From an uncultured Verrucomicrobia subdivision 3 bacterium (GTDB lineage Bacteria > Verrucomicrobiota > Verrucomicrobiia > Limisphaerales > UBA11358), in the NCBI GenBank assembly GCA_903827955.1, contig CAIKKJ010000200.1, forward strand, positions 1 through 54,880: a stretch of DNA of 54,880 nucleotides, in the 5' to 3' direction. The notes under the pieces were generated by a model. The model was given only the letters and a program-made list of their open reading frames with translations, was not told where the DNA came from and made no database searches. Every line of letters begins with the position of its first letter. The stretch's first letter is position 1. The translations under genes were made by a program, and so were the position numbers. Below are positions 1 to 54,880 of the stretch, piece by piece.

Positions 1-2
1 AC

Positions 3-221
3 CGATATGTATCGTCCCAACGATGTGCTGGACGGATGGAAAATGATTCCGCTGTTAATGGAGAAGAAGGTGAAATACCCAGTGCTGGTTCTTTCTGGGT
101 GCATGTTATTCAACCCAGACACGGACCACCCATCATTAAAGACCGTATCAGCGCACTATTGCAACTTCCTGGAACGGGCCCAACAGTTCATTCAGATCAA
201 AGCATTATGTATTCCCATTGA
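3..221 (+). CDS. possible C-terminal end of a gene entering from the left
   Basis: An open frame runs from the window edge to a stop at 219-221. Its translation has a balanced composition and ends in a Gly/Pro-containing stretch. I do not recognise a family. The first internal Met is at 36, but the frame is open to the edge, so a truncated C-terminus of an upstream gene is as likely as a short gene. An overlapping frame (7-279) is also open, so the reading frame is uncertain. Confidence 0.2.
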   Translation, partial: RYVSSQRCAGRMENDSAVNGEEGEIPSAGSFWVHVIQPRHGPPIIKDRISALLQLPGTGPTVHSDQSIMYSH

Positions 222-505
222 ATTCGAGCGACTATGGTCTCAGCAGAAGTCAATCCGAACCAAACACCAAGTTTTTTAAAAATCATCCCATAGCGCCCTG
301 AAAAATCGGGTCAAATATAAAAACTTTATAAAAACTGGCCCGTTTAATACAACGCGATGGAAAAATGCATATGAATACCTCTGGTTAAAACGTCCTCTGG
401 AATGACGATTTACACGAGGACAAATTTAAGCAAAAAAACAACAGACCGTAAAAAGATGGATCGGGTTGGGAACTTCATTTTCAGTCCTAAAATCTTCGAA
501 TCATC
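222..505. other. intergenic, nothing recognised
   Basis: About 280 A/T-rich bases lie between the possible left-edge gene and the terminator of the leftward operon. I see no convincing gene, tRNA or repeat here. Confidence 0.5.
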
Positions 506-538
506 AAAAAAAGAGCGCCCACCCTTATTGAAATGGGC
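506..538 (-). terminator. probable rho-independent terminator of the envelope operon
   Basis: Read on the minus strand, GCCCA and TGGGC form a short stem with a 12-base loop. A few bases later comes a run of seven T. The hairpin begins at the stop codon of the last gene in the leftward operon. The stem is only about 5 bp, so strength is uncertain, but the T run and the position fit termination. Confidence 0.5.
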
Positions 539-888
539 TATGAAGGGTCACTGCCAACGGCTCTTTTGGATTTTAACAACAAAATAACAGCACCGGCAAC
601 GGCACACCACGCTGGAAAGGCGACAGGAGCCTCCCGCCAAACCAGAGTGACAGCCCAGCCCAGTCCCCCACCGAGCGCGGCGCCAAGGATGATCCTGAAA
701 AATAATCCGATAAGCGCAGGAATGAATTTTCCCATCAGGAAGCCGAACAGACCGCCAGCAAGGCCTCCCCAAATGGTGAACAGCTGGCTTGCCAGCGGAT
801 TAAAGACGACGGCACAGGCAAAACCAATGAGAGCGCCTGCCAAGACACCGCTGACGGTCAAGCCCAGTAAAAATAAAAATCGGATCAT
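538..888 (-). CDS. small multi-pass membrane protein
   Basis: This is a 116-residue protein starting MIRFLF. Two to four hydrophobic Gly/Ala-rich segments (near residues 3-25, 35-55, 58-80 and 88-104) predict an inner-membrane protein. I chose the ATG at 888 because it forms an ATGA overlap with the stop of the upstream SHOCT lipoprotein, which implies translational coupling. A TTG start at 903 is possible. No family is recognised. It is the last gene of the eight-gene operon and may anchor or seal the machinery encoded upstream. Confidence 0.7.
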   Translation of the reverse strand: MIRFLFLLGLTVSGVLAGALIGFACAVVFNPLASQLFTIWGGLAGGLFGFLMGKFIPALIGLFFRIILGAALGGGLGWAVTLVWREAPVAFPAWCAVAGAVILLLKSKRAVGSDPS

Positions 889-1196
889 AAACCGGTTTTC
901 CAATTGATCAGCGCAGCCTTGCGGGATTGATATTCACCATCCGTGATCTGGCCCAAATCCCGCATCTCGCGAAGCTTGATGAGGTGAGCGCGGATGTTCG
1001 CCGGGGCATCTGCCGGAATATCATCTACCGGAGCAAGCACCGGCGCCGGAGCAGGGCTGGAAACCATTGGTGCCGGTGCTGGCGGCGGTGTGGAGTGGCA
1101 GCCGCTCCAAAAAAGAGAAGCCAGCGCCACAGAAATAACAGCGAAAAAAGATGTCCGCAGAGCGATCGCCTTTTTGTATTTTGGATAACATCTCAT
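885..1196 (-). CDS. SHOCT-tailed lipoprotein
   Basis: The 103-residue product starts with a signal segment whose lipobox-like end puts the lipidated Cys at about residue 33 (WSGC). A Pro/Ala-rich linker follows, and then a C-terminal segment, LREMRDLGQITDGEYQSRK, with the pattern of a SHOCT (short C-terminal) domain. SHOCT domains are small helical tails often involved in oligomerisation. The stop overlaps the start of the next gene by an ATGA. Only 3 bp separate it from the preceding lipoprotein gene, so both belong to the same transcript. It is probably an envelope lipoprotein that binds a partner from the operon. Confidence 0.75.
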   Translation of the reverse strand: MRCYPKYKKAIALRTSFFAVISVALASLFWSGCHSTPPPAPAPMVSSPAPAPVLAPVDDIPADAPANIRAHLIKLREMRDLGQITDGEYQSRKAALINWKTGL

Positions 1197-1199
1197 AAA

Positions 1200-1832
1200 T
1201 TATTCTTTAGCATATACATCCAATTCATAACGGCATTCAGGAGGCTCTTTGCCCTCGATCAACTCCATTTTCCGGAGGATCATAAAACCATCCGTGTTGG
1301 CGCTGTCATTTGTCTTTATCTCACTAAAAATTGTTTTTGCCGATTTTAGCAATTCATGCATGAACTTGGATTTAGCGAGGGGGGCAGCGCCGGAAATGGT
1401 TTTGATTTTTTTCATACCTTCTGGAACCGATGCAATTACTGGCCCTGATGCTTGCACTAGACAGTTGGATGCTGTGGTCTGGGTATTTCTTACGACCATA
1501 CTGACCATTGAGCCGCCGCTGACATCTAATCCGCTGCCGCCGTTTTTAACCGACACTCCAGCAGCCAGCGTAAGCATCTGTTGTGCAGAGGCGCGGGCCG
1601 ACATTTCCATGAAGTTGCGCTCTGCCCCGCGCGATTCTCCGTTTCTGGGTTCTGCGTAACCCCAAACCGTGAAAAGGGATTTATCTTCTTCCGGTGTTAT
1701 ACTTTGCGCCTGGACTGAGGCCGAAATGGTATTAGCCGCAATGTCGGAAACTTCCTGATGTTGCTGGCAACCAGCCAGCAACATCAGGAGCAGAAACTGC
1801 CCCATATAAACAACTGGAGATGACACACGCAT
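1200..1832 (-). CDS. LPP20-like lipoprotein
   Basis: The product is a lipoprotein with a hydrophobic signal ending LLAGC (Cys near residue 22). Its middle region contains an Ala-rich segment (RNFMEMSARASAQQML) of the kind seen in LPP20 and FlgP-like lipoproteins, which fold around repeated alpha-beta units. The ATG at 1832 shares one base with the stop of the upstream gene (TGATG), a mark of coupled translation, so I prefer it to a TTG at 1835. Function is unknown. The operon context suggests an outer-membrane or periplasmic part of one assembly. The LPP20 assignment is inferred from pattern only. Confidence 0.6.
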   Translation of the reverse strand: MRVSSPVVYMGQFLLLMLLAGCQQHQEVSDIAANTISASVQAQSITPEEDKSLFTVWGYAEPRNGESRGAERNFMEMSARASAQQMLTLAAGVSVKNGGSGLDVSGGSMVSMVVRNTQTTASNCLVQASGPVIASVPEGMKKIKTISGAAPLAKSKFMHELLKSAKTIFSEIKTNDSANTDGFMILRKMELIEGKEPPECRYELDVYAKE

Positions 1833-3739
1833 CAAAAGTCGTCTGGCACCTTGCTTTTATCGCCTTTAATGAAAGGTTGAACTGTGCCCTGAATAGGCGT
1901 GTTGGTGGCTGGTCTCATAATAATGACATTCCCTCCCTGTTGGGGGGCAGACGATGTCGCAGACTTTTTAAGTTCATTTTTTGTTTTGCTATACGCCTCA
2001 TTCATCGGCGATGTGTTTTTTTCAGACTCTTTGACATGGTCGCTCAAAGCTTTCCGACTTCCAATTCTGCGATACTTTGCATCATTTGCCATAGCTGCAT
2101 TATCAGCCTGAACTTGTGCAGCCGAGAAAGCAGAACGAATATCATTCTCTGAAACCTTCATGGCTAGCCAGTGAATTGGCTCAGATTGCTGATTCCCTTC
2201 GTTGAGGTTCAAAGTGAATGTGCCATCCCTGGCCACAGATACTATATCCAAACCTGTATGGGATGCTTTAGTCACACTATTAAACACACTCTGATTTTGA
2301 GATGCATCCATACCTACTATAGTAGATTCATCTTTTGTTCCTTGATTTTGAACTTTTACATTTAAGCAAAGTTCTAAATTGCGAATTGCATCCCGTCTTA
2401 TAATTTGTTGGTTTGCATTATACGCACCGCCACGGCCCACAACCGAATAAGCTACCCCCAAAAAATATCTGGTGCCATCGTCATCCACATACCAGCGAGC
2501 CGGCCCAAAGGCGTCCATATGGTCACTTTGTCCAATTATCCAATCCTCGAGAGAAATCTTACCAGGTTTAATCAGGCTTTCAGATTTTGGAAAGCGCTCA
2601 AGATATTTTGATTCCTCTATACTCTCGTTGCCCACCGTGTGTAAAACGGCTCGTGTAGCCCTCTCTAAAGCCGGACTCCAAGCAAACGCCGCTGCGACCT
2701 GCAGAACGCCACCGCCTTTATTATTTTTTTTAAGACTATAGTAGTATTTAATAGGTGTTAGCCCAACGATGCTATAATCTGAACTCCAATTATGCTTTGA
2801 GCCAACCCAAGTTTCTCTGTAATTTTGATAATACTCCTGAGCTTCTGCGGTTTTTTCTTTTATTTTTTGCCCTAGCTCTGCAATACGAGCATCTAAAACC
2901 TCGCTGTCTTTTTTTGCTTCGTCTATTTTTTGTAGTTTAATTGATTCTTGATCGTTTTTAATGGCATCTAAATTTTCTTGGGCATTGGCCGCCTTCTCTT
3001 TTTTAATAGAACTTACTGCGGACGGATTGTAATTTGCATCAACTTTTTTCACTAATGCATCCATTGCAATATTAATACGGTCAAGAGTATTGGGACCATA
3101 TTGAGCCTGATTATTTAGCTTCTTCACTACTTTTTCCTGAGCAGCTACACGCTCATCAAGACGCTTTAGCTCTTCTGCCTTACCAGCATTAGCACTATCC
3201 ATGATTGATATCGCCTCTTGTAGTTTGAGTCGATTGTTTGCCAACTCTTTCTCAAGCGACGCAAGCTCCACGTTAAACTTTTGCTGCGCATCCTTATATT
3301 CGCGACCAACTGGAGAACTGGGCACTGTTAGATTTGCCTCAAAATCATTTTTTTCGCCAAGATATTGGCAAAACTGCTGAAATGCTGACATATAAATTCC
3401 CAAATTTGCAACATTTAGCGCCGTAACAACTTTAGACGCCGTAACAGGACCTTCAATTGGATATTCGAAACTGGAGATATCAACATAGCGACTCTTTTTC
3501 TTATCCCACCCTCTAACTTTTAATTCCTGCGTGTCAAGATCGTGGTTCAAAAGATCCACGACGCTTTTTGCTGAATTGTCGGCAATTAATGGAGGCGGTG
3601 TAAGTTTTTCGCCCGCCTTGATGGCTTCATCACCTGGTTCTTGGGTCTGATTATCAGAAGTTTGGGCATTGGTCTGGAGCGACCCATATTGTAATAAAGT
3701 CGCGCCAACTATGGCGGCTATCAGTGTTTTTGTTTTCAT
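1832..3739 (-). CDS. large exported coiled-coil protein
   Basis: The 635-residue product has a signal peptide (residues 1-25, ending in TNAQ). A conserved-looking N-terminal domain follows (about 55-130). Residues about 140-310 are a long heptad-like, Glu/Lys/Gln-rich coiled coil, and a mixed C-terminal domain occupies about 320-560. A charged, low-complexity tail ends the protein. The layout resembles large uncharacterised exported proteins found beside LPP20 and CsgG-like genes, but I do not assign a family with confidence. It lies 1 bp after the FlgT-like gene and runs into the LPP20-like lipoprotein gene. The coiled coil could form a rod or scaffold across the periplasm (inference). Confidence 0.7.
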   Translation of the reverse strand: MKTKTLIAAIVGATLLQYGSLQTNAQTSDNQTQEPGDEAIKAGEKLTPPPLIADNSAKSVVDLLNHDLDTQELKVRGWDKKKSRYVDISSFEYPIEGPVTASKVVTALNVANLGIYMSAFQQFCQYLGEKNDFEANLTVPSSPVGREYKDAQQKFNVELASLEKELANNRLKLQEAISIMDSANAGKAEELKRLDERVAAQEKVVKKLNNQAQYGPNTLDRINIAMDALVKKVDANYNPSAVSSIKKEKAANAQENLDAIKNDQESIKLQKIDEAKKDSEVLDARIAELGQKIKEKTAEAQEYYQNYRETWVGSKHNWSSDYSIVGLTPIKYYYSLKKNNKGGGVLQVAAAFAWSPALERATRAVLHTVGNESIEESKYLERFPKSESLIKPGKISLEDWIIGQSDHMDAFGPARWYVDDDGTRYFLGVAYSVVGRGGAYNANQQIIRRDAIRNLELCLNVKVQNQGTKDESTIVGMDASQNQSVFNSVTKASHTGLDIVSVARDGTFTLNLNEGNQQSEPIHWLAMKVSENDIRSAFSAAQVQADNAAMANDAKYRRIGSRKALSDHVKESEKNTSPMNEAYSKTKNELKKSATSSAPQQGGNVIIMRPATNTPIQGTVQPFIKGDKSKVPDDF

Positions 3740-3740
3740 T

Positions 3741-5306
3741 TTATTTGAACAGGTTGTCGATTTCGTTTTGGGCTGGTGCGGCTTTGGCTTTAGTTTCGGC
3801 TGCTGGTTGTTGTGGCTTGCGGCAAATGGCTCCTGCCATAATGTCCTCAGTTTTGGCGATTACTTTGGCATAGGAAGTCTTTGGGGTAACTCGGATGACT
3901 TCTACGGTAGCCACCTTGCGCTCGGCTACGCCCAAGGATTCGCCTGTGCTCGGGTCTTTGATTTCTTCTCCCGGATTGCACAGATCAAATTGTTGCCCCA
4001 CGGAAAGGTCGTCTCCTCCGCGATTTAAAATGACTTCATCAGGGCCGTTCAAGGCTGCCACCTTGAAGGGATAGATGGTTTCAAGGGTGCGTTCAGCCAT
4101 AGCCCGCCCCAGCGTGTCTGCGATGGAGTTTTCCGGATGTGCTCCGGAAAGATCCACCCCCGGCATATCAGCAACCTGAAAGGCGCTGGCCAGCACTGTC
4201 TGGCGGGATGATAGCTCGATGATGCGCAGGCTCACTGAGCCATCCGCAATGGGGACATCCAAGGTGCCCACATGTTTCTGTGTGACGCCGAATCCGTTCA
4301 CCACGCCCACCACGGCATATTGCGCGCCGAGTTTCATGGCGGCATCAATCGCCCGCTGGATGGGATCGGTGCCGGGATGTTCGCCTGCCAGACGATCCAG
4401 CTCATCTGTAAATGTTTTATCGAGAACCGCAAACTTGCGGCTGTTCACCAGATAGGTCAGGGCAGATTCCCGGAATTGCTTGCCAATGGCATCGGCTGGA
4501 ACCGTTCGGCCAATCAGGGAAGCATCCGCATCCACCTTAAAGGGCAGCACAGCCAAAGTTTTGCGTGTTGAATGCACCGCAGCCTGTATCTTGATTTTTG
4601 CCACCACGGCAACCACTTCGATGGTGTATGCTTGGCCGTCATCTTCTTCGCTTTTGATATCCCACCATTTTATCAGGCCATCGGTTGCGCTTTCATATTT
4701 TGAACGCAACGATTGGTCAACATGGTCAAACGTGCGGCCATTTTCTTCAATTGAAACGGAGTTAAGACCGAGAACCGCCTTATCGGAGATTTGTGACCCA
4801 AGCCTTTTACTGACCGCTTCTGACAACGCCCTGCTCAAAGCAATCTGGCGGGTTGTTCCCTCGCCTTTTGCTTCACTTTCGATGTATTCCACCTGTTCCG
4901 TGCTGTCAAAGTGAGGGATGGAAATGTCATTTTTGATATTGTGTGGCGGGCGAGGCGCAGCTAGCTGGCTGGGAGTTGCTATCACAATTGTAGCACTTTG
5001 ATTTCCATAAGACGCAGAGGCTTCCGGTGCACTTATAGAACCAGAAGATTGCTCCGTCCCAGCGCCATTTAACATCACAATAGGAGCGGCACCAGAGTTA
5101 TCCTTAACCCCAGGAGTCTGTACTACGACAATTTGCGGCTTGGTTTCGCCCCCACCCTCATTTTTGACACCCGCAAATTCCGCTCCCTTTTTTTCAATGT
5201 AAGGATGTAAAAATACTACTATAAGCGTCCCGACGCCGCCCACAGCGCCAATTACAATTTTTACAATATGGTTACTTCCACCACCTGATGAAGCTTCTCC
5301 GCTCAT
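3741..5306 (-). CDS. FlgT-like membrane-anchored envelope protein with CsgG-like middle domain
   Basis: The 521-residue product has the three-part order of FlgT. A mixed alpha-beta segment (about 140-245; RQIALSRALSEAVSKRLG) is like FlgT-N and LPP20. A CsgG/TolB-N-like domain (about 247-410) begins KTLAVLPFKV and includes GAQYAVVGVV. A small beta domain (about 425-500; GDDLSVGQQFDL) is like FlgT-C. FlgT proteins are about 370-380 residues and exported. This one is longer and begins with one transmembrane segment (about 14-32) instead of a cleavable signal, so it should sit in the inner membrane facing the periplasm. No flagellar gene is nearby, which suggests a non-flagellar envelope ring or secretion-related role. 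Confidence 0.7.
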   Translation of the reverse strand: MSGEASSGGGSNHIVKIVIGAVGGVGTLIVVFLHPYIEKKGAEFAGVKNEGGGETKPQIVVVQTPGVKDNSGAAPIVMLNGAGTEQSSGSISAPEASASYGNQSATIVIATPSQLAAPRPPHNIKNDISIPHFDSTEQVEYIESEAKGEGTTRQIALSRALSEAVSKRLGSQISDKAVLGLNSVSIEENGRTFDHVDQSLRSKYESATDGLIKWWDIKSEEDDGQAYTIEVVAVVAKIKIQAAVHSTRKTLAVLPFKVDADASLIGRTVPADAIGKQFRESALTYLVNSRKFAVLDKTFTDELDRLAGEHPGTDPIQRAIDAAMKLGAQYAVVGVVNGFGVTQKHVGTLDVPIADGSVSLRIIELSSRQTVLASAFQVADMPGVDLSGAHPENSIADTLGRAMAERTLETIYPFKVAALNGPDEVILNRGGDDLSVGQQFDLCNPGEEIKDPSTGESLGVAERKVATVEVIRVTPKTSYAKVIAKTEDIMAGAICRKPQQPAAETKAKAAPAQNEIDNLFK

Positions 5307-5387
5307 TTGTTTTTATTATTTTTACGTTTCTAACAAAATGCTGTTTATTTTCTTGTGGGCATTTTGTTTCTAAACAGATTTGTAGAA

Positions 5388-5990
5388 TTATGGCTTTTTA
5401 TTTTTAGCTAATTCCTTTTTTAATTCCTTTTGGGCTTTGTGTAATTTCCCCATTTCAGAGCTCATATCTTTGATTTCCGGAAGCTGTTTTATAAATTCGG
5501 CGGCCACGGGAATCGCAGCCATCAGGGCCGGATCTTGCCCCCCTTTCTGCGATGCAGCAATCCCGAGCGCAGTTCCTACGGCTGCCCATTTGGTAATACC
5601 TTTTGCCAAATCCATATCACCGCTTTTTATTTCCGCCTCCTGCTCAGCTGAAAGCGGTATTTTGTTTTTAATCATGTAGTCCGCATTGCTTTTCACATTT
5701 TCATTTAGATTTTTATAGGCTTCAACGCGGTCCTTGACCTGGGCGTTCATTGAATTAACCAGAGCGATAGCCGGTCCAAGATTGGTGGCAATTTGAAATG
5801 CTTTTGTATAGTGGGTGTAAGCGGATGCGAACGAATCTGAGCCCCCGTTTAAATCCTTGTCCAAACTTGCCGCTGTGACGGTTCCAAGCGCCAGCCCCCC
5901 GACATCGCTCAGACCAAAGCCGCCAAGCGCCCGGCTTGAGGCAAACGCCAGCACCATACAAACAGAACCCGCCATTATTAGTTTTTTCAT
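5388..5990 (-). CDS. exported helical protein of unknown function
   Basis: The 200-residue protein has a clear signal peptide (residues 1-24). The mature part is mainly alpha-helical, with an Ala/Gly-rich hydrophobic patch (about 125-150) and a Lys-rich amphipathic C-terminus. No family is recognised. It is 15 bp from the preceding gene (start 5990, previous stop 6006) in the same leftward operon. The roughly 80-bp A/T-rich gap after it is the largest in the operon and may hold an internal promoter or processing site. Confidence 0.65.
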   Translation of the reverse strand: MKKLIMAGSVCMVLAFASSRALGGFGLSDVGGLALGTVTAASLDKDLNGGSDSFASAYTHYTKAFQIATNLGPAIALVNSMNAQVKDRVEAYKNLNENVKSNADYMIKNKIPLSAEQEAEIKSGDMDLAKGITKWAAVGTALGIAASQKGGQDPALMAAIPVAAEFIKQLPEIKDMSSEMGKLHKAQKELKKELAKNKKP

Positions 5991-6005
5991 ATTTTTTGTT
6001 TATTA

Positions 6006-7103
6006 TTAGTGAATCCCGCGATTATTGAGTTGATCGGCCAAAGTGGTTGCCGCCTTTTCTGCAGCTAATTTAATTGCTTCCGTTTCTGCCTGAGTCTGAT
6101 CCGCCCCGACCCCTTCCACTTGCAAGGCGCCAATACTTCCAACCTTTGACGCCAAGGGCTTGCGACAATCCAAGATTTGAGCATCAATCTTAACGGCAAC
6201 TAGGGTGTTCCGGCTATTCACTGGATCGGTCCGCTTTACGCCAATTGTCAATGTGCCGTAAGCCAAAAGCGGGGCTCCCGCCTCACGGCACACCCGGGTT
6301 GCTATGCTTTGGTGCTTCATGCTGAACTGCGAACTGGTTTCAAAATCTTTTTCGAACTCATCCGGATTAAACTGTCCATTAGACGCTGCGACAAGATCGG
6401 CCGCAGATGCCACATCAAAGCCGCGGTTCACCAGGACGCCTGAAATGGCAGCATCAATGTCTGCTTTGTTGTTATTTTCGACGATATAAGTGATGTGGTC
6501 GGCGGTACGCGTTTCGCTGCTGGCGGTGGAGATCATTTCGGTGGTTTTCTTGGTTTCGGAGGCTGAGACAACACCGTTCCGGCTGCTACCTTCCGCCTCG
6601 GACTGATTCCCCCCCGTGCGCTGAGTTGCCGTAGTCACTTTAGGGCCCTCAGATTTGACCTCCGACTGGCGGCGCGCCGCAAAAATGAACACCATTTGAT
6701 GATGCTCAACTTTTTCCGCACTCCCACCAATAAGTTTATCAATGTAGGCTGTGTTTATATCAGCTTGGGCAGACAGCGTCAGTATTTTGGTTTTTTTATC
6801 AAACTCCTGATTTCGAACCAGAAAATTATTTAAACAAAAATCAGGCTGGGCGAGCATGATTGATTTTTTCTCGCTTAGAGCGGTTTTTCTCTCCGGCATT
6901 ACGCTGGCAAGGTACTTTTCCAACAATGCACTTTTGACAGATTGAAGGGCATTCTGCAGGTCTTCGGGCGAAGCCGCTTTTGAGCTTTTACACGAGACCT
7001 CTACCATCGCCACCGGACTGGCATCCTCCGCTCTGGCCGTGGCGTGAAATAGGCAAGCCGCCGCCGCCAAACTGCTAACAAGCCAAAGAAATCTAGAATG
7101 CAT
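6006..7103 (-). CDS. exported LPP20/FlgT-related protein
   Basis: The 365-residue product has a signal peptide cleaved after about residue 25 (ATARA). The first domain (about 30-130) has the alternating helix-strand pattern of LPP20 and FlgT-N proteins. A Ser/Thr/Lys-rich linker follows (about 150-195). A second domain (about 200-350) ends in an Ala-rich helix (AEKAATTLADQLN), as seen in tandem LPP20-like proteins. It starts 10 bp after the first operon gene. The presence of several related folds in one operon suggests that the products stack into concentric rings or sleeves. That idea is inference. Confidence 0.6.
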   Translation of the reverse strand: MHSRFLWLVSSLAAAACLFHATARAEDASPVAMVEVSCKSSKAASPEDLQNALQSVKSALLEKYLASVMPERKTALSEKKSIMLAQPDFCLNNFLVRNQEFDKKTKILTLSAQADINTAYIDKLIGGSAEKVEHHQMVFIFAARRQSEVKSEGPKVTTATQRTGGNQSEAEGSSRNGVVSASETKKTTEMISTASSETRTADHITYIVENNNKADIDAAISGVLVNRGFDVASAADLVAASNGQFNPDEFEKDFETSSQFSMKHQSIATRVCREAGAPLLAYGTLTIGVKRTDPVNSRNTLVAVKIDAQILDCRKPLASKVGSIGALQVEGVGADQTQAETEAIKLAAEKAATTLADQLNNRGIH

Positions 7104-7113
7104 TTTAAAGGGA

Positions 7114-8547
7114 TTATCGAGTTGATGCGATCGTTTTTAAGTAAATTCCGGAACCGGCATTGAGCTTTGTGCGAACACATCCAAAACGCTGGGCTATGTC
7201 CTCCTGGGAAAATGCGATTTCACGTGCCAGCTGCATCAGAAAAATGTCGATTTTGTTGCGCCATATCTGCTCATGATCAATCGGACCGCCAAACTGGTCG
7301 TTGGTAAAATAATGATGACAAAGCTGGGCATATTTATCAGCCAGCTCGGAGGGCAGCTTGTTTTTTTTGCTGGCAGGAAACTCAATGGGGACCCTTTGTA
7401 TTAATTGCCGCTGCTCGGGGAAATCCGGGTTGATAACAGTCAGCGTCCCTGACATGCCATAATCAACCGTTTTAGAAAACATGGTCGATTCATTTTCGTT
7501 CAACGCCGCATGCAATTGATGAATCTCAATCTGTATGAGCAACCGTGGTTTTGGAAGCCGGGCGGCCACCAATTGATTCTGCCCGTTCCGGTTAATGGCA
7601 ATTTGAACCGAACGACCCAAAATGCGATCTCTCTCCATCACACCCGCCGCTTCCCCAGTTTGCTTTCCTTCTGGCAAATATGGATTAACGGGTAAACCGC
7701 TTCCCGTGCCAAGATATCCTGAAAATCGATATCCAAAATCATCCGACCAGCGGATCAGAGAATCAGGATTAATATTAACAATACCCTGTGGAACAGAGGC
7801 TATTTCACAATTTGTGAACACCAACCGGCTGACTTGTATCGGCGGTTGAAATCCCCTTGGAGTAACACTGTCCTTGGCAATTAAATCGATGACTTGGTCG
7901 CAGATTGAAAGAGGGGAACCATCGGTTAAACGATTGGTGCCGGTCATAGCGATTCGCGCAAGCTCGGAAAACTGAGCGCCCGAAGCTGCCAAGGCGAAAT
8001 TAGTGATAACCGTGCAACCGACGGGATAACTGGACACCACCTGCATGTTGTCCTTGGAATCCAGAAATAACAAATCCCCGAAAATAGAATACATCCCATC
8101 CGAAGTGCTTGTGCCTGAGCCGGTAAGAGTGACTGCAGATTCCGATACCAGCGCTAAAACTGCCTTTAAGGGGCTCACATTGCTGCCGCTATCCATTAAA
8201 TCCAGTTCAAAGTGCCCCGGAACTATGCCAGTTAACCTTTCAACTAGATTCGTATTTAGCTCTTCTTTTAAAGCCGATCCAATGGGCAAATCCTGAGATT
8301 CGATTCCTGCGACGAAGACTGCAACCCCATTCCAGGCAACACGCTCCCGAACTTGACCACTTTTTGAAGCCAGGCGCTTATTAGACTCAGTTATTCCGAC
8401 GGATTCGAGGTAGTTTGATTTTTTTTCAGTTTGAACGGCAACACCGCTTAAATCAATGGGCCCCGTTGCGCATCCCGACACCCAACCCGTAATCGCCACC
8501 AGCCAGAGAACTTCTCTCCCTAATTTTAGGCTTTTTTGGGAACTCAT
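7114..8547 (-). CDS. lipoprotein, first gene of the envelope operon
   Basis: The 477-residue product has a signal sequence and lipobox (VSGC, Cys at about 26). Residues about 70-230 include GVAVFVAGIESQ and a later serine/threonine-rich beta region, reminiscent of CsgG-like or TolB-like lipoproteins, but no signature is decisive. The C-terminal part (about 330-470) contains a predicted mixed domain with RLLIQIEIHQL. It is the promoter-proximal gene of the eight-gene leftward operon; the A/T-rich 8548-8612 gap is the likely promoter. Lipidation would place it at the outer membrane. Confidence 0.65.
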   Translation of the reverse strand: MSSQKSLKLGREVLWLVAITGWVSGCATGPIDLSGVAVQTEKKSNYLESVGITESNKRLASKSGQVRERVAWNGVAVFVAGIESQDLPIGSALKEELNTNLVERLTGIVPGHFELDLMDSGSNVSPLKAVLALVSESAVTLTGSGTSTSDGMYSIFGDLLFLDSKDNMQVVSSYPVGCTVITNFALAASGAQFSELARIAMTGTNRLTDGSPLSICDQVIDLIAKDSVTPRGFQPPIQVSRLVFTNCEIASVPQGIVNINPDSLIRWSDDFGYRFSGYLGTGSGLPVNPYLPEGKQTGEAAGVMERDRILGRSVQIAINRNGQNQLVAARLPKPRLLIQIEIHQLHAALNENESTMFSKTVDYGMSGTLTVINPDFPEQRQLIQRVPIEFPASKKNKLPSELADKYAQLCHHYFTNDQFGGPIDHEQIWRNKIDIFLMQLAREIAFSQEDIAQRFGCVRTKLNAGSGIYLKTIASTR

Positions 8548-8612
8548 AACCCGACAGGTATTATGTGAAAGATGGTATTGATTAATTTAGCAAAAACAAG
8601 AAAAAATTGTTT

Positions 8613-9068
8613 TTAAATCTGAAAATGACGGATGACGCGATCAGCAATAGCCTTGGTGAGTCCTTGGTCGGGATTGCAGGAAAAGACGTTCTGATTGGGG
8701 ATTTTTTCCAGAATAGGCTCCGGCTCATCATCCAGCACGGCGTAACGCCTCACGGAATGCGTCGGCATGAGGCGAGGCGCCTCGGACAGCCAAAGTTCGA
8801 TTTCTTCACCGCGATGACGTCTGCGGCTATCCGGGGTCCGGGCAATGGCGCGATCTAAGGGCAGGTCCAAATGCCGCCAGAGCCATCCCATCTTAAAGAA
8901 CGAAAATCCCATCCGTTTTGTGGTGGAAAAAACTACATGGGCTTTGGGGCAGGTATCGAGGATGCGCCGCAATTGCATGACACATTCAGGGTCGAATATG
9001 TCGCGCCGCTCCTGATTATCAGGAATCAGGACCCCATCGATATCCAGAAAAATAATATCCAGATGCAT
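8613..9068 (-). CDS. HAD-like hydrolase (Swiss Army Knife RNA repair HAD type)
   Basis: The 151-residue protein starts with the HAD motif I, FLDIDGVL (residues about 7-14), which gives the nucleophile Asp and the general-acid Asp. Motif II is VVFSTTKR in the position where this family usually has STSWR. Motif IV is represented by YAVLDDEP (about 112). The length fits the minimal HAD domain grouped with Swiss Army Knife RNA repair proteins. It probably hydrolyses a phosphomonoester; the substrate is unknown. It lies just upstream of the envelope operon on the same strand but may be transcribed separately. Confidence 0.75.
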   Translation of the reverse strand: MHLDIIFLDIDGVLIPDNQERRDIFDPECVMQLRRILDTCPKAHVVFSTTKRMGFSFFKMGWLWRHLDLPLDRAIARTPDSRRRHRGEEIELWLSEAPRLMPTHSVRRYAVLDDEPEPILEKIPNQNVFSCNPDQGLTKAIADRVIRHFQI

Positions 9069-9626
9069 GTTTTAGGATATGTGGGCTGTCAAGTTTGAGC
9101 ACTGCAGGTGCGTTTCAGATCCTGCATCCAGGTGATTACCAGTCTATATTCCGCTATAAATGCACTGAAAGATAAGTTATTTGGGATTTGGCGAACTAGA
9201 AGGAAACGGGCGAATTTCAGACATAGACAAAACGCGAATGAGAATGCCGAATGAAGGTGTTCTGCCTACCTTACGCGCGGCATGGCGGTGATTCTTTCAG
9301 TTTTTTCATAAGTCGGATTGGATAGCCAGATTAAGAATGTCATGAAAGAACGGAAATAATTATCAGTGAAGCGGTCACGGGTTGATGACTTTAGGTAAAT
9401 TCTGACATCTATAATATTGACGATGCGGAAGAAACATGGGAAATATAAACAATATATTTTACCATTTGCCCAAATAAGCACAAACTGGAGACGCCCTGCG
9501 CTAGTCGGTGAATTAAAAATTAGTTATTGATTGGCCCCCACTAGTCATACCACTTTAGATGAGATGGTTTCCGGTGGTTTCGGTTTGTTGTTTTGTTTCC
9601 ACTCAAGGTTCCGGTGGAAGGCGGGC
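9069..9626. other. gene-poor gap with no recognisable gene
   Basis: This 560-bp A/T-rich gap separates the HAD gene from the divergent formylglycine-enzyme-like gene. A short minus-strand open frame (9266-9481) has no recognisable features and an unlikely composition. The 3' part (9531-9626) is open in frame with the downstream gene but does not resemble the expected N-terminus. Confidence 0.5.
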
Positions 9627-10463
9627 ATGGCGTTGATTCCGGCCGGTTGGTTCACGATGGGTGACACGCTGGATGGCTCAGTCAATGCAATTCCGACGAA
9701 CATTTATGTCTCCGCGTTTGTGATGGACGTGAATCTGGTCACTTTTAGCTCGTGGCAAAATGTGGTTAACTTTGCGTCCTCCTTTTTGGGTTATAGTTTT
9801 AAGTATGCCGGATTGGGCAAGAACAGCGCCGCGAATCAGCCGGTGCAGACGGTGGACTGGTTTGACTGTGTGAAGTGGTGCAATGCGCGCTCGCAGTTAT
9901 CGAGCCTGACGCCGGTCTATTACACGGATGCGGGCTTTACGCAGGTGTTCACGAGTGGGAACTCTGGCACGACGGTCTATCAGAATTTAGCGGCGAATGG
10001 ATATCGTTTGCCGACGGAGGCGGAGTGGGAGAAGGCGGCGCGGGGCGGGTTGAGCGGGCGACGGTTTCCATGGGGCAACTTAATTTCGGAAAGGCAGGCC
10101 AACTACTACGGAATCACCAACGGCTACAGCTATGACCGAGCGCCTAACGGTTACAACTCTATTGGCAGTATTGGAGGAACGAGTCCGGCGACGAGTCCGG
10201 TGGGTTCGTTTGATGTGAATGGCTATGGGTTATACGACATGGCTGGTAACGTGTGTGAGTGGTGTTGGGACTGGTATGGAACGCCCTATGGCCAACCCAG
10301 CACGATCAATCCCACGGGAGCATCAACAGGGAGCTACCGTGTGGAGCGCGGCGGCAATTGGGGCGTCGACGCCGATGGCTCGCGGTGCGCCTTTCGCAAC
10401 TATGGCTTCAACCCGGACTATGCCGGCAGCGGCATTGGGTTCCGTTGTGTGAGGGGGCTTTAG
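9627..10463 (+). CDS. formylglycine-generating-enzyme-like (SUMF1/FGE-sulfatase domain) protein, N-terminus missing
   Basis: From MALIPAGWFTMGD onward, the protein shows the FGE-sulfatase fold: YRLPTEAEWEKAARGG (residues about 135-150), GNVCEWCWDW, and GSYRVERGGNW with GFRCVRG at the end. Related genes are abundant in Verrucomicrobiota and normally carry a signal peptide and extra N-terminal domains. Here the recognisable part begins abruptly at the ATG at 9627, with about 32 codons of unrelated open frame upstream (TTG at 9531). The gene is therefore probably 5'-truncated. Enzyme activity is doubtful: the family includes many non-catalytic, ergothioneine-type or structural members. Confidence 0.8.
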   Translation: MALIPAGWFTMGDTLDGSVNAIPTNIYVSAFVMDVNLVTFSSWQNVVNFASSFLGYSFKYAGLGKNSAANQPVQTVDWFDCVKWCNARSQLSSLTPVYYTDAGFTQVFTSGNSGTTVYQNLAANGYRLPTEAEWEKAARGGLSGRRFPWGNLISERQANYYGITNGYSYDRAPNGYNSIGSIGGTSPATSPVGSFDVNGYGLYDMAGNVCEWCWDWYGTPYGQPSTINPTGASTGSYRVERGGNWGVDADGSRCAFRNYGFNPDYAGSGIGFRCVRGL

Positions 10464-10494
10464 TTTTTGTTCTTTTACGCTTTAAGCCTCATTA

Positions 10495-10635
10495 CCCGGC
10501 GCGGATGCCGCCGACCAGAATTGCCGTGCTCGTCGTCACGTTGCGGATGATGAGCTTCAGCGGCGGATAAAACATGGATGCCAAACCGAACAGAAACATG
10601 ACACCCAGTTCAAAGACGTAGATGGTGCCGAAAAA
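10495..10635 (-). pseudogene. relic of a prophage membrane-protein gene
   Basis: The minus strand encodes a fragment whose motifs MFYPPLKL and VTTS-AILVGG match the membrane segment of the gene at 15488-16147. Homology covers only about 45 codons and stops abruptly at a new TAA. No start or upstream half is present. The fragment lies outside the integrated element, so it is probably the footprint of a related element or of a past recombination with one. Confidence 0.75.
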
Positions 10636-10758
10636 TTAAGCGGCAGGAAGCATGGAAAGGGTTAAAACTGGTCGAGGCTGAAGTTTTGGCAGCATGAACC
10701 TCCGATAGCTAAAAATTTCCGTGCCGTGGTTTTGGCTTAATTCTGTGCCGTTCGCTGC

Positions 10759-12237
10759 CTATTCCACCACCCTAATTTCCCGCACCCAAATCATGACCGG
10801 AGTTTTGTGGTGAACGGTGAAGCCTTGCGACAATTCACCCGTCACCTCCACTTTTTTACCCAAGAACTTCTGGTATGTGGCGTAATCAGCATTGAGTTTA
10901 TCGTCTAGATTAACTTGAAGTTCGCGCTGGTTGAGTTGCGGGCGGTTCTCATCGGGCACGGGGTAGGCTGGGTCTTCAGCTACATCAATCGGTTTATCCA
11001 AAGTCAGAATCCAATAATCATCCGGCTCATCTCCTTTCACCACCGATTCGTAGTTGGGTGGTCCGGGGAAAGTCTGGTTTTTAATCACGCCCACCAACTT
11101 CACGATATGCGGCGAACACTGCACAAATTTATCTGTCGTAACCCACTTCACCTTTTGATCTGGTCCGGTTCTGGTCACAACAGAAGTAAATGAACCGCCC
11201 ATCGTCCCTTGTGTATGCCAGCCAATTTCAATCAACGCATCTTCGCTCCCATCACCGTCCACATCGCCCCGGCCTATTTCTCTGATAAAGTAGTCAATTT
11301 CCATCGTCGCATCGTAAAATGAAAGCGTGCTGCCCTTTTCCTTAACTTTGGTGAGGTGAAGAGGCGCAAAGGACCAAGTATAATTATTCAAAGTCTTCCC
11401 CTTCTCCGCATCACGTTTCAGGATTTTATCGAATTTGTCTGAGGTTTCGCCATCACACGCGTTTAGGCTACTCATCAAAACATCGACAGGCAGGTCTTTT
11501 AGATAATTGCCCTTCAAATAACTGTGGATTGACGGATGCACTTTGGTCATGAATTCGAGCTGGTCCTTGATATTCCCCATCGCCATCTCCGCCTCAATGT
11601 CGGCAGTAGTGGCAGAATACGCTTTGTTTTTATCATCTGGTCCATTCGCTCGATCATGTTCACAGGCTTGAATGAACTGCTCAACCGTCTCTGTCCTGAC
11701 TACTCTGCCATCCGGGTATCGGAAAAAATCAAAGCCGTCGTGGGGCGTCATGATTTCTTTGCCATTTGCGTCTTGGCTCACGGTATAATAAGTGCCTGAC
11801 GACTTGAGCTTTTGAGTCATCAAGCGTTTAGCTTCGGCCTGCGAACTGAATTGCGAGACCGTGAAGCCCTCGAATTCAATCGGCTCGTTTAAGCTAGGGG
11901 TGATGGTTCTGGCCTCCGCCTTTTGTTTCACGTCACCTGGGATAAATAGTTTTACGCCAGCTTCAGGAGCATGGCAGCGCAAACCATTTCTGAAAACAGT
12001 CTCGATTTTAACATTTGGATTCTCGGTCAAAATCTGTTTCGCCGTCACCCCTAACCCAACCGTTCCATAAGCTTTGGCAATCGATTCATACGTGTCGCCA
12101 TTTTGAACGGCATACTCGTAACCATCTTTTGGGGCCGTGGATTTTGTAGTGTCAGGAGCCGTTTTGCATCCCGCCGCGATGAGAGTGAGGAGCAGGAATG
12201 CAGAGAAAAATCTAGTTTGAACGAGACAAAAATTCAT
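10759..12237 (-). CDS. lipoprotein with LysM-like and DUF4431-like regions
   Basis: Starting at the ATG at 12237, the protein has a lipobox ending IAAGC (Cys at about 23). A LysM-like segment follows (YAVQNGDTYESIAKAYG, about 40-56), which would bind peptidoglycan. The middle part contains a GDVDGDGSEDALIEIG calcium-loop or VCBS-like strand (about 315-330). The C-terminus (VEVTGELSQGFTVHHKTPVMI) resembles DUF4431. An upstream GTG/TTG-type extension to 12288 would delay the signal peptide and is rejected. A palindrome at 12280-12295, close to the start, matches one in front of the divergently placed XRE gene and may regulate this gene. Confidence 0.75.
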   Translation of the reverse strand: MNFCLVQTRFFSAFLLLTLIAAGCKTAPDTTKSTAPKDGYEYAVQNGDTYESIAKAYGTVGLGVTAKQILTENPNVKIETVFRNGLRCHAPEAGVKLFIPGDVKQKAEARTITPSLNEPIEFEGFTVSQFSSQAEAKRLMTQKLKSSGTYYTVSQDANGKEIMTPHDGFDFFRYPDGRVVRTETVEQFIQACEHDRANGPDDKNKAYSATTADIEAEMAMGNIKDQLEFMTKVHPSIHSYLKGNYLKDLPVDVLMSSLNACDGETSDKFDKILKRDAEKGKTLNNYTWSFAPLHLTKVKEKGSTLSFYDATMEIDYFIREIGRGDVDGDGSEDALIEIGWHTQGTMGGSFTSVVTRTGPDQKVKWVTTDKFVQCSPHIVKLVGVIKNQTFPGPPNYESVVKGDEPDDYWILTLDKPIDVAEDPAYPVPDENRPQLNQRELQVNLDDKLNADYATYQKFLGKKVEVTGELSQGFTVHHKTPVMIWVREIRVVE

Positions 12238-12279
12238 GCCCGCAATCTCTGACCAAGCTTCAATCAGGTCAACCAGAAA

Positions 12280-12295
12280 ATCCCACAAACGGGAT
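12280..12295. promoter_or_regulatory. palindromic operator candidate upstream of the lipoprotein gene
   Basis: The 16-bp site atcccacaaacgggat has 5-bp inverted arms. It matches the site at 12539-12554 at 13 of 16 positions. It lies about 43 bp upstream of the lipoprotein start and just after the XRE gene stop, so it is well placed for control by that regulator. Confidence 0.55.
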
Positions 12296-12307
12296 GAGAA
12301 GCAAAAA

Positions 12308-12514
12308 TCAGTCCTCGAAGATGTCCGAAACCTTGCACTTCAACCGGCTGCAAATCTGTTCGAGCGTCTTCAGAGTCACGTTCTGCTCCGCCATCTCCAT
12401 CCGGTGCAGGGTCGAGTCGGAAATGCCGGTTTTGCGCGAGAATTGCTGGAAAGTGAGATCGCCTCTGCGTTTGCGGAGGAAATGGGCCAATTGCTTTGCC
12501 AGTCGATCTGCCAT
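12308..12514 (-). CDS. XRE-family transcriptional regulator
   Basis: The 68-residue protein is essentially one Cro/CI-type helix-turn-helix. The sequence LTFQQFSRKTGISDSTLHRM covers the turn and recognition helix, and TLKTLEQICSRLKCKVSDIFE is the usual C-terminal helical pattern. The ATG at 12514 is preferred; a TTG at 12547 would place the start inside the upstream palindrome. Two near-identical palindromes, one on each side of the gene, suggest autoregulation plus control of the lipoprotein gene downstream. Confidence 0.8.
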   Translation of the reverse strand: MADRLAKQLAHFLRKRRGDLTFQQFSRKTGISDSTLHRMEMAEQNVTLKTLEQICSRLKCKVSDIFED

Positions 12515-12538
12515 GACTGGGATTTTGCGGCTGATGCT

Positions 12539-12554
12539 GTCCCACAAGTGGGAT
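12539..12554. promoter_or_regulatory. palindromic operator candidate upstream of the XRE gene
   Basis: The site gtcccacaagtgggat lies 25-40 bp upstream of the XRE start. It shares the TCCCACAA and GGGAT halves with the site at 12280-12295. Two copies flanking one small regulator gene are consistent with a specific operator. Confidence 0.55.
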
Positions 12555-12647
12555 AATTTGCTTTGAGCTACGGTTTGAACCGGCTAAAATACCGCCACCG
12601 AATCCACCAGAATGAGCTGATGGAAAACGAATGGGGAACATTTCGTT

Positions 12648-12840
12648 ATGCAGATAATGCTAAAAAAAGACGGCGTTGAGACTGGCCCATTCACCAGGGA
12701 AGATGTCGTAGCGATGCTGGCTGATGGGCGGATTAACCGAACCGATTTAGCTTTTCAAGAAGGGCTGTCAAACTGGCTGCCGGTTCAAGCCGTGATCGCC
12801 CCGCGAGCCACACCACCACCATTCAAAGAAAAATCAGAGG
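12648..12840 (+). pseudogene. GYF_2 (DUF4339)-domain protein, truncated
   Basis: The first about 60 codons encode a GYF_2-like domain: GPFTREDVVAMLADGRI, then DLAFQEGLSNWLPV. Then a Pro-rich linker begins (TPPPF). After that the frame is antisense to the coiled-coil gene on the other strand and no longer looks coding, although it stays open to 13112. GYF_2 proteins usually continue with membrane segments. I read this as a truncated gene joined to unrelated sequence at about 12830. Confidence 0.6.
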
Positions 12841-13281
12841 CGTTTGAGATTTGGCATTGCTCGTTAAAGCGGTCCAGTTCGTCCTGCAGCTGGCTGATCT
12901 GCCCCTCCAGTTCCGCAACCTGCGCGTCTGCATCCGCCTGGCGGACTTGCGCTACATATTCCACTTCTTTGGGTTGGGAAAAACCTTCAGATTCAAGAAA
13001 CTTCCCATGTTTGGTGGGAATCGCCTTTAACACCGCGACTGCCCCCTTAATTCGGCTAGGCGGAAAATCTGTTCGTAGACCTCACCATTGGCTTTTCCAA
13101 TCGCTCCCTTGAGCCGGACTAGCTTGTCGATTTTCTCGCGCAGCTTCAGCAGGAGTTCGCGAGTGTCGTAGTCAAAGGGCTGGAGCACGGGTCGACTGTT
13201 TTGGGCCGTGATTTGCTCCTTCAGGCGGCTGACCTCGCTGACGAGGCGGTTCTTGGCTTTGAGTGCTTGATTTAGTTTCAT
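12785..13281 (-). pseudogene. coiled-coil protein gene broken by a frameshift
   Basis: Two adjoining open frames (13281 to 13027 and 13045 to 12785) read as one alpha-helical protein. The first part begins MKLNQALKAKNRLVSEVSRLK and ends RLAELRG before running out of frame. The second continues with VLKAIPTKHGKFLESEGF and a coiled coil (VAELEGQISQLQDELDRFN). The switch occurs at a run of five G on the minus strand near 13046-13050; one extra G would restore the frame. The C-terminus runs into the GYF_2 fragment, so both genes look cut at the same junction. No family is assigned. Confidence 0.6.
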
Positions 13282-13291
13282 AATTTGTCCG

Positions 13292-13414
13292 TCAATACTG
13301 GGTTAATAACTGGCGGGCGGCAATCTGGCCGCCCTGCTCCGGGGTGAATTCCTGCTTCATGGAAAACAACGTGCTCTCATATACGCAGGGCATCTTACCA
13401 CGTAATAGCTGCAT
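13292..13414 (-). CDS. short possible gene, 40 codons, function unknown
   Basis: The ATG at 13414 opens a 40-residue frame containing FSMKQEFTPEQGGQIAARQLLTQY. It ends 11 bp before the coiled-coil gene start. Upstream on the same strand is a Gly/Asn-rich coding-like stretch (GIGGGPSGGNGNG) in a different frame. The whole may therefore be the frameshifted tail of a larger lost gene whose body was replaced by the repeat at 13545. Confidence 0.3.
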   Translation of the reverse strand: MQLLRGKMPCVYESTLFSMKQEFTPEQGGQIAARQLLTQY

Positions 13415-13544
13415 TTCTTGCGTATGTTTTGCATATAGACTGACTGTTTAGTCATGTAGGGCGGTCTGCCGTTGCCATTGCCACCACTGGGACCACCGCC
13501 GATGCCACGGATGTTAACCGTCTTGCCAGAGCCATGTTGCAGAG

Positions 13545-13693
13545 AAAAGAGGGTGGAAATTGACTGGCGTGGGCGTATCTACCACTGACCGGACAGACAC
13601 CATCAACTGCTTCTGCCTTTACCCAATCAACTGCACTCACGCTCACACCAGCCAATTTTAAGGTCGTCCTGAATTGGGGATGTCAAGGTAGTG
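13545..13693. repeat. direct repeat R1 (about 145 bp)
   Basis: This segment matches 15028-15175 over about 145 bp with scattered differences. Shared blocks include ggcgtgggcgtatctaccac, caactgcactcacgctcac and gggatgtcaaggt. Each copy holds an imperfect palindrome with arms ctggcgtgggcgt and acgctcacaccag. R1 and R2 are in the same orientation and flank the two genes at 13795-14942. Confidence 0.85.
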
Positions 13694-13794
13694 AAAAATA
13701 TAAACCACAACAAATTGAGCAGCAGACTAGAGAAGATGCTTTGCGCTTCGGTGGAGACCCCAGAAAACCAGATCCAGAACAACGAGCACCTCAA

Positions 13795-14040
13795 TCAAAC
13801 CCAACCCTGCACCCATTTCGTCGCATCAGTCAAATCCTCCCACCTCATCGTAAAACTGCGCTTAGTCAACACCGCCTCCATCACGACCAACTCAATCAGG
13901 TGCTTGGGCTGTTCTGGGTCAATCACCTTCGTAACCAAAAAATGCTTCTCCTTTTCTTGAGGATTCACCGCTGTCCATTTGCTCAACCTCAGCTTTTGGG
14001 GGTTCAATTGATGATGATTTTTGGACGGAAGTTGTGTCAT
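13795..14040 (-). CDS. TIGR02450-family small Trp-containing protein
   Basis: The 81-residue protein shows the hallmarks of the TIGR02450 family: LSKWTAVNPQEKEKHFLVTK (about 19-38), a central ELVVMEAVLTKRSF and a final W-x-QGWV. Its length is typical. The function of the family is not established. The start overlaps the stop of the preceding gene by an ATGA, so the two are translationally coupled and form a bicistronic unit between repeats R1 and R2. Confidence 0.8.
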   Translation of the reverse strand: MTQLPSKNHHQLNPQKLRLSKWTAVNPQEKEKHFLVTKVIDPEQPKHLIELVVMEAVLTKRSFTMRWEDLTDATKWVQGWV

Positions 14041-14942
14041 TGTGCCTTCGCTTTCTCAATCAACTTCAGCACCTGTTTCTTGATGGCGTAAATCTCCATG
14101 GTGTCCGAATATAGCTCCGCGTCTTTTAATGCTTTGGCCAGGCTTTGATGATTGTTGTGGAGTTCGGGATGGTCGCGTACAAAATCAATTCTGGCCTTGG
14201 CTGCTTCTGTGTTCGTCAATAATGATACTTTCGTCCACTTAAAATTATCCACGGCAGCTTGAACTCCCATTTCAGACAACACCCCTTTCTTTGCCTTGGA
14301 TTCCAACCAATCTGCTAAAAGGTAAGAAACCGTGACTTCTAACGGCGGCCTCCACGCACCCTTACCCAATGTTCGGTCCGGTCTAGGCTTGAACTCGATT
14401 GAGCCAGCATAAAGACAGAGCTTGGAATTCGCCTCTAAACGATCTTGAGGAAAGACCCAGCCAAATTGAACGGTGATTGTCCGGCCATAAGGAAAGAAAC
14501 CCACCACTTCAAAGCCGAGGTTGCCCAAATCTTCCCGGATCATTTGCGAACCATTTTCTATGCGGGGATATGAACAATGATTCAAGGGCAGGTCGTTTCT
14601 GAGCTCCTGCAATAATGAGATGATGGGCCGTTTGACCTCGTGCTTGATGTAAAGAGAACACAACACGGCATCCAAAGACACCAGCGCTCCAATTGCCGAG
14701 TCCTTTTCTCTAATTTCAGATGCCGGGGTTAAACGGAATGGAACTGGATCAAACTGAACAAAAAAGTCATCAATCAGAATTTTAGTAGGTTGCCAGCTAC
14801 GAATCTGGCGGTAGATGCTAGCGTTCAAAACAAACTCATCACTGGACAGTTCAAGGGTATATCCAGTGTGCTCAAGTTCTGGAGCAGCAAGTCCTCGCAT
14901 ACCATTCTTGATCAGATGCGGACCGATGGAGACAGTTGCCAT
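14037..14942 (-). CDS. hypothetical protein, first gene of the R-flanked cassette
   Basis: The 301-residue product, starting MATVSIGPHLIKN, has no motif I recognise. It is mixed alpha-beta, with strands around EVVGFFPYGRTITVQFGWVF (about 165-185) and a Lys-rich helical C-terminus. No signal peptide is seen. The frame is open upstream to a GTG at 15119, but that extension is encoded by repeat R2, so the ATG at 14942 is preferred. It is translationally coupled to the TIGR02450 gene. Confidence 0.6.
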   Translation of the reverse strand: MATVSIGPHLIKNGMRGLAAPELEHTGYTLELSSDEFVLNASIYRQIRSWQPTKILIDDFFVQFDPVPFRLTPASEIREKDSAIGALVSLDAVLCSLYIKHEVKRPIISLLQELRNDLPLNHCSYPRIENGSQMIREDLGNLGFEVVGFFPYGRTITVQFGWVFPQDRLEANSKLCLYAGSIEFKPRPDRTLGKGAWRPPLEVTVSYLLADWLESKAKKGVLSEMGVQAAVDNFKWTKVSLLTNTEAAKARIDFVRDHPELHNNHQSLAKALKDAELYSDTMEIYAIKKQVLKLIEKAKAQ

Positions 14943-15027
14943 AAAGGTAGTGAACAAGAAGCCAATCTGGTTTCCAAGATTGAACCGAAATATTTGCCCG
15001 ACTTTTTGATGCCGGCGAAGGGTAAAA

Positions 15028-15175
15028 TCGAGAAGGGAGGAATGGCTGGCGTGGGCGTATCTACCACTGACCGACTTCAGACACCGACAACTACTTTTGC
15101 CTTTCACCGTCAACTGCACTCACGCTCACACCAGCCAAATGAACATCGTCCTGAATTGAGGGATGTCAAGGTGGT
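15028..15175. repeat. direct repeat R2 (about 145 bp)
   Basis: This is the second copy of the R repeat, same orientation as R1. It holds an imperfect hairpin of about 95 bases (15043-15137) with 16-base arms differing at two or three positions. The copy lies about 86 bp upstream of the cassette's first gene, so it may also carry that gene's promoter. Confidence 0.85.
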
Positions 15176-15355
15176 CAGATGTGTGTTTTCTCCTAATGTT
15201 CAAAATGGGTGGATTTTTGATTTCCTGACAGAATTAAACAGTTTGAAACTAAGGTGTAAAAAATTGCACGCGTTAGCAGTTTACGTTAGCAGGTGGGCGC
15301 TTTCTTGACGCTTCTAAATTGTGAATACACTGATTCTATTGAATAGAATCAAATT

Positions 15356-15378
15356 TGGAGCGGGTGAAGGGAATCGAA
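15356..15378. repeat. attachment site copy (left end), displaced tRNA-Gly 3' end
   Basis: These 23 bases are identical to 54741-54763, the 3' end of tRNA-Gly(CCC) including the encoded CCA and T-arm. The copy is a fragment and cannot fold as a tRNA. It marks the far end of the integrated element, as expected when a tyrosine integrase inserts into a tRNA gene and rebuilds it at one end. Confidence 0.9.
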
Positions 15379-15486
15379 TCCTTTGCCGTTTAGCTCATGC
15401 TTTCGTTTTGCCTCATAAACATTGATGAATTTTCGTGTCGAAACTTTTTGCTCACGAACTAAAACGCATCAAAACGAGATTTTCCA

Positions 15487-15506
15487 GTCAGGAATTGTCA
15501 GGAGTT
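15487..15506. promoter_or_regulatory. candidate integrase arm-binding sites, left end
   Basis: Two GTCAGGA copies 10 bp apart (15487-15493 and 15497-15503), the second followed by GTT, mirror the pair at 54687-54708. They lie about 110 bp inside the left attachment copy and overlap the end of the first gene of the element. Confidence 0.5.
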
Positions 15507-16147
15507 TTTCGGTTCAACCCCTGATTTTTCGCTGTATTCACCGCATCCACCAGCCCGCGCAACTGCCCGTGCCGGTGTGCCAGAAACCATAAGCCAACCG
15601 CCACGACCACGCCACCAAAAATTAAAATCTCGTTTCCGACCACCAGCGTCGGCAACACCATGAGTGCCAGCCCGCCGACCAAAATCGCCGCGCTGGTCGT
15701 CACACTGCCGATCAGCAGCTTGAGCGGCGGATAGAACATCGTCGCGAGTCCGAACAGGAACAACACCACGCCGACCCATACAATGCCTTTGAGACTCGCC
15801 AGCTTCGCGCCGATTTCACGCGCGGTGTCCTTTTGCGCCGCGCCCAATTCTGTCTTGGCTCGCGTCTCTTCATGCTCGATGACCGGCATCGGCGCGCTGA
15901 CAACCACCACCTGATTACTGGTGGACACCAACCGCGAACCTGCCGGCACGGTGTAGCTCCGCGTTTTCACCGTCTCTTGATCCTGCCGCGAGGCTTGCGC
16001 GGGGTTGTCGCCTTGCACGACGGTTTGACCGATGACACCAGACGTGGAGGCGCGACCGCCTTTCAACGGAGCCAGGTTGCAGCCGCAGAGCAGTCCCGCT
16101 GCGGCGATGACGGCAAAATCAATCAGCAGAAATTTGGTTTTCGACAT
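15488..16147 (-). CDS. element-encoded lipoprotein with membrane segments
   Basis: The 219-residue protein has a lipoprotein-like signal (LLCGC, Cys about 22), a Ser/Thr/Gln-rich middle (about 30-110), and then three to four hydrophobic segments between about 115 and 205. MFYPPLKL and VTTSAAILVGG lie in the membrane part. A relic of the same gene lies at 10495-10635. It is the last gene of the leftward head cluster. It may act as a host-envelope or lysis-related factor, but no lysis family is recognised. Confidence 0.6.
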   Translation of the reverse strand: MSKTKFLLIDFAVIAAAGLLCGCNLAPLKGGRASTSGVIGQTVVQGDNPAQASRQDQETVKTRSYTVPAGSRLVSTSNQVVVVSAPMPVIEHEETRAKTELGAAQKDTAREIGAKLASLKGIVWVGVVLFLFGLATMFYPPLKLLIGSVTTSAAILVGGLALMVLPTLVVGNEILIFGGVVVAVGLWFLAHRHGQLRGLVDAVNTAKNQGLNRKTPDNS

Positions 16148-16149
16148 AA

Positions 16150-16464
16150 CTATTTTCCTTCCTGAAATCGGCGCAGTTCAAACGCGCAGTCATTGAGCGC
16201 TGCCGTGTTGTGGTCAATGCAGACGGCGAGCTTCATCGCCGTCTCGTTTTGTTTCTCGATGATTTGCGTCAGCACCGCATGATGTCCGTCGCGCAGCGCC
16301 TTGTGATCCGCAATCACGGTTTGAAGTTGTTGCACCAGCCAATAAATCACCACGCCGCACACCAGCAGCAGCAGACTAAACGCCGCGAGAAACAACCAGC
16401 GGTCGTTCATGCTGGCAGCGTGATCTACCGCTTGGAGAAATTCGGCCGTGTTCATGTTGGTCAT
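16150..16464 (-). CDS. small single-span membrane protein
   Basis: The protein of about 104 residues has one transmembrane segment (WLFLAAFSLLLLVCGVVIYW, about 22-41) followed by a helical, charged C-terminal half. Such N-in spanners near phage structural genes are often holin-like or spanin-like, but no motif proves it here. I use the ATG at 16464. A TTG at 16470 overlaps the upstream stop and is an alternative start. Confidence 0.6.
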   Translation of the reverse strand: MTNMNTAEFLQAVDHAASMNDRWLFLAAFSLLLLVCGVVIYWLVQQLQTVIADHKALRDGHHAVLTQIIEKQNETAMKLAVCIDHNTAALNDCAFELRRFQEGK

Positions 16465-16466
16465 AT

Positions 16467-17021
16467 TCAAACGCGTTGCAGTCGCACCACGCCGCCGTGA
16501 GCGCTAATTTGCGATCCGTATTTCGTCAGCATCACCTGTGCGACCTGTGACAGCACCGGGCGCTTGTCGTTCTTGTCGTAACCGGTTTGAACGGCGGCAT
16601 TGTTGTAATACTTCAGCCCTTCGCCCGCAGGTGCAGCAGTGCGATCCACAATCAAAAGTTCCCGCGCCATTTCACACGTCGCCTGGACAACGGCCTTCGG
16701 CACGCTGTCGTAACGGACAAAGTCCGATGGAATTGGCAGCAGCACTTGCAGCGGAACATGAATCGCATCCGGTTCAGGACACCGGGCGCGCGGCCATTGC
16801 AGACTTTGCACGGCGTTGGTGCGCGTGCCGTTGAATTGAAATTCCGCGTCAATCAGCCGCGAGGCCATCACGAGCGCCACGGCCTTTTGAGCATCCGTCG
16901 CTGCCGTCCACGCCGAGGCGTAAAGATGGCCGTCGTGATAGGCATTACCATCGGCGACGTCCGCGTAGCTATTCGCGTCCACCAAACCAGCGCCGGTTTC
17001 TTTGATGAGAGTGAGTGACAT
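16467..17021 (-). CDS. DnaT-like (DnaT_2) head-tail connector-type protein
   Basis: The 184-residue protein has the start pattern of the phage DnaT_2 family: an early SLTLIKETGAGLVDANSYADV, and then a helical segment with VALVMASRLIDAEFQFNG. Proteins of this family usually lie just after the capsid gene and are thought to act as head completion or adaptor proteins, despite the DnaT-based name. Its place after capsid and two small structural genes supports that role. Confidence 0.7.
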   Translation of the reverse strand: MSLTLIKETGAGLVDANSYADVADGNAYHDGHLYASAWTAATDAQKAVALVMASRLIDAEFQFNGTRTNAVQSLQWPRARCPEPDAIHVPLQVLLPIPSDFVRYDSVPKAVVQATCEMARELLIVDRTAAPAGEGLKYYNNAAVQTGYDKNDKRPVLSQVAQVMLTKYGSQISAHGGVVRLQRV

Positions 17022-17033
17022 GGAGTGAGTGTG

Positions 17034-17663
17034 TTAAATGACCGCACACCAAGGCGACCAGACACCGGCGACCTGGTAGCGGCAGGAACAGTTTCCAAAA
17101 AGTTGCTCGCTTTGCGCCTGATTCGGAGGCAACAAATCGTAAGCGGCATCCGCAATATCCGCGCTGTCTGCCCAATCTTGAATTGTGCCAATGGAACCGT
17201 CATACCCATCGTTCTGTGCGAATCGCCAAACACTCGCCGCGACCGGAGCGGTGGCTTGATAATACCCACCGACCCGCGCCAGAGTTGGAGCGTCAAGAGG
17301 CGCAGGCGCATCATCCGGGCGCACGATGTTGCTATGCTTCGTCACTTCACGGCCCGTGGTATCAATGCCGACGATGTAATAAAGCTCACCGCCACCATCC
17401 GGCGCAAATTGCCGCGCATCGCCATAGCCCCAATAATCTTCAATCAGGATGTAGGTATTGCCGCCGTCTAGGCTCATCCATACATTCCACTTGTAGGGAT
17501 TCGGCAGGAGCCAATCCCATTGGAGCAAGTCGGGATAAGCCGCCCGCAACACCGGCGCGGGTTGCAGCCGGTGCTGGCGGCGTTCGTTCGTCAGCCATGC
17601 CCGCCGCTGGAGTGGAGTCCAGGGAGTGTTAGGGCGTGGATTTTGTGGCAGGGACTTTGGCAT
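17034..17663 (-). CDS. hypothetical phage structural-region protein
   Basis: The ATG at 17663 gives a 209-residue protein; a TTG at 17690 would add nine residues. The N-terminal part is Pro/Arg-rich, followed by Trp- and Tyr-rich strands (NPYKWNVWMSLDGGNTYILI, about 60-80) and an Asp/Ala-rich C-terminal half. No family is recognised. The beta-rich composition and its position between capsid-associated genes suggest a virion surface or adaptor protein. Confidence 0.55.
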   Translation of the reverse strand: MPKSLPQNPRPNTPWTPLQRRAWLTNERRQHRLQPAPVLRAAYPDLLQWDWLLPNPYKWNVWMSLDGGNTYILIEDYWGYGDARQFAPDGGGELYYIVGIDTTGREVTKHSNIVRPDDAPAPLDAPTLARVGGYYQATAPVAASVWRFAQNDGYDGSIGTIQDWADSADIADAAYDLLPPNQAQSEQLFGNCSCRYQVAGVWSPWCAVI

Positions 17664-17805
17664 CGTCAGGCTTGGCTTTGGCCGGTTCAACCTCTGGCGT
17701 TTCCACCACAGGTTGAACCGGCGCGGCCTTGGTCGGAATCGGCGGAACTTCCGGCTCGATCAGCGGACGCCGCTTTCGCCGAATGATGGGAAACAAGCCG
17801 TCCAT
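17629..17805 (-). CDS. 58-residue Pro/Lys/Val-rich protein
   Basis: The short frame starts MDGLFPIIRRKRR and continues as a Pro/Val/Glu/Ala-rich, probably disordered chain ending KSTP. It overlaps the start of the next gene by about 35 bp. Position and spacing fit a small phage accessory protein. The function is unknown. Confidence 0.5.
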   Translation of the reverse strand: MDGLFPIIRRKRRPLIEPEVPPIPTKAAPVQPVVETPEVEPAKAKPDDAKVPATKSTP

Positions 17806-17808
17806 GAT

Positions 17809-18036
17809 TCAAATGGCGTTCGCGCCGATGGCGACCTGTTTCCAGTTTGTGCCGTCCGAAATGGCGAGGCACGGCACGGAGCCAGTGCCGCCAGCGGACA
17901 GGTAGATGATGCGACGAGGAAATTTCGCCGCCGTGACACCAGCAGCGACCGCCGCCGCGACGTTGGTAAATGTCGGCGGCTGGATTTGTTCGCCGCTGCG
18001 GATGCGTTCAAAACTGCGAGGAATAAGTTTGCCCAT
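17809..18036 (-). CDS. small structural-region protein, possible head decoration protein
   Basis: The ATG at 18036 gives 75 residues, MGKLIPRSFERIRSG onward. Residues about 20-70 read as a beta-rich domain with an Ala-rich helix and GGTGSVPCLAISDGTNWKQV, a pattern common to small phage head or fibre-tip beta proteins. An upstream frame to 18147 overlaps the intergenic region and is rejected. It lies directly after the capsid gene, the usual place for a decoration protein, but no family match is claimed. Confidence 0.55.
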   Translation of the reverse strand: MGKLIPRSFERIRSGEQIQPPTFTNVAAAVAAGVTAAKFPRRIIYLSAGGTGSVPCLAISDGTNWKQVAIGANAI

Positions 18037-18086
18037 AATGTTAATTGGTAAGGCGGCGTGCCGGCGCGAACCGGCACGCCATTGGT

Positions 18087-19097
18087 TTAGATGTTGTGAG
18101 TGACCGCCACGACCGGGACGTTTTTGTTTTCCCAAACGCGCACCCAATTCGCGGCCGTTTCCAGTTCGGTGTTCGTCGGATTCGCGCCCGCGACACTCGC
18201 GCTGGTGAACTTCACGCCACGCGGATGCAGGATGAAGCGGCGACGGTTCACGAGGATCGTGTCGCTGTTCAGCGCATCACGCGCCATTTCCATGCCTTCC
18301 GTGCCGTGACCGCCCTCGACGGGAGCGCCATTCAAATCGGCGAAGCCCATGCCGAATGCACCGGGACCGAACAGGTAGGTCGTATAGACCACGCCGTCAG
18401 TCGTGCCAGTGCGCGACGGGCAACCGTCATCCACGATGACGCGCCGACCTTGGAACGTCTTGATTTGAGTTTTGCCCTCGCTGTCAGGGATGAAGTCAAT
18501 CAAGTCCAGTTTCCGCAGCGCGGCTTCCGTCGCCGAGTGCATCGCCACGGCCACGAGCCGGTCGCCGCGATCACCAAGCCGTTGCGTCGCGTCCACGAAG
18601 GTTGCGCCGTTCAAGCGCGTGGCGGTCGTTTGCGCGGCAACGCTTTCACTGTGAATCGCCAACAGGTTGCCCGCCATGCTGCCCGCCGCGAATACACCCT
18701 TCAGCGAGCTGATGAGCATATATTGATTCTGGCGGTTCCAGTAATCGGCGATGAAGTCCGCCAGTGCCAGCGCGGGATCATCACCGGCGACTTGCGTTGC
18801 CAGATGATTCCACGACCACGCATTGCCGTCGTTGTGGATGCGGGCGATGTCCTGGTCAGCCACCAACTTCGCCGGCACGAGCGGTGCCGAATCAGAAAGC
18901 GGCTGCCGGTTGCCCGTCAGGTCATTCCAGTGGGGCATGTTGACTTGCGTGCCGCCGAGGGTGGCGCGTTCGTCATAGTCCGGCGTGCGGATGACAATGC
19001 CGGATTGGAACAGGTCGGATTTTTCCGACGTGCGTTGAAGGACGTAGCCAGCGAATTGCGCTGGCACGATGATGTCTGCAAGTTGTGTCTTTGCCAT
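18087..19097 (-). CDS. major capsid protein
   Basis: The 336-residue protein has the size, composition and context of an HK97-fold major capsid protein. It begins AKTQLADIIVPAQFAGYVLQ and includes TYLFGPGAFGMGFAD near the C-terminal third and a final beta-rich segment ending THNI. It lies after the scaffold and portal genes in the standard order. Neighbouring small genes are head-associated. I cannot choose between HK97 subfamilies by eye. Confidence 0.8.
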   Translation of the reverse strand: MAKTQLADIIVPAQFAGYVLQRTSEKSDLFQSGIVIRTPDYDERATLGGTQVNMPHWNDLTGNRQPLSDSAPLVPAKLVADQDIARIHNDGNAWSWNHLATQVAGDDPALALADFIADYWNRQNQYMLISSLKGVFAAGSMAGNLLAIHSESVAAQTTATRLNGATFVDATQRLGDRGDRLVAVAMHSATEAALRKLDLIDFIPDSEGKTQIKTFQGRRVIVDDGCPSRTGTTDGVVYTTYLFGPGAFGMGFADLNGAPVEGGHGTEGMEMARDALNSDTILVNRRRFILHPRGVKFTSASVAGANPTNTELETAANWVRVWENKNVPVVAVTHNI

Positions 19098-19122
19098 AAT
19101 TCAGAATTTTTGTTGTGACCGC

Positions 19123-19869
19123 TTACGCCGCCGCCTTGAGGCGAGCAGCAAGTTGCGGATCGGTTTTTTGGATCTTCATTTGCTCCGTGAGATTCCAAGT
19201 CTCCTTGCGGAATGGATTGCGCACGGACCGGTTGCCAGCCCCACCGGAGCCAGAGCCAGCAGCACCGCTACCAGCGTTTGCCTCGAACAAGTGCGGCGCG
19301 TCGGACACCAACGCATCCACCCATTCAGCCAAAGTCATCGGCGACACGCCGTCCTTGCCCATGCGGGCAGTCTGGCCGTCCGCCTCGAAAGCCTGGGGAA
19401 CTCCGTTCACCAGCTTGAAATTTGTGCGCGCTCGCGACGTGATGTCAGGAATCGCCGTCGGGCGCAGACCACGCTTGGTCGCTTCACTCACGACGGCTTG
19501 GTCAATTTGAATCGCCGTCAGGCGACCATGCAGCGCGTCACGTTCAGCGACGACCGGCGCATGGACTTTGTCCAATTCAGCCTTGAGCCGGGCAGCCACG
19601 ACCTTGTCCACTTCGCCGGCCTTGATCTGCGCGGCTTCCTCCAGCTTGCGTTTCTCATCCGCGAGCTGACGCACGGCGTCAGGGTCAATGCCTTCAAATT
19701 TCTTGAGTTGGTTCGTGAGCGTGATGTTGTTCTGTCGGAACTCGTCCAGCTTGGTCTGGCTCACGACGCCATCGGCGTCCAGTGTCCAAGCACCATCGCG
19801 CTCGACGTAGAAGGGTTGATGTTCAGCAGGAATTTCCTGCTTGGTTTGATATTTGAATTTCAGGGGCAT
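19123..19869 (-). CDS. phage scaffolding protein
   Basis: The 248-residue protein is acidic and helical, with a central coiled-coil-like region (LADEKRKLEEAAQIKAGEVDK, about 69-89), a Gly/Ser-rich segment (about 195-212) and a positively charged C-terminus. This is the expected plan for an internal scaffolding protein that binds capsid with its C-terminus. It lies between the portal and capsid genes, the usual place. Confidence 0.75.
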   Translation of the reverse strand: MPLKFKYQTKQEIPAEHQPFYVERDGAWTLDADGVVSQTKLDEFRQNNITLTNQLKKFEGIDPDAVRQLADEKRKLEEAAQIKAGEVDKVVAARLKAELDKVHAPVVAERDALHGRLTAIQIDQAVVSEATKRGLRPTAIPDITSRARTNFKLVNGVPQAFEADGQTARMGKDGVSPMTLAEWVDALVSDAPHLFEANAGSGAAGSGSGGAGNRSVRNPFRKETWNLTEQMKIQKTDPQLAARLKAAA

Positions 19870-19872
19870 AAA

Positions 19873-21396
19873 TCAGGCTAGTGGTTGTGGTGTTTCGCTT
19901 TTGCTGGCAGGCATCGGCGGCTTGACCGCGACCGGTGCAGTCGGTGGCTTCTGCGTTGCCAGCAGTTTGATTTCTTCATCGTTGGTGCGACCAGGTGCGA
20001 TGACTTCACCCGCACGGAACAAGTCGAGCATGGTTGCCTGACTGATTGCGCCAGCTTGCCATGCGGCGACCAGCGCGGTGATTTCCAGTGCCGACATGCC
20101 GGTGATGCTGAAGTCAGTATTCAGCGTTGCCAGCACGAGGTCTGGGCCGATGGCGTCAGGAATGGTTTCAGTGGAGTTCCACCAATAGACCCAGCGCAGC
20201 GCATGAGTCAGCGACGAGCTGATGCTGAGAGACACGGTGTTGAGAATGGAGTTCTCGCCACTCTGACGGAGTTCGATGGCCGCAGCGGTTTCGCCGACGC
20301 GCTTGCGGGATTCCAGCATCCGCGTGCCGAGGACGGCCATCAGTTGCTCGTCACGATCCATCGCGCGCTCGAAGGTGGACAGACCTTGACCGTGAAATTC
20401 CAGATAGCCAGCCGTCGCGCCCGGCGCTTCGGCGACCCATGCGGTGCTGCTACCAATCCGCAGCGAAGAATTTTTATCGAAGCCACTGACCCATGCCGTC
20501 GGCAGGGCGGTGAAGTGCATCCCGTGTTTGTAGTCCGCATTGAGACGGTAGTGATCGAGATTGACGGCGATGATGTCTTCCAGCGGAATCTTGTCCACGT
20601 CCGGCAGAGAGTGACGCGGGCCGTGAAAGACGAATGGAATCAGCGGGAGAGGTTTGCCAAGACGCAGCGGCGTGATGGTGTCAGTCAGTTTCCATTTCTT
20701 TTTTGCGCGGCTGCGGTTGCCGTTGGGACTTTGACCGTCAGGCAGGTATTGCCAGATTTCGACTTGGTAAGACCAGTCAGCTTTCGTTTGGTCAGACTGA
20801 CTTTGCGACGGGACGAGTTTCAGCACACGAAGTTGCTGGATGACTTCCGGCTCATACGGGTCAGCTTCAGCGACAGCGGTTTTACTGGTTTCCTTGAGGA
20901 CGACCAGCGTGATGACATTGCGACCATTGACCCGTTCCGTGTGCCAGTTGATGATGTCCTCAGCAGAATAGGCGACCGCGTAGGCACGTTTTTCAGCATC
21001 TTCGTTCCAGTCAATCAGCGTGCCGGCCCGACCGACGTTGATGATTTCCGTGACCAGTTTCTTGGTGAAGGCAGACAGTGGCGTGCCGAGCATGTCGGCA
21101 TCTTCGACGAATGAGGTGAGTGCAGCGGTGATACCATTGTTGGCCTCGGGAAGTTTGAAGTTTGGATCACGACGGAAGATTAGACCGACGTAGCCATCAG
21201 CGGTGCGAGCCGAAGCGTTGAAGAATGAAGCACGGTTTTTGTAGGCGAGATATTCCTTGTCGTCCTGACTGTCGAGACGTGGCAGATACTTTTCCCCAGC
21301 CGCTTTTACAGCATCTTCACCGCCGAAGACATCACGAGCACGTTGCCACGCAAGGATGTTGGCGTCGTATTCCAGATGTGTAGAGTTGACCGGCAC
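19873..21396 (-). CDS. phage portal protein (DUF4055 type)
   Basis: The 507-residue protein resembles portal proteins of the DUF4055 group. It has an early DKEYLAYKNRASFFNASARTADGYVGLIF segment, an ELRQSGENSILNT region in the C-terminal half, and a Pro/Lys-rich tail. Portals form the dodecameric ring through which DNA is packaged. GTG at 21396 is the first good start. It opens the leftward head-gene run, and the A/T-rich 21397-21603 gap upstream is the likely promoter region. Confidence 0.8.
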   Translation of the reverse strand: MPVNSTHLEYDANILAWQRARDVFGGEDAVKAAGEKYLPRLDSQDDKEYLAYKNRASFFNASARTADGYVGLIFRRDPNFKLPEANNGITAALTSFVEDADMLGTPLSAFTKKLVTEIINVGRAGTLIDWNEDAEKRAYAVAYSAEDIINWHTERVNGRNVITLVVLKETSKTAVAEADPYEPEVIQQLRVLKLVPSQSQSDQTKADWSYQVEIWQYLPDGQSPNGNRSRAKKKWKLTDTITPLRLGKPLPLIPFVFHGPRHSLPDVDKIPLEDIIAVNLDHYRLNADYKHGMHFTALPTAWVSGFDKNSSLRIGSSTAWVAEAPGATAGYLEFHGQGLSTFERAMDRDEQLMAVLGTRMLESRKRVGETAAAIELRQSGENSILNTVSLSISSSLTHALRWVYWWNSTETIPDAIGPDLVLATLNTDFSITGMSALEITALVAAWQAGAISQATMLDLFRAGEVIAPGRTNDEEIKLLATQKPPTAPVAVKPPMPASKSETPQPLA

Positions 21397-21603
21397 GCGG
21401 CGACTCTAGCATTGGTTTTCTTGTTAACTTCCCCACCATCAAAGTCGGACACGAATAGACACGCACGATATGATTTTAATACCGAACACAAACGAATAAT
21501 TTTTTGCAAAATAAAGTTTGACGGTTTCTTGAGCAACCAAATCGCGCGTTTATGTTCATCCACCGGAGGCACTCAAATCCCCATGTGCATAAAGGATATT
21601 TAT

Positions 21604-22341
21604 TTATCCTTGAGTGTCCTCCTTTTTAAGGAGTCCCGCATTGATGACCTCCTTATCAAAATTAGCAACAAGGGCTTTTATTGAACTTCGCAGCCCGTCA
21701 ATAAATGTGGAGTTCAGAACAACATAACCGTTTTGAACAGGAATATTTTTGTGCGCGGCTTTGTATTCAGGGGTTACTTTACCGTCGGAATGGACCAGAA
21801 AATGGCGTATCTCAAGGTATGGCAATGCTGCATGAATAAGAGTCATATCAACATTGAGCGCCAGTTTGTTGGCCATTTTCTCCAGAAGTTTTAACGTGCT
21901 TTTCTCTGACTCAAGCGATTGAAAAACCGAGTCCGTTACCATCTTGCAAACTGCGTCCCAATTTCCTAATTCAAGAACGGTTTTCGCATCTACTTTGAAA
22001 GAATGTTCTCCGATGATACGGCCCGCATTGAAACCGTTTTTTGATGCCTGCTCAAGAATCGTTCGCAGATAATGAGTCAGCTCTTCGTAGACGTCTTTAA
22101 TATATGAAGAGTAAACTGATGATCTCAAATGCGTCATGACAAGTGTGCGGCTTCCATTCGAGTTTCGTCGCCTCGCAATATGTGCATGCTTTGTAGAATC
22201 AACGTTTTTAAGAATATATTTTGAGGCAGATTCAGTAAGATCTCCGTTTTCGACACCTATGCGAAGAACTTCAATCAGTTCCAAATCATCGTCGAAGTAA
22301 ATCAGTTTTTGTTGGAGTGCATGGTATGCTTTCGATTTCAT
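21604..22341 (-). CDS. HEPN-type protein, possible abortive-infection factor
   Basis: The 245-residue protein is helical with a C-terminal motif EIRHFLVHSDGKV that contains R-x4-H (R, HFLV, H), the catalytic signature of many HEPN RNases. The rest matches no family I can name with certainty. It is clearly more A/T-rich than its neighbours and stands alone between the head genes and the structured non-coding region, which suggests a recently gained cargo gene. A toxic RNase acting upon infection is a reasonable inference. No antitoxin is adjacent. Confidence 0.6.
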   Translation of the reverse strand: MKSKAYHALQQKLIYFDDDLELIEVLRIGVENGDLTESASKYILKNVDSTKHAHIARRRNSNGSRTLVMTHLRSSVYSSYIKDVYEELTHYLRTILEQASKNGFNAGRIIGEHSFKVDAKTVLELGNWDAVCKMVTDSVFQSLESEKSTLKLLEKMANKLALNVDMTLIHAALPYLEIRHFLVHSDGKVTPEYKAAHKNIPVQNGYVVLNSTFIDGLRSSIKALVANFDKEVINAGLLKKEDTQG

Positions 22342-23046
22342 AATTACTTAATTTCCACACAGCATAGGGAAAAATGAGTTCGCTGTCGCTCAACATTTTT
22401 TAGTTCGCGCTTTGCGAATGCGACGCGCTCAACCAAGACGAACGCGCTCCAATTCACGGTTTCCATTTGCGAACGTTGTGCGGAGGTTTTTTAGCTCGCT
22501 GCGCTCGGAAAATTGTCCCGCACATCAGGCGCGTGCGCGGATGCCTGACGCTCATGCTGGCGGCGGCGGCTAACGCCACCGCGACGCCAGCACCGGCACG
22601 CCTTCACGGGTTTACGAACGTCACACTCGGCGTGCCTTTCGCTACAGCGCGCACGCGGCGAACGTCGCAGGTTCTCGAACGGTTGCCGCGCGATCCAACC
22701 ATTCAGGTTGGCGGATGGTTTGGCGCGCTGTCAGGCATTGAAACCTCGTCGCTTCGCTCCTCGCTTGGGCGAACCATCGCGATGCTTCCGGTTCGCCTTT
22801 TGGTTTCAGCACGGGAACAGCCAAGACCCGGCGTCACCGAGCCGACACTTGCGCTCGTGCCTCGCGCCAAGCATCGGCACGCTTCCGCCCGCGCCCGTGA
22901 CTGACTCACCATTTTCCGCCCGCTCCATTCGCTACCGCACTCCGCTACACAGATTTCGCGGGATGCTCCCGCTCATTCCGACGGCCGCAAATTGCCGAGA
23001 CAGTCAGGAAAACATCGGGCGCGTCCCACAGATGCAAACAACCAGA

Positions 23047-23160
23047 GGCCGCGAGACTTCGTCCGGCCAAGGCGTCAGCAATACGGCGCGAGGCTTCGCC
23101 TATCGCCGAAGACAGCAGCAATAGCCCGCGATGCTTCGCACGGGCAAGGCATCAGCAATA
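23047..23160. repeat. tandem array of three covarying hairpins with a conserved 15-base spacer
   Basis: Three units follow the same plan: a 5-bp outer stem, the bases CGA, a 3-bp inner stem, the loop TTC, and the closing strands. Outer stems are GGCCG/CGGCC, CGGCG/CGCCG and GCCCG/CGGGC. Inner stems are GAC/GTC, GGC/GCC and TGC/GCA. Each hairpin is followed by a 15-base spacer close to aaggcgtcagcaata. The bases change but pairing is kept, which implies selection on structure. Confidence 0.8.
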
Positions 23161-23386
23161 GTCGCGGTGACGGTCCAGCTTTCGCGGCGCTCCGCAGGCT
23201 GCGCTTGCGAAACTGGCCGACGCCGCTGGCAAAACCAGATTGGTCTGACACTTCGCCGCCAGACTGCGCGCAGGACTTGCAGCCGCGCCCATGCGCCCAG
23301 CGCGTCGCCGTCCTCGCGCTCCGTTCTGCCGTCGAAGAGTCAGAAATTTTGGCTTCGCGCTGGCGCGACTCGCCCCCGGTATTTTT

Positions 23387-23759
23387 GCGGCCACAGTGAA
23401 AAACGAAGTCCCCAACGCGGCGCGGTTGGCATGAAGGAACAGCCGACGCTACGCTTCTCACTGCGTTGCGAGGCTGGGCGTCGGCTTTGCTTACGAGACC
23501 GCACACAACACACATTGTCCGTTTGGTCGTTCCTCCCACCTTAATTCTTTTCGGCACGACAACTCCCCGTGCCGGGACCCTTCGTGCCGGAATTAAGGTC
23601 AGACAATGTGGCGTTGTGCGCAATCCCGCCGCTGCACTGTCACGCTGACTGCTAATCCGCACCTCGCATTCGTGCGGGCAGTCAGCGCGCCAGTTGGCGG
23701 GCATCCTTCATGCCAACCGCGCCGCTGTTACCCATGCAGCCAATGCAAAACGTGGCCGC
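23387..23759. repeat. large nested inverted repeat (about 370 bp) with side hairpins
   Basis: Outer arms gcggccac (23387) and gtggccgc (23752) enclose a perfect 22-bp inverted repeat (23417-23438 with 23704-23725). Inside are a 9-bp hairpin (23441/23478), a central stem built from 23511-23519/23602-23610, 23539-23547/23590-23598 and 23552-23559/23582-23589, and a 10-bp hairpin (23643/23678) with an inner 6-bp stem. It would fold into a branched, cloverleaf-like structure. Confidence 0.8.
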
Positions 23760-24031
23760 TGATCAAAATGGTTTCACTTCGTTCCAAGTGAGTTTGCTCG
23801 CGTTGCTCGAAAATTAAATGGGTTGGTTTTTTGTGTGGGCAGCTTCGTTTTCAAGTCCGGTTTTTTCTGCTCCTGCGTCCCTGCCGTCGCCCTCATGGCG
23901 TCAGCCGGGGTGCCAGCCCGCCCACTCACGGTTCCCTCTAAAGACTACTCCCGTGGGGGAGGGCTGGGGCTGACGCTGTTTCATGAAGGGCGACGGACGA
24001 AGACGCACAGCAGAGCAGTAAAAAAAAGACT

Positions 24032-24451
24032 ATGAAAACTACATCACAAAAAAATAACTCTGGGCTCGGGAGCAAATCCGCACAGTTGAGCAGCACACCG
24101 ACACCGACCGCCGCGCCGCAGGCGCAGCCGGAAAAGAAAGACAATCGCTTGCCGATTGACACCGAGGCACGGAAGAAAAACCGCACCTTGCCCACTGAAA
24201 AAGTTTTGGCCTTGCTCCAGCAGCAAGACCGCCGCTTGTGGGAGTTGGCCGAGGTTGTCGGCAAGTGGATTTGGGTTTCGTTCACCGAGCAGCCCGCGCC
24301 CACCGTCCGCCAGACTTTGGCGCAGCTTGGTTTCCATTGGAATCGCGAGCGCCAAGCGTGGCAGCACCCGTGCGGTCAGTTCCGCTTGCGCGGTTTCCAA
24401 GACCCCCGCGAGAAGTATTCCACCTATCACCCCGCCGAGGCTGCCAACTGA
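24032..24451 (+). CDS. accessory protein with a Trp-rich mobile-element domain
   Basis: The 139-residue product has a disordered Ser/Thr/Pro/Gln-rich N-terminus (1-55). A compact C-terminal domain follows (about 75-125) containing GKWIWVSFTEQP, then LGFHWNRERQAWQHPCG. This type of segment occurs in accessory proteins of plasmids, integrative elements and phages, but its function is not known to me. It opens a rightward run of four small genes, divergent from the head genes across the hairpin-rich region. Confidence 0.55.
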   Translation: MKTTSQKNNSGLGSKSAQLSSTPTPTAAPQAQPEKKDNRLPIDTEARKKNRTLPTEKVLALLQQQDRRLWELAEVVGKWIWVSFTEQPAPTVRQTLAQLGFHWNRERQAWQHPCGQFRLRGFQDPREKYSTYHPAEAAN

Positions 24452-24510
24452 CGCACACGGGGCGGCAGCTATGCCGCCCCACACATTCACCAGACTTTCA
24501 CCATATTTTT

Positions 24511-24726
24511 ATGACCAACACTTACACCCTACGCGCTGGCGATGTCGTCGAGTATGCCGGCCAGCCGTGTCGAGTCATCCGCGTCAGTGAGTCCGCCGCC
24601 GTTGTCGCAGTGATTCAAAAGCCGCGCACCATCAAGCCGCGATTCGGCAAGCCCGTCACCATCCAGCCCGCGCCCAAGCACGCTTGGATTTCTCCCAACT
24701 CCGAAATTCCCATCCTTAACCGCTGA
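24511..24726 (+). CDS. small hypothetical protein (71 residues)
   Basis: MTNTYTLRAGDVVEYAGQPCRVIRV begins a short beta-rich protein of the SH3-barrel-like type (GDVVEY-G-PCRVI). This plan is seen in small RNA- or DNA-contacting proteins, but no specific role is supported. It is the second of four small rightward genes with 4- to 60-bp spacings. Longer frames upstream in the same phase belong to the preceding gene's region. Confidence 0.55.
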   Translation: MTNTYTLRAGDVVEYAGQPCRVIRVSESAAVVAVIQKPRTIKPRFGKPVTIQPAPKHAWISPNSEIPILNR

Positions 24727-24730
24727 TTTT

Positions 24731-24979
24731 ATGTGCATCGCAGCCGCAGAATTTTCCAATGTCGGCCCGTTTCGCGCCGTGTATTTCGACGGCCCGCAGT
24801 CCGACCGCGACCACGAAGGCGAAGAAATTCCCGCGTGGACGGTGTTTGTCGGCGACGCCGACGCCGAGCCAGTCGGCCAGATTTACACGCTCCACCATTT
24901 TAAGAGCGCCGAGCTTTTGGCCTATCGCATGGCCGAAGACCGCCGCCTTGACCTCATCCACGACGCCAGCCCCGCTTGA
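24731..24979 (+). CDS. small hypothetical protein (82 residues)
   Basis: The short acidic protein starts MCIAAAEFSNVGPFRAVYFDG and ends IHDASPA, with a probable small alpha-beta domain. It lies 4 bp after the preceding gene and 4 bp before the DUF6573-like gene, so the four genes are one transcript. No family is recognised. Such early-region proteins often modulate host or other-phage functions. Confidence 0.55.
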   Translation: MCIAAAEFSNVGPFRAVYFDGPQSDRDHEGEEIPAWTVFVGDADAEPVGQIYTLHHFKSAELLAYRMAEDRRLDLIHDASPA

Positions 24980-24983
24980 TTTT

Positions 24984-25394
24984 ATGAACACACCACAAAA
25001 CGAAAACACGGACTCGCCTTTCGGCGATGTCATTTACAGCTACACCCGCAAGCAGGCCGTCGCCGACGGCGTGCAAGTCGAAGTCACCAAAACCGCGCAG
25101 GAAGCCGGAATCAAGTTTCCGGTGTTCCTGACACGGACGGTGTTTGATTCATTCGTCGCCGTGCCGGATGGCGTGACCGGCCAAGATGAAGCCGGACGCC
25201 TTTGGGACATTTGCTGGATGTTGCGCTTTGCCATCGCCCGCAGTCACGGCCACACCGACCGCTTGCCGGTGGCCTTGTATGTTCGCAACGACAACGCCCG
25301 CGCCAAGCTCATCAAGTTGATTGCCAGTTGCGGCGCACTGGACATTGACGACCCGCAGCCCGCCATCACGGTGATGATGCCGGACGAAGATTGA
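24984..25394 (+). CDS. DUF6573-like protein
   Basis: The 136-residue protein starts MNTPQNENTDSPFG and then shows the DUF6573-like pattern: DVIYSYTRKQAVADGVQVEV, AGIKFPVFLTRTVFDSFV and GRLWDICWMLRFA. This family is common in plasmids and integrative elements and has no settled function. It ends the rightward run; a GC-rich hairpin lies 15 bp downstream. Confidence 0.7.
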   Translation: MNTPQNENTDSPFGDVIYSYTRKQAVADGVQVEVTKTAQEAGIKFPVFLTRTVFDSFVAVPDGVTGQDEAGRLWDICWMLRFAIARSHGHTDRLPVALYVRNDNARAKLIKLIASCGALDIDDPQPAITVMMPDED

Positions 25395-25409
25395 CCGACA
25401 GACAATCAC

Positions 25410-25436
25410 GCGCCCGTTGCCTACCGCTGCGGGCGC
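25410..25436 (+). terminator. hairpin after the rightward accessory genes
   Basis: GCGCCCG and CGGGCGC form a 7-bp GC stem with a 13-base loop, followed by AAAAAATTTT. It lies 15 bp after the DUF6573-like stop and before the convergent terminase gene. The classic T run is short and preceded by A, so termination is likely but not certain. Confidence 0.45.
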
Positions 25437-25542
25437 AAAAAATTTTCGCGGCTTCGCCGGTTGGCTCGCCGCGCATCCAGGATTTTTCTGGTGCTACGCG
25501 CACCAGACCGCGCCAAAGGGTTTCAACCCTCTGGACTCCAGT

Positions 25543-26919
25543 TCACATCCCCCGCAACTTCCGCTGCGTCACCGCCCGCGATTTCGTAGCGACCAGATAG
25601 CGCAGCGCGTCCGCCGCGTCATCGCCGCCGATGCCATCCTCGTCGGCATCTACCTTCAAAACATCTTCCGGACGATTCGGATCGTGTTGCAACATCGGCA
25701 GCGTTTCCACCAGCCGCTTGCAGCGTTGATGGATGAATAGTTTTGGTGGGATGCCGGCATCGGGATCTCCCAGCCCTTGCAAAATTTCCGCCCACCCGTT
25801 GACGCGATCCATGTTGGCCGACCGCAAGGTCATGCCGTGCTTCGCATATTGCGCCGCAATCGTTGTCCCGTCCGATTGTCGGCTGAAAACATCCGCGCCA
25901 GCCACCAGCCGTTTCAATTCGCCAACCTTGTGCCGTGCGAGCATCGCCTTGAATGCTGCCGCGTGCCGTTGAGGTAGCCAAAGCCGCTCCGCGTGTTCAT
26001 CCACGATAAAAATATTTCCGTCCCCATCCGTGCAGCCGAGCAGCACGACAGTGTAATGCGCGAAGCCGTAATCCAGCGCCGCGAACCATTCGCGCGCCCG
26101 TGAATCGTCGAAGTCAGACACCACATGCACATCACGCCGGAACGTCGTGAAGAACTGACCGGCGGCAATGTCCCAATCGCCGTCCAGCCAGGCGCGTTTC
26201 TGCCAGCCCGTCAGCCCTTCCAAAATTCGGCGATACTCCGGGTTGTTGAACGTATTGTCACCCACCCGAGCGGGGACGAAGATCGTATCGGACTGACGTT
26301 TCTCCAACATCGGCGCGACGAACTTTGTCCGATACCACGCATGACCGACGCCGCCGGGATTCGTGGTGCTGTAAATGCGCGGACGCCAATTCGGTTTGCT
26401 CGTGCGGCAGCACGTCGAAATATCCTGATACTTCCGGCTCGTCAGCGTCGTCGCTTCCTCGACGCCAATCACGTCGTATTCCAAACCAAGATACGCATCA
26501 ATGTCTTTCTCGGATTGAAAATGCCCGGCGATTATGCGGGAACCATTCGCGAACGCCAGCACGCCGCGATAGGCCGAGAACTCATGCTTGAGCTTGCCGA
26601 ACAGCCGACGGCGCAAATCTTCAAACTGCTCGATGTTCGCCTTGCCCACCTTGCGCAGCAGCAGGCATTTCAAACCGGCGACGCGCTGGCAATCATCCGC
26701 GCCCATCTGTGAGAGCAGCCAATGCGATTTGCCTCCACCACGAGCGCCGCCGTAGCCGATAGCCGTCGGCCCGTCGGCTTGGTCGCACAACCGCGCCGCC
26801 GCCGAGGCCGCGAGCTGGCGCGGTTGCAGCACCACGCCGGCACGGAGAAAGTTTTTCACCTGGTCGCGCGGGCAACCGGCAGCCAAACCCTCCCCCAGCA
26901 TTTTTTCGATGCCAGTCAT
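25543..26919 (-). CDS. terminase large subunit (packaging ATPase and nuclease)
   Basis: The 458-residue protein has a Walker A motif GGARGGGKS (57-65) and an acidic Walker B region VIGVEEAT (150-157). A C-terminal RNase H-like nuclease domain contains ALDYGF (about D283) and a late acidic motif GGDDAADALRY (about 434-444). These are the hallmarks of TerL, which cuts concatemers and pumps DNA into the head. It overlaps the small-subunit gene by an ATGA. The active-site residues look intact. Confidence 0.92.
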   Translation of the reverse strand: MTGIEKMLGEGLAAGCPRDQVKNFLRAGVVLQPRQLAASAAARLCDQADGPTAIGYGGARGGGKSHWLLSQMGADDCQRVAGLKCLLLRKVGKANIEQFEDLRRRLFGKLKHEFSAYRGVLAFANGSRIIAGHFQSEKDIDAYLGLEYDVIGVEEATTLTSRKYQDISTCCRTSKPNWRPRIYSTTNPGGVGHAWYRTKFVAPMLEKRQSDTIFVPARVGDNTFNNPEYRRILEGLTGWQKRAWLDGDWDIAAGQFFTTFRRDVHVVSDFDDSRAREWFAALDYGFAHYTVVLLGCTDGDGNIFIVDEHAERLWLPQRHAAAFKAMLARHKVGELKRLVAGADVFSRQSDGTTIAAQYAKHGMTLRSANMDRVNGWAEILQGLGDPDAGIPPKLFIHQRCKRLVETLPMLQHDPNRPEDVLKVDADEDGIGGDDAADALRYLVATKSRAVTQRKLRGM

Positions 26920-27512
26920 TTCTTTAATACCTCCACATCAATGACCGGTGCCGGTGCTGCCGCCGCCGGAGGCGGTAAATTGCGTCCAGCCTCCGGCTGG
27001 CCGTAAACTTTCTCCAGCGCGACTTCGATCTGGATCATGAATGCGGCATCCTCATCCGCCGGCTTGTCCGTCGGTTCGAGCGCAAGCCCGGACGACACGC
27101 GACCGAGCTTGCTCGCCAGGTCGAGCAGCCGGGCGATGCCTTCCAACGTGCCGCAGCGATGCTCCGATTTTTTCCAACGCGCGATCGCTTCGCGTGCCAG
27201 CGCGATCAATTCACCGCGCGTCTGCCACTCATCTTCGCGATGTTGTTCCTGCCGCTTCGCCCAATCTGTGCCGCTCTGGACCGCCAGCGCTTCCGCCGTC
27301 TTACGTTCGATGTCGGCCAAGTGCGCCGTGTGCGCCTGCACCCGTGCCGGCCAGTCGAATTTTTTCGACCACCGTTCCACCTGTGTCCGATGTTTGCCGA
27401 GTTTGTCGCCTACGGCCACCAACGACCGTTCCGGCCCAAGTTCAAGATAGGTTTTGAAAGCCGCGAAAGCCTTGTGGCTCTCGCGGGGTTGTTGTTCAAA
27501 TGTCATCGGCAT
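26916..27512 (-). CDS. probable terminase small subunit
   Basis: The 198-residue protein has an N-terminal helix-turn-helix-like segment (VAVGDKLGKHRTQVERWSKKFDW, about 36-58), then a long helical region and a Pro/Ala tail. This matches the plan of small terminases, which recognise the packaging site and recruit TerL. It lies directly upstream of TerL with a 4-bp overlap. The large hairpin at 27542-27593 is just upstream of its start. Confidence 0.75.
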   Translation of the reverse strand: MPMTFEQQPRESHKAFAAFKTYLELGPERSLVAVGDKLGKHRTQVERWSKKFDWPARVQAHTAHLADIERKTAEALAVQSGTDWAKRQEQHREDEWQTRGELIALAREAIARWKKSEHRCGTLEGIARLLDLASKLGRVSSGLALEPTDKPADEDAAFMIQIEVALEKVYGQPEAGRNLPPPAAAAPAPVIDVEVLKK

Positions 27513-27541
27513 AAATTTTTCGTTTCAAGTGTCAGCTTAAC

Positions 27542-27593
27542 GGCAGGGGGGAAGGGCAGCCCGACCCCGTAGGGCTGTCCCTTCCTCTCTGCC
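27542..27593. promoter_or_regulatory. long GC-rich hairpin between replication and packaging genes
   Basis: ggcagggggg-aagggcagccc pairs with gggctgtcccttcctctctgcc across a short loop, giving a stem of about 20 bp with few mismatches. It lies between the stop of the RecA-like ATPase (27621) and the start of the small terminase (27512). No T run follows on the minus strand, so it may be a processing or attenuation element, or a packaging-related site, not a simple terminator. Confidence 0.6.
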
Positions 27594-27620
27594 TGTCTGG
27601 TGGTTTAGGTTCATTACTAT

Positions 27621-28673
27621 TTAAGGGATGTGAACCTTTGAACCTTCCACCCAATACAATCCGGTCGAAAACTTGATCAAACCATTGTGCTGCAATCGGT
27701 TTAATGTTCGCTGGCAGGTGCTTCGGCTCATCTTGAGCTCGGTTTTGGCCTCGGTCACAATTTTGGTGAAAGTTTTGCCCTCGGTGGTCATCACGGCGTC
27801 CATAAATTCCTTGTCGGAACACACCTTGTTTTTGGACTGTGGCCGACGGAGCGCTTCGGGATTCAAGTCGCTGGCGACACGCATCAGCGGGTGATTCCAT
27901 TGCACCACAAATTCCGGCAGTTGCGGCAGGTTGCGCAGGATGCTGGTGACCGTGAAACAGTCCGGTTCTTCGTGCGGCGTCAGCACGATGATGGAGTCCG
28001 GGTCGCGCACCCAGGCACCGGCGCCACTCATCCGGTCCATCGCATTTTTCGCCGTGCTGTCGCCCTTGGCAAAATGGTGAGCCACCACCACCGCCGCGCC
28101 GGAGGCTTGGGCCAGCGCTTCAAACTGGTTCATCAAATCCGCAATCTCGCCGTTGGCGTTCTCGTCACGGTTGCCGAGAACTTTATAGGCTGGGTCGAGA
28201 ATGATCAGGCCGTAGTGATGTTTCGCCAGCCGCTCTTCGAGCTGCGGCCGGAGCAGCGTGATGTCGGCATTTTTGCCGCGTAGATTCCAGAAGTGCAGCG
28301 GCATTTCCTTGCCCTGACATTCCGGCCGGCAGGCGCGCAGCGACCGCATCCGGTTTTTGATGGACCATGTCGGCAATTCAAAATTGATGTAAATCACCGG
28401 CAGCTTGGTGCAGGGCCGACCCCACCACGGCTGGCCGGTGGCGACCGACAATGCCAGGTCGAGCAGGCTCCAAGACTTATTGGATTTCGACGTGCCGCCC
28501 AAAATCATTTTGCAACCTTGGTGCAAGACGCCCTCGATGATGACGGGCGGCGTGGGGAAATCCATTTCCTCGAGCTGGTCGAGGGTGATGATGTCCGGCA
28601 GCGGTGAAGGCACCGCGCCGAGGTCAACCGCTGGGTCAACCTGTTCGGTCAGGGGGAATTGTTTGATCTCCAT
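27621..28673 (-). CDS. RepA-like P-loop ATPase of the replication module
   Basis: The protein of about 350 residues starts MEIKQFPLTEQ at 28673, 1 bp after the primase-like gene ends. It shows a RecA/RepA fold: Walker A-like GGTSKSNKSWSLLDLA, INFELPTWS, a Walker B LIILDPAYKV and a conserved VVVAHHFAKGD. The C-terminus has a helix-turn-helix-like segment (TKIVTEAKTELKMSRSTCQR). Such AAA_25-type ATPases act as replicative helicase-like or initiator-linked proteins in plasmids and phage satellites. Confidence 0.75.
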   Translation of the reverse strand: MEIKQFPLTEQVDPAVDLGAVPSPLPDIITLDQLEEMDFPTPPVIIEGVLHQGCKMILGGTSKSNKSWSLLDLALSVATGQPWWGRPCTKLPVIYINFELPTWSIKNRMRSLRACRPECQGKEMPLHFWNLRGKNADITLLRPQLEERLAKHHYGLIILDPAYKVLGNRDENANGEIADLMNQFEALAQASGAAVVVAHHFAKGDSTAKNAMDRMSGAGAWVRDPDSIIVLTPHEEPDCFTVTSILRNLPQLPEFVVQWNHPLMRVASDLNPEALRRPQSKNKVCSDKEFMDAVMTTEGKTFTKIVTEAKTELKMSRSTCQRTLNRLQHNGLIKFSTGLYWVEGSKVHIP

Positions 28674-28674
28674 G

Positions 28675-29664
28675 TTAATCCTTGAGCCAGACGATGCGCT
28701 GCAGTTTTCCATCCCGATACGCACCGGGCACGCGCACGGGCTGGGAATAGGTGAAAAGTTTTGGGTCGCAACCGAACACCGTCAGCACGGCTTTCAGCCG
28801 CGCCTCGATGCGTTTGTCGCGCGGCGCATCGCACCAGCCGTGCAACGATTTCCCGGCGGTATCAATGATGGCGTGCAAATTGAAATGCAGTCGCCGATTC
28901 AGATACGCGAACACCGCACCCATATCGTCCTTCGCGAGCGTGTCGCTCTCGACGACGAGAAACCGCGTGCCGTCGCAGTTCGCGTTGCTGCGCTGAAAAC
29001 TTCCCGGCTTGAACGCCGAGCCGCAGGTGAAATTCCCCATGACCGGGCCGATCTGATACCAATCGGCCACGGGCCGGAAATGCGTCCGATGCTCCGGCCT
29101 GCCCGAACTATAAATGTCGCCGACCCAGACATGACTGTGCGCCGGCCAGAGCTTGAGCCAGGTGCGGAACTGGTCGTCGGCGTCGCGCTGGTGAACTTGC
29201 AGCGGCGAGTCCGCGATGATTTGCGCGAACGGCCATTGAAATTTTTCGAACAACTCCGGCTTGAACCGCTCCGCCACGGCCACCAGCGTTTCCAAAATCA
29301 GTTGCTCGCCCGCCTCGCGGCCTTCCGCTTTGGCGCGGGCCTGGACAACTTCTCGCGGCAGCACGTTGCCGCTCGCTTGCAACACATCGCCACTCCGCAG
29401 AGTTTTTCCGCCGGGCAAAATAATTTGCCACGGACTGCCCCCGATTTGTTTTCGCAAATTCAAATTTGCCGAGGTGACCGCCGCCGCGCACGACGAATGG
29501 AAACAATAAATCGTCGGCGCACCATCCACCGAGACACGGCAATCTTTTTTGCCGGTCTTGTGCGTGTGCAGCGATTCACCCGGACAGCGGCAGAAGCCGC
29601 TGACTTCGCTTTGCCAATCCACCGCGCCGACGATGCTGGCCGCAATTTGACGCGGATCAATCAT
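28675..29664 (-). CDS. primase-like protein with zinc-binding N-terminus
   Basis: The 329-residue protein has a Cys/His-rich N-terminal segment (CRCPGESLHTH, then C-FHSSC, about 24-58), like the zinc domains of phage primases. The C-terminal part contains FLVVESD (about 240) and LHFNLHAIIDTAGKSLHGWC (about 262-282), a pattern close to archaeo-eukaryotic-type primases of plasmids and satellites. It should prime element replication together with the adjacent ATPase. Catalytic assignment is by pattern only. Confidence 0.7.
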   Translation of the reverse strand: MIDPRQIAASIVGAVDWQSEVSGFCRCPGESLHTHKTGKKDCRVSVDGAPTIYCFHSSCAAAVTSANLNLRKQIGGSPWQIILPGGKTLRSGDVLQASGNVLPREVVQARAKAEGREAGEQLILETLVAVAERFKPELFEKFQWPFAQIIADSPLQVHQRDADDQFRTWLKLWPAHSHVWVGDIYSSGRPEHRTHFRPVADWYQIGPVMGNFTCGSAFKPGSFQRSNANCDGTRFLVVESDTLAKDDMGAVFAYLNRRLHFNLHAIIDTAGKSLHGWCDAPRDKRIEARLKAVLTVFGCDPKLFTYSQPVRVPGAYRDGKLQRIVWLKD

Positions 29665-30049
29665 GGTAGCCGCCTACCAGTTGCGGCGTGACTTTCAAAT
29701 GCCACTCGTCGTGGCAGGGTTTGCAGAGAAAATCTTTCGGCCAGCGATTGGCCTCATCCTTGCCGAACATCGCTTGCGGTGCCCAATGATGTTCTTCCGC
29801 GCCGCGAGCGCCGCACTTGGCGCAGCGCGGTTGATCCATGCGTTCCACCACGCGGACGAGCGACAAGTCCACGCCTTGCGCTAACAACAATTCCTTCGGA
29901 ATCCAGATGCCGCCGTTTTTGCTTGGTGTCCACCAACGGCACTCCAGACACCACCAGCCAAAATGCTCGGCGGCGCTGGCACTCAAACGGCAGGAAATTT
30001 CCTGCCGGGTGTCACGCGCACAACGCGGGCAATGGCGGTTTCGTATCAT
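29657..30049 (-). CDS. HNH-like zinc protein
   Basis: Starting MIRNRHCPRC at 30049, the 130-residue protein has three Cys pairs (CPRC, CLEC, CAKC) and then EEHHWAPQAMFG and FLCKPCHDEWH. The spacing C-x2-C, HH, C-x2-C-H-x3-H resembles HNH endonucleases such as those found near phage replication and packaging genes. Many such proteins nick DNA at packaging or recombination. It overlaps the primase-like gene by 8 bp. Confidence 0.65.
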   Translation of the reverse strand: MIRNRHCPRCARDTRQEISCRLSASAAEHFGWWCLECRWWTPSKNGGIWIPKELLLAQGVDLSLVRVVERMDQPRCAKCGARGAEEHHWAPQAMFGKDEANRWPKDFLCKPCHDEWHLKVTPQLVGGYHD

Positions 30050-30070
30050 GGTGGCCGGTGCGGCTCGCAC

Positions 30071-30319
30071 TCAGAATTTCAATTCCGGTTCACAGTGGTT
30101 TTTCGCGGCCTGAATGAAATCCGCAGGCCGTTTCAAAATTGCCGTCGCGACGTGCGGCGGCAGGTAGAACAGATTTTTCGCGCCGTATTTGTGCGCGATG
30201 AATTGCAAAACCATTTCTTCCGTGCGCGCATCGCCGCCGAGCAGCCGGTGCAGACATTCCACTGTCTGCACCGACAGCCGGCCCGTCGCGGGATTGGTGA
30301 GTGTGGCGTCGGCACTCAT
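30071..30319 (-). CDS. small hypothetical protein in the replication module
   Basis: The 82-residue protein is probably helical, with GRLSVQTVECLHRLLGGDA and a region rich in Leu/Ala. No family is recognised. It shares an ATGA overlap with the upstream exonuclease gene, so it is translated with it. Its setting suggests a recombination or replication accessory. Confidence 0.55.
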   Translation of the reverse strand: MSADATLTNPATGRLSVQTVECLHRLLGGDARTEEMVLQFIAHKYGAKNLFYLPPHVATAILKRPADFIQAAKNHCEPELKF

Positions 30320-31137
30320 GCGGTCAGGACCATTTCTCCAGGTTGGCCCGTGCGGCTCGCACCGGCAGCGGGGTCATAATTTTTTTCGATGCACCATAGC
30401 CGGTGTGCCGCCATGAATGCCTGCCAGCCGAGTTGGATTTCATCCTCGCTCCAGAGGTGTTCAATCGGCAGGGCCGGCTCCGTCGAATTGACGATCAGGT
30501 TCATGCACCGCACCGGTTCACCCAGCGCCACGCGATACGCCGCGAGCTGATAGCACCAACTCTTGTAAGGCGACGGCTTCGCGCCGGGTTTGATTTTCAT
30601 CGTCTTCAAATCCACGAGCGTCAGCCCGTGAACCGGATGCTCGATGAGCAAGTCCGCCGTGCCCGCGTAGCAACCCTCCGGGTGAATCAAAACCTTTTCG
30701 GTCCAGCGCAACGCGAGCGCGTTGCCCTGATACCAACAGCGATAATGTTTCAACCAGTCAGCCGCTGGATGCGCCGCATCCACTTCCAGCGTTTGCGCCA
30801 CGCGCTCCGCGCCGTGGTGAAACGCCGTGCCGAAATCCGCCGCGCCGTCGCGGGTTGTTTGCGAATCCTCGACGACGCGCTTGGCGAAAGCATCTTCGGT
30901 TTCCCCGGCGATGCGTGGCAGCGTGAGCGCCGCCATCACCGCCTGTGTTTGCAACCAAGCCGTCAGTTCCGGCTTGGCGATGACGCCCAGGATATTCGTG
31001 ACGCTCGGCAGCAGGCCGAGCTTGCGGGCATCCCGGAGCGTGGTCGGGCGCGGTGCGCCCTTGAGGGAGGGGACGGAGTGCATCGGCACTCCATCCCGAC
31101 CATACCAATGTGCTGAATCTGGCGAAAAAAGGTTCAT
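30316..31137 (-). CDS. PD-(D/E)XK exonuclease of the phage recombination type
   Basis: The 273-residue protein has the core nuclease pattern: GTADLLIE (about 174-181) and LVDLKTMK (about 188-195) supply the Asp and the D-x-K pair. The upstream helices (about 105-150) and the downstream YKSWCYQLAAYRVAL fit RecB/YqaJ-like exonucleases used for DNA end processing in phage recombination. It sits beside the ssDNA-binding-type gene, as in classic phage exonuclease-annealase modules. Confidence 0.75.
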   Translation of the reverse strand: MNLFSPDSAHWYGRDGVPMHSVPSLKGAPRPTTLRDARKLGLLPSVTNILGVIAKPELTAWLQTQAVMAALTLPRIAGETEDAFAKRVVEDSQTTRDGAADFGTAFHHGAERVAQTLEVDAAHPAADWLKHYRCWYQGNALALRWTEKVLIHPEGCYAGTADLLIEHPVHGLTLVDLKTMKIKPGAKPSPYKSWCYQLAAYRVALGEPVRCMNLIVNSTEPALPIEHLWSEDEIQLGWQAFMAAHRLWCIEKNYDPAAGASRTGQPGEMVLTA

Positions 31138-31167
31138 GGGATGATGTCCATGTTGGTTTCGTCAGCA

Positions 31168-31767
31168 TCAGAACCCCACTTCCGGGTCATATTCGGCTGC
31201 GGGTGCAGCCGCCGGTGCGGGTGTTGGGGTAGCACTTTTGGACGGTGCAGGCGCGGCGGCCTGCGGTGCATGTGCGGCGGGAGCGCCGGATTTCTTCGCC
31301 TTCCAATCGGCGTAACGCTGACGCGCCGCCTCTGGATCGTAAGTGCCGCTGGGCGTCACCTTGCGCGTCGGCTTCGAAATCGCATCAATGCTGGCGTAGG
31401 TTTTGCCGCTCAGATTTTTCTGATGCGAGATAACCAGCGTGCAGGACGCGCCGATGAGTTTGTCGAGTCCGATGGTTTCACCCGGCAGCACTGGACGGCC
31501 ACGCCACTTGCCGATGAAAGCCGACAGGTTCGACTTCGGATGCAACGATGCCGTGAAACTTTTCGACACCGTGCAGGGTTTGCCGTCGCTCGTTTTCGCT
31601 TCCGATTCGAAGGTGATTTTCACCTTCGGTTTCAGACTGCGAACGCCTTGAAACTCTGTCTCGACGAGACCGAGATCCAAAACTCCGACGCAGACGGACG
31701 GATGGATGCCTTCGGGATGCGGCTCAAAGTTGCCGCCTTCATTACATTGCAGGACCATGTTGTTCAT
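31168..31767 (-). CDS. probable ssDNA-binding or annealing-type protein
   Basis: The ATG at 31767 gives 199 residues. The N-terminal about 130 residues are a beta-rich domain (VCVGVLDLGLVETEFQG, then KVKITFESEA, LVISHQKNLSGKTYASIDAI) of the phage single-strand-binding kind. The C-terminal 50 residues are Ala/Pro-rich and end in acidic EYDPEVGF, like SSB tails. Frames extending to 31992 are antisense or upstream and rejected. It overlaps the resolvase-like gene by 4 bp. Confidence 0.65.
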   Translation of the reverse strand: MNNMVLQCNEGGNFEPHPEGIHPSVCVGVLDLGLVETEFQGVRSLKPKVKITFESEAKTSDGKPCTVSKSFTASLHPKSNLSAFIGKWRGRPVLPGETIGLDKLIGASCTLVISHQKNLSGKTYASIDAISKPTRKVTPSGTYDPEAARQRYADWKAKKSGAPAAHAPQAAAPAPSKSATPTPAPAAAPAAEYDPEVGF

Positions 31768-32129
31768 ACTTTTTGTTCTTTCGATTTTTCTGTTGGTTGT
31801 TGTTGATCCTCCGGCGGCAACACGCCGCGAAGGAAATTGAAGAAAGTTTCGGCGCGCATCGTGATCAGCCACGGGGCATGATTGCGGCGGTGGGCCACGA
31901 CCCACGGCTTGCCGCCGCAATCGCCTTCGGCCTGGACGCAGGCATCGGTGAGATTCAGATTTTGAACCCGCTTCACCTCGACGTGCAGCCACTCCAAGGC
32001 GTCGCTGACCACGTCGGGTGAATCCGGCGAGCCGGAGAATTGCTGCCCGCGCCGCGCGTCAAATCCATGCTCGCGCAGCAGCGCCGCAAATTCCCGTTCG
32101 CCCACCTTGCCTTTGCGCCGGGAGTTCAC
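31764..32129 (-). CDS. Holliday-junction resolvase-like PD-(D/E)XK nuclease
   Basis: The 121-residue protein (GTG start at 32129) reads KGKVGEREFAALLREHGFDARRG, SGSPDSPDVVSDALEWLHVEVKRVQ: a small nuclease of the Hjc or VRR type, with E near residue 12, D near 38 and an E-x-K pair (VEVKR). It probably resolves recombination or replication intermediates of the element. The start overlaps the 54-residue membrane gene by a GTGA. Confidence 0.65.
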   Translation of the reverse strand: MNSRRKGKVGEREFAALLREHGFDARRGQQFSGSPDSPDVVSDALEWLHVEVKRVQNLNLTDACVQAEGDCGGKPWVVAHRRNHAPWLITMRAETFFNFLRGVLPPEDQQQPTEKSKEQKV

Positions 32130-32290
32130 TTGGCGTCGTCTCCTTTATCTTTCTGGTTGAACTTCTTCGCCGCCTGCTCGGCCTTGTGCTCGATGTATTC
32201 CACGATGGCATTGCCGAGGATGAAGCCCATGAAGAGCAGCCAGCCGATCAGCATGAGGTTCAGTCCGGTTTCGATTAGTGTGTTTGTCAT
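32126..32290 (-). CDS. 54-residue single-span membrane protein
   Basis: The short frame begins MTNTLIETGLNLMLIGWLLF, spans one membrane segment (about 10-32) and ends in a Lys-rich cytoplasmic tail. It shares a GTGA overlap with the resolvase-like gene. Small membrane proteins like this often alter host membranes or exclude other phages, but nothing specific can be said here. Confidence 0.6.
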   Translation of the reverse strand: MTNTLIETGLNLMLIGWLLFMGFILGNAIVEYIEHKAEQAAKKFNQKDKGDDAK

Positions 32291-32338
32291 AACTGTTTTG
32301 TTTTGTGTTTTGTTGTTGATGTTGGTTGACCGAAAAAT

Positions 32339-32578
32339 TTAGGACCGGCTGACGCGGAAGCTTTGCGCCAGTTGTGCCTCTACCTCGCTCCATTTGAAAA
32401 CCACGCTGCGGCCGATTTTGTAGTGGCACAAAATTCCGCGAGCCATCCAGTTATCCACACAGCGAACGGTTTTGCCGAGGCGTCGGGCAACTTCCGGTTT
32501 CTTGATGAATGCCTCGACGGCGGGAGCCGGCAGGGATTGAACCGGCGGGTCTGTTTGCGTTGAATTTTCGTTTTTCAT
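32339..32578 (-). CDS. HTH_17/excisionase-type DNA-binding protein
   Basis: The 79-residue protein has a MerR/excisionase winged-helix pattern: AFIKKPEVARRLGKTVRCVDNWMARG (about 22-47) and HYKIGRSVVFKWSEVEAQL. Such proteins act as excisionases or regulators in integrated elements. The ATG at 32578 is preferred; an upstream frame to 32608 lacks a better start. It may work with the distant integrase. Confidence 0.7.
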   Translation of the reverse strand: MKNENSTQTDPPVQSLPAPAVEAFIKKPEVARRLGKTVRCVDNWMARGILCHYKIGRSVVFKWSEVEAQLAQSFRVSRS

Positions 32579-32641
32579 GATGTGTTTTCGTAAGTGTTCA
32601 GGAGTCAACTGGGGCGCGTGATGGACAGTGGCGCGGCCACT

Positions 32642-32836
32642 TCAGGCGGTGAAGAGTTCAAAGGTGGGTTTGCCGAGCAGGTCAGCGATCCGGCGTTTCA
32701 AATCCGCGTCGGCATCGGCCCGTCCGGTTTCGATGCGGGAGATTTCGATTTCCTTGAGGCCGACCAACTCCGCGAGTTGGAGTTGTGTCATGCCTTTCAG
32801 CACCCGCGCCGCCTTCAATCTGTTGTTCGCTGCCAT
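32642..32836 (-). CDS. XRE-family repressor of the element
   Basis: Starting MAANNRLKAARVLKGMTQ at 32836, the 64-residue protein is a compact HTH with LAELVGLKEIEISRIETGRAD as the turn and recognition helix. An upstream start at 32875 is possible. Two GTTAC-type sites lie directly upstream (32891-32929), so it is probably autoregulated. It could keep the replication module silent in the integrated state. Confidence 0.75.
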   Translation of the reverse strand: MAANNRLKAARVLKGMTQLQLAELVGLKEIEISRIETGRADADADLKRRIADLLGKPTFELFTA

Positions 32837-32890
32837 AATCGGTTTGTTTGTTTTAGTGGTGGCGGAGTTCGCCACTTCAAACCCATAGGC

Positions 32891-32929
32891 GTTACAAACC
32901 GCGTAACCGGGGTTACAAACCGTGTGACC
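32891..32929. promoter_or_regulatory. tandem operator-like sites upstream of the XRE gene
   Basis: Two 18-bp units, gttacaaaccgcgtaacc (32891-32908) and gttacaaaccgtgtgacc (32912-32929), repeat every 21 bp, two turns of the helix. Together they also form a GTAACC-GG-GGTTAC palindrome. Their position 15 to 55 bp upstream of the XRE start makes them strong operator candidates. Confidence 0.65.
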
Positions 32930-32931
32930 GC

Positions 32932-32964
32932 AAAAAAAAGACGCGAAGGGATTTCCTTCGCGTC
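32932..32964 (-). terminator. rho-independent terminator of the QueC-like operon
   Basis: A 10-bp GACGCGAAGG/CCTTCGCGTC stem with a 5-base loop is followed, on the minus strand, by eight T. It lies 22 bp after the stop of the QueC-like gene. On the plus strand only three T follow, so it acts mainly leftward. Confidence 0.85.
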
Positions 32965-32985
32965 TTTATTGAAGATATTGGAGTT

Positions 32986-35088
32986 TTAGCCCGACCATTT
33001 CGCGCCCTTGGGCGGCAGGTAGGTGAATTTTCCCGCCATGCCGGACTGGACGCGCGCCTTGCGGCTCGTGTTGCCGACCGACGATGGTTTCACCAGATAG
33101 CGTTCGAGGTGCTGGCCGAACGCTTGCAGCACGTCGTCCGGCACGCCCTTGTCGTATTCAGCCTGCGCCAACCCATCCACCAGCCGCCGGATGGCGGCGC
33201 GGATGGCCCGCGCCTGTTTCTGCTCGCTCGCTTCCGTGCCGCGTGCGTGTTTCTTGGCCCACGCATCAATCTTTGCCAGTTCGCTCGTCGCTTCGTTTTT
33301 CTCTACGTCGGTCGCCTCGTCGTCATCCAGAACCGCTTGAAATTCCTGCCGCGATTTTTTCATCGCGGCCAGCGTGTCTTTGTCATCCGCCGACAGATTG
33401 CGCTGGCCTTCGATGACCGCATCACCCATCGCTTTTGCCGCCAGTTCCGAGGCATGAATGGGGTCCGGTGGCGGATTCTTGAGCAGATAGGCGGTGTAGT
33501 GCAGTCCTTTTTCATCGGCCAGAAAACGGGTTTCACCCTGAAACACCAACTGCCAACCCCGATGCTCTTTCCGCAGCAGGTTCCCGTTCACCGCCGCGAC
33601 GGGCACGATTTTTTCCACGACTTTCGTCACCGCCGGCAACGACGCCGGGGACTGCGATTCAATCACCGTGCGCAGCAGCGAATCCGGCGGCAGTGTCCGT
33701 TCCATGATGGCTTGCGAGTTTCGCTGGATCATGATTTGCAGCGCGTCGGTGACTTCTTTCGCGTGCCGCTTGTGCATCGCTAAAATCCGTTCCGCCACGT
33801 TGGCCGGTTTCCCCTCGACATAGCGCAGCACCCGCATCACTTCGGGATTGTTCGTGACGAACTCCGCCACGTCCGTCAGTGCCTTGCACTGGATGGCTTT
33901 TTCCAGATAGGCCGCACCCATGATTTTGTCCTCGTCCTTCGGGCGCGATTCTGTGAACACGTCCAGCCCGTATTGTCCAATCGGGTCATATTGATCCGCC
34001 TTCGCGGCGATGACTCCAAACCGCCGGTCAATGCACTGCGAACACACGCCGCAATGTGTGTGTGCGTTCGTGGTTTCCCAGGTGTGCGCGCAGCTCCGCG
34101 AGGGCGCAATCAGTTCGCCGCAGTTGTGGTCCAGAATCTTTTTCACCACTTCGCCTTTGGTGAGCCACAGGAACGGATTTTCCACCGTGAACTTTTCTTC
34201 GGCCAGCAGCGTCAGCAATTCCTGCAATCCGGCCAGCACGCGCGGATGCGTCGTGCGCGTCGCGCGCCCGCCCACCACTTGCGCGCACACCGGCAGGTTA
34301 AGGCTCACCACGCCGTTTTCGTAAAAGCACAGTTTGCGGAGTCCCAGCATCATGGCCACCGTCGCGCCCAGCGCGGCATACAGGAACGACCGCGCCCGCT
34401 GCGTGTATTCCTTGCCCAGCTCTTTTTCCTTGTTGATCTCCACGCGCAGTTGCACCGGCTTGATGTCCCCGGCCTTGTCCAGCAGCCCGCGCATCAGCTC
34501 GTCATATTTCCGTTTGAATTTCGGCGTGGATTGGTGATTCACCAGCGCCACTTTTTTCTTTTGGCCGATGATTTCCTCGATGGCTCCCGCCAGCGAGTCC
34601 AGCCCGCCGGAAAACATCATCACTTGTTCTGGCTTCTGGCGCGGCGCGGTGCCGGTGTCGAAATCGAAATAATTTTGCAGCGGCGGCGCGTCCGTCGCCG
34701 CCATGAAGGTGAACTCGTAAAAATCGTCCGACAGAAACCCCAGCGTGTCTTGCAGGACTTTTTTTAACTGCGCTTGGTTCCACATCGCCGGCTTGCGCAC
34801 GGGAATGTGAAAGTGCAGCCGTCGCCGCCAGTTCGCGCCCAGCGTTTCTACGTCATACGCCCCGCGTCGGAACGCCTGGTCGCCGCAATAGACATACGTC
34901 GCGATTTCCAGCAGGTCATGAAACTGCGGCGGGATGCTCTTGAATAGCTGCTCGTGCAGATCTTCGATCTTCAGCCGCACGTTGCAATCCCTGCGGGTTT
35001 CCCACAGGTTCAGCGCCACGGTTTTCACGTCGCCGCCGCCGGTTGGCGCGGCCACGCCGCCACAAACGATATGATGTTCAGTTGCCAT
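32986..35088 (-). CDS. QueC-like (QatC-type) ATP-dependent synthetase with extra C-terminal domain
   Basis: The 700-residue protein has a PP-loop SGGLDS (160-165) and a Cys cluster SCAHTW...HCGVCSQC (about 332-352) as in 7-cyano-7-deazaguanine synthase QueC. It is three times longer than QueC and has a specific N-terminal region (1-150). Its C-terminal part (about 510-690) contains GWQLVFQGETRFLADEKGL, which resembles a winged-helix domain found in regulators. Long QueC relatives occur in Qat and type IV CBASS defence systems. The start overlaps the upstream gene by 11 bp, so both are translated together. Role inferred from context and family knowledge. Confidence 0.75.
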   Translation of the reverse strand: MATEHHIVCGGVAAPTGGGDVKTVALNLWETRRDCNVRLKIEDLHEQLFKSIPPQFHDLLEIATYVYCGDQAFRRGAYDVETLGANWRRRLHFHIPVRKPAMWNQAQLKKVLQDTLGFLSDDFYEFTFMAATDAPPLQNYFDFDTGTAPRQKPEQVMMFSGGLDSLAGAIEEIIGQKKKVALVNHQSTPKFKRKYDELMRGLLDKAGDIKPVQLRVEINKEKELGKEYTQRARSFLYAALGATVAMMLGLRKLCFYENGVVSLNLPVCAQVVGGRATRTTHPRVLAGLQELLTLLAEEKFTVENPFLWLTKGEVVKKILDHNCGELIAPSRSCAHTWETTNAHTHCGVCSQCIDRRFGVIAAKADQYDPIGQYGLDVFTESRPKDEDKIMGAAYLEKAIQCKALTDVAEFVTNNPEVMRVLRYVEGKPANVAERILAMHKRHAKEVTDALQIMIQRNSQAIMERTLPPDSLLRTVIESQSPASLPAVTKVVEKIVPVAAVNGNLLRKEHRGWQLVFQGETRFLADEKGLHYTAYLLKNPPPDPIHASELAAKAMGDAVIEGQRNLSADDKDTLAAMKKSRQEFQAVLDDDEATDVEKNEATSELAKIDAWAKKHARGTEASEQKQARAIRAAIRRLVDGLAQAEYDKGVPDDVLQAFGQHLERYLVKPSSVGNTSRKARVQSGMAGKFTYLPPKGAKWSG

Positions 35089-35866
35089 GTTTTCGTGCTC
35101 GTGCCGCCAGTTCCAGGGTCATTTTCCGAAACGCCACCCAGCCGAAGCCTTCGGCTTTTTCGCGGGTGATTTCGCCCGCGCCCAGCCAGCGTTGTTTGGA
35201 ATACCACTCCGCCGCGAAGACCTTGACGATTTCTGACGACTCCTGGCAGTGCGTTTTCATCGCCTGCGTGAACTGTCCCATTTGGTCGGTCGTCGCAAAC
35301 CGCTGGCCTTCGCCGAGGTGCGTCCCCAGCGTGCGCGTCAAGTAGGTGTCCAACAGCCCGTTCGTCAGGCTGCCCACGAAGTTTTGGAAAAATTTCCCGA
35401 AGTTCCCCGGCTGTTTCAGTTTTTTGAGCGCCGCCGACACATCATCGCGGGACGGTTCAAACAGCGACGGCAGATTTTGTTTCAGCAGTTCGGTGACCGA
35501 TCCCACCAGCGCCCGTTGCGCCACTTCGGCAAAATCGGAGCGGCCATTCGTGGCGTCCACCCGTTTGTCAAATTCCTCGCCGATGGTCATGACCACGTCC
35601 ACCAGCGAAGTGTTTTCGGAAATCGTCAAACCTGCCGCCGCCAGTTCCGCCGCCGGGTTTGGACGACTCCCCGCCAGCGACAGTTGCATGAGCAGGCGCA
35701 TCGCCTCCCGAAATCCCGCGTCGTCACGCACCCGCGCAAAGGTCTTGCCCGCCGCCACCAGCACCGCGTCGGCCACCGCCGCCTCGTTCGCGCCGTTCGC
35801 CACAAGCGACACCACACCCTGCCACTGTTTCGTGGCTGGCAGCGTGCCGATTCTGCTGTGTCCCAT
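35078..35866 (-). CDS. QatB-like partner protein of the QueC-like enzyme
   Basis: The 262-residue protein starts MGHSRIGTLP; the ATG at 35866 is the first in frame, so removal of Met would expose Gly. The rest is helical (for example DDVSAALKKLKQPGNFGKFFQNFVG, about 150-175). In Qat systems a small protein precedes the QueC-like enzyme, and work on related systems points to modification of an exposed N-terminal Gly by QueC-like enzymes. I infer a similar pair here; sequence similarity to QatB itself is not proven by eye. QatA- and QatD-like genes are absent next to it. Confidence 0.6.
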   Translation of the reverse strand: MGHSRIGTLPATKQWQGVVSLVANGANEAAVADAVLVAAGKTFARVRDDAGFREAMRLLMQLSLAGSRPNPAAELAAAGLTISENTSLVDVVMTIGEEFDKRVDATNGRSDFAEVAQRALVGSVTELLKQNLPSLFEPSRDDVSAALKKLKQPGNFGKFFQNFVGSLTNGLLDTYLTRTLGTHLGEGQRFATTDQMGQFTQAMKTHCQESSEIVKVFAAEWYSKQRWLGAGEITREKAEGFGWVAFRKMTLELAARARKHGN

Positions 35867-36162
35867 ATCGCGTTAAAGTTTGTGATGATCACGGCGGCCT
35901 GAAACCACGCGCGAGCCTTTGGCGAATTTCGCATATCCTGCCCAGAAACCGTTGCTTTTACAAGATTTCTGCCGCTCGCTCGGGAAAATGTCTCCTTGGT
36001 CGGACAGTATTTGTCTCACCGGCGGTGTCATGCTCGCGACCTGAAATGAAAAAATCTTCCTGCGCACCGGCTTTGCTCCGCGTTCCTACCCGAAACTTCG
36101 TGCGTTCAAACTTGAAGCCGCATTGACGCACCCGCGATTCCCAAGCAAACTGCCACCCAACA
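35867..36162. other. divergent intergenic region between two defence operons
   Basis: About 300 bp separate the QatB-like gene (leftward) from the helicase gene (rightward). No gene is seen. The space must hold two promoters and could let one regulator control both operons, but no clear operator is visible. Confidence 0.5.
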
Positions 36163-39100
36163 ATGTCCAAACGGTTTTTCACCAACGAAGGCGAGAATAC
36201 GCTGCTGAAAAAGTTTGCCGGGGTGTTCGCACACAACCCCGACATTGAACGATTTGACGCGCTCGTCGGCTACCTTCGCGCGTCAGGTTATTTTGCGTTG
36301 CGCCCGCATCTGGAAAAAGTCCCGCTCATCCGTATCATCGTCGGCATTGACGTGGACGAACAGCTCGCCCGCCACCATCGCAAGGGGCTGCTCATGCTGG
36401 GCGACGCGGATAAAACCTTGGCCTTCGTCCGCGCCAAGCTCACCGAGGATGTGCAGGGCGCACCCTACCGGCGCGACATTGAGGAGGGCATCCGCCAGTT
36501 CGTCGCCGATGTCGCCTCCAAGCGTGTTGAAATCCGGGCGCACTCCACCAAAAAGCTTCACGCCAAGCTCTATATTTTTCTGCCGACTGGCTTTTGCGAA
36601 CACAAGCCCGGCGCAGTCATTACCGGCTCATCCAACCTCACCGCCGCCGGCTTGGGCGTCGAGGATGCCGCCACTAACTACGAGTTCAACGTCGTGATGC
36701 ACGATTACGACGAAGTCGTGTTTGCGAAAAATGAATTTGAAAAACTCTGGAGCGAGGGTGTTTCCGTTTTGCCCGAGGCGGTCAAGGGTGTCGTGCGCGA
36801 GAGTTATTTGCGGGAAGACCTTACGCCGTTTGAGCTTTACGTCAAATTCCTGATTGAATACTTCGGCCCGGCCATTGACTACGATCCCAATTCCGAGCGC
36901 GATTTGCCCAAGGGCGTCAAGTCTTTGAGCTATCAGGGCGACGCCGTGAACGACGGCTGGCTGAAATTGCAGAAGCACGGCGGTTTTTTTCTCGCGGACG
37001 TCGTGGGCTTGGGCAAGACCATCGTCGCCACGCGCATCGCCAAGAAATTTTATTATCACAACGGCTTTCCCAACCACCGTTCCCGCATCCTCATCATCAC
37101 GCCGCCCGCGTTGAAAGAGAATTGGGAAACGGAAATGGAACGGTTCGGCCTGGACGACGCCGTGAAGGTCTTGCACAACGGCAGCCTCCACAAGATTCGT
37201 GACCCGGAAAAATACGACCTCATCATCGTGGACGAGGCGCACAAGTTCCGCAATGACACCGCCGACGGTTACGACCTGCTTCAGAAATTGTGCAAGACTC
37301 GCACCAAGCAGCAGTTGCCCAGCGGCGAGTTCGCCCGCAAGAAAGTCATCCTGATTTCCGCCACACCGTTGAACAACCGGCCCGCCGACATCCGCAATCA
37401 GGTGTTGCTGTTTCAGGACGGCAAGGATTCCACCGTCATCGGCAACCTCCAGCATTTCTTCGCGCAGCGCATCAAGGAATACCAGGTCGCCACCAATCCG
37501 CTCAAGACGCCCGACCGCCAGGTCGCCCACGCCGCCGTCGCACGGATCTACGAACTCATCCGCGAACAGGTCGTGCAGCCGCTCACCGTGCGCCGCACCC
37601 GCACGGATTTGACCGAGGACAAGCGCTGGAATGCCGACCTCGTCGCGCAGGGCATCATTTTCCCCAAGGTGGAAAAACCGCGCCCGATTCTTTACCAGCT
37701 CGACACCGGTCTTGATGCGCTCTACGAACGCACCATCCGCCTGCTGGCGCTCCCGGACGGCGGCGGCGTGACTTACAACCGCTACCGCGCCATCGCATTT
37801 CTCTCTAATCCCGAACTGAAAAAGAAATACGAGCGTGCCGATCTTGTCGCCACGCAACTCGCCCGCATCATGAAGACGATGCTGGTGAAACGGCTCGACA
37901 GCAGTTTCGTCGCGTTCAAGAAAAGTCTCGGTCGTTTTCAGCAGGCGACGCAGGCCATGCTCACCATGTTCGAGCGCGGCACCATTTACATCGCGCCCAG
38001 CCTGCACGTCTCCGATTATATTCTCGAAGACCGTGAAGACGAGCTGATTGAAGCCATCGCTGCCGCCAGCGAAACCGATCCCACCATCACCGTTTGCACC
38101 ACCAAGGATTTTGCGCCGGAATTTCTCGTCGGCTTGCAGCACGACGGCAAGATTCTAAAGGAACTGGTGGACGCCTGGGAACAGGTTAAGACCGACCCCA
38201 AGCTGGATGAATTTCTCGCCTGCCTGCGCGGCGAAGGCGAACGCCCCAATCTGCTGGCGAAGCCGTTTAATGAAACCGGCAAGCTCGTCATTTTTTCGGA
38301 GGCGCGCGACACCACGCAGTATTTGACCGAACAACTCACCGCCGCCGGCTTCGGTCCGTTGCTGACCGTGGATTCCCACAACCGCAAGCATACCATGCCG
38401 GTCGTCCGCGCTAATTTCGATGCGAACGTCCCGATTGGCGACGCGGCCAATCGCAAAGATGAGTTCCACATTTTGATTTCCACGGAAGTTCTCGCCGAAG
38501 GCGTGAACCTCCACCGCGCCCACGTCATCGTGAACTACGATACACCGTGGAACTCGACGCGCCTCATGCAGCGCATCGGTCGCGTGAACCGCATCGGCAG
38601 CACCGCCAAGGCCGTCCACATTTTCAATTTCTATCCCACCACACAGGTGGATGACGACATTGATCTTCAACGCAAAGCGTTCCTGAAATTGCAGGCGTTC
38701 CACACCGCGCTCGGTGAGGACAGCCAGATTTATTCGCCCGATGAAGAGGTGGATAATTTTGGTTTGTTTGACCGCGCCATCGAAGAAGAGCGCGACGAAC
38801 GGCTCCGTTTCCTGTCCGAACTGCGCGATTTCAAGGACGCCAACGAGGACGATTTCCGTCGCATTCGCAACCTGCCGCTCCGCGCCCGCTGCGGTCGGAA
38901 TGACTCCGCGCAAAACGGCCAGACGCTCGCCTTCATCCGGGATGACCGGCGCGATGCGTTCTATCGCATCGCCGATGAACTTCACGAAATCGGCTTCGTC
39001 GAAATGGCTCGTGCCTTCCGTGCCGAAGTTTCCGAATCGGCGGCTCCGTTGCCGGACACGCACCACGAACAGGTGCTTGCCGCGCTGGAGGATTTCCGCA

Positions 39101-39480
39101 CCAAGCTCGCCGCCGACGCCGTGCGCGAACGGGCGGTGGACCACACCGCCGGCCCCAACGAGCAGAAGGCCATGCGTTTGCTCGCCGCTGCGCAGGGGAT
39201 GCCCAATGTCTCCGCCGCCGAACGGGCGTTGCTCGTCGCCGCGCAGCACGCCATCCGCGTCGCCAAGTTTCAGGATTTGTCGCGCAAGCTCAACGCGCTC
39301 CAGAAAGCCGTCGCCAAAAAACCCGTCACCACCGCCGCGCTGCTCGATAAAATGTTGGAGATCATCCGCACCTACCCGCTCGACGTGGCGGAATCCGATT
39401 CCGACGCCGCCGATGCGCCTGTCGTTGACCATAAATTTATCCCGCATATCATCTTGTCGGAATCTTTCACCACGAAATGA
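36163..39480 (+). CDS. PLD-like nuclease fused to SNF2-family helicase
   Basis: The 1105-residue protein begins with a phospholipase-D-like domain (about 1-200) with HAKLY (about 133) and ITGSSNLTAAGL (about 150-163). An SNF2 helicase follows: Walker A DVVGLGKTIVATRIA (about 277-291), DEAH box VDEAHKF (about 353), and a helicase-C region with LISTEVLAEGVNLHRA and QRIGRVNRIG (about 770-812). A long C-terminal part (about 850-1100) is helical. The PLD segment has one H-x-K, so nuclease activity may need dimerisation. It overlaps the methylase gene by ATGA. Similar helicase-methylase pairs belong to restriction-like and DISARM-like defence systems. Confidence 0.85.
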   Translation: MSKRFFTNEGENTLLKKFAGVFAHNPDIERFDALVGYLRASGYFALRPHLEKVPLIRIIVGIDVDEQLARHHRKGLLMLGDADKTLAFVRAKLTEDVQGAPYRRDIEEGIRQFVADVASKRVEIRAHSTKKLHAKLYIFLPTGFCEHKPGAVITGSSNLTAAGLGVEDAATNYEFNVVMHDYDEVVFAKNEFEKLWSEGVSVLPEAVKGVVRESYLREDLTPFELYVKFLIEYFGPAIDYDPNSERDLPKGVKSLSYQGDAVNDGWLKLQKHGGFFLADVVGLGKTIVATRIAKKFYYHNGFPNHRSRILIITPPALKENWETEMERFGLDDAVKVLHNGSLHKIRDPEKYDLIIVDEAHKFRNDTADGYDLLQKLCKTRTKQQLPSGEFARKKVILISATPLNNRPADIRNQVLLFQDGKDSTVIGNLQHFFAQRIKEYQVATNPLKTPDRQVAHAAVARIYELIREQVVQPLTVRRTRTDLTEDKRWNADLVAQGIIFPKVEKPRPILYQLDTGLDALYERTIRLLALPDGGGVTYNRYRAIAFLSNPELKKKYERADLVATQLARIMKTMLVKRLDSSFVAFKKSLGRFQQATQAMLTMFERGTIYIAPSLHVSDYILEDREDELIEAIAAASETDPTITVCTTKDFAPEFLVGLQHDGKILKELVDAWEQVKTDPKLDEFLACLRGEGERPNLLAKPFNETGKLVIFSEARDTTQYLTEQLTAAGFGPLLTVDSHNRKHTMPVVRANFDANVPIGDAANRKDEFHILISTEVLAEGVNLHRAHVIVNYDTPWNSTRLMQRIGRVNRIGSTAKAVHIFNFYPTTQVDDDIDLQRKAFLKLQAFHTALGEDSQIYSPDEEVDNFGLFDRAIEEERDERLRFLSELRDFKDANEDDFRRIRNLPLRARCGRNDSAQNGQTLAFIRDDRRDAFYRIADELHEIGFVEMARAFRAEVSESAAPLPDTHHEQVLAALEDFRTKLAADAVRERAVDHTAGPNEQKAMRLLAAAQGMPNVSAAERALLVAAQHAIRVAKFQDLSRKLNALQKAVAKKPVTTAALLDKMLEIIRTYPLDVAESDSDAADAPVVDHKFIPHIILSESFTTK

Positions 39481-42400
39481 ATTTAGCCGACTGCCAGGCC
39501 CAGTTTCAAAAAAAGTATAACCGGGAAAACTGGCACGCGCTGCTGCCGCAACTGCTTCCCGGCGTGGAGCTGTTTGCGTCGGCACAGGATTATCCGCTCA
39601 CCAACGACCGCGAGCGCACCATCGCCACCGCCCGCCGCCAGTTCGGCGCGGCCACGCTTGCCGATGGCAAACGCATCGCGTTTTACGAGATTGATGTCGC
39701 TGCCAAGGTGGACTTGCTCCGCAACCGCGTCGCCCTCCGCGAGATTGTCGCCCGTTGTATTGATGAAGTCAGCGCGCACGCCGTGCTCGCGTTCTTTGTC
39801 CATCCCGACAAATCCATTTACCGCCTCACCTACGCCGCCAAGGAAAGCCGGCTGAGCGACGACCTCAAAATCCACACCGAGCAGACCGCCACCCGCCGCT
39901 ACACCTATGTGCTGGGGCCGGGCGAAACCCGCCGCACTGCCGCGTTGCGGCTGGCCGCGCTTTCCGAGAAACGCGATGCCGCCACGCTGAAGGATGTCAC
40001 CGACGCGTTTTCCGTCGAGAAGATCAACCGCGAATTTTTTGACACCTACAAGGCGCACTACCAGAAATTTTGCGACCACCTGCTTGCCGGTGACGTGCCG
40101 GTCAAGGTGTTCAAGCTGCCCTTGCGCGGCCTGTCCGACGAGGCCCGCGACCACGCGCTCAAACCCGTGCGCGACTTTGTCAAAAAATTGTTGGGCCGCC
40201 TCGTCTTTCTCCATTTCCTCCAGAAAAAAGGCTGGCTCGGTTGTCCCGCCGGCGTGGCCAATTGGAAAAATGGCGATCCCGATTTTCTCCGCCAGCTCTA
40301 CGTCACCGCGACGGCTGCCGACCAGCAACGGTTTCATTCCCGCCGTCTCGTGCCGCTGTTTTTCGACACGCTCAACCGGCGGCGCAAGGATGACTTGTTC
40401 GCCATCACCGGCACGCGCGTGCCGTATCTAAACGGCGGTTTGTTCGAGCGCGACTTTGACGGCGTGGAGCAGATTGATTTTCCCGCCACCCTGTTCGCCG
40501 ACGTGCTCGATTTTTTTGGTCAGTATAATTTCACCATTGATGAGAACGATCCCGACGACCACGAAATCGGCATTGACCCGGAAATGCTCGGTCACATCTT
40601 TGAAAACTTGCTGGAGGACAACAAGGACAAGGGCGCGTTCTACACCCCCAAGGCTGTCGTCCAATACATGTGCCAGCAGAGCCTTATTCACGCGCTCGTC
40701 GGCCATTTTCCGAATGATCCCGCCGCCCGCGTCGAGATTGAAAAACTCATCCGCACCAAGGAACCCATTGATGCCCGTCAGGATTCCTGGCTCGCGTTGC
40801 ACGCCACGCAGTTGACCAAGATTCTCGACGACCTCCGCATTTGCGACCCCGCCATCGGCTCCGGCGCGTTCCCCATCGGCCTGCTTCAGGAGATTTACTG
40901 GACCAAGCTCGCCATCAATTCCGGCCTCGACCGCGCCAAGGCCAAGCGCAATATCATCCAGAATTGCATCTACGGTGTGGACATTGACGCCGGCGCGGTG
41001 GAGATCGCCCGGCTGCGCTTCTGGCTCGCGCTCATCGTTGAGGAAAAAAATCCCGTGCCGCTGCCTAACCTCGATTACAAGATCATGCAGGGCAATTCCC
41101 TGCTGGAAAGTTTCGAGGGCATTGACTTGGGCAATCTCACCGGCAAGCAAAGCCACACGGTTCAGTTGCTCGGCACCGAGCAGACCGAGCTGGGCCTCAA
41201 GGCCGTGTCCACCGAGTTGACGGTGGAGTTTGCCGAGGGCAAGCAGGCCGAGATCACCAGCCTCATCAGCGGCTACTTTGACCAGGACGACCCGGAGCTG
41301 AAACACAAGTTGCACGCCAAGATTGACGGCCTCGTGCTCGGCCACATTGAATACAATCTGGATTTGCACGAGGAACGGATTGAAGCCGCGCTGGACAACG
41401 CCCGCAAGGAACTCAAAAGCAAACAGGCGCGCGCGCGTGGCTACGAACCCACCAAGCGGGAGGCCGGTCGCCTTGCCGAACTGGAGGCGCAACTGGCCGA
41501 GGTGGACCGCAAGCGGGCGGCACTGGCGGCATTGCAGGAAAAACCGGAGCGCCCTTTTTTCCTCTGGCATCTATATTTCCAGAACGTGTTTGTTCGTGGC
41601 GGGTTCGACATCGTCGTCGCCAATCCACCTTACGTCCGGCACGAATCCATCAAGGAGCAAAAAGTCGCGTTGCAAGCTGAGCCTTACGAATGTTACGACG
41701 GCACAGCAGACTTGTTGGTTTATTTTTACGAGTGTGCGGTCAAAAAACTGCGCGCCGGAGGTGTGTTGACGTTCATCACCTCGAATAAATTTTACCGCGC
41801 CGGCTATGGTGAAAAACTGCGTGGTTATCTTGCCCGCGAATTGACCCTGCACCGGCTCATAGATTTTGGCGACGCGCCAGTGTTTGAAGCGATTGCCTAC
41901 GCCTCAATCCTAGAAGGCACCAAAACCGCACCGCCTGCCAATTCCGCCGCGCTGGCCTACACATGGGAACAGGGAATGCCACTCGATCGGATTGAATCCA
42001 TCGTTGCAACAAAAGGTCAGGCTATTTATCAAAGCGAGTTGAAGCCAGATGCTTGGCGGCTTGAATCGCCCGTTGTGTTGCGGCTGCTGGAAAAACTTCG
42101 CAAAGCAGGGAATCCGCTTGGTGAATATGTCAAAAAGCGATTCTATCGCGGTATTCTGACTGGCTTGAACGAAGCGTTTATCGTTGATCGCGCTACTCGT
42201 GACCAGCTCATCGCAGGAGACAAATCATCGGCAAAAGTTCTTAAACCTTTCCTGCGTGGTCGCGACGTAAAGCGTTGGCAGACGGAATTTGCGGAACAAT
42301 ATCTCATTAAGATCGAGTCTTCAGAAAACAAGAGTCATCCGTGGTCTGGAGAATCCGAAAAAGAAGCGGAGAAAATCTTCGCCAAAACTTTTCCTGCAAT

Positions 42401-43733
42401 CCACAAGTGGTTTGAAGGATTTCGTTCCGCACTCAACAAAAGAGAAGACCAAGGTAAGTTTTTTTGGGAATTACGTTCGTGTGCTTATTGGAAAGAGTTC
42501 GAGCAGCCGAAGTTGGTCGTTCCAGCAATTTCTGGTGCGGTGAATGTGTCTTTGGACTGCGAAGGATTTTTTAGCAACAACAAGACGAGCATTTTTGTTT
42601 GCGACGATGCCGCTTACGTTTCGGCAGTTGTGAACTCGACCGTAGCCTTTTGGTTTACTCGTCAGGTGTTTGCCACAAAGCAAGGTGGATTCTACGACTT
42701 CGAGCCGCGTTACTCATCGCAATGGCCGATTCCCAACGCCTCGTCGGCCTTGAAATCCAAGTTGAGCGGTTTAGTTGAGCGTGCCATCACAGCCAAACGC
42801 GCGGGCAACGAGGCGATAGTGCATCAGTTGGAGCGGGAAATTGACGAAATAGTTTTCCGTCTTTTTGAACTCACGCCGGAGGAAATCGAACTGGTGCAGT
42901 CCGCTCATGTCGAGTCTGCTCCCGGCAAAACACAATCCGGCTTGTTAAATATTTTGTCGCCGGAACTCAACGCGGTATCTCCGTATTTCACCACCGCCGA
43001 CCGAACCACCATTTACGACCGGGTGCTGGCCGAACTCAAAAAATCGTCGCCCTATTTCACCACCGCCGCCATCACCCGCCGCGCGCAGGAGTTGGACCCC
43101 GGAATCAATCTCGATTCGTTAGCCGTGTATCTCTCCGGGGCCACGGCCAATGGCCTGGTTCACGACGCCGGTCGCGGCTGGTATTCCCGCTTGAGTGAAC
43201 CCGTGCCGCTGGATGCCAAGCCCGTCGCCAAACTTATCCGCGCTGTCGAGAAGGCGTTCCCGCTGCTGGACTTCACCGTCTGGTCCACCGCCCAGATCAA
43301 TCCGTGGATGCACCACCTGCTGGCCCAGCCCGTCACCTTCCTTTACGCCCCGGCAGACACCCTCGAATCCGTCGGCGACACGCTCCGTGAACAGGGCTGG
43401 GAAGTGGCCGTGAACCCAGCGCCCAGCGCCGGCCCCAAAGCTGTCCGCCCCGGCGAGAAAATGGTCGTCCTCCGGCCCGCCCTGTCCAAGCAGCCGCCGG
43501 GCGACGGGCGGCAGGCCACCATCGAGAAAATCCTCGTGGATCTCATCTCCGAAGCCCCCCGCCTCTCCCTCATGGATGCCTCCGAGGCGCAGGGAGTCGC
43601 CACCGCCATCCTGAACCAATTTCTTGTGCAAATAGCTGTTTTACAGCGATATGCCGATTCAAGAGCGGTCAAAATCAAAGAAATAGAAGCGATTAACCAA
43701 CGCCAAACAGACGCCTCTATTGGCGTTAGTTAA
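39477..43733 (+). CDS. Eco57I-type adenine methylase fused to an AbiEi-like (DUF6577-like) domain
   Basis: The 1418-residue protein has an N-terminal region (about 1-250) typical of large Eco57I methylases. The catalytic core has motif I DPAIGSGAFPIGLLQE (about 458-473) and motif IV NPPYVRHE (about 715). A target-recognition and C-terminal region runs to about residue 1150. From about 1165 to 1400 an extra domain appears: winged-helix-like SPYFTTAAITRRAQELDPG (a repeat of SPYFTTA precedes it), then FPLLDFTVWSTAQINPWM and a segment ending LVDLISEAPRLSLMDASEAQG. This part matches my memory of DUF6577, an AbiEi-like antitoxin. The AbiEii-type toxin gene begins 5 bp later. Confidence 0.85.
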   Translation: MNLADCQAQFQKKYNRENWHALLPQLLPGVELFASAQDYPLTNDRERTIATARRQFGAATLADGKRIAFYEIDVAAKVDLLRNRVALREIVARCIDEVSAHAVLAFFVHPDKSIYRLTYAAKESRLSDDLKIHTEQTATRRYTYVLGPGETRRTAALRLAALSEKRDAATLKDVTDAFSVEKINREFFDTYKAHYQKFCDHLLAGDVPVKVFKLPLRGLSDEARDHALKPVRDFVKKLLGRLVFLHFLQKKGWLGCPAGVANWKNGDPDFLRQLYVTATAADQQRFHSRRLVPLFFDTLNRRRKDDLFAITGTRVPYLNGGLFERDFDGVEQIDFPATLFADVLDFFGQYNFTIDENDPDDHEIGIDPEMLGHIFENLLEDNKDKGAFYTPKAVVQYMCQQSLIHALVGHFPNDPAARVEIEKLIRTKEPIDARQDSWLALHATQLTKILDDLRICDPAIGSGAFPIGLLQEIYWTKLAINSGLDRAKAKRNIIQNCIYGVDIDAGAVEIARLRFWLALIVEEKNPVPLPNLDYKIMQGNSLLESFEGIDLGNLTGKQSHTVQLLGTEQTELGLKAVSTELTVEFAEGKQAEITSLISGYFDQDDPELKHKLHAKIDGLVLGHIEYNLDLHEERIEAALDNARKELKSKQARARGYEPTKREAGRLAELEAQLAEVDRKRAALAALQEKPERPFFLWHLYFQNVFVRGGFDIVVANPPYVRHESIKEQKVALQAEPYECYDGTADLLVYFYECAVKKLRAGGVLTFITSNKFYRAGYGEKLRGYLARELTLHRLIDFGDAPVFEAIAYASILEGTKTAPPANSAALAYTWEQGMPLDRIESIVATKGQAIYQSELKPDAWRLESPVVLRLLEKLRKAGNPLGEYVKKRFYRGILTGLNEAFIVDRATRDQLIAGDKSSAKVLKPFLRGRDVKRWQTEFAEQYLIKIESSENKSHPWSGESEKEAEKIFAKTFPAIHKWFEGFRSALNKREDQGKFFWELRSCAYWKEFEQPKLVVPAISGAVNVSLDCEGFFSNNKTSIFVCDDAAYVSAVVNSTVAFWFTRQVFATKQGGFYDFEPRYSSQWPIPNASSALKSKLSGLVERAITAKRAGNEAIVHQLEREIDEIVFRLFELTPEEIELVQSAHVESAPGKTQSGLLNILSPELNAVSPYFTTADRTTIYDRVLAELKKSSPYFTTAAITRRAQELDPGINLDSLAVYLSGATANGLVHDAGRGWYSRLSEPVPLDAKPVAKLIRAVEKAFPLLDFTVWSTAQINPWMHHLLAQPVTFLYAPADTLESVGDTLREQGWEVAVNPAPSAGPKAVRPGEKMVVLRPALSKQPPGDGRQATIEKILVDLISEAPRLSLMDASEAQGVATAILNQFLVQIAVLQRYADSRAVKIKEIEAINQRQTDASIGVS

Positions 43734-43738
43734 ACCCT

Positions 43739-44842
43739 ATGTTTCCAGCCGCCGTCTTCCAACCTGAGTGGCTAAACCAGCAGCGGCAACAGCTTGGCAA
43801 GTGCGATCCCCGGATATTGGAAAAGTGCGTTCACGCCCTGACGCTGCTGGGGTATCTGGTGGAAAGCGGCTTGCCCTTCATTTTCAAAGGCGGCACCAGT
43901 TTGTTGCTGCATATGCCCGAGGTGCGGCGGCTCTCGCGTGACATTGATATTGTGTGCGGGCGTCCCGCCGCCGAGGTGGATGCCGTCGTCCGGGCCATCG
44001 GCGCGCGGGCGCCGTTTCTTCGTTTGCAGGAAGACGACCGGGGCGTCCGTGGTCTTCCCCAGCGGCGGCACTTCAAATTTTTCTACCGTTCGGCTCTGGC
44101 CGGCAGCGTCGAGGAAGAACTGCTGCTCGATGTGGTCGAAGAAGCCCGCGAAGTCCACACGCTCGTCACGCGCCCCATCCGCACCAGCTTCCTGATTCCC
44201 GAGGTGGAACGTCTGGTGCGCGTGCCGACGATTGAAAGTTTGCTCGGCGACAAGCTGACGGCCTTCGCGCCGCATACGACGGGCGTGCCATTTTATTCCG
44301 CCAAGAGTGGCGAGGAACAGTTGCAACAAGTCGCCAAGCAATTATTCGACGTGGGCGTGCTGTTCGATGTCGCGACTGATTTTGACGCCGTCGCCAAATC
44401 CTACACGGCCGTCTCCGCCCAGGAATCAGAATACCGTGGCAACCAGCACAGCCGGGAAGCCGCGCTGGAGGACACCTGGCAGGCTTGCATCGCCCTCACC
44501 GCCAGCAAGCCCGCCATCCTCGAAAAATATCCCGAATCAAAATTGTTGCACGAAGGACTCGACAAGATGCGCGGGCACCTGACCACACCGGCCTATGTGC
44601 AAGACCTGAAAGCTCGCCGGACATTGGCCTCCAAAGCAGCGGTTCTCGCCGCCCACTTGCGCGCGGGCGTGCCGTTCGATTTTGGAACCATGCGCTACAC
44701 GGGCAATGCGGCACAAATCGAAATGCTGCGTGCCGCCACGTTGAATGGCAAACCATTGTCATGGATTGACGGTGTAAAAGGCGCGAACGCGGAAGCCTAT
44801 TATTATTGGTATCAATCCATCCAGTTGAACCCACCGCAGTGA
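43739..44842 (+). CDS. AbiEii-type nucleotidyltransferase toxin
   Basis: The 367-residue protein has the AbiEii/AbiGii signature: FKGGTSLLLH (about 50-59) followed by LSRDIDIVC, the nucleotidyltransferase GG/GT-S and the catalytic D-x-D. Another conserved point is ESLLGDKLTAFAPHTTG (about 160-180). AbiE-type toxins are GTP-binding nucleotidyltransferases that block growth when phages infect. It lies 5 bp after the methylase-antitoxin fusion. No separate antitoxin gene is needed if the fused domain serves as one. Confidence 0.85.
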   Translation: MFPAAVFQPEWLNQQRQQLGKCDPRILEKCVHALTLLGYLVESGLPFIFKGGTSLLLHMPEVRRLSRDIDIVCGRPAAEVDAVVRAIGARAPFLRLQEDDRGVRGLPQRRHFKFFYRSALAGSVEEELLLDVVEEAREVHTLVTRPIRTSFLIPEVERLVRVPTIESLLGDKLTAFAPHTTGVPFYSAKSGEEQLQQVAKQLFDVGVLFDVATDFDAVAKSYTAVSAQESEYRGNQHSREAALEDTWQACIALTASKPAILEKYPESKLLHEGLDKMRGHLTTPAYVQDLKARRTLASKAAVLAAHLRAGVPFDFGTMRYTGNAAQIEMLRAATLNGKPLSWIDGVKGANAEAYYYWYQSIQLNPPQ

Positions 44843-44886
44843 GCATGACGACGAGCAGCATGATGATGGCGATGACGAGCGCGATG

Positions 44887-44953
44887 ACCACCACCACCAC
44901 CACCGCCACCGTCACCACCGCCACCGTCACCACCGCCACCGTCACCACCGCCG
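44887..44953. repeat. simple tandem repeat (CAC)n and 15-bp unit
   Basis: A (cac)n tract of about 20 bases passes into nearly three copies of gtcaccaccgccacc (44911, 44926 and 44941). The stretch lies in the gap between convergent AbiEii and the leftward operon. It creates long hydrophobic Val-rich frames on the minus strand that are not real genes. Confidence 0.85.
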
Positions 44954-44976
44954 GATTCTTCTTGGAAACCGAAACA

Positions 44977-46104
44977 TCAACTGCCTAGAAAAGATGTGTC
45001 GATATCCGGTTTGATTGGAAAACTCTCTGGCCGTAACGCAACAATGTCGTCGAGAATAAAGACTGTTCTCAGCAATGCCCGCCGAGCGCCTTCTCGTTGT
45101 ATCTCAGAATGGACACCTTTGTTCGCAAGTTCTTGTAGCTTCTCGACGTGCTCGGCAAAAAGGTCTAACCCACTTGCGATCAATTCCACCTGTGTCTCAC
45201 TTTTTATTTGATCCTCAACAAAGGCCATCAGCCGGTTGCGGTAATTGTTCGGCCCTAGTTTGCGCCCATCTCGGACTTCCGTTGTCGGTGGAAAAATCTT
45301 GTCCGCGACAAACTCAAGAATGCGTCGGCAGGTGGCACTGACCTGTGCATACTGCTCGTCGGTCTCTGCATTGTCGTAGGTGTCGATTGCCGCCCAAAGT
45401 TTGTTCGGCAATTCCGGGATGTGATCGCCCAGGCGGCAAACCACTTCATCAGCCATGAATCCCAACACATCCCCAAACTTTGATTTCCACTCTGCCACGC
45501 GGCGTGCGTGCTTAAAATTGTGATACTTGTCAAAGTAGGTGTGTTTCCCGTGTGTTTCTTCAAAGGTCACCTGCTCAAATCCGATTGCCAACAGGCGCTT
45601 GGTATCTTCTTCCTTCTCCTCCGCGCTGGGTTCGTCACCCTGCGTTTCATCATAGAGCACGGCGATTTTACATTCCGACAGGCGATAGCACAAAGCCAGA
45701 GCGTCTGAATAAAGCTCCCAATGAATCTCCGCTGCGTCATCAACTTCGACCGCGCCCAAGTAGCATTCTTCGGCAGTCAGTAACTTGTGCAATTTAACAG
45801 CGAATTCCTTGGTGACACTCTCAAAGCAAATGACAAAAATGTCTGTCTGCCCGAAATTTTCCATGCGCTGCGTAAAACGCCTCCAACCGTTTTGTGCTTG
45901 AATGCGCCAGCGTTTTAACGCTCGCTCGAATGTTTCCGCATCAGGTGAGAGAACCAGCAGCGGAAAGTCACCGCTGAATACTTTGCTTGCTAGCTGAACA
46001 CGCCTCTCTGCAAGGATTTTCGTGAACAGGATCCGTTCAATCGGTGGCCCGTAAGGATTGCCCAGTCCAGGCAGCCCCGAGTTGAAGTGGAAAGCTACTT
46101 TCAC
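44977..46104 (-). CDS. defence-operon protein with HEPN-like C-terminus (uncertain)
   Basis: The 375-residue protein (GTG start) is mainly helical. The first 180 residues include an IFVICFESVTKEFAVKLHKLL segment. The C-terminal part (about 300-360) reads EKLQELANKGVHSEIQREGARRALLR, whose NKGVHSEI is reminiscent of HEPN-like or AbiJ-like C-terminal helices. Catalytic Arg/His are not certain. It is the last gene of a four-gene leftward operon with nuclease, winged-helix and ATPase genes, and may be the toxic effector or a sensor. Confidence 0.55.
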   Translation of the reverse strand: MKVAFHFNSGLPGLGNPYGPPIERILFTKILAERRVQLASKVFSGDFPLLVLSPDAETFERALKRWRIQAQNGWRRFTQRMENFGQTDIFVICFESVTKEFAVKLHKLLTAEECYLGAVEVDDAAEIHWELYSDALALCYRLSECKIAVLYDETQGDEPSAEEKEEDTKRLLAIGFEQVTFEETHGKHTYFDKYHNFKHARRVAEWKSKFGDVLGFMADEVVCRLGDHIPELPNKLWAAIDTYDNAETDEQYAQVSATCRRILEFVADKIFPPTTEVRDGRKLGPNNYRNRLMAFVEDQIKSETQVELIASGLDLFAEHVEKLQELANKGVHSEIQREGARRALLRTVFILDDIVALRPESFPIKPDIDTSFLGS

Positions 46105-46167
46105 AAAACAGTGATGAGATGGCTTACAAAGCCACGGTAGAATTGAACAAAGGCTGTTCGGCCCGGC

Positions 46168-47526
46168 CTACATCGCGCCTTCGATACCATCTGTGACATC
46201 CGTTGTTTGGATCACCTTGGTGTCCATCGCTGAATTCACGACTTCCGCATCTACCACCGTTTTGCCAGCTTGGGCAGCATGGAACACGACTTGTGCCGCG
46301 TTGGAAAGCATAACGCGCGGATGCAACATTTGTTTGTTCTTAAGAAGGGCCTCAATTCCATCATCTGTGAAGGGTTTTATCGACCCTTTCTCGGATTTAT
46401 TGATTCGATAATAATCAAGGTGGGCGATGATTATTTCACGAGCTTGGTCTTTACTTGGCATCGGGAGCTCAACTGAATTTGGTGAAGTTGGGTCCAGTCG
46501 CGCAATTGCCGACAGACCAGCATCACCCCAAGCAGAGGATAGTCCGACCGAAGCCTGTTGATGGGTGGTCAAAACACATGAAAAGAAATTGTGCTCGGTA
46601 TTTGAGTAACCAGGTCGCACCGTGCACAAAGCGAATTCTTTTGCAAATTCAATTCGCGCTTTGCGGGCCATTTGATCGACAAGGTTTTCAATGTCATCGA
46701 CGAATAGATACCCGCCCGCGAACCCTGCCGCTCTCAGGTAATTCACCACATCGTTAAATAATATTGTCCGCGAGAAGTCTAAAATGCGCGTGTCACGCGG
46801 GACATACAAGGGATCTAGGTTGCCATCATTCCGGTATGACCGAAGATGCTTTTCAAATTCACCGCGCGCCAGCGCCTTTGCCGGCGCAACCTGAACGCCA
46901 GCGGCTAATAAATCTTGTGTCACGGCCTCGTCCAGCTTGGCTACCTCAACGCCCTTTGCCGCAAGTATTGTATTGTTCAGAAGATTTTCAAAATTTTCCG
47001 ACCCGTCGTCATCTGTCAGAACCGACTTTGATTGCTCGTCTGTCAAATGCTTCAAACGCAATGCAGCCCGGGAGGCTTCTAACACGCCATTTTTACAAAT
47101 ATCCACCAAGGCCGAAAGAGCGAGTTGCTCCATGTATCGGCGATCCACTTGCGATGGAAATGCAACATAAACCACGACTGCGTTAAATTGATTGATAAAC
47201 TCCGTTGCACCCCAATCCTTGTTAATCCTCTGTCTGAAATAACGTAACAATGCAGTTTTGCCCATTCCGCGACCACTTTGCTGGTCACCCTTGGACCATA
47301 GGTAAGCCAGACGAACTCGGTTTGTGAAATCGTCAGGACGGATCAGAAGGTTTTCGAACTTTTCGATTTCAGTCTTTACCGGAGACGTGGCGTAAATACT
47401 ACCATTGATGCGGGGATCAGTGCTATACGGATTAACGACGGCATTGCTCGGAAAGGGCAAGTCGTTCATACCCAGAGGCGTATATTTCGACAATAAGGGA
47501 GCTTTAGTTGGGCGTGGTATTTGCAT
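46168..47526 (-). CDS. P-loop ATPase of the four-gene defence operon
   Basis: The 452-residue protein has Walker A SGRGMGKTALL (about 84-94) and Walker B GGYLFVDDIENLV (about 271-283). Predicted helices after the Walker B and an Arg-rich C-terminal half fit an ORC/STAND-like or AAA ATPase. The ATG at 47526 shares one base with the stop of the upstream gene (TAATG) and has a strong GGAGGA before it. It probably senses DNA or phage signals and controls the nuclease. No named defence family is recognised. Confidence 0.7.
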   Translation of the reverse strand: MQIPRPTKAPLLSKYTPLGMNDLPFPSNAVVNPYSTDPRINGSIYATSPVKTEIEKFENLLIRPDDFTNRVRLAYLWSKGDQQSGRGMGKTALLRYFRQRINKDWGATEFINQFNAVVVYVAFPSQVDRRYMEQLALSALVDICKNGVLEASRAALRLKHLTDEQSKSVLTDDDGSENFENLLNNTILAAKGVEVAKLDEAVTQDLLAAGVQVAPAKALARGEFEKHLRSYRNDGNLDPLYVPRDTRILDFSRTILFNDVVNYLRAAGFAGGYLFVDDIENLVDQMARKARIEFAKEFALCTVRPGYSNTEHNFFSCVLTTHQQASVGLSSAWGDAGLSAIARLDPTSPNSVELPMPSKDQAREIIIAHLDYYRINKSEKGSIKPFTDDGIEALLKNKQMLHPRVMLSNAAQVVFHAAQAGKTVVDAEVVNSAMDTKVIQTTDVTDGIEGAM

Positions 47527-48605
47527 TATGTCCTCCTAATTAGGTTGTGTATTTGACCGGTGGCTTTTGTTCGCACGAGCGGTTTGCGGCGCGCGGAAAT
47601 TCGTTCATATCTCAGGCCCGCGCTCAACGGTGAAGTAGTTTGGTCGAGCAGGCTGTTTACACCTTCGTCAAAAGATATTTCCGGAATCTTTAGATGTTCA
47701 CAAACGAAATCCCGGACTTCCGGCAGGTCGTGATAACCTGCCTCGGTAGGAAGGTTCGCAAAAGCTTCGTCTATTCCGCTCAATAGTATATTCAAAGTTG
47801 CCGGATCATTCATGTCTGGCTCACAAAGAAAAATCTTAAAAGTTGATACCGACGAAGTTTTAATCGCCAACTCTCGATACCATGGATGCGGGGGATCCTT
47901 TAGCACACAGGGAGAATAGCTCTTGGTGAAATCGCATTTGTCGGCAGTTGCCCGCATGAAATTTAGTAAACGCAAAGTCATTAAGCGGTCACACAGAGCG
48001 CGAAAAAGCGGGACGCTATATTGGAACTCAGCAAATATTTCATTGATGATGATTTGGTTAATCACATCTTCCGTTTGTTTGGGAGGGAGAGGCCCTTGAC
48101 CCTTGATTTCATTAGCCTTTTCTCCTGCCCTTTCACCAAATGTGGGTCTGAGTAATCGTTCGAAATAATCAGCCTGGTTAAACTGGTCGTTTTCAACGGT
48201 GCAGCGCCAGACGCTCCCGATCTCCATGTGTCGCTGCACTATCGAGCGCAGATTATTATAGGTCGAAAGATGCGCGCTGATCATCGCACGGCGCAACTCA
48301 GTGAATTTGCGCTCGTTTAGAAGTCGTAAGATTTCCTTGCCGGATTCGGTAAGTTCGTAACTACTTTTTTCGACTCGAGCAAAATTAAAATGGACAAGTT
48401 CCTGACAAACTTTTTCCCCCACAGTGGAAAAATTACCTTTAGGTTCCGGCAGCAACAATCTCAGGGCCCGGTCGCTAGCATATTTTAATACGCCACGGGC
48501 AATGGCTTGCAATTGTTCATCTCGGCTCATTTCTGAGTTGGAGAGAACGCGCAAACCGATGTAGTGGTAGCTCACATCGGTGATGTTGTAGCTCGATATT
48601 TTCAT
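47526..48605 (-). CDS. winged-helix-like protein of the four-gene defence operon
   Basis: The 359-residue protein is helical with a winged-helix-type segment in the N-terminal part (VGEKVCQELVHFNFARVEKSSYELTESGKEILR, about 62-94) and a long helical remainder. It is translationally coupled to the ATPase gene and 8 bp after the nuclease gene. I do not recognise a family. A DNA-binding bridge between the ATPase and nuclease is a sensible guess, not a finding. Confidence 0.55.
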   Translation of the reverse strand: MKISSYNITDVSYHYIGLRVLSNSEMSRDEQLQAIARGVLKYASDRALRLLLPEPKGNFSTVGEKVCQELVHFNFARVEKSSYELTESGKEILRLLNERKFTELRRAMISAHLSTYNNLRSIVQRHMEIGSVWRCTVENDQFNQADYFERLLRPTFGERAGEKANEIKGQGPLPPKQTEDVINQIIINEIFAEFQYSVPLFRALCDRLMTLRLLNFMRATADKCDFTKSYSPCVLKDPPHPWYRELAIKTSSVSTFKIFLCEPDMNDPATLNILLSGIDEAFANLPTEAGYHDLPEVRDFVCEHLKIPEISFDEGVNSLLDQTTSPLSAGLRYERISARRKPLVRTKATGQIHNLIRRT

Positions 48606-48612
48606 CCAGCCG

Positions 48613-49419
48613 TTATTGCATTTTTTTAATCGAAAGAATACTCGTGTGAATATTGTTCCAGTTGCTGTTTAATTGCCGCAGATCCCGACTCAACTGAATT
48701 GATTCAATGTCAAATGTCTTGTGAATATTTATGATGTTATCTGACACGTATCCGCACCTTGCCGAAAACCATGTTTGGTCAAGACCAAGTGCCAGTCTGT
48801 TTGCGTTGGCGCAAATATCATCCCACTGTGCGTCCAAATCATCATCTTGCAGTTCGAAACCAGCCTGCATCTCGGTTTCAGTTCGCTTTAAATTGTCCGC
48901 AAGAACCGGCAGCGGCCGCAGTCCCGGTCCAATAGGATGAATGCCAAGCCCAAGACAGGTTGCGAGAGTTGACTCCTCGAATGCGCTTGAAGACATAAAT
49001 ACTGGCACAATTTCGCCAAGCATCAATTTCGGATTATGCGCAAGATAATCCAGGATTTTTGCAAAAAAAACGATCACATCGTTCTTCCCTGGAGGTGAAC
49101 CGGGTTTGTTTTTTAATTCCGCTATGGCAACCGTATTAGAATGGCGTGCCACGAGGTCAATTTCATGACGAACTCCGGATGCGGTGACCAATTCTTCACC
49201 AAGGCCAAATTCGACTTCTTGAGATATTTGCCAATCGTTGAGCCCGGATACGCAGGAATTTCGGAAGCTTTTTTCAAACCCCTGGTCGGGAAGTTCAATG
49301 CGGGGCAAATGCTGCCAAGCGGAATGAACGAAAGAAAAGGAGTGACGAAGGAACCGGAGCCCCTGGACCGTCGTAATTGTCTCAAAGTTAAGCGCCACAA
49401 AAAAGATTTTTTCACACAT
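48613..49419 (-). CDS. PD-(D/E)XK-type nuclease, first gene of the four-gene operon
   Basis: The 268-residue protein has a restriction-like core: GVRHEIDLVARHS (D about 88) and VAIAELKNKPG, where E101 and K103 form the E-x-K. This fits the PD-(D/E)XK nuclease fold, with the preceding strand and helix in place. Longer helical parts follow. It would cut foreign DNA, probably under control of the ATPase. The ATG at 49419 follows a promoter-like A/T-rich stretch with a 9-bp palindrome (49451-49472). Confidence 0.7.
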   Translation of the reverse strand: MCEKIFFVALNFETITTVQGLRFLRHSFSFVHSAWQHLPRIELPDQGFEKSFRNSCVSGLNDWQISQEVEFGLGEELVTASGVRHEIDLVARHSNTVAIAELKNKPGSPPGKNDVIVFFAKILDYLAHNPKLMLGEIVPVFMSSSAFEESTLATCLGLGIHPIGPGLRPLPVLADNLKRTETEMQAGFELQDDDLDAQWDDICANANRLALGLDQTWFSARCGYVSDNIINIHKTFDIESIQLSRDLRQLNSNWNNIHTSILSIKKMQ

Positions 49420-49450
49420 CGTGGGTTAAACACAAGCACCAAAAGAATTT

Positions 49451-49472
49451 TAGACGTTGTCACCAACGTCTA
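49451..49472. promoter_or_regulatory. perfect inverted repeat ahead of the nuclease operon
   Basis: TAGACGTTG and CAACGTCTA form a 9-bp stem with a 4-base loop. It lies 32 bp upstream of the nuclease start and at the stop codon of the integrase remnant. A TTTT tract follows on the minus strand, so it could be an old integrase terminator or an operator for the defence operon. Confidence 0.5.
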
Positions 49473-49582
49473 GCATTGCTACGCAGTCCATGGCCGACTC
49501 GTGCCTTACACGTCGGCACAATCCCGAACCATTCCTTCGCCTCTTTCGGCTGCACCAGCTCGCGGTAATGCTGGAAACTCAT
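49460..49582 (-). pseudogene. remnant of a second tyrosine integrase (C-terminal end)
   Basis: The frame MSFQHYRELVQPKEAKEWFG corresponds to the last part of the integrase at 53408-54676 (MIFQHYRELVRPEAAKAWFG), including the catalytic Tyr. Homology begins abruptly at the Met and the upstream 370 codons are missing; stops appear in frame just before it. The ParB-like gene starts to its right. It marks an older integrase cut by a later insertion or rearrangement. Confidence 0.85.
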
Positions 49583-49597
49583 ATGCTAATTTGCACT

Positions 49598-50467
49598 TTA
49601 CACCCCTTCCGCCTTGGCGATGGTTTCAAATTCCGGCAGCAGTTCGCCGTGATGCTCGCGCAGATGTTTCGCCACCCGGCTGTTTTCTATTAGGCGTTTG
49701 ATGTAGCCGCGCGCCAGTGTCAGGCTCATCATGTTTTCCGTGTAGTTGGCCTCGATGCCTTTGAAATCTTTTTCCAGCGCTTCCATTTCCCGCTCCATCC
49801 GCGCCAGTTCTTCCGCCGTCATGCCAGCTTTTTTCTTCGGCTCTTCCGGCGAGAGCATTTGATCCTTCGGCGTCGCCAGCGCCAGCGCCTCGGCATACAC
49901 CTTGGTAAAGTTGTTGGCCGAGACCATCACTTCCGCGATTTCAATTTGCCGCAGTCCCGTCACCTTGCGCAACAACCGGATGGCCGCCGCCGTAATGTGC
50001 TTGTCTTTGAGCAGTTCGACCGCTTCCGCGTTGATGCCGTCCAACAGGTTCATCAGGGTGTTGACGGTTTCCAGCGGCATGGACAGCGCCTTTGCAATGC
50101 GTTCCGGCTTCACGCCATTTTTGACCGCCTTCACAATCATCTTGTGCGCCTGGATCGGCGGCAGCCGGTTGACGCGGGCGTTGTAGGTGTAGCGGTCGTC
50201 TTCGCTGGCGACGATGATTTCCGCCATCTTCCAGCCCAACTGTTTCAACGCCAGCAGCCGCAGATGTCCGTCGAGCACCAACCAGTGGTCGCCGCTCTTT
50301 TGCGGATAGACCATCAGCGGTTCAATCAGCCCGAGTTCCGGCAGCGAATCCAGAATGGCTTCGTAGCGCCGGATGTTGTGCGGATCTTTGATGACCTTGG
50401 TGGGCAGCAACTTCGCCACCTCCACCGTCTGCTTCCGCATTTCAAAGGCGATTTTGGCTGCGCTCAT
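49598..50467 (-). CDS. ParB-like protein 2
   Basis: The 289-residue protein has the ParB N-terminal pattern: an early LPTKVIKDPHNIRRYEAILDSLPELGLIEPLMV, then WLVLDGHLRLLALKQLGWK and a C-terminal helical domain with MTAEELARMEREMEALEKDF. It belongs to the pair of ParB/RepB-like proteins that accompany a large serine recombinase in several mobile elements. It shares an ATGA overlap with the next ParB-like gene. Its role may be DNA-bound assistance to the recombinase rather than partitioning. Confidence 0.75.
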   Translation of the reverse strand: MSAAKIAFEMRKQTVEVAKLLPTKVIKDPHNIRRYEAILDSLPELGLIEPLMVYPQKSGDHWLVLDGHLRLLALKQLGWKMAEIIVASEDDRYTYNARVNRLPPIQAHKMIVKAVKNGVKPERIAKALSMPLETVNTLMNLLDGINAEAVELLKDKHITAAAIRLLRKVTGLRQIEIAEVMVSANNFTKVYAEALALATPKDQMLSPEEPKKKAGMTAEELARMEREMEALEKDFKGIEANYTENMMSLTLARGYIKRLIENSRVAKHLREHHGELLPEFETIAKAEGV

Positions 50468-51354
50468 GCCGCCTCCTGCGGTTTGTCCGTGACGCGCCGC
50501 CAGATGTCCTTGGGCATCGTCGCCACCTTTTCCGCCCGCAACAGCGTCACAAAATGTTCATCCGCCAGCAGCCGCCGGAACGCTCCCACTACGAACATCA
50601 ATCGTTCCTCGCAGTAGCGCGCTTTTTTTACCATCAATCGTTGCTTCTGACTTTCGCGGCGGTAGGCGTTCACCAGACTGTCGGCGCTGGTTTTTACCTG
50701 AGTTGTCATGCGCGGCCCGTTGCCCCGCTGCTTGCCAATCAGCCGCCGCCGGTTCATCACGTTTCGGATCATCCGCAGGGCGTGTTGTGTCAGTTTCTTC
50801 TCCTCGCACGCCTTCAATAATTCGCGCTGCATTTCAATGCCTTCCGTGCGCGCGATTTCCACCGCCACGGTGATCGGAATCCGCCCGTTTAAGACGGCGT
50901 CCAGTAACCGCAGCTCTCCGGATTTTTTCAGGGATAGGAGGTCATGAATGGTGGTGGTGTCCATGTCAATCCGGGCGCTGATTTGTTTCAGGGTTAAACC
51001 CTCACTTCTCAGCCGTTCGATTTCCGTCAGCATTTCAATCGGCGCGGGATTGCGCCGCGCCATGTTCTCCGCGAGGCTGCGCAACAGCCGGTCCTCTTTG
51101 CTGATTTGCACTACGACCGCCGGAATTTCCTTGTAGCCCAGCGACCGGAAAGCCTCCATGCGTCCTTGTCCGCAGACCAGGTCATACGTCGGGCCTTCGC
51201 CCTCATCCGCCGCCCGCTCGCTGACCTGAATCGGTTTTTTCAAGCCGAGGTTCTTGATGCTTTGCACAATCAGCACGAACTTCTTCGGGTCACGGTGCCG
51301 GGGATTCAGGATGCGGATTTGCTCCAGCGGAATCATTTTAATTTCGTCATTCAT
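50464..51354 (-). CDS. ParB-like protein 1
   Basis: The 296-residue protein reads IPLEQIRILNPRHRDPKKFVLIVQSIKNLGLKKPIQVS and YDLVCGQGRMEAFRSLGYKEIPAVVV, the ParB N-terminal box; ENMARRNPAPIEMLTEIERL follows as in ParB/RepB HTH domains. It overlaps the serine recombinase gene by 8 bp and the second ParB-like gene by 4 bp. The triad is a fixed unit in many genomes. Confidence 0.8.
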   Translation of the reverse strand: MNDEIKMIPLEQIRILNPRHRDPKKFVLIVQSIKNLGLKKPIQVSERAADEGEGPTYDLVCGQGRMEAFRSLGYKEIPAVVVQISKEDRLLRSLAENMARRNPAPIEMLTEIERLRSEGLTLKQISARIDMDTTTIHDLLSLKKSGELRLLDAVLNGRIPITVAVEIARTEGIEMQRELLKACEEKKLTQHALRMIRNVMNRRRLIGKQRGNGPRMTTQVKTSADSLVNAYRRESQKQRLMVKKARYCEERLMFVVGAFRRLLADEHFVTLLRAEKVATMPKDIWRRVTDKPQEAA

Positions 51355-52897
51355 GCACGTCCTCCAAATTGAAGCGTTCCATCAGGCTGAAAAAATAATC
51401 CAGGCTGTCGCACCGGTAGGTGTCGAGGTAGATGCCGTTGGCTTCCGCCAGTCGCAGGTTTTCCCACGTCATGTCCAGCGCCGGCAACAGGTAATAGTCT
51501 TGGATGTTCTCATTGGTGAAATCCATCCGAACGGCGATGGTGATGTCCGGCTTCAGTCCGGCATCCAGCCGTATCAGCCAGCGCGACGAACCGGCGGGCG
51601 TTTGCGTGTGCCGGCACAGGACAATGGAGACGCGCAACTCGCCGTTCACCAGCAGCAAGTCTGTGGCATCATCCGTGATTGCCGTCCCGCCTAGCTCCAT
51701 GATTTTCTGTCTCACCGAAGCGACGATGTCCGGGCGTAACTGGCGCAGCCGCCGGTTTTCCTCGACGAAACTGAAATCAATGCCGGGATCGTAGCCGATA
51801 AGTTTGTAGGCACTGATGAGCGACCCGAATCGGTTCCCAAACGCCGCGCTCGACGGCAGCCCTTCCGCCTCGTCTATCAGGATGCCCGAAATGCGGCCAT
51901 GCTGTTTGAACAGGTCGCGCAGCTTTTCCAGCATTTCTTCGTTCGTCAATTTCTGGCTCCGCGCCAGAATGATTTCCCGCGCTCGTAAAAACATTTCCCG
52001 CTCGACGATTCCCTCATAAGCGCCTTCCTTCCGAACCCATTTGTCCGGTGGATTGTTGACGTGCTTCTTCTTCAGCTTGCAAGAGGTGCGGTGATACACA
52101 TTGTTGCCGATGTATTTTTCGTTAATCAGCACTTGATGCACCGTCGCCCGATTCCATTCCCGGCCAAAGTCGGTTTTGACGCCTTGTGCATTGAGGCTGG
52201 CGGCAATCTCGGTTTCCAATTTCCCTTCGGTGACGAACGCTTGATACATCCAGCGCACGGTTTTGATTTCTTCGTCCGGCCCCGGCATCAGAATCACGCG
52301 GTCGGTCTGGATGCTTTTGTGTTCGCCCATCTTGAGCTCGCCTTTCCGGTTGCCGCCGCCGTCAATCAGCACCCGCCGCAGACCGAACCCCGCCGTGCCG
52401 CCTTGCCGGTAGCCGAGTGTCACCAGCCGGCACGCACCTTGAAAAACTTTGGTGGAAAGCTCGCGGCTGTATTCGCCCGCCATCATCCGCTTCACGCCTT
52501 TGATGATGGTGCTGACCGGCGTGCCGTCGTTCTCGAATTGTTCCGCGCAGTAATGCACGGACACGCCCGCTCGTCGGCAGACAAATTCATAATGCGCGCT
52601 TTCATCCGCATCTTGAAACCGCCCCCACCGGCTCACGTCATAGACCAGGATGGTGGAATAATCGGCCTTGCCCTCCTCGACATCGCGAATCATTTGCGCC
52701 AGCGAATCCCGCCCCTCGATGTTCAGCCCGCTTTTCCCGTCATCGGAATAATCCTTCACGATCTCCAGCCCGCGCAGGTTCGCATACGCGAGAATCACAT
52801 CCCGCTGGTTGCTGGTTGAATACTGCTGATGCTCCGTGGACATGCGCACATACAGCGCCGCCCGCTTGGCTGCAAGTTGCGCGTCATCCGGCTTCAT
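51347..52897 (-). CDS. large serine recombinase
   Basis: The 516-residue protein starts with the resolvase catalytic domain: ALYVRMSTEHQQYS with the nucleophile Ser at residue 20, then YDVSRWGRF (about 84-92). A recombinase domain with RATVHQVLINEKYIGNNVYH (about 245-265) follows, with a long C-terminal coil region. Residues for strand exchange are present. With two ParB-like partners and a small Cys-rich protein upstream, it forms a known type of site-specific recombination module. Target sites are not identified here. Confidence 0.9.
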   Translation of the reverse strand: MKPDDAQLAAKRAALYVRMSTEHQQYSTSNQRDVILAYANLRGLEIVKDYSDDGKSGLNIEGRDSLAQMIRDVEEGKADYSTILVYDVSRWGRFQDADESAHYEFVCRRAGVSVHYCAEQFENDGTPVSTIIKGVKRMMAGEYSRELSTKVFQGACRLVTLGYRQGGTAGFGLRRVLIDGGGNRKGELKMGEHKSIQTDRVILMPGPDEEIKTVRWMYQAFVTEGKLETEIAASLNAQGVKTDFGREWNRATVHQVLINEKYIGNNVYHRTSCKLKKKHVNNPPDKWVRKEGAYEGIVEREMFLRAREIILARSQKLTNEEMLEKLRDLFKQHGRISGILIDEAEGLPSSAAFGNRFGSLISAYKLIGYDPGIDFSFVEENRRLRQLRPDIVASVRQKIMELGGTAITDDATDLLLVNGELRVSIVLCRHTQTPAGSSRWLIRLDAGLKPDITIAVRMDFTNENIQDYYLLPALDMTWENLRLAEANGIYLDTYRCDSLDYFFSLMERFNLEDVHE

Positions 52898-52942
52898 GGT
52901 CTGGCTGCTTGAAAATCATCAATCGCCATAGGATAACCATTA

Positions 52943-53242
52943 TCACCTCGCCAACCTATCATCTCTCCGTAACACAACTTTAGGCCGGTGAAATCTGGCG
53001 AAAGCGCGTCTCCAATGTTTTGGTTTTCCCGCGCGCCAGCGTCGGACACGCTCTTGTTCTTTGGCCGGATCAGCCAGCTTCCGGTTGCCGGGCTTGTCCT
53101 TCCACTTCTTTTGGCTTGCCGCCTTGCTAACCCGTTTGCAGCGCGGGCGGGCACAGTATTTTTGGCGGAAGGCGGCTTTGGGGTTGGGGTGAAACCATTG
53201 CTGGCAGCACCGGCATTTTCTTTTACGGCGATGTTGTTTCAT
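52943..53242 (-). CDS. small Cys-rich (zinc-ribbon-like) protein of the recombinase module
   Basis: The 99-residue basic protein has KCRCCQQWFHPNP and QKYCARPRCKR near its N-terminus, which provide four or more Cys for a zinc-binding knuckle, followed by a Lys/Arg-rich tail. Small proteins of this plan often precede the serine recombinase and ParB pair. It should be a DNA-binding accessory. It is 45 bp from the recombinase start. Confidence 0.6.
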   Translation of the reverse strand: MKQHRRKRKCRCCQQWFHPNPKAAFRQKYCARPRCKRVSKAASQKKWKDKPGNRKLADPAKEQERVRRWRAGKPKHWRRAFARFHRPKVVLRRDDRLAR

Positions 53243-53407
53243 GCGCCGTCACTCAACGAGGAGTGCGGCGCCTGGCTCAAGATTTACTCATCGCCAATAC
53301 ATGCCACCAAATTATCACACGACCTGGACAACGCTTCTTCATCCGAAAATTATTTCCTTCGGATTTTCGTATTGTCCCGGCAGTTGGTAGCCAGTCCGGC
53401 TCGGACT
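53243..53407. other. short gap before the integrase, nothing recognised
   Basis: The gap of 165 bp between the Cys-rich gene and the integrase stop holds no gene or clear repeat. It may contain the promoter of the recombinase module. Confidence 0.4.
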
Positions 53408-54676
53408 TCATTTCTTGCCCGGCGGCATGAGGCCAAACCACGCCTTTGCCGCTTCCGGCCGCACCAGCTCGCGGTAATGCTGGAAAATCATTTGCGGCGA
53501 GTTGCCCGCCTCCAGCGAAACCTTGGCGACGTCTTGCGTCTCCGCCACCCGATAGCTGATATAAGAATGCCGCAGCGCGTTGCGCTTCCATGTGAACACC
53601 GCCGTCGAATCCTTCTGCTTTAATTTTTTATCCACCACCGCCGCCAGCTTATCAATTTGGTTCGACGTGTTGACGTAATCGCAAATGTGTCCGCTGGCCT
53701 TGCGGTAGGGTTTCAGCCACCGTTTCAAATTGTCCTGAATCGGCACCAGCCGACGGCTGGCGGTCTTGGCCTTGTTCGCCTTAACCTCGATGAAGCCGTC
53801 GTCCATCCGCACTTCTGCCCAATCCAGCCGTTGCAGTTCCGCATGGCGCAGACCGGCAAAAGCGCCGATAGCCAGAAACGGAATCAGGCGCTTGTCGGCG
53901 ATTTTCAACACCGCCGCCATTTCTTCTGGCCGGAAAATTTCAATCTCCCCGTTCTCTTCCCGCGCCTGCGCGACATCCGTGATCTCCACCGAGCCTTTCA
54001 CCAGGTAGCCGCGTGACACTGCGAAGTTGACCAGCGTGCCGATGGCCCGTCGAAAATTATTCCGCGACCGGCCGGACACCGCCGCCGACTTTTTGCCGTC
54101 GTCGGCTTCCACCGTCAGACCGCGCAGAAAATCTCCAATGTCCGCGCTCGTCAGAAAGGTGATGGAGCCGGGAAACTTTTCGGCAAACCGTCCCAGCCGC
54201 CATTTCAAATCGGAAGTGTAATACTTGCTCATCCCGTCCGTCGTCTTGGCTTCAATCATTTCGGTGACCACATTCGGCACGAGCATCTTGGGCATTTGGG
54301 GCGGATTGCGTTTCACATAAAACCGCGCCGCTTCCACCAGCGAACCGCCCTCCAGCAGCGCGTGAGCCTGGGCAAACTGCATCGCGGCCATTTCCAGCGG
54401 CACGCCCGTCGGCTTCAACGCTTCAATGGCGCGGATGTAGGAAAGCCGGTCGCCGCTCGTCAGCGTCAGGACGTTGACCTCGCCCGTGGAAAGCTTGTTG
54501 GCGACCGTTTCCGCCTCCGTCGTTGCCAGCCCGAGATCGGCGAAAGTCTTCCGCACCCGCTGGTCGCCGAGATAGTAGGAAACCGTGTAGGCATCGCATC
54601 CGCGTGAAGGTGTGCGGTAGATTTTGACGATGGTATGACCCCGTTTAACCGTGATGGGAAACTTCGGCTTTGACAT
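53408..54676 (-). CDS. tyrosine recombinase integrase
   Basis: The 422-residue protein has an N-terminal arm and core-binding region (to about 220) and a catalytic domain with LRHAELQRLDW (catalytic Arg, about 274), a conserved Lys in EVKANKAKT, RHSYISY (about 368) and SPQMIFQHYREL with the Tyr nucleophile (about 399). It starts 64 bp from tRNA-Gly and points away from it. This is the typical arrangement for integrases that use the 3' end of a tRNA gene as their site. The active site looks complete. Confidence 0.92.
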   Translation of the reverse strand: MSKPKFPITVKRGHTIVKIYRTPSRGCDAYTVSYYLGDQRVRKTFADLGLATTEAETVANKLSTGEVNVLTLTSGDRLSYIRAIEALKPTGVPLEMAAMQFAQAHALLEGGSLVEAARFYVKRNPPQMPKMLVPNVVTEMIEAKTTDGMSKYYTSDLKWRLGRFAEKFPGSITFLTSADIGDFLRGLTVEADDGKKSAAVSGRSRNNFRRAIGTLVNFAVSRGYLVKGSVEITDVAQAREENGEIEIFRPEEMAAVLKIADKRLIPFLAIGAFAGLRHAELQRLDWAEVRMDDGFIEVKANKAKTASRRLVPIQDNLKRWLKPYRKASGHICDYVNTSNQIDKLAAVVDKKLKQKDSTAVFTWKRNALRHSYISYRVAETQDVAKVSLEAGNSPQMIFQHYRELVRPEAAKAWFGLMPPGKK

Positions 54677-54686
54677 AAGCCAATAC

Positions 54687-54708
54687 TGTCAGGAAACTGT
54701 CAGGAGTT
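54687..54708. promoter_or_regulatory. candidate integrase arm-binding sites, right end
   Basis: Two TGTCAGGA copies (54687 and 54698) are followed by GTT, matching the left-end pair at 15487-15506. They lie between the integrase start and the attachment site, as arm sites usually do. Confidence 0.5.
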
Positions 54709-54740
54709 CAAGAAATAACTGCAAATAGCCCAATAAAACA

Positions 54741-54814
54741 TGGAGCGGGTGAAGGGAATCGAACCCTCGTCTCAGCCTTGGGAAGGCCACATTCTACCAT
54801 TGAACCACACCCGC
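54741..54814 (-). tRNA. tRNA-Gly (anticodon CCC)
   Basis: The minus strand reads GCGGGTG at the 5' end, pairing with CACCCGC at the 3' end, followed by an encoded CCA (plus strand TGG at 54741). The anticodon stem TGGCC/GGCTG encloses the loop TTCCCAA, giving anticodon CCC, which reads GGG. A normal T-arm (GGGTTCGA) is present. The 3' end serves as the attachment site of the element. Confidence 0.95.
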
Positions 54815-54880
54815 CTTCGCGCACATCGGCGCGGCTTGCCCGCCGATGTTTGCAGGCTGTGCTTTTTTAACAGACTTCCA

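What the first reader, a model, noticed from the sequence alone, without database searches (positions are those of the whole stretch)
32986..35866. Reduced Qat-like pair: QueC-like enzyme with extra C-terminal domain and a Met-Gly partner
The QueC-like enzyme has intact SGGLDS and Cys cluster but is 700 residues long with a possible winged-helix region. Its partner begins Met-Gly, which fits recent reports that QueC-like defence enzymes modify an exposed N-terminal glycine. The ATPase (QatA) and TatD nuclease (QatD) normally found are missing. This may be a minimal two-gene system or may use a neighbour's ATPase.
Basis: partly seen in the sequence, partly recalled or inferred. Interest (0 to 1): 0.75.

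Follow-up and report, generated by a model that had tools for sequence, protein, structure and literature searches.

The report
Two-gene Qat-like prophage defence module
A bacterial prophage carries two adjacent genes, a small protein with an exposed glycine at its start and an enzyme predicted to attach something to that glycine, which together look like a stripped-down relative of the known Qat anti-phage system with an extra, swappable and probably DNA-acting domain on the enzyme.

Summary
Window 32986-35088(-) encodes a 700-aa QatC-like enzyme and 35078-35866(-) a 262-aa partner beginning Met-Gly. The partner has the QatB fold: its predicted model matches crystallised QatB at Z 12.5 over 209 of 215 residues, next unrelated chain Z 4.8. 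Enzyme residues 3-478 match all of QatC (Z 35.2) and keep QatC-specific motifs, including the Thr/Thr that replaces QueC's Tyr/Asp. Residues 500-700 are an added domain.

The pair is not a one-off. Over 100 relatives exist, mostly in (pro)phage-like contigs and in Verrucomicrobiota, Planctomycetota, Bacteroidota, Chloroflexota, Burkholderiales and a Leptospira plasmid. Among partners found through the enzyme alone, 72 of 72 readable N-termini have Gly2 (70 MGH). Both genes are under purifying selection. None of 50 viral records has a QatA-type ATPase or TatD nuclease, and the host genome has no KAP ATPase, so a borrowed QatA is unlikely.

The enzyme's C-terminal domain differs between clades: OmpR-type winged helix, DpnII/MboI-like nuclease, or the window's own type. 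This suggests a self-contained two-gene QatBC system whose fused domain acts on DNA. The modification, its chemistry and anti-phage activity are inferred, not shown. Verdict: new variant of a known kind, distinct from qatABCD and type IV CBASS.

The parts
35078..35866 (-). QatB-like partner, 262 aa, all-alpha, first gene of the pair
   Evidence: ORF; AF2 model pLDDT 80.7/pTM 0.82; QatB fold Z 12.5
35822..35866 (-). N-terminal substrate-like tail, residues 1-15 MGHSRIGTLPATKQW: M1 G2 H3 invariant, R5 G7 L9 P10 W15 near-invariant in the family; residues 1-7 predicted disordered
32986..35088 (-). QatC-like QueC-family enzyme, 700 aa, second gene, overlaps the first by 11 bp
33655..35088 (-). QatC part, residues 1-478: N-terminal extension, QueC core (about 150-377) and C-terminal helices
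   Evidence: VIA-align 3-478 against QatC 2-457, Z 35.2, 24% identity
34594..34611 (-). SGGLDS pyrophosphate-binding motif, residues 160-165
34243..34260 (-). TRTTHP, residues 277-282: T277/T279 align with QatC T278/T280 that replace the Tyr/Asp of QueC and Cap9
   Evidence: residue roles from PMC13279940
34021..34092 (-). Zinc site, C333...C346-G-x-C349-xx-C352-xx-R-R356
32989..33591 (-). Extra C-terminal domain, residues 500-700, after a disordered linker (480-496): three strands, helices with an inserted helical hairpin, two terminal strands; winged-helix-like by predicted topology only

Best explanation
This is a prophage-borne, two-gene QatBC-type module. Shown: the first protein has the QatB fold (by prediction) with a short disordered N-terminus beginning Met-Gly-His; the second is a complete QatC with intact ATP-binding, zinc and Thr/Thr substrate-pocket motifs plus a fused extra domain that differs between clades (OmpR-type winged helix, DpnII/MboI nuclease, or the window type); QatA and QatD are absent. 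Inferred by homology with QatBC and Cap9-CdnD: Met1 is removed, Gly2 enters the QatC pocket, and the enzyme uses ATP to activate a carboxyl-bearing small molecule and couple it to the Gly2 amine. Inferred: because the Tyr/Asp pair that reads 7-carboxy-7-deazaguanine is Thr/Thr here, as in QatC, the attached group may not be deazaguanine. Inferred: the modified complex acts on incoming phage DNA through the fused domain (binding in the window's clade, cutting in the nuclease clade), taking the place of QatA/QatD, and so protects the lysogen from other phages.
For: QatB fold. QatC fold and all QatC motifs. Gly2 in 72/72 partners found independently of the N-terminus; extreme N-terminus more conserved than the rest, 0.72 against 0.45. 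Canonical QatBC forms a 1:1 complex, is sufficient against lambda vir without QatA/QatD, and needs QatB Gly2, a tail segment with conserved Pro/Trp and the QatC Thr pair (PMC13279940). No KAP ATPase or TatD in 50 viral records and no KAP in the host. C-terminal domains PF18742 and PF00486 in relatives, with a PD...E-x-K pattern in the nuclease clade. Prophage setting and synteny. Purifying selection.
Against: No experiment shows defence or modification for this lineage; even for canonical QatC the reaction could not be reconstituted (PMC13279940). The tail is about 10 residues, not the 30-90 of many QatBs, and reads MGHS, not MGTS. The window's own C-terminal domain has no significant profile match to a DNA-binding family. 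The basic patch of P. aeruginosa QatC that binds QatB is not visibly conserved. No match of this kind of partner in sequenced phage isolates, so 'viral' rests on IMG/VR predictions plus the synteny seen here.
Confidence: 0.6

Rival explanations
1. A phage regulator rather than a defence system: the enzyme with its DNA-binding-like domain, tuned by the modified partner, controls prophage genes (lysogeny or replication operon).
For: Winged-helix domains in several relatives; conserved position next to an excisionase-like HTH gene and the replication genes in the Verrucomicrobial prophages, and near a serine integrase in most viral records.
Against: Other clades carry a DpnII/MboI nuclease domain in place of the winged helix; it occurs on a Leptospira plasmid beside transposases with no phage genes annotated nearby; sites beside integrases are also a usual place of accessory defence cargo; the characterised relatives with a Met-Gly partner (QatBC, Cap9-CdnD) are defence systems.
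Confidence: 0.2
2. Abortive-infection device: the pair senses infection and kills or arrests the host through the fused domain (toxin-like), without directly recognising phage DNA.
For: The fused nuclease in one clade could cut host DNA; many two-gene defence modules work this way (general knowledge).
Against: No toxin signature in the window's own domain; nothing here separates direct interference from abortive infection.
Confidence: 0.13
3. A small-molecule enzyme making a 7-deazaguanine precursor for phage DNA or tRNA modification.
For: QueC-family ATP and zinc sites intact.
Against: The CDG-recognising Tyr/Asp pair is Thr/Thr; QatC does not complement delta-queC (PMC13329287); no TGT/DpdA-type transglycosylase in 50 viral records; paired with a QatB-fold protein wherever the upstream gene can be read.
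Confidence: 0.03
4. A decaying remnant of a full qatABCD operon.
For: QatA and QatD are missing; one relative (G047, L009/L023) has a QatC interrupted by a stop.
Against: The same two-gene organisation is shared by many loci, the lineage is separate from canonical QatC and under purifying selection.
Confidence: 0.03

Closest known systems
QatB-QatC core of qatABCD (P. aeruginosa, PDB 9y01/9y02; PMC13279940)
   Same: Partner fold, gene order B-C, Gly2 with a Pro and Trp further along the tail, complete QatC architecture, Thr/Thr pocket, SGGxDS and zinc motifs.
   Different: No QatA or QatD; MGH instead of MGTS; tail about 10 residues instead of 30-90; 200-residue fused C-terminal domain; below the NCBIfam QatC cut-off; separate clade.
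Type IV CBASS Cap9-CdnD (PDB 9nto; PMC11996544)
   Same: QueC-family enzyme with a Met-Gly partner; Cap9 core superposes (Z 13.0).
   Different: Partner has the QatB fold, not that of a CD-NTase; enzyme has QatC extensions and Thr/Thr instead of Tyr/Asp.
Canonical QueC (PDB 3bl5)
   Same: Rossmann core, SGGxDS, four-Cys zinc site (Z 13.2).
   Different: Three times longer, lacks the CDG-binding Tyr/Asp, lies in a prophage with a protein partner.

Membership tests
qatABCD system | QatC: QueC core with N- and C-terminal extensions and its motif set (SGGxDS, TRTxHP, CGxCxxCxxRR) | tested here: met
   Z 35.2 over residues 3-478; motif alignment
qatABCD system | Thr/Thr in place of the QueC/Cap9 Tyr/Asp substrate pair | tested here: met
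   T277/T279; roles from PMC13279940
qatABCD system | QatB partner fold | tested here: met
   Foldseek prob 1.00, Z 12.5, 209/215 residues, 13% identity; hhalign probability 71% over 103 columns
qatABCD system | N-terminal MGTS motif of QatB | tested here: not met
   Gly2 conserved in 72/72, but MGH in 70 of them
qatABCD system | Long (30-90 aa) disordered QatB tail | tested here: not met
   only residues 1-7 form a segment with pLDDT <50 near the start, and the first helix starts at 13
qatABCD system | QatA (KAP-family NTPase) | tested here: not met
   none beside the pair, in the host genome or in 50 viral records
qatABCD system | QatD (TatD nuclease) | tested here: not met
   none among the window neighbours scanned; 0 of 50 viral records
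qatABCD system | NCBIfam QatC equivalog cut-off (280 bits) | tested here: not met
   203.3 bits
qatABCD system | Anti-phage activity dependent on QatB Gly2 and the QatC active site | not testable with these tools
   needs plaque assays
Type IV CBASS | CD-NTase partner with N-terminal MGGS | tested here: not met
   partner has the QatB fold and begins MGHS
Type IV CBASS | Cap9 Tyr/Asp CDG-recognition pair | tested here: not met
   Thr/Thr
Canonical QueC (preQ0 synthase) | TIGR00364 equivalog score | tested here: not met
   25.6 bits against a 150.3-bit cut-off
OmpR-type winged-helix protein (window's C-terminal domain) | Significant match to PF00486 | tested here: inconclusive
   no Pfam match for the window domain; PF00486 in relatives L131, L143, L137; hhalign window-type against those: probability 6.5%; predicted topology agrees

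The most novel reading that the evidence does not exclude
A phage-carried class of QueC-family systems in which an N-terminal glycine tag other than deazaguanine on the partner licenses a swappable DNA-acting domain (winged helix or restriction-type nuclease) fused directly to the modifying enzyme, so that sensing, modification and effector sit in two proteins.
Probability: 0.35. Interest if true: 0.82.

Novelty: new variant of a known kind. Interest (0 to 1): 0.64.

Why it matters
How QatBC stops phages, and what QatC attaches to QatB, are open questions stated in the 2026 structural paper (PMC13279940). A natural two-gene version with a roughly 10-residue tail and a fused effector-like domain is a simpler system for finding the modification by mass spectrometry. 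The nuclease-fused clade gives a direct, testable readout (DNA cleavage that depends on partner Gly2 and on ATP). It also suggests that what was seen in the laboratory occurs in nature: the QatBC core can stand without QatA and QatD. A 2026 survey found qatA and qatD beside only about a third of QatC-cluster genes (PMC13329287); this lineage may explain part of the remainder.

Tried and rejected
Sequence search of the partner against PDB, Pfam, PADLOC and NCBIfam found nothing; only structure showed the QatB fold clearly. Profile comparison of the window-type C-terminal domain with the OmpR-like domains of relatives was not significant (probability 0.7% and 6.5%), so 'winged helix' stays an inference. 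Borrowed QatA-type ATPase: rejected. Phage DNA-modification role: disfavoured (no TGT). No paper describing QatC with a fused C-terminal domain or a two-gene MGH pair was found in the open library; most subscription papers and preprints are not held. The count MGH 95/95 is partly circular, because the first scan and the start choice used MGH; the less biased figure is 72/72 Gly2 from the QatC-based scan. The tree script labelled the window row as 'nuclease' through a naming slip; its position is unaffected.

Full report
OBSERVATION. On the - strand, 35078-35866 encodes a 262-aa protein starting MGHSRIGTLPATKQW and 32986-35088 a 700-aa protein; they overlap by 11 bp. The 700-aa protein matches QueC in Pfam (2.7e-07), QatC in PADLOC (2.8e-51) and NCBIfam QatC at 203 bits, below the 280-bit equivalog cut-off. 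Solved QatC chains are its only convincing PDB relatives by sequence (4e-27). The partner matches nothing by sequence in those libraries.

THE PARTNER HAS THE QatB FOLD. A model built from 20 family members (pLDDT 80.7, pTM 0.82) is all-alpha; residues 1-7 are the only segment below pLDDT 50, and the first helix starts at 13. In the PDB the two QatB chains rank first and second with Foldseek probability 1.00. VIA-align gives Z 12.5 over 209 of 215 residues, against 4.8 for the next chain. Identity is 13%, so this is remote homology; a profile comparison gave probability 71% over 103 columns.

THE ENZYME IS A COMPLETE QatC PLUS A DOMAIN. A 52-sequence model (pLDDT 87.5) shows residues 1-478, a disordered linker (480-496) and a further domain from about 500. 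Residues 3-478 align with QatC 2-457 at Z 35.2; QueC and Cap9 reach 13. Alignment with canonical QatC shows the QatC motifs kept, including T277/T279 in TRTTHP. These align with the QatC Thr pair that replaces the Tyr/Asp of QueC and Cap9 and is essential for defence (PMC13279940). All invariant columns of the 52-sequence alignment lie in the QatC part.

A CONSERVED TWO-GENE MODULE. Relatives with the same gene order were found in genomes of the same class, in Verrucomicrobiota, Gemmataceae, Phycisphaerales, Burkholderiales, Bacteroidota and Chloroflexota, on a Leptospira noguchii plasmid and in IMG/VR contigs. The scan that used the enzyme alone kept 80 viral loci. Of the 72 whose partner N-terminus can be read, all 72 have Gly2: 70 MGH, one MGN and one MGT. 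In a non-redundant set, the mean consensus frequency is 0.72 for residues 1-15 and 0.45 for the rest. Canonical QatBs among the loci fetched here begin MGTS; QatB Gly2 is essential, and so is a tail segment holding a conserved Pro and Trp (PMC13279940). In this family P10 and W15 are conserved in a comparable place. Both genes show omega 0.03-0.22 in close pairs. In the tree the MGH lineage is apart from canonical QatC, whose 12 rows form one side of a supported branch (97/91).

NO QatA, NO QatD. None of 50 viral records contains a KAP NTPase or a TatD DNase, although the same searches ring in control genomes; many of these records are fragments. The window's host genome (95% complete) has no KAP NTPase. 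The genes next to the pair on the + strand (PLD/SNF2 helicase, type IIG enzyme, AbiEii) did not appear in the related loci compared. Laboratory work shows QatBC alone can defend against lambda vir (PMC13279940), so a two-gene system is plausible.

THE FUSED DOMAIN. In five relatives (Pedobacter, Cyclobacteriaceae, Chloroflexota, Phycisphaerales, Leptospira) the enzyme ends in a DpnII/MboI-type nuclease domain (PF18742, E 1.9e-07 to 1.2e-09) with a PD...E-x-K pattern. In others it ends in an OmpR-type winged helix (PF00486; a wider set is profile-related to these, probability 99.7%, though that set includes them). The window's type has the strand and helix order of an OmpR winged helix with an inserted helical hairpin, but profile comparison does not prove it. 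The same domain also occurs in proteins without QatC. Different domains at the same end of one enzyme fit an effector or DNA-targeting role; this is inference.

PROPHAGE SETTING. The - strand genes below the pair are a RusA-like resolvase, exonuclease, primase/helicase, terminase subunits, portal, scaffold and major head. The order pair, HTH, exonuclease, replication genes, terminase recurs in G249, with parts of it in G244, G022 and L039. A 516-aa protein with a serine-recombinase-like N-terminus lies at 51347-52897 (sequence only). Of 50 viral records, 36 carry a serine recombinase, and one lies upstream of the pair in 50 of 80 loci. Sequenced phage isolates have no match to a partner of this family, so the viral label rests on IMG/VR predictions and on this synteny.

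MECHANISM. Shown: folds by prediction, motifs, gene organisation, conservation, absence of QatA/QatD. Inferred from QatBC and Cap9-CdnD: Met1 removal, Gly2 in the pocket, ATP-dependent coupling of a carboxyl compound to Gly2. Inferred: the compound may not be CDG, because its reading pair is replaced. The host has QueD-like and QueE-like genes, so CDG could be available; this point is open. Inferred: action on DNA through the fused domain, in defence of the lysogen. The main rival is a phage regulatory role.

FILING. It works like QatBC, but it should not be filed as qatABCD: QatA, QatD, the MGTS motif, the long tail and the NCBIfam cut-off were tested and not met. It is not type IV CBASS or QueC. 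I file it as a new variant of the QueC-family (Qat-type) kind, with defence itself not yet demonstrated.

Noticed in passing
L008 1228-3338, L012 1276-3383, L069 about 5000-7473: Another QatC-like variant (487-495 aa in L008/L012) whose partner begins MAADGEDF/MPTDGQDF (no Gly2), with an XRE-type regulator gene downstream: a QueC-family pair without the N-terminal glycine.
   Followed up: partly
L068 4177-6607 (Mesorhizobium plasmid): QatC-like gene with a 229-aa partner beginning MGSVTLRGG and an ASCH-domain gene; a further distant two/three-gene variant (very long branch in the tree).
   Followed up: no
L033 7108-7911, L034 6364-8091, L035 99-1718, L036 6138-7625, L037 6369-7430: The window-type C-terminal domain also occurs in proteins without a QatC part, once in the same genus (46% identity); a mobile domain for which no Pfam match was found.
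   Followed up: partly
window 36163-44842: Adjacent + strand cluster: PLD/SNF2 helicase, type IIG restriction enzyme with an AbiEi-like/DUF6577 C-terminus fused on (residues about 1183-1408), then AbiEii nucleotidyltransferase: a restriction enzyme joined to a type IV toxin-antitoxin pair.
   Followed up: partly
window 49598-54814: ParB-like gene (50464-51354, with a neighbour at 49598-50467), a serine-recombinase-like gene (51347-52897) and a tyrosine integrase (53408-54676) next to tRNA-Gly (54741-54814): possibly two integrated elements.
   Followed up: no
host genome G000 and G249, G022, G244, G047: QueD-like and QueE-like genes are present but no canonical QueC (TIGR00364) was found over its cut-off, even in the single-contig genome G249.
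   Followed up: partly
L009/L023 (G047:C28:178864-180215): A related pair (MGHERVG...) whose QatC is interrupted by a stop; a possible decayed copy or sequencing error.
   Followed up: no
L050 2950-5034: Member of the nuclease clade by its QatC part, but the nuclease catalytic residues are missing and the tail is different.
   Followed up: no
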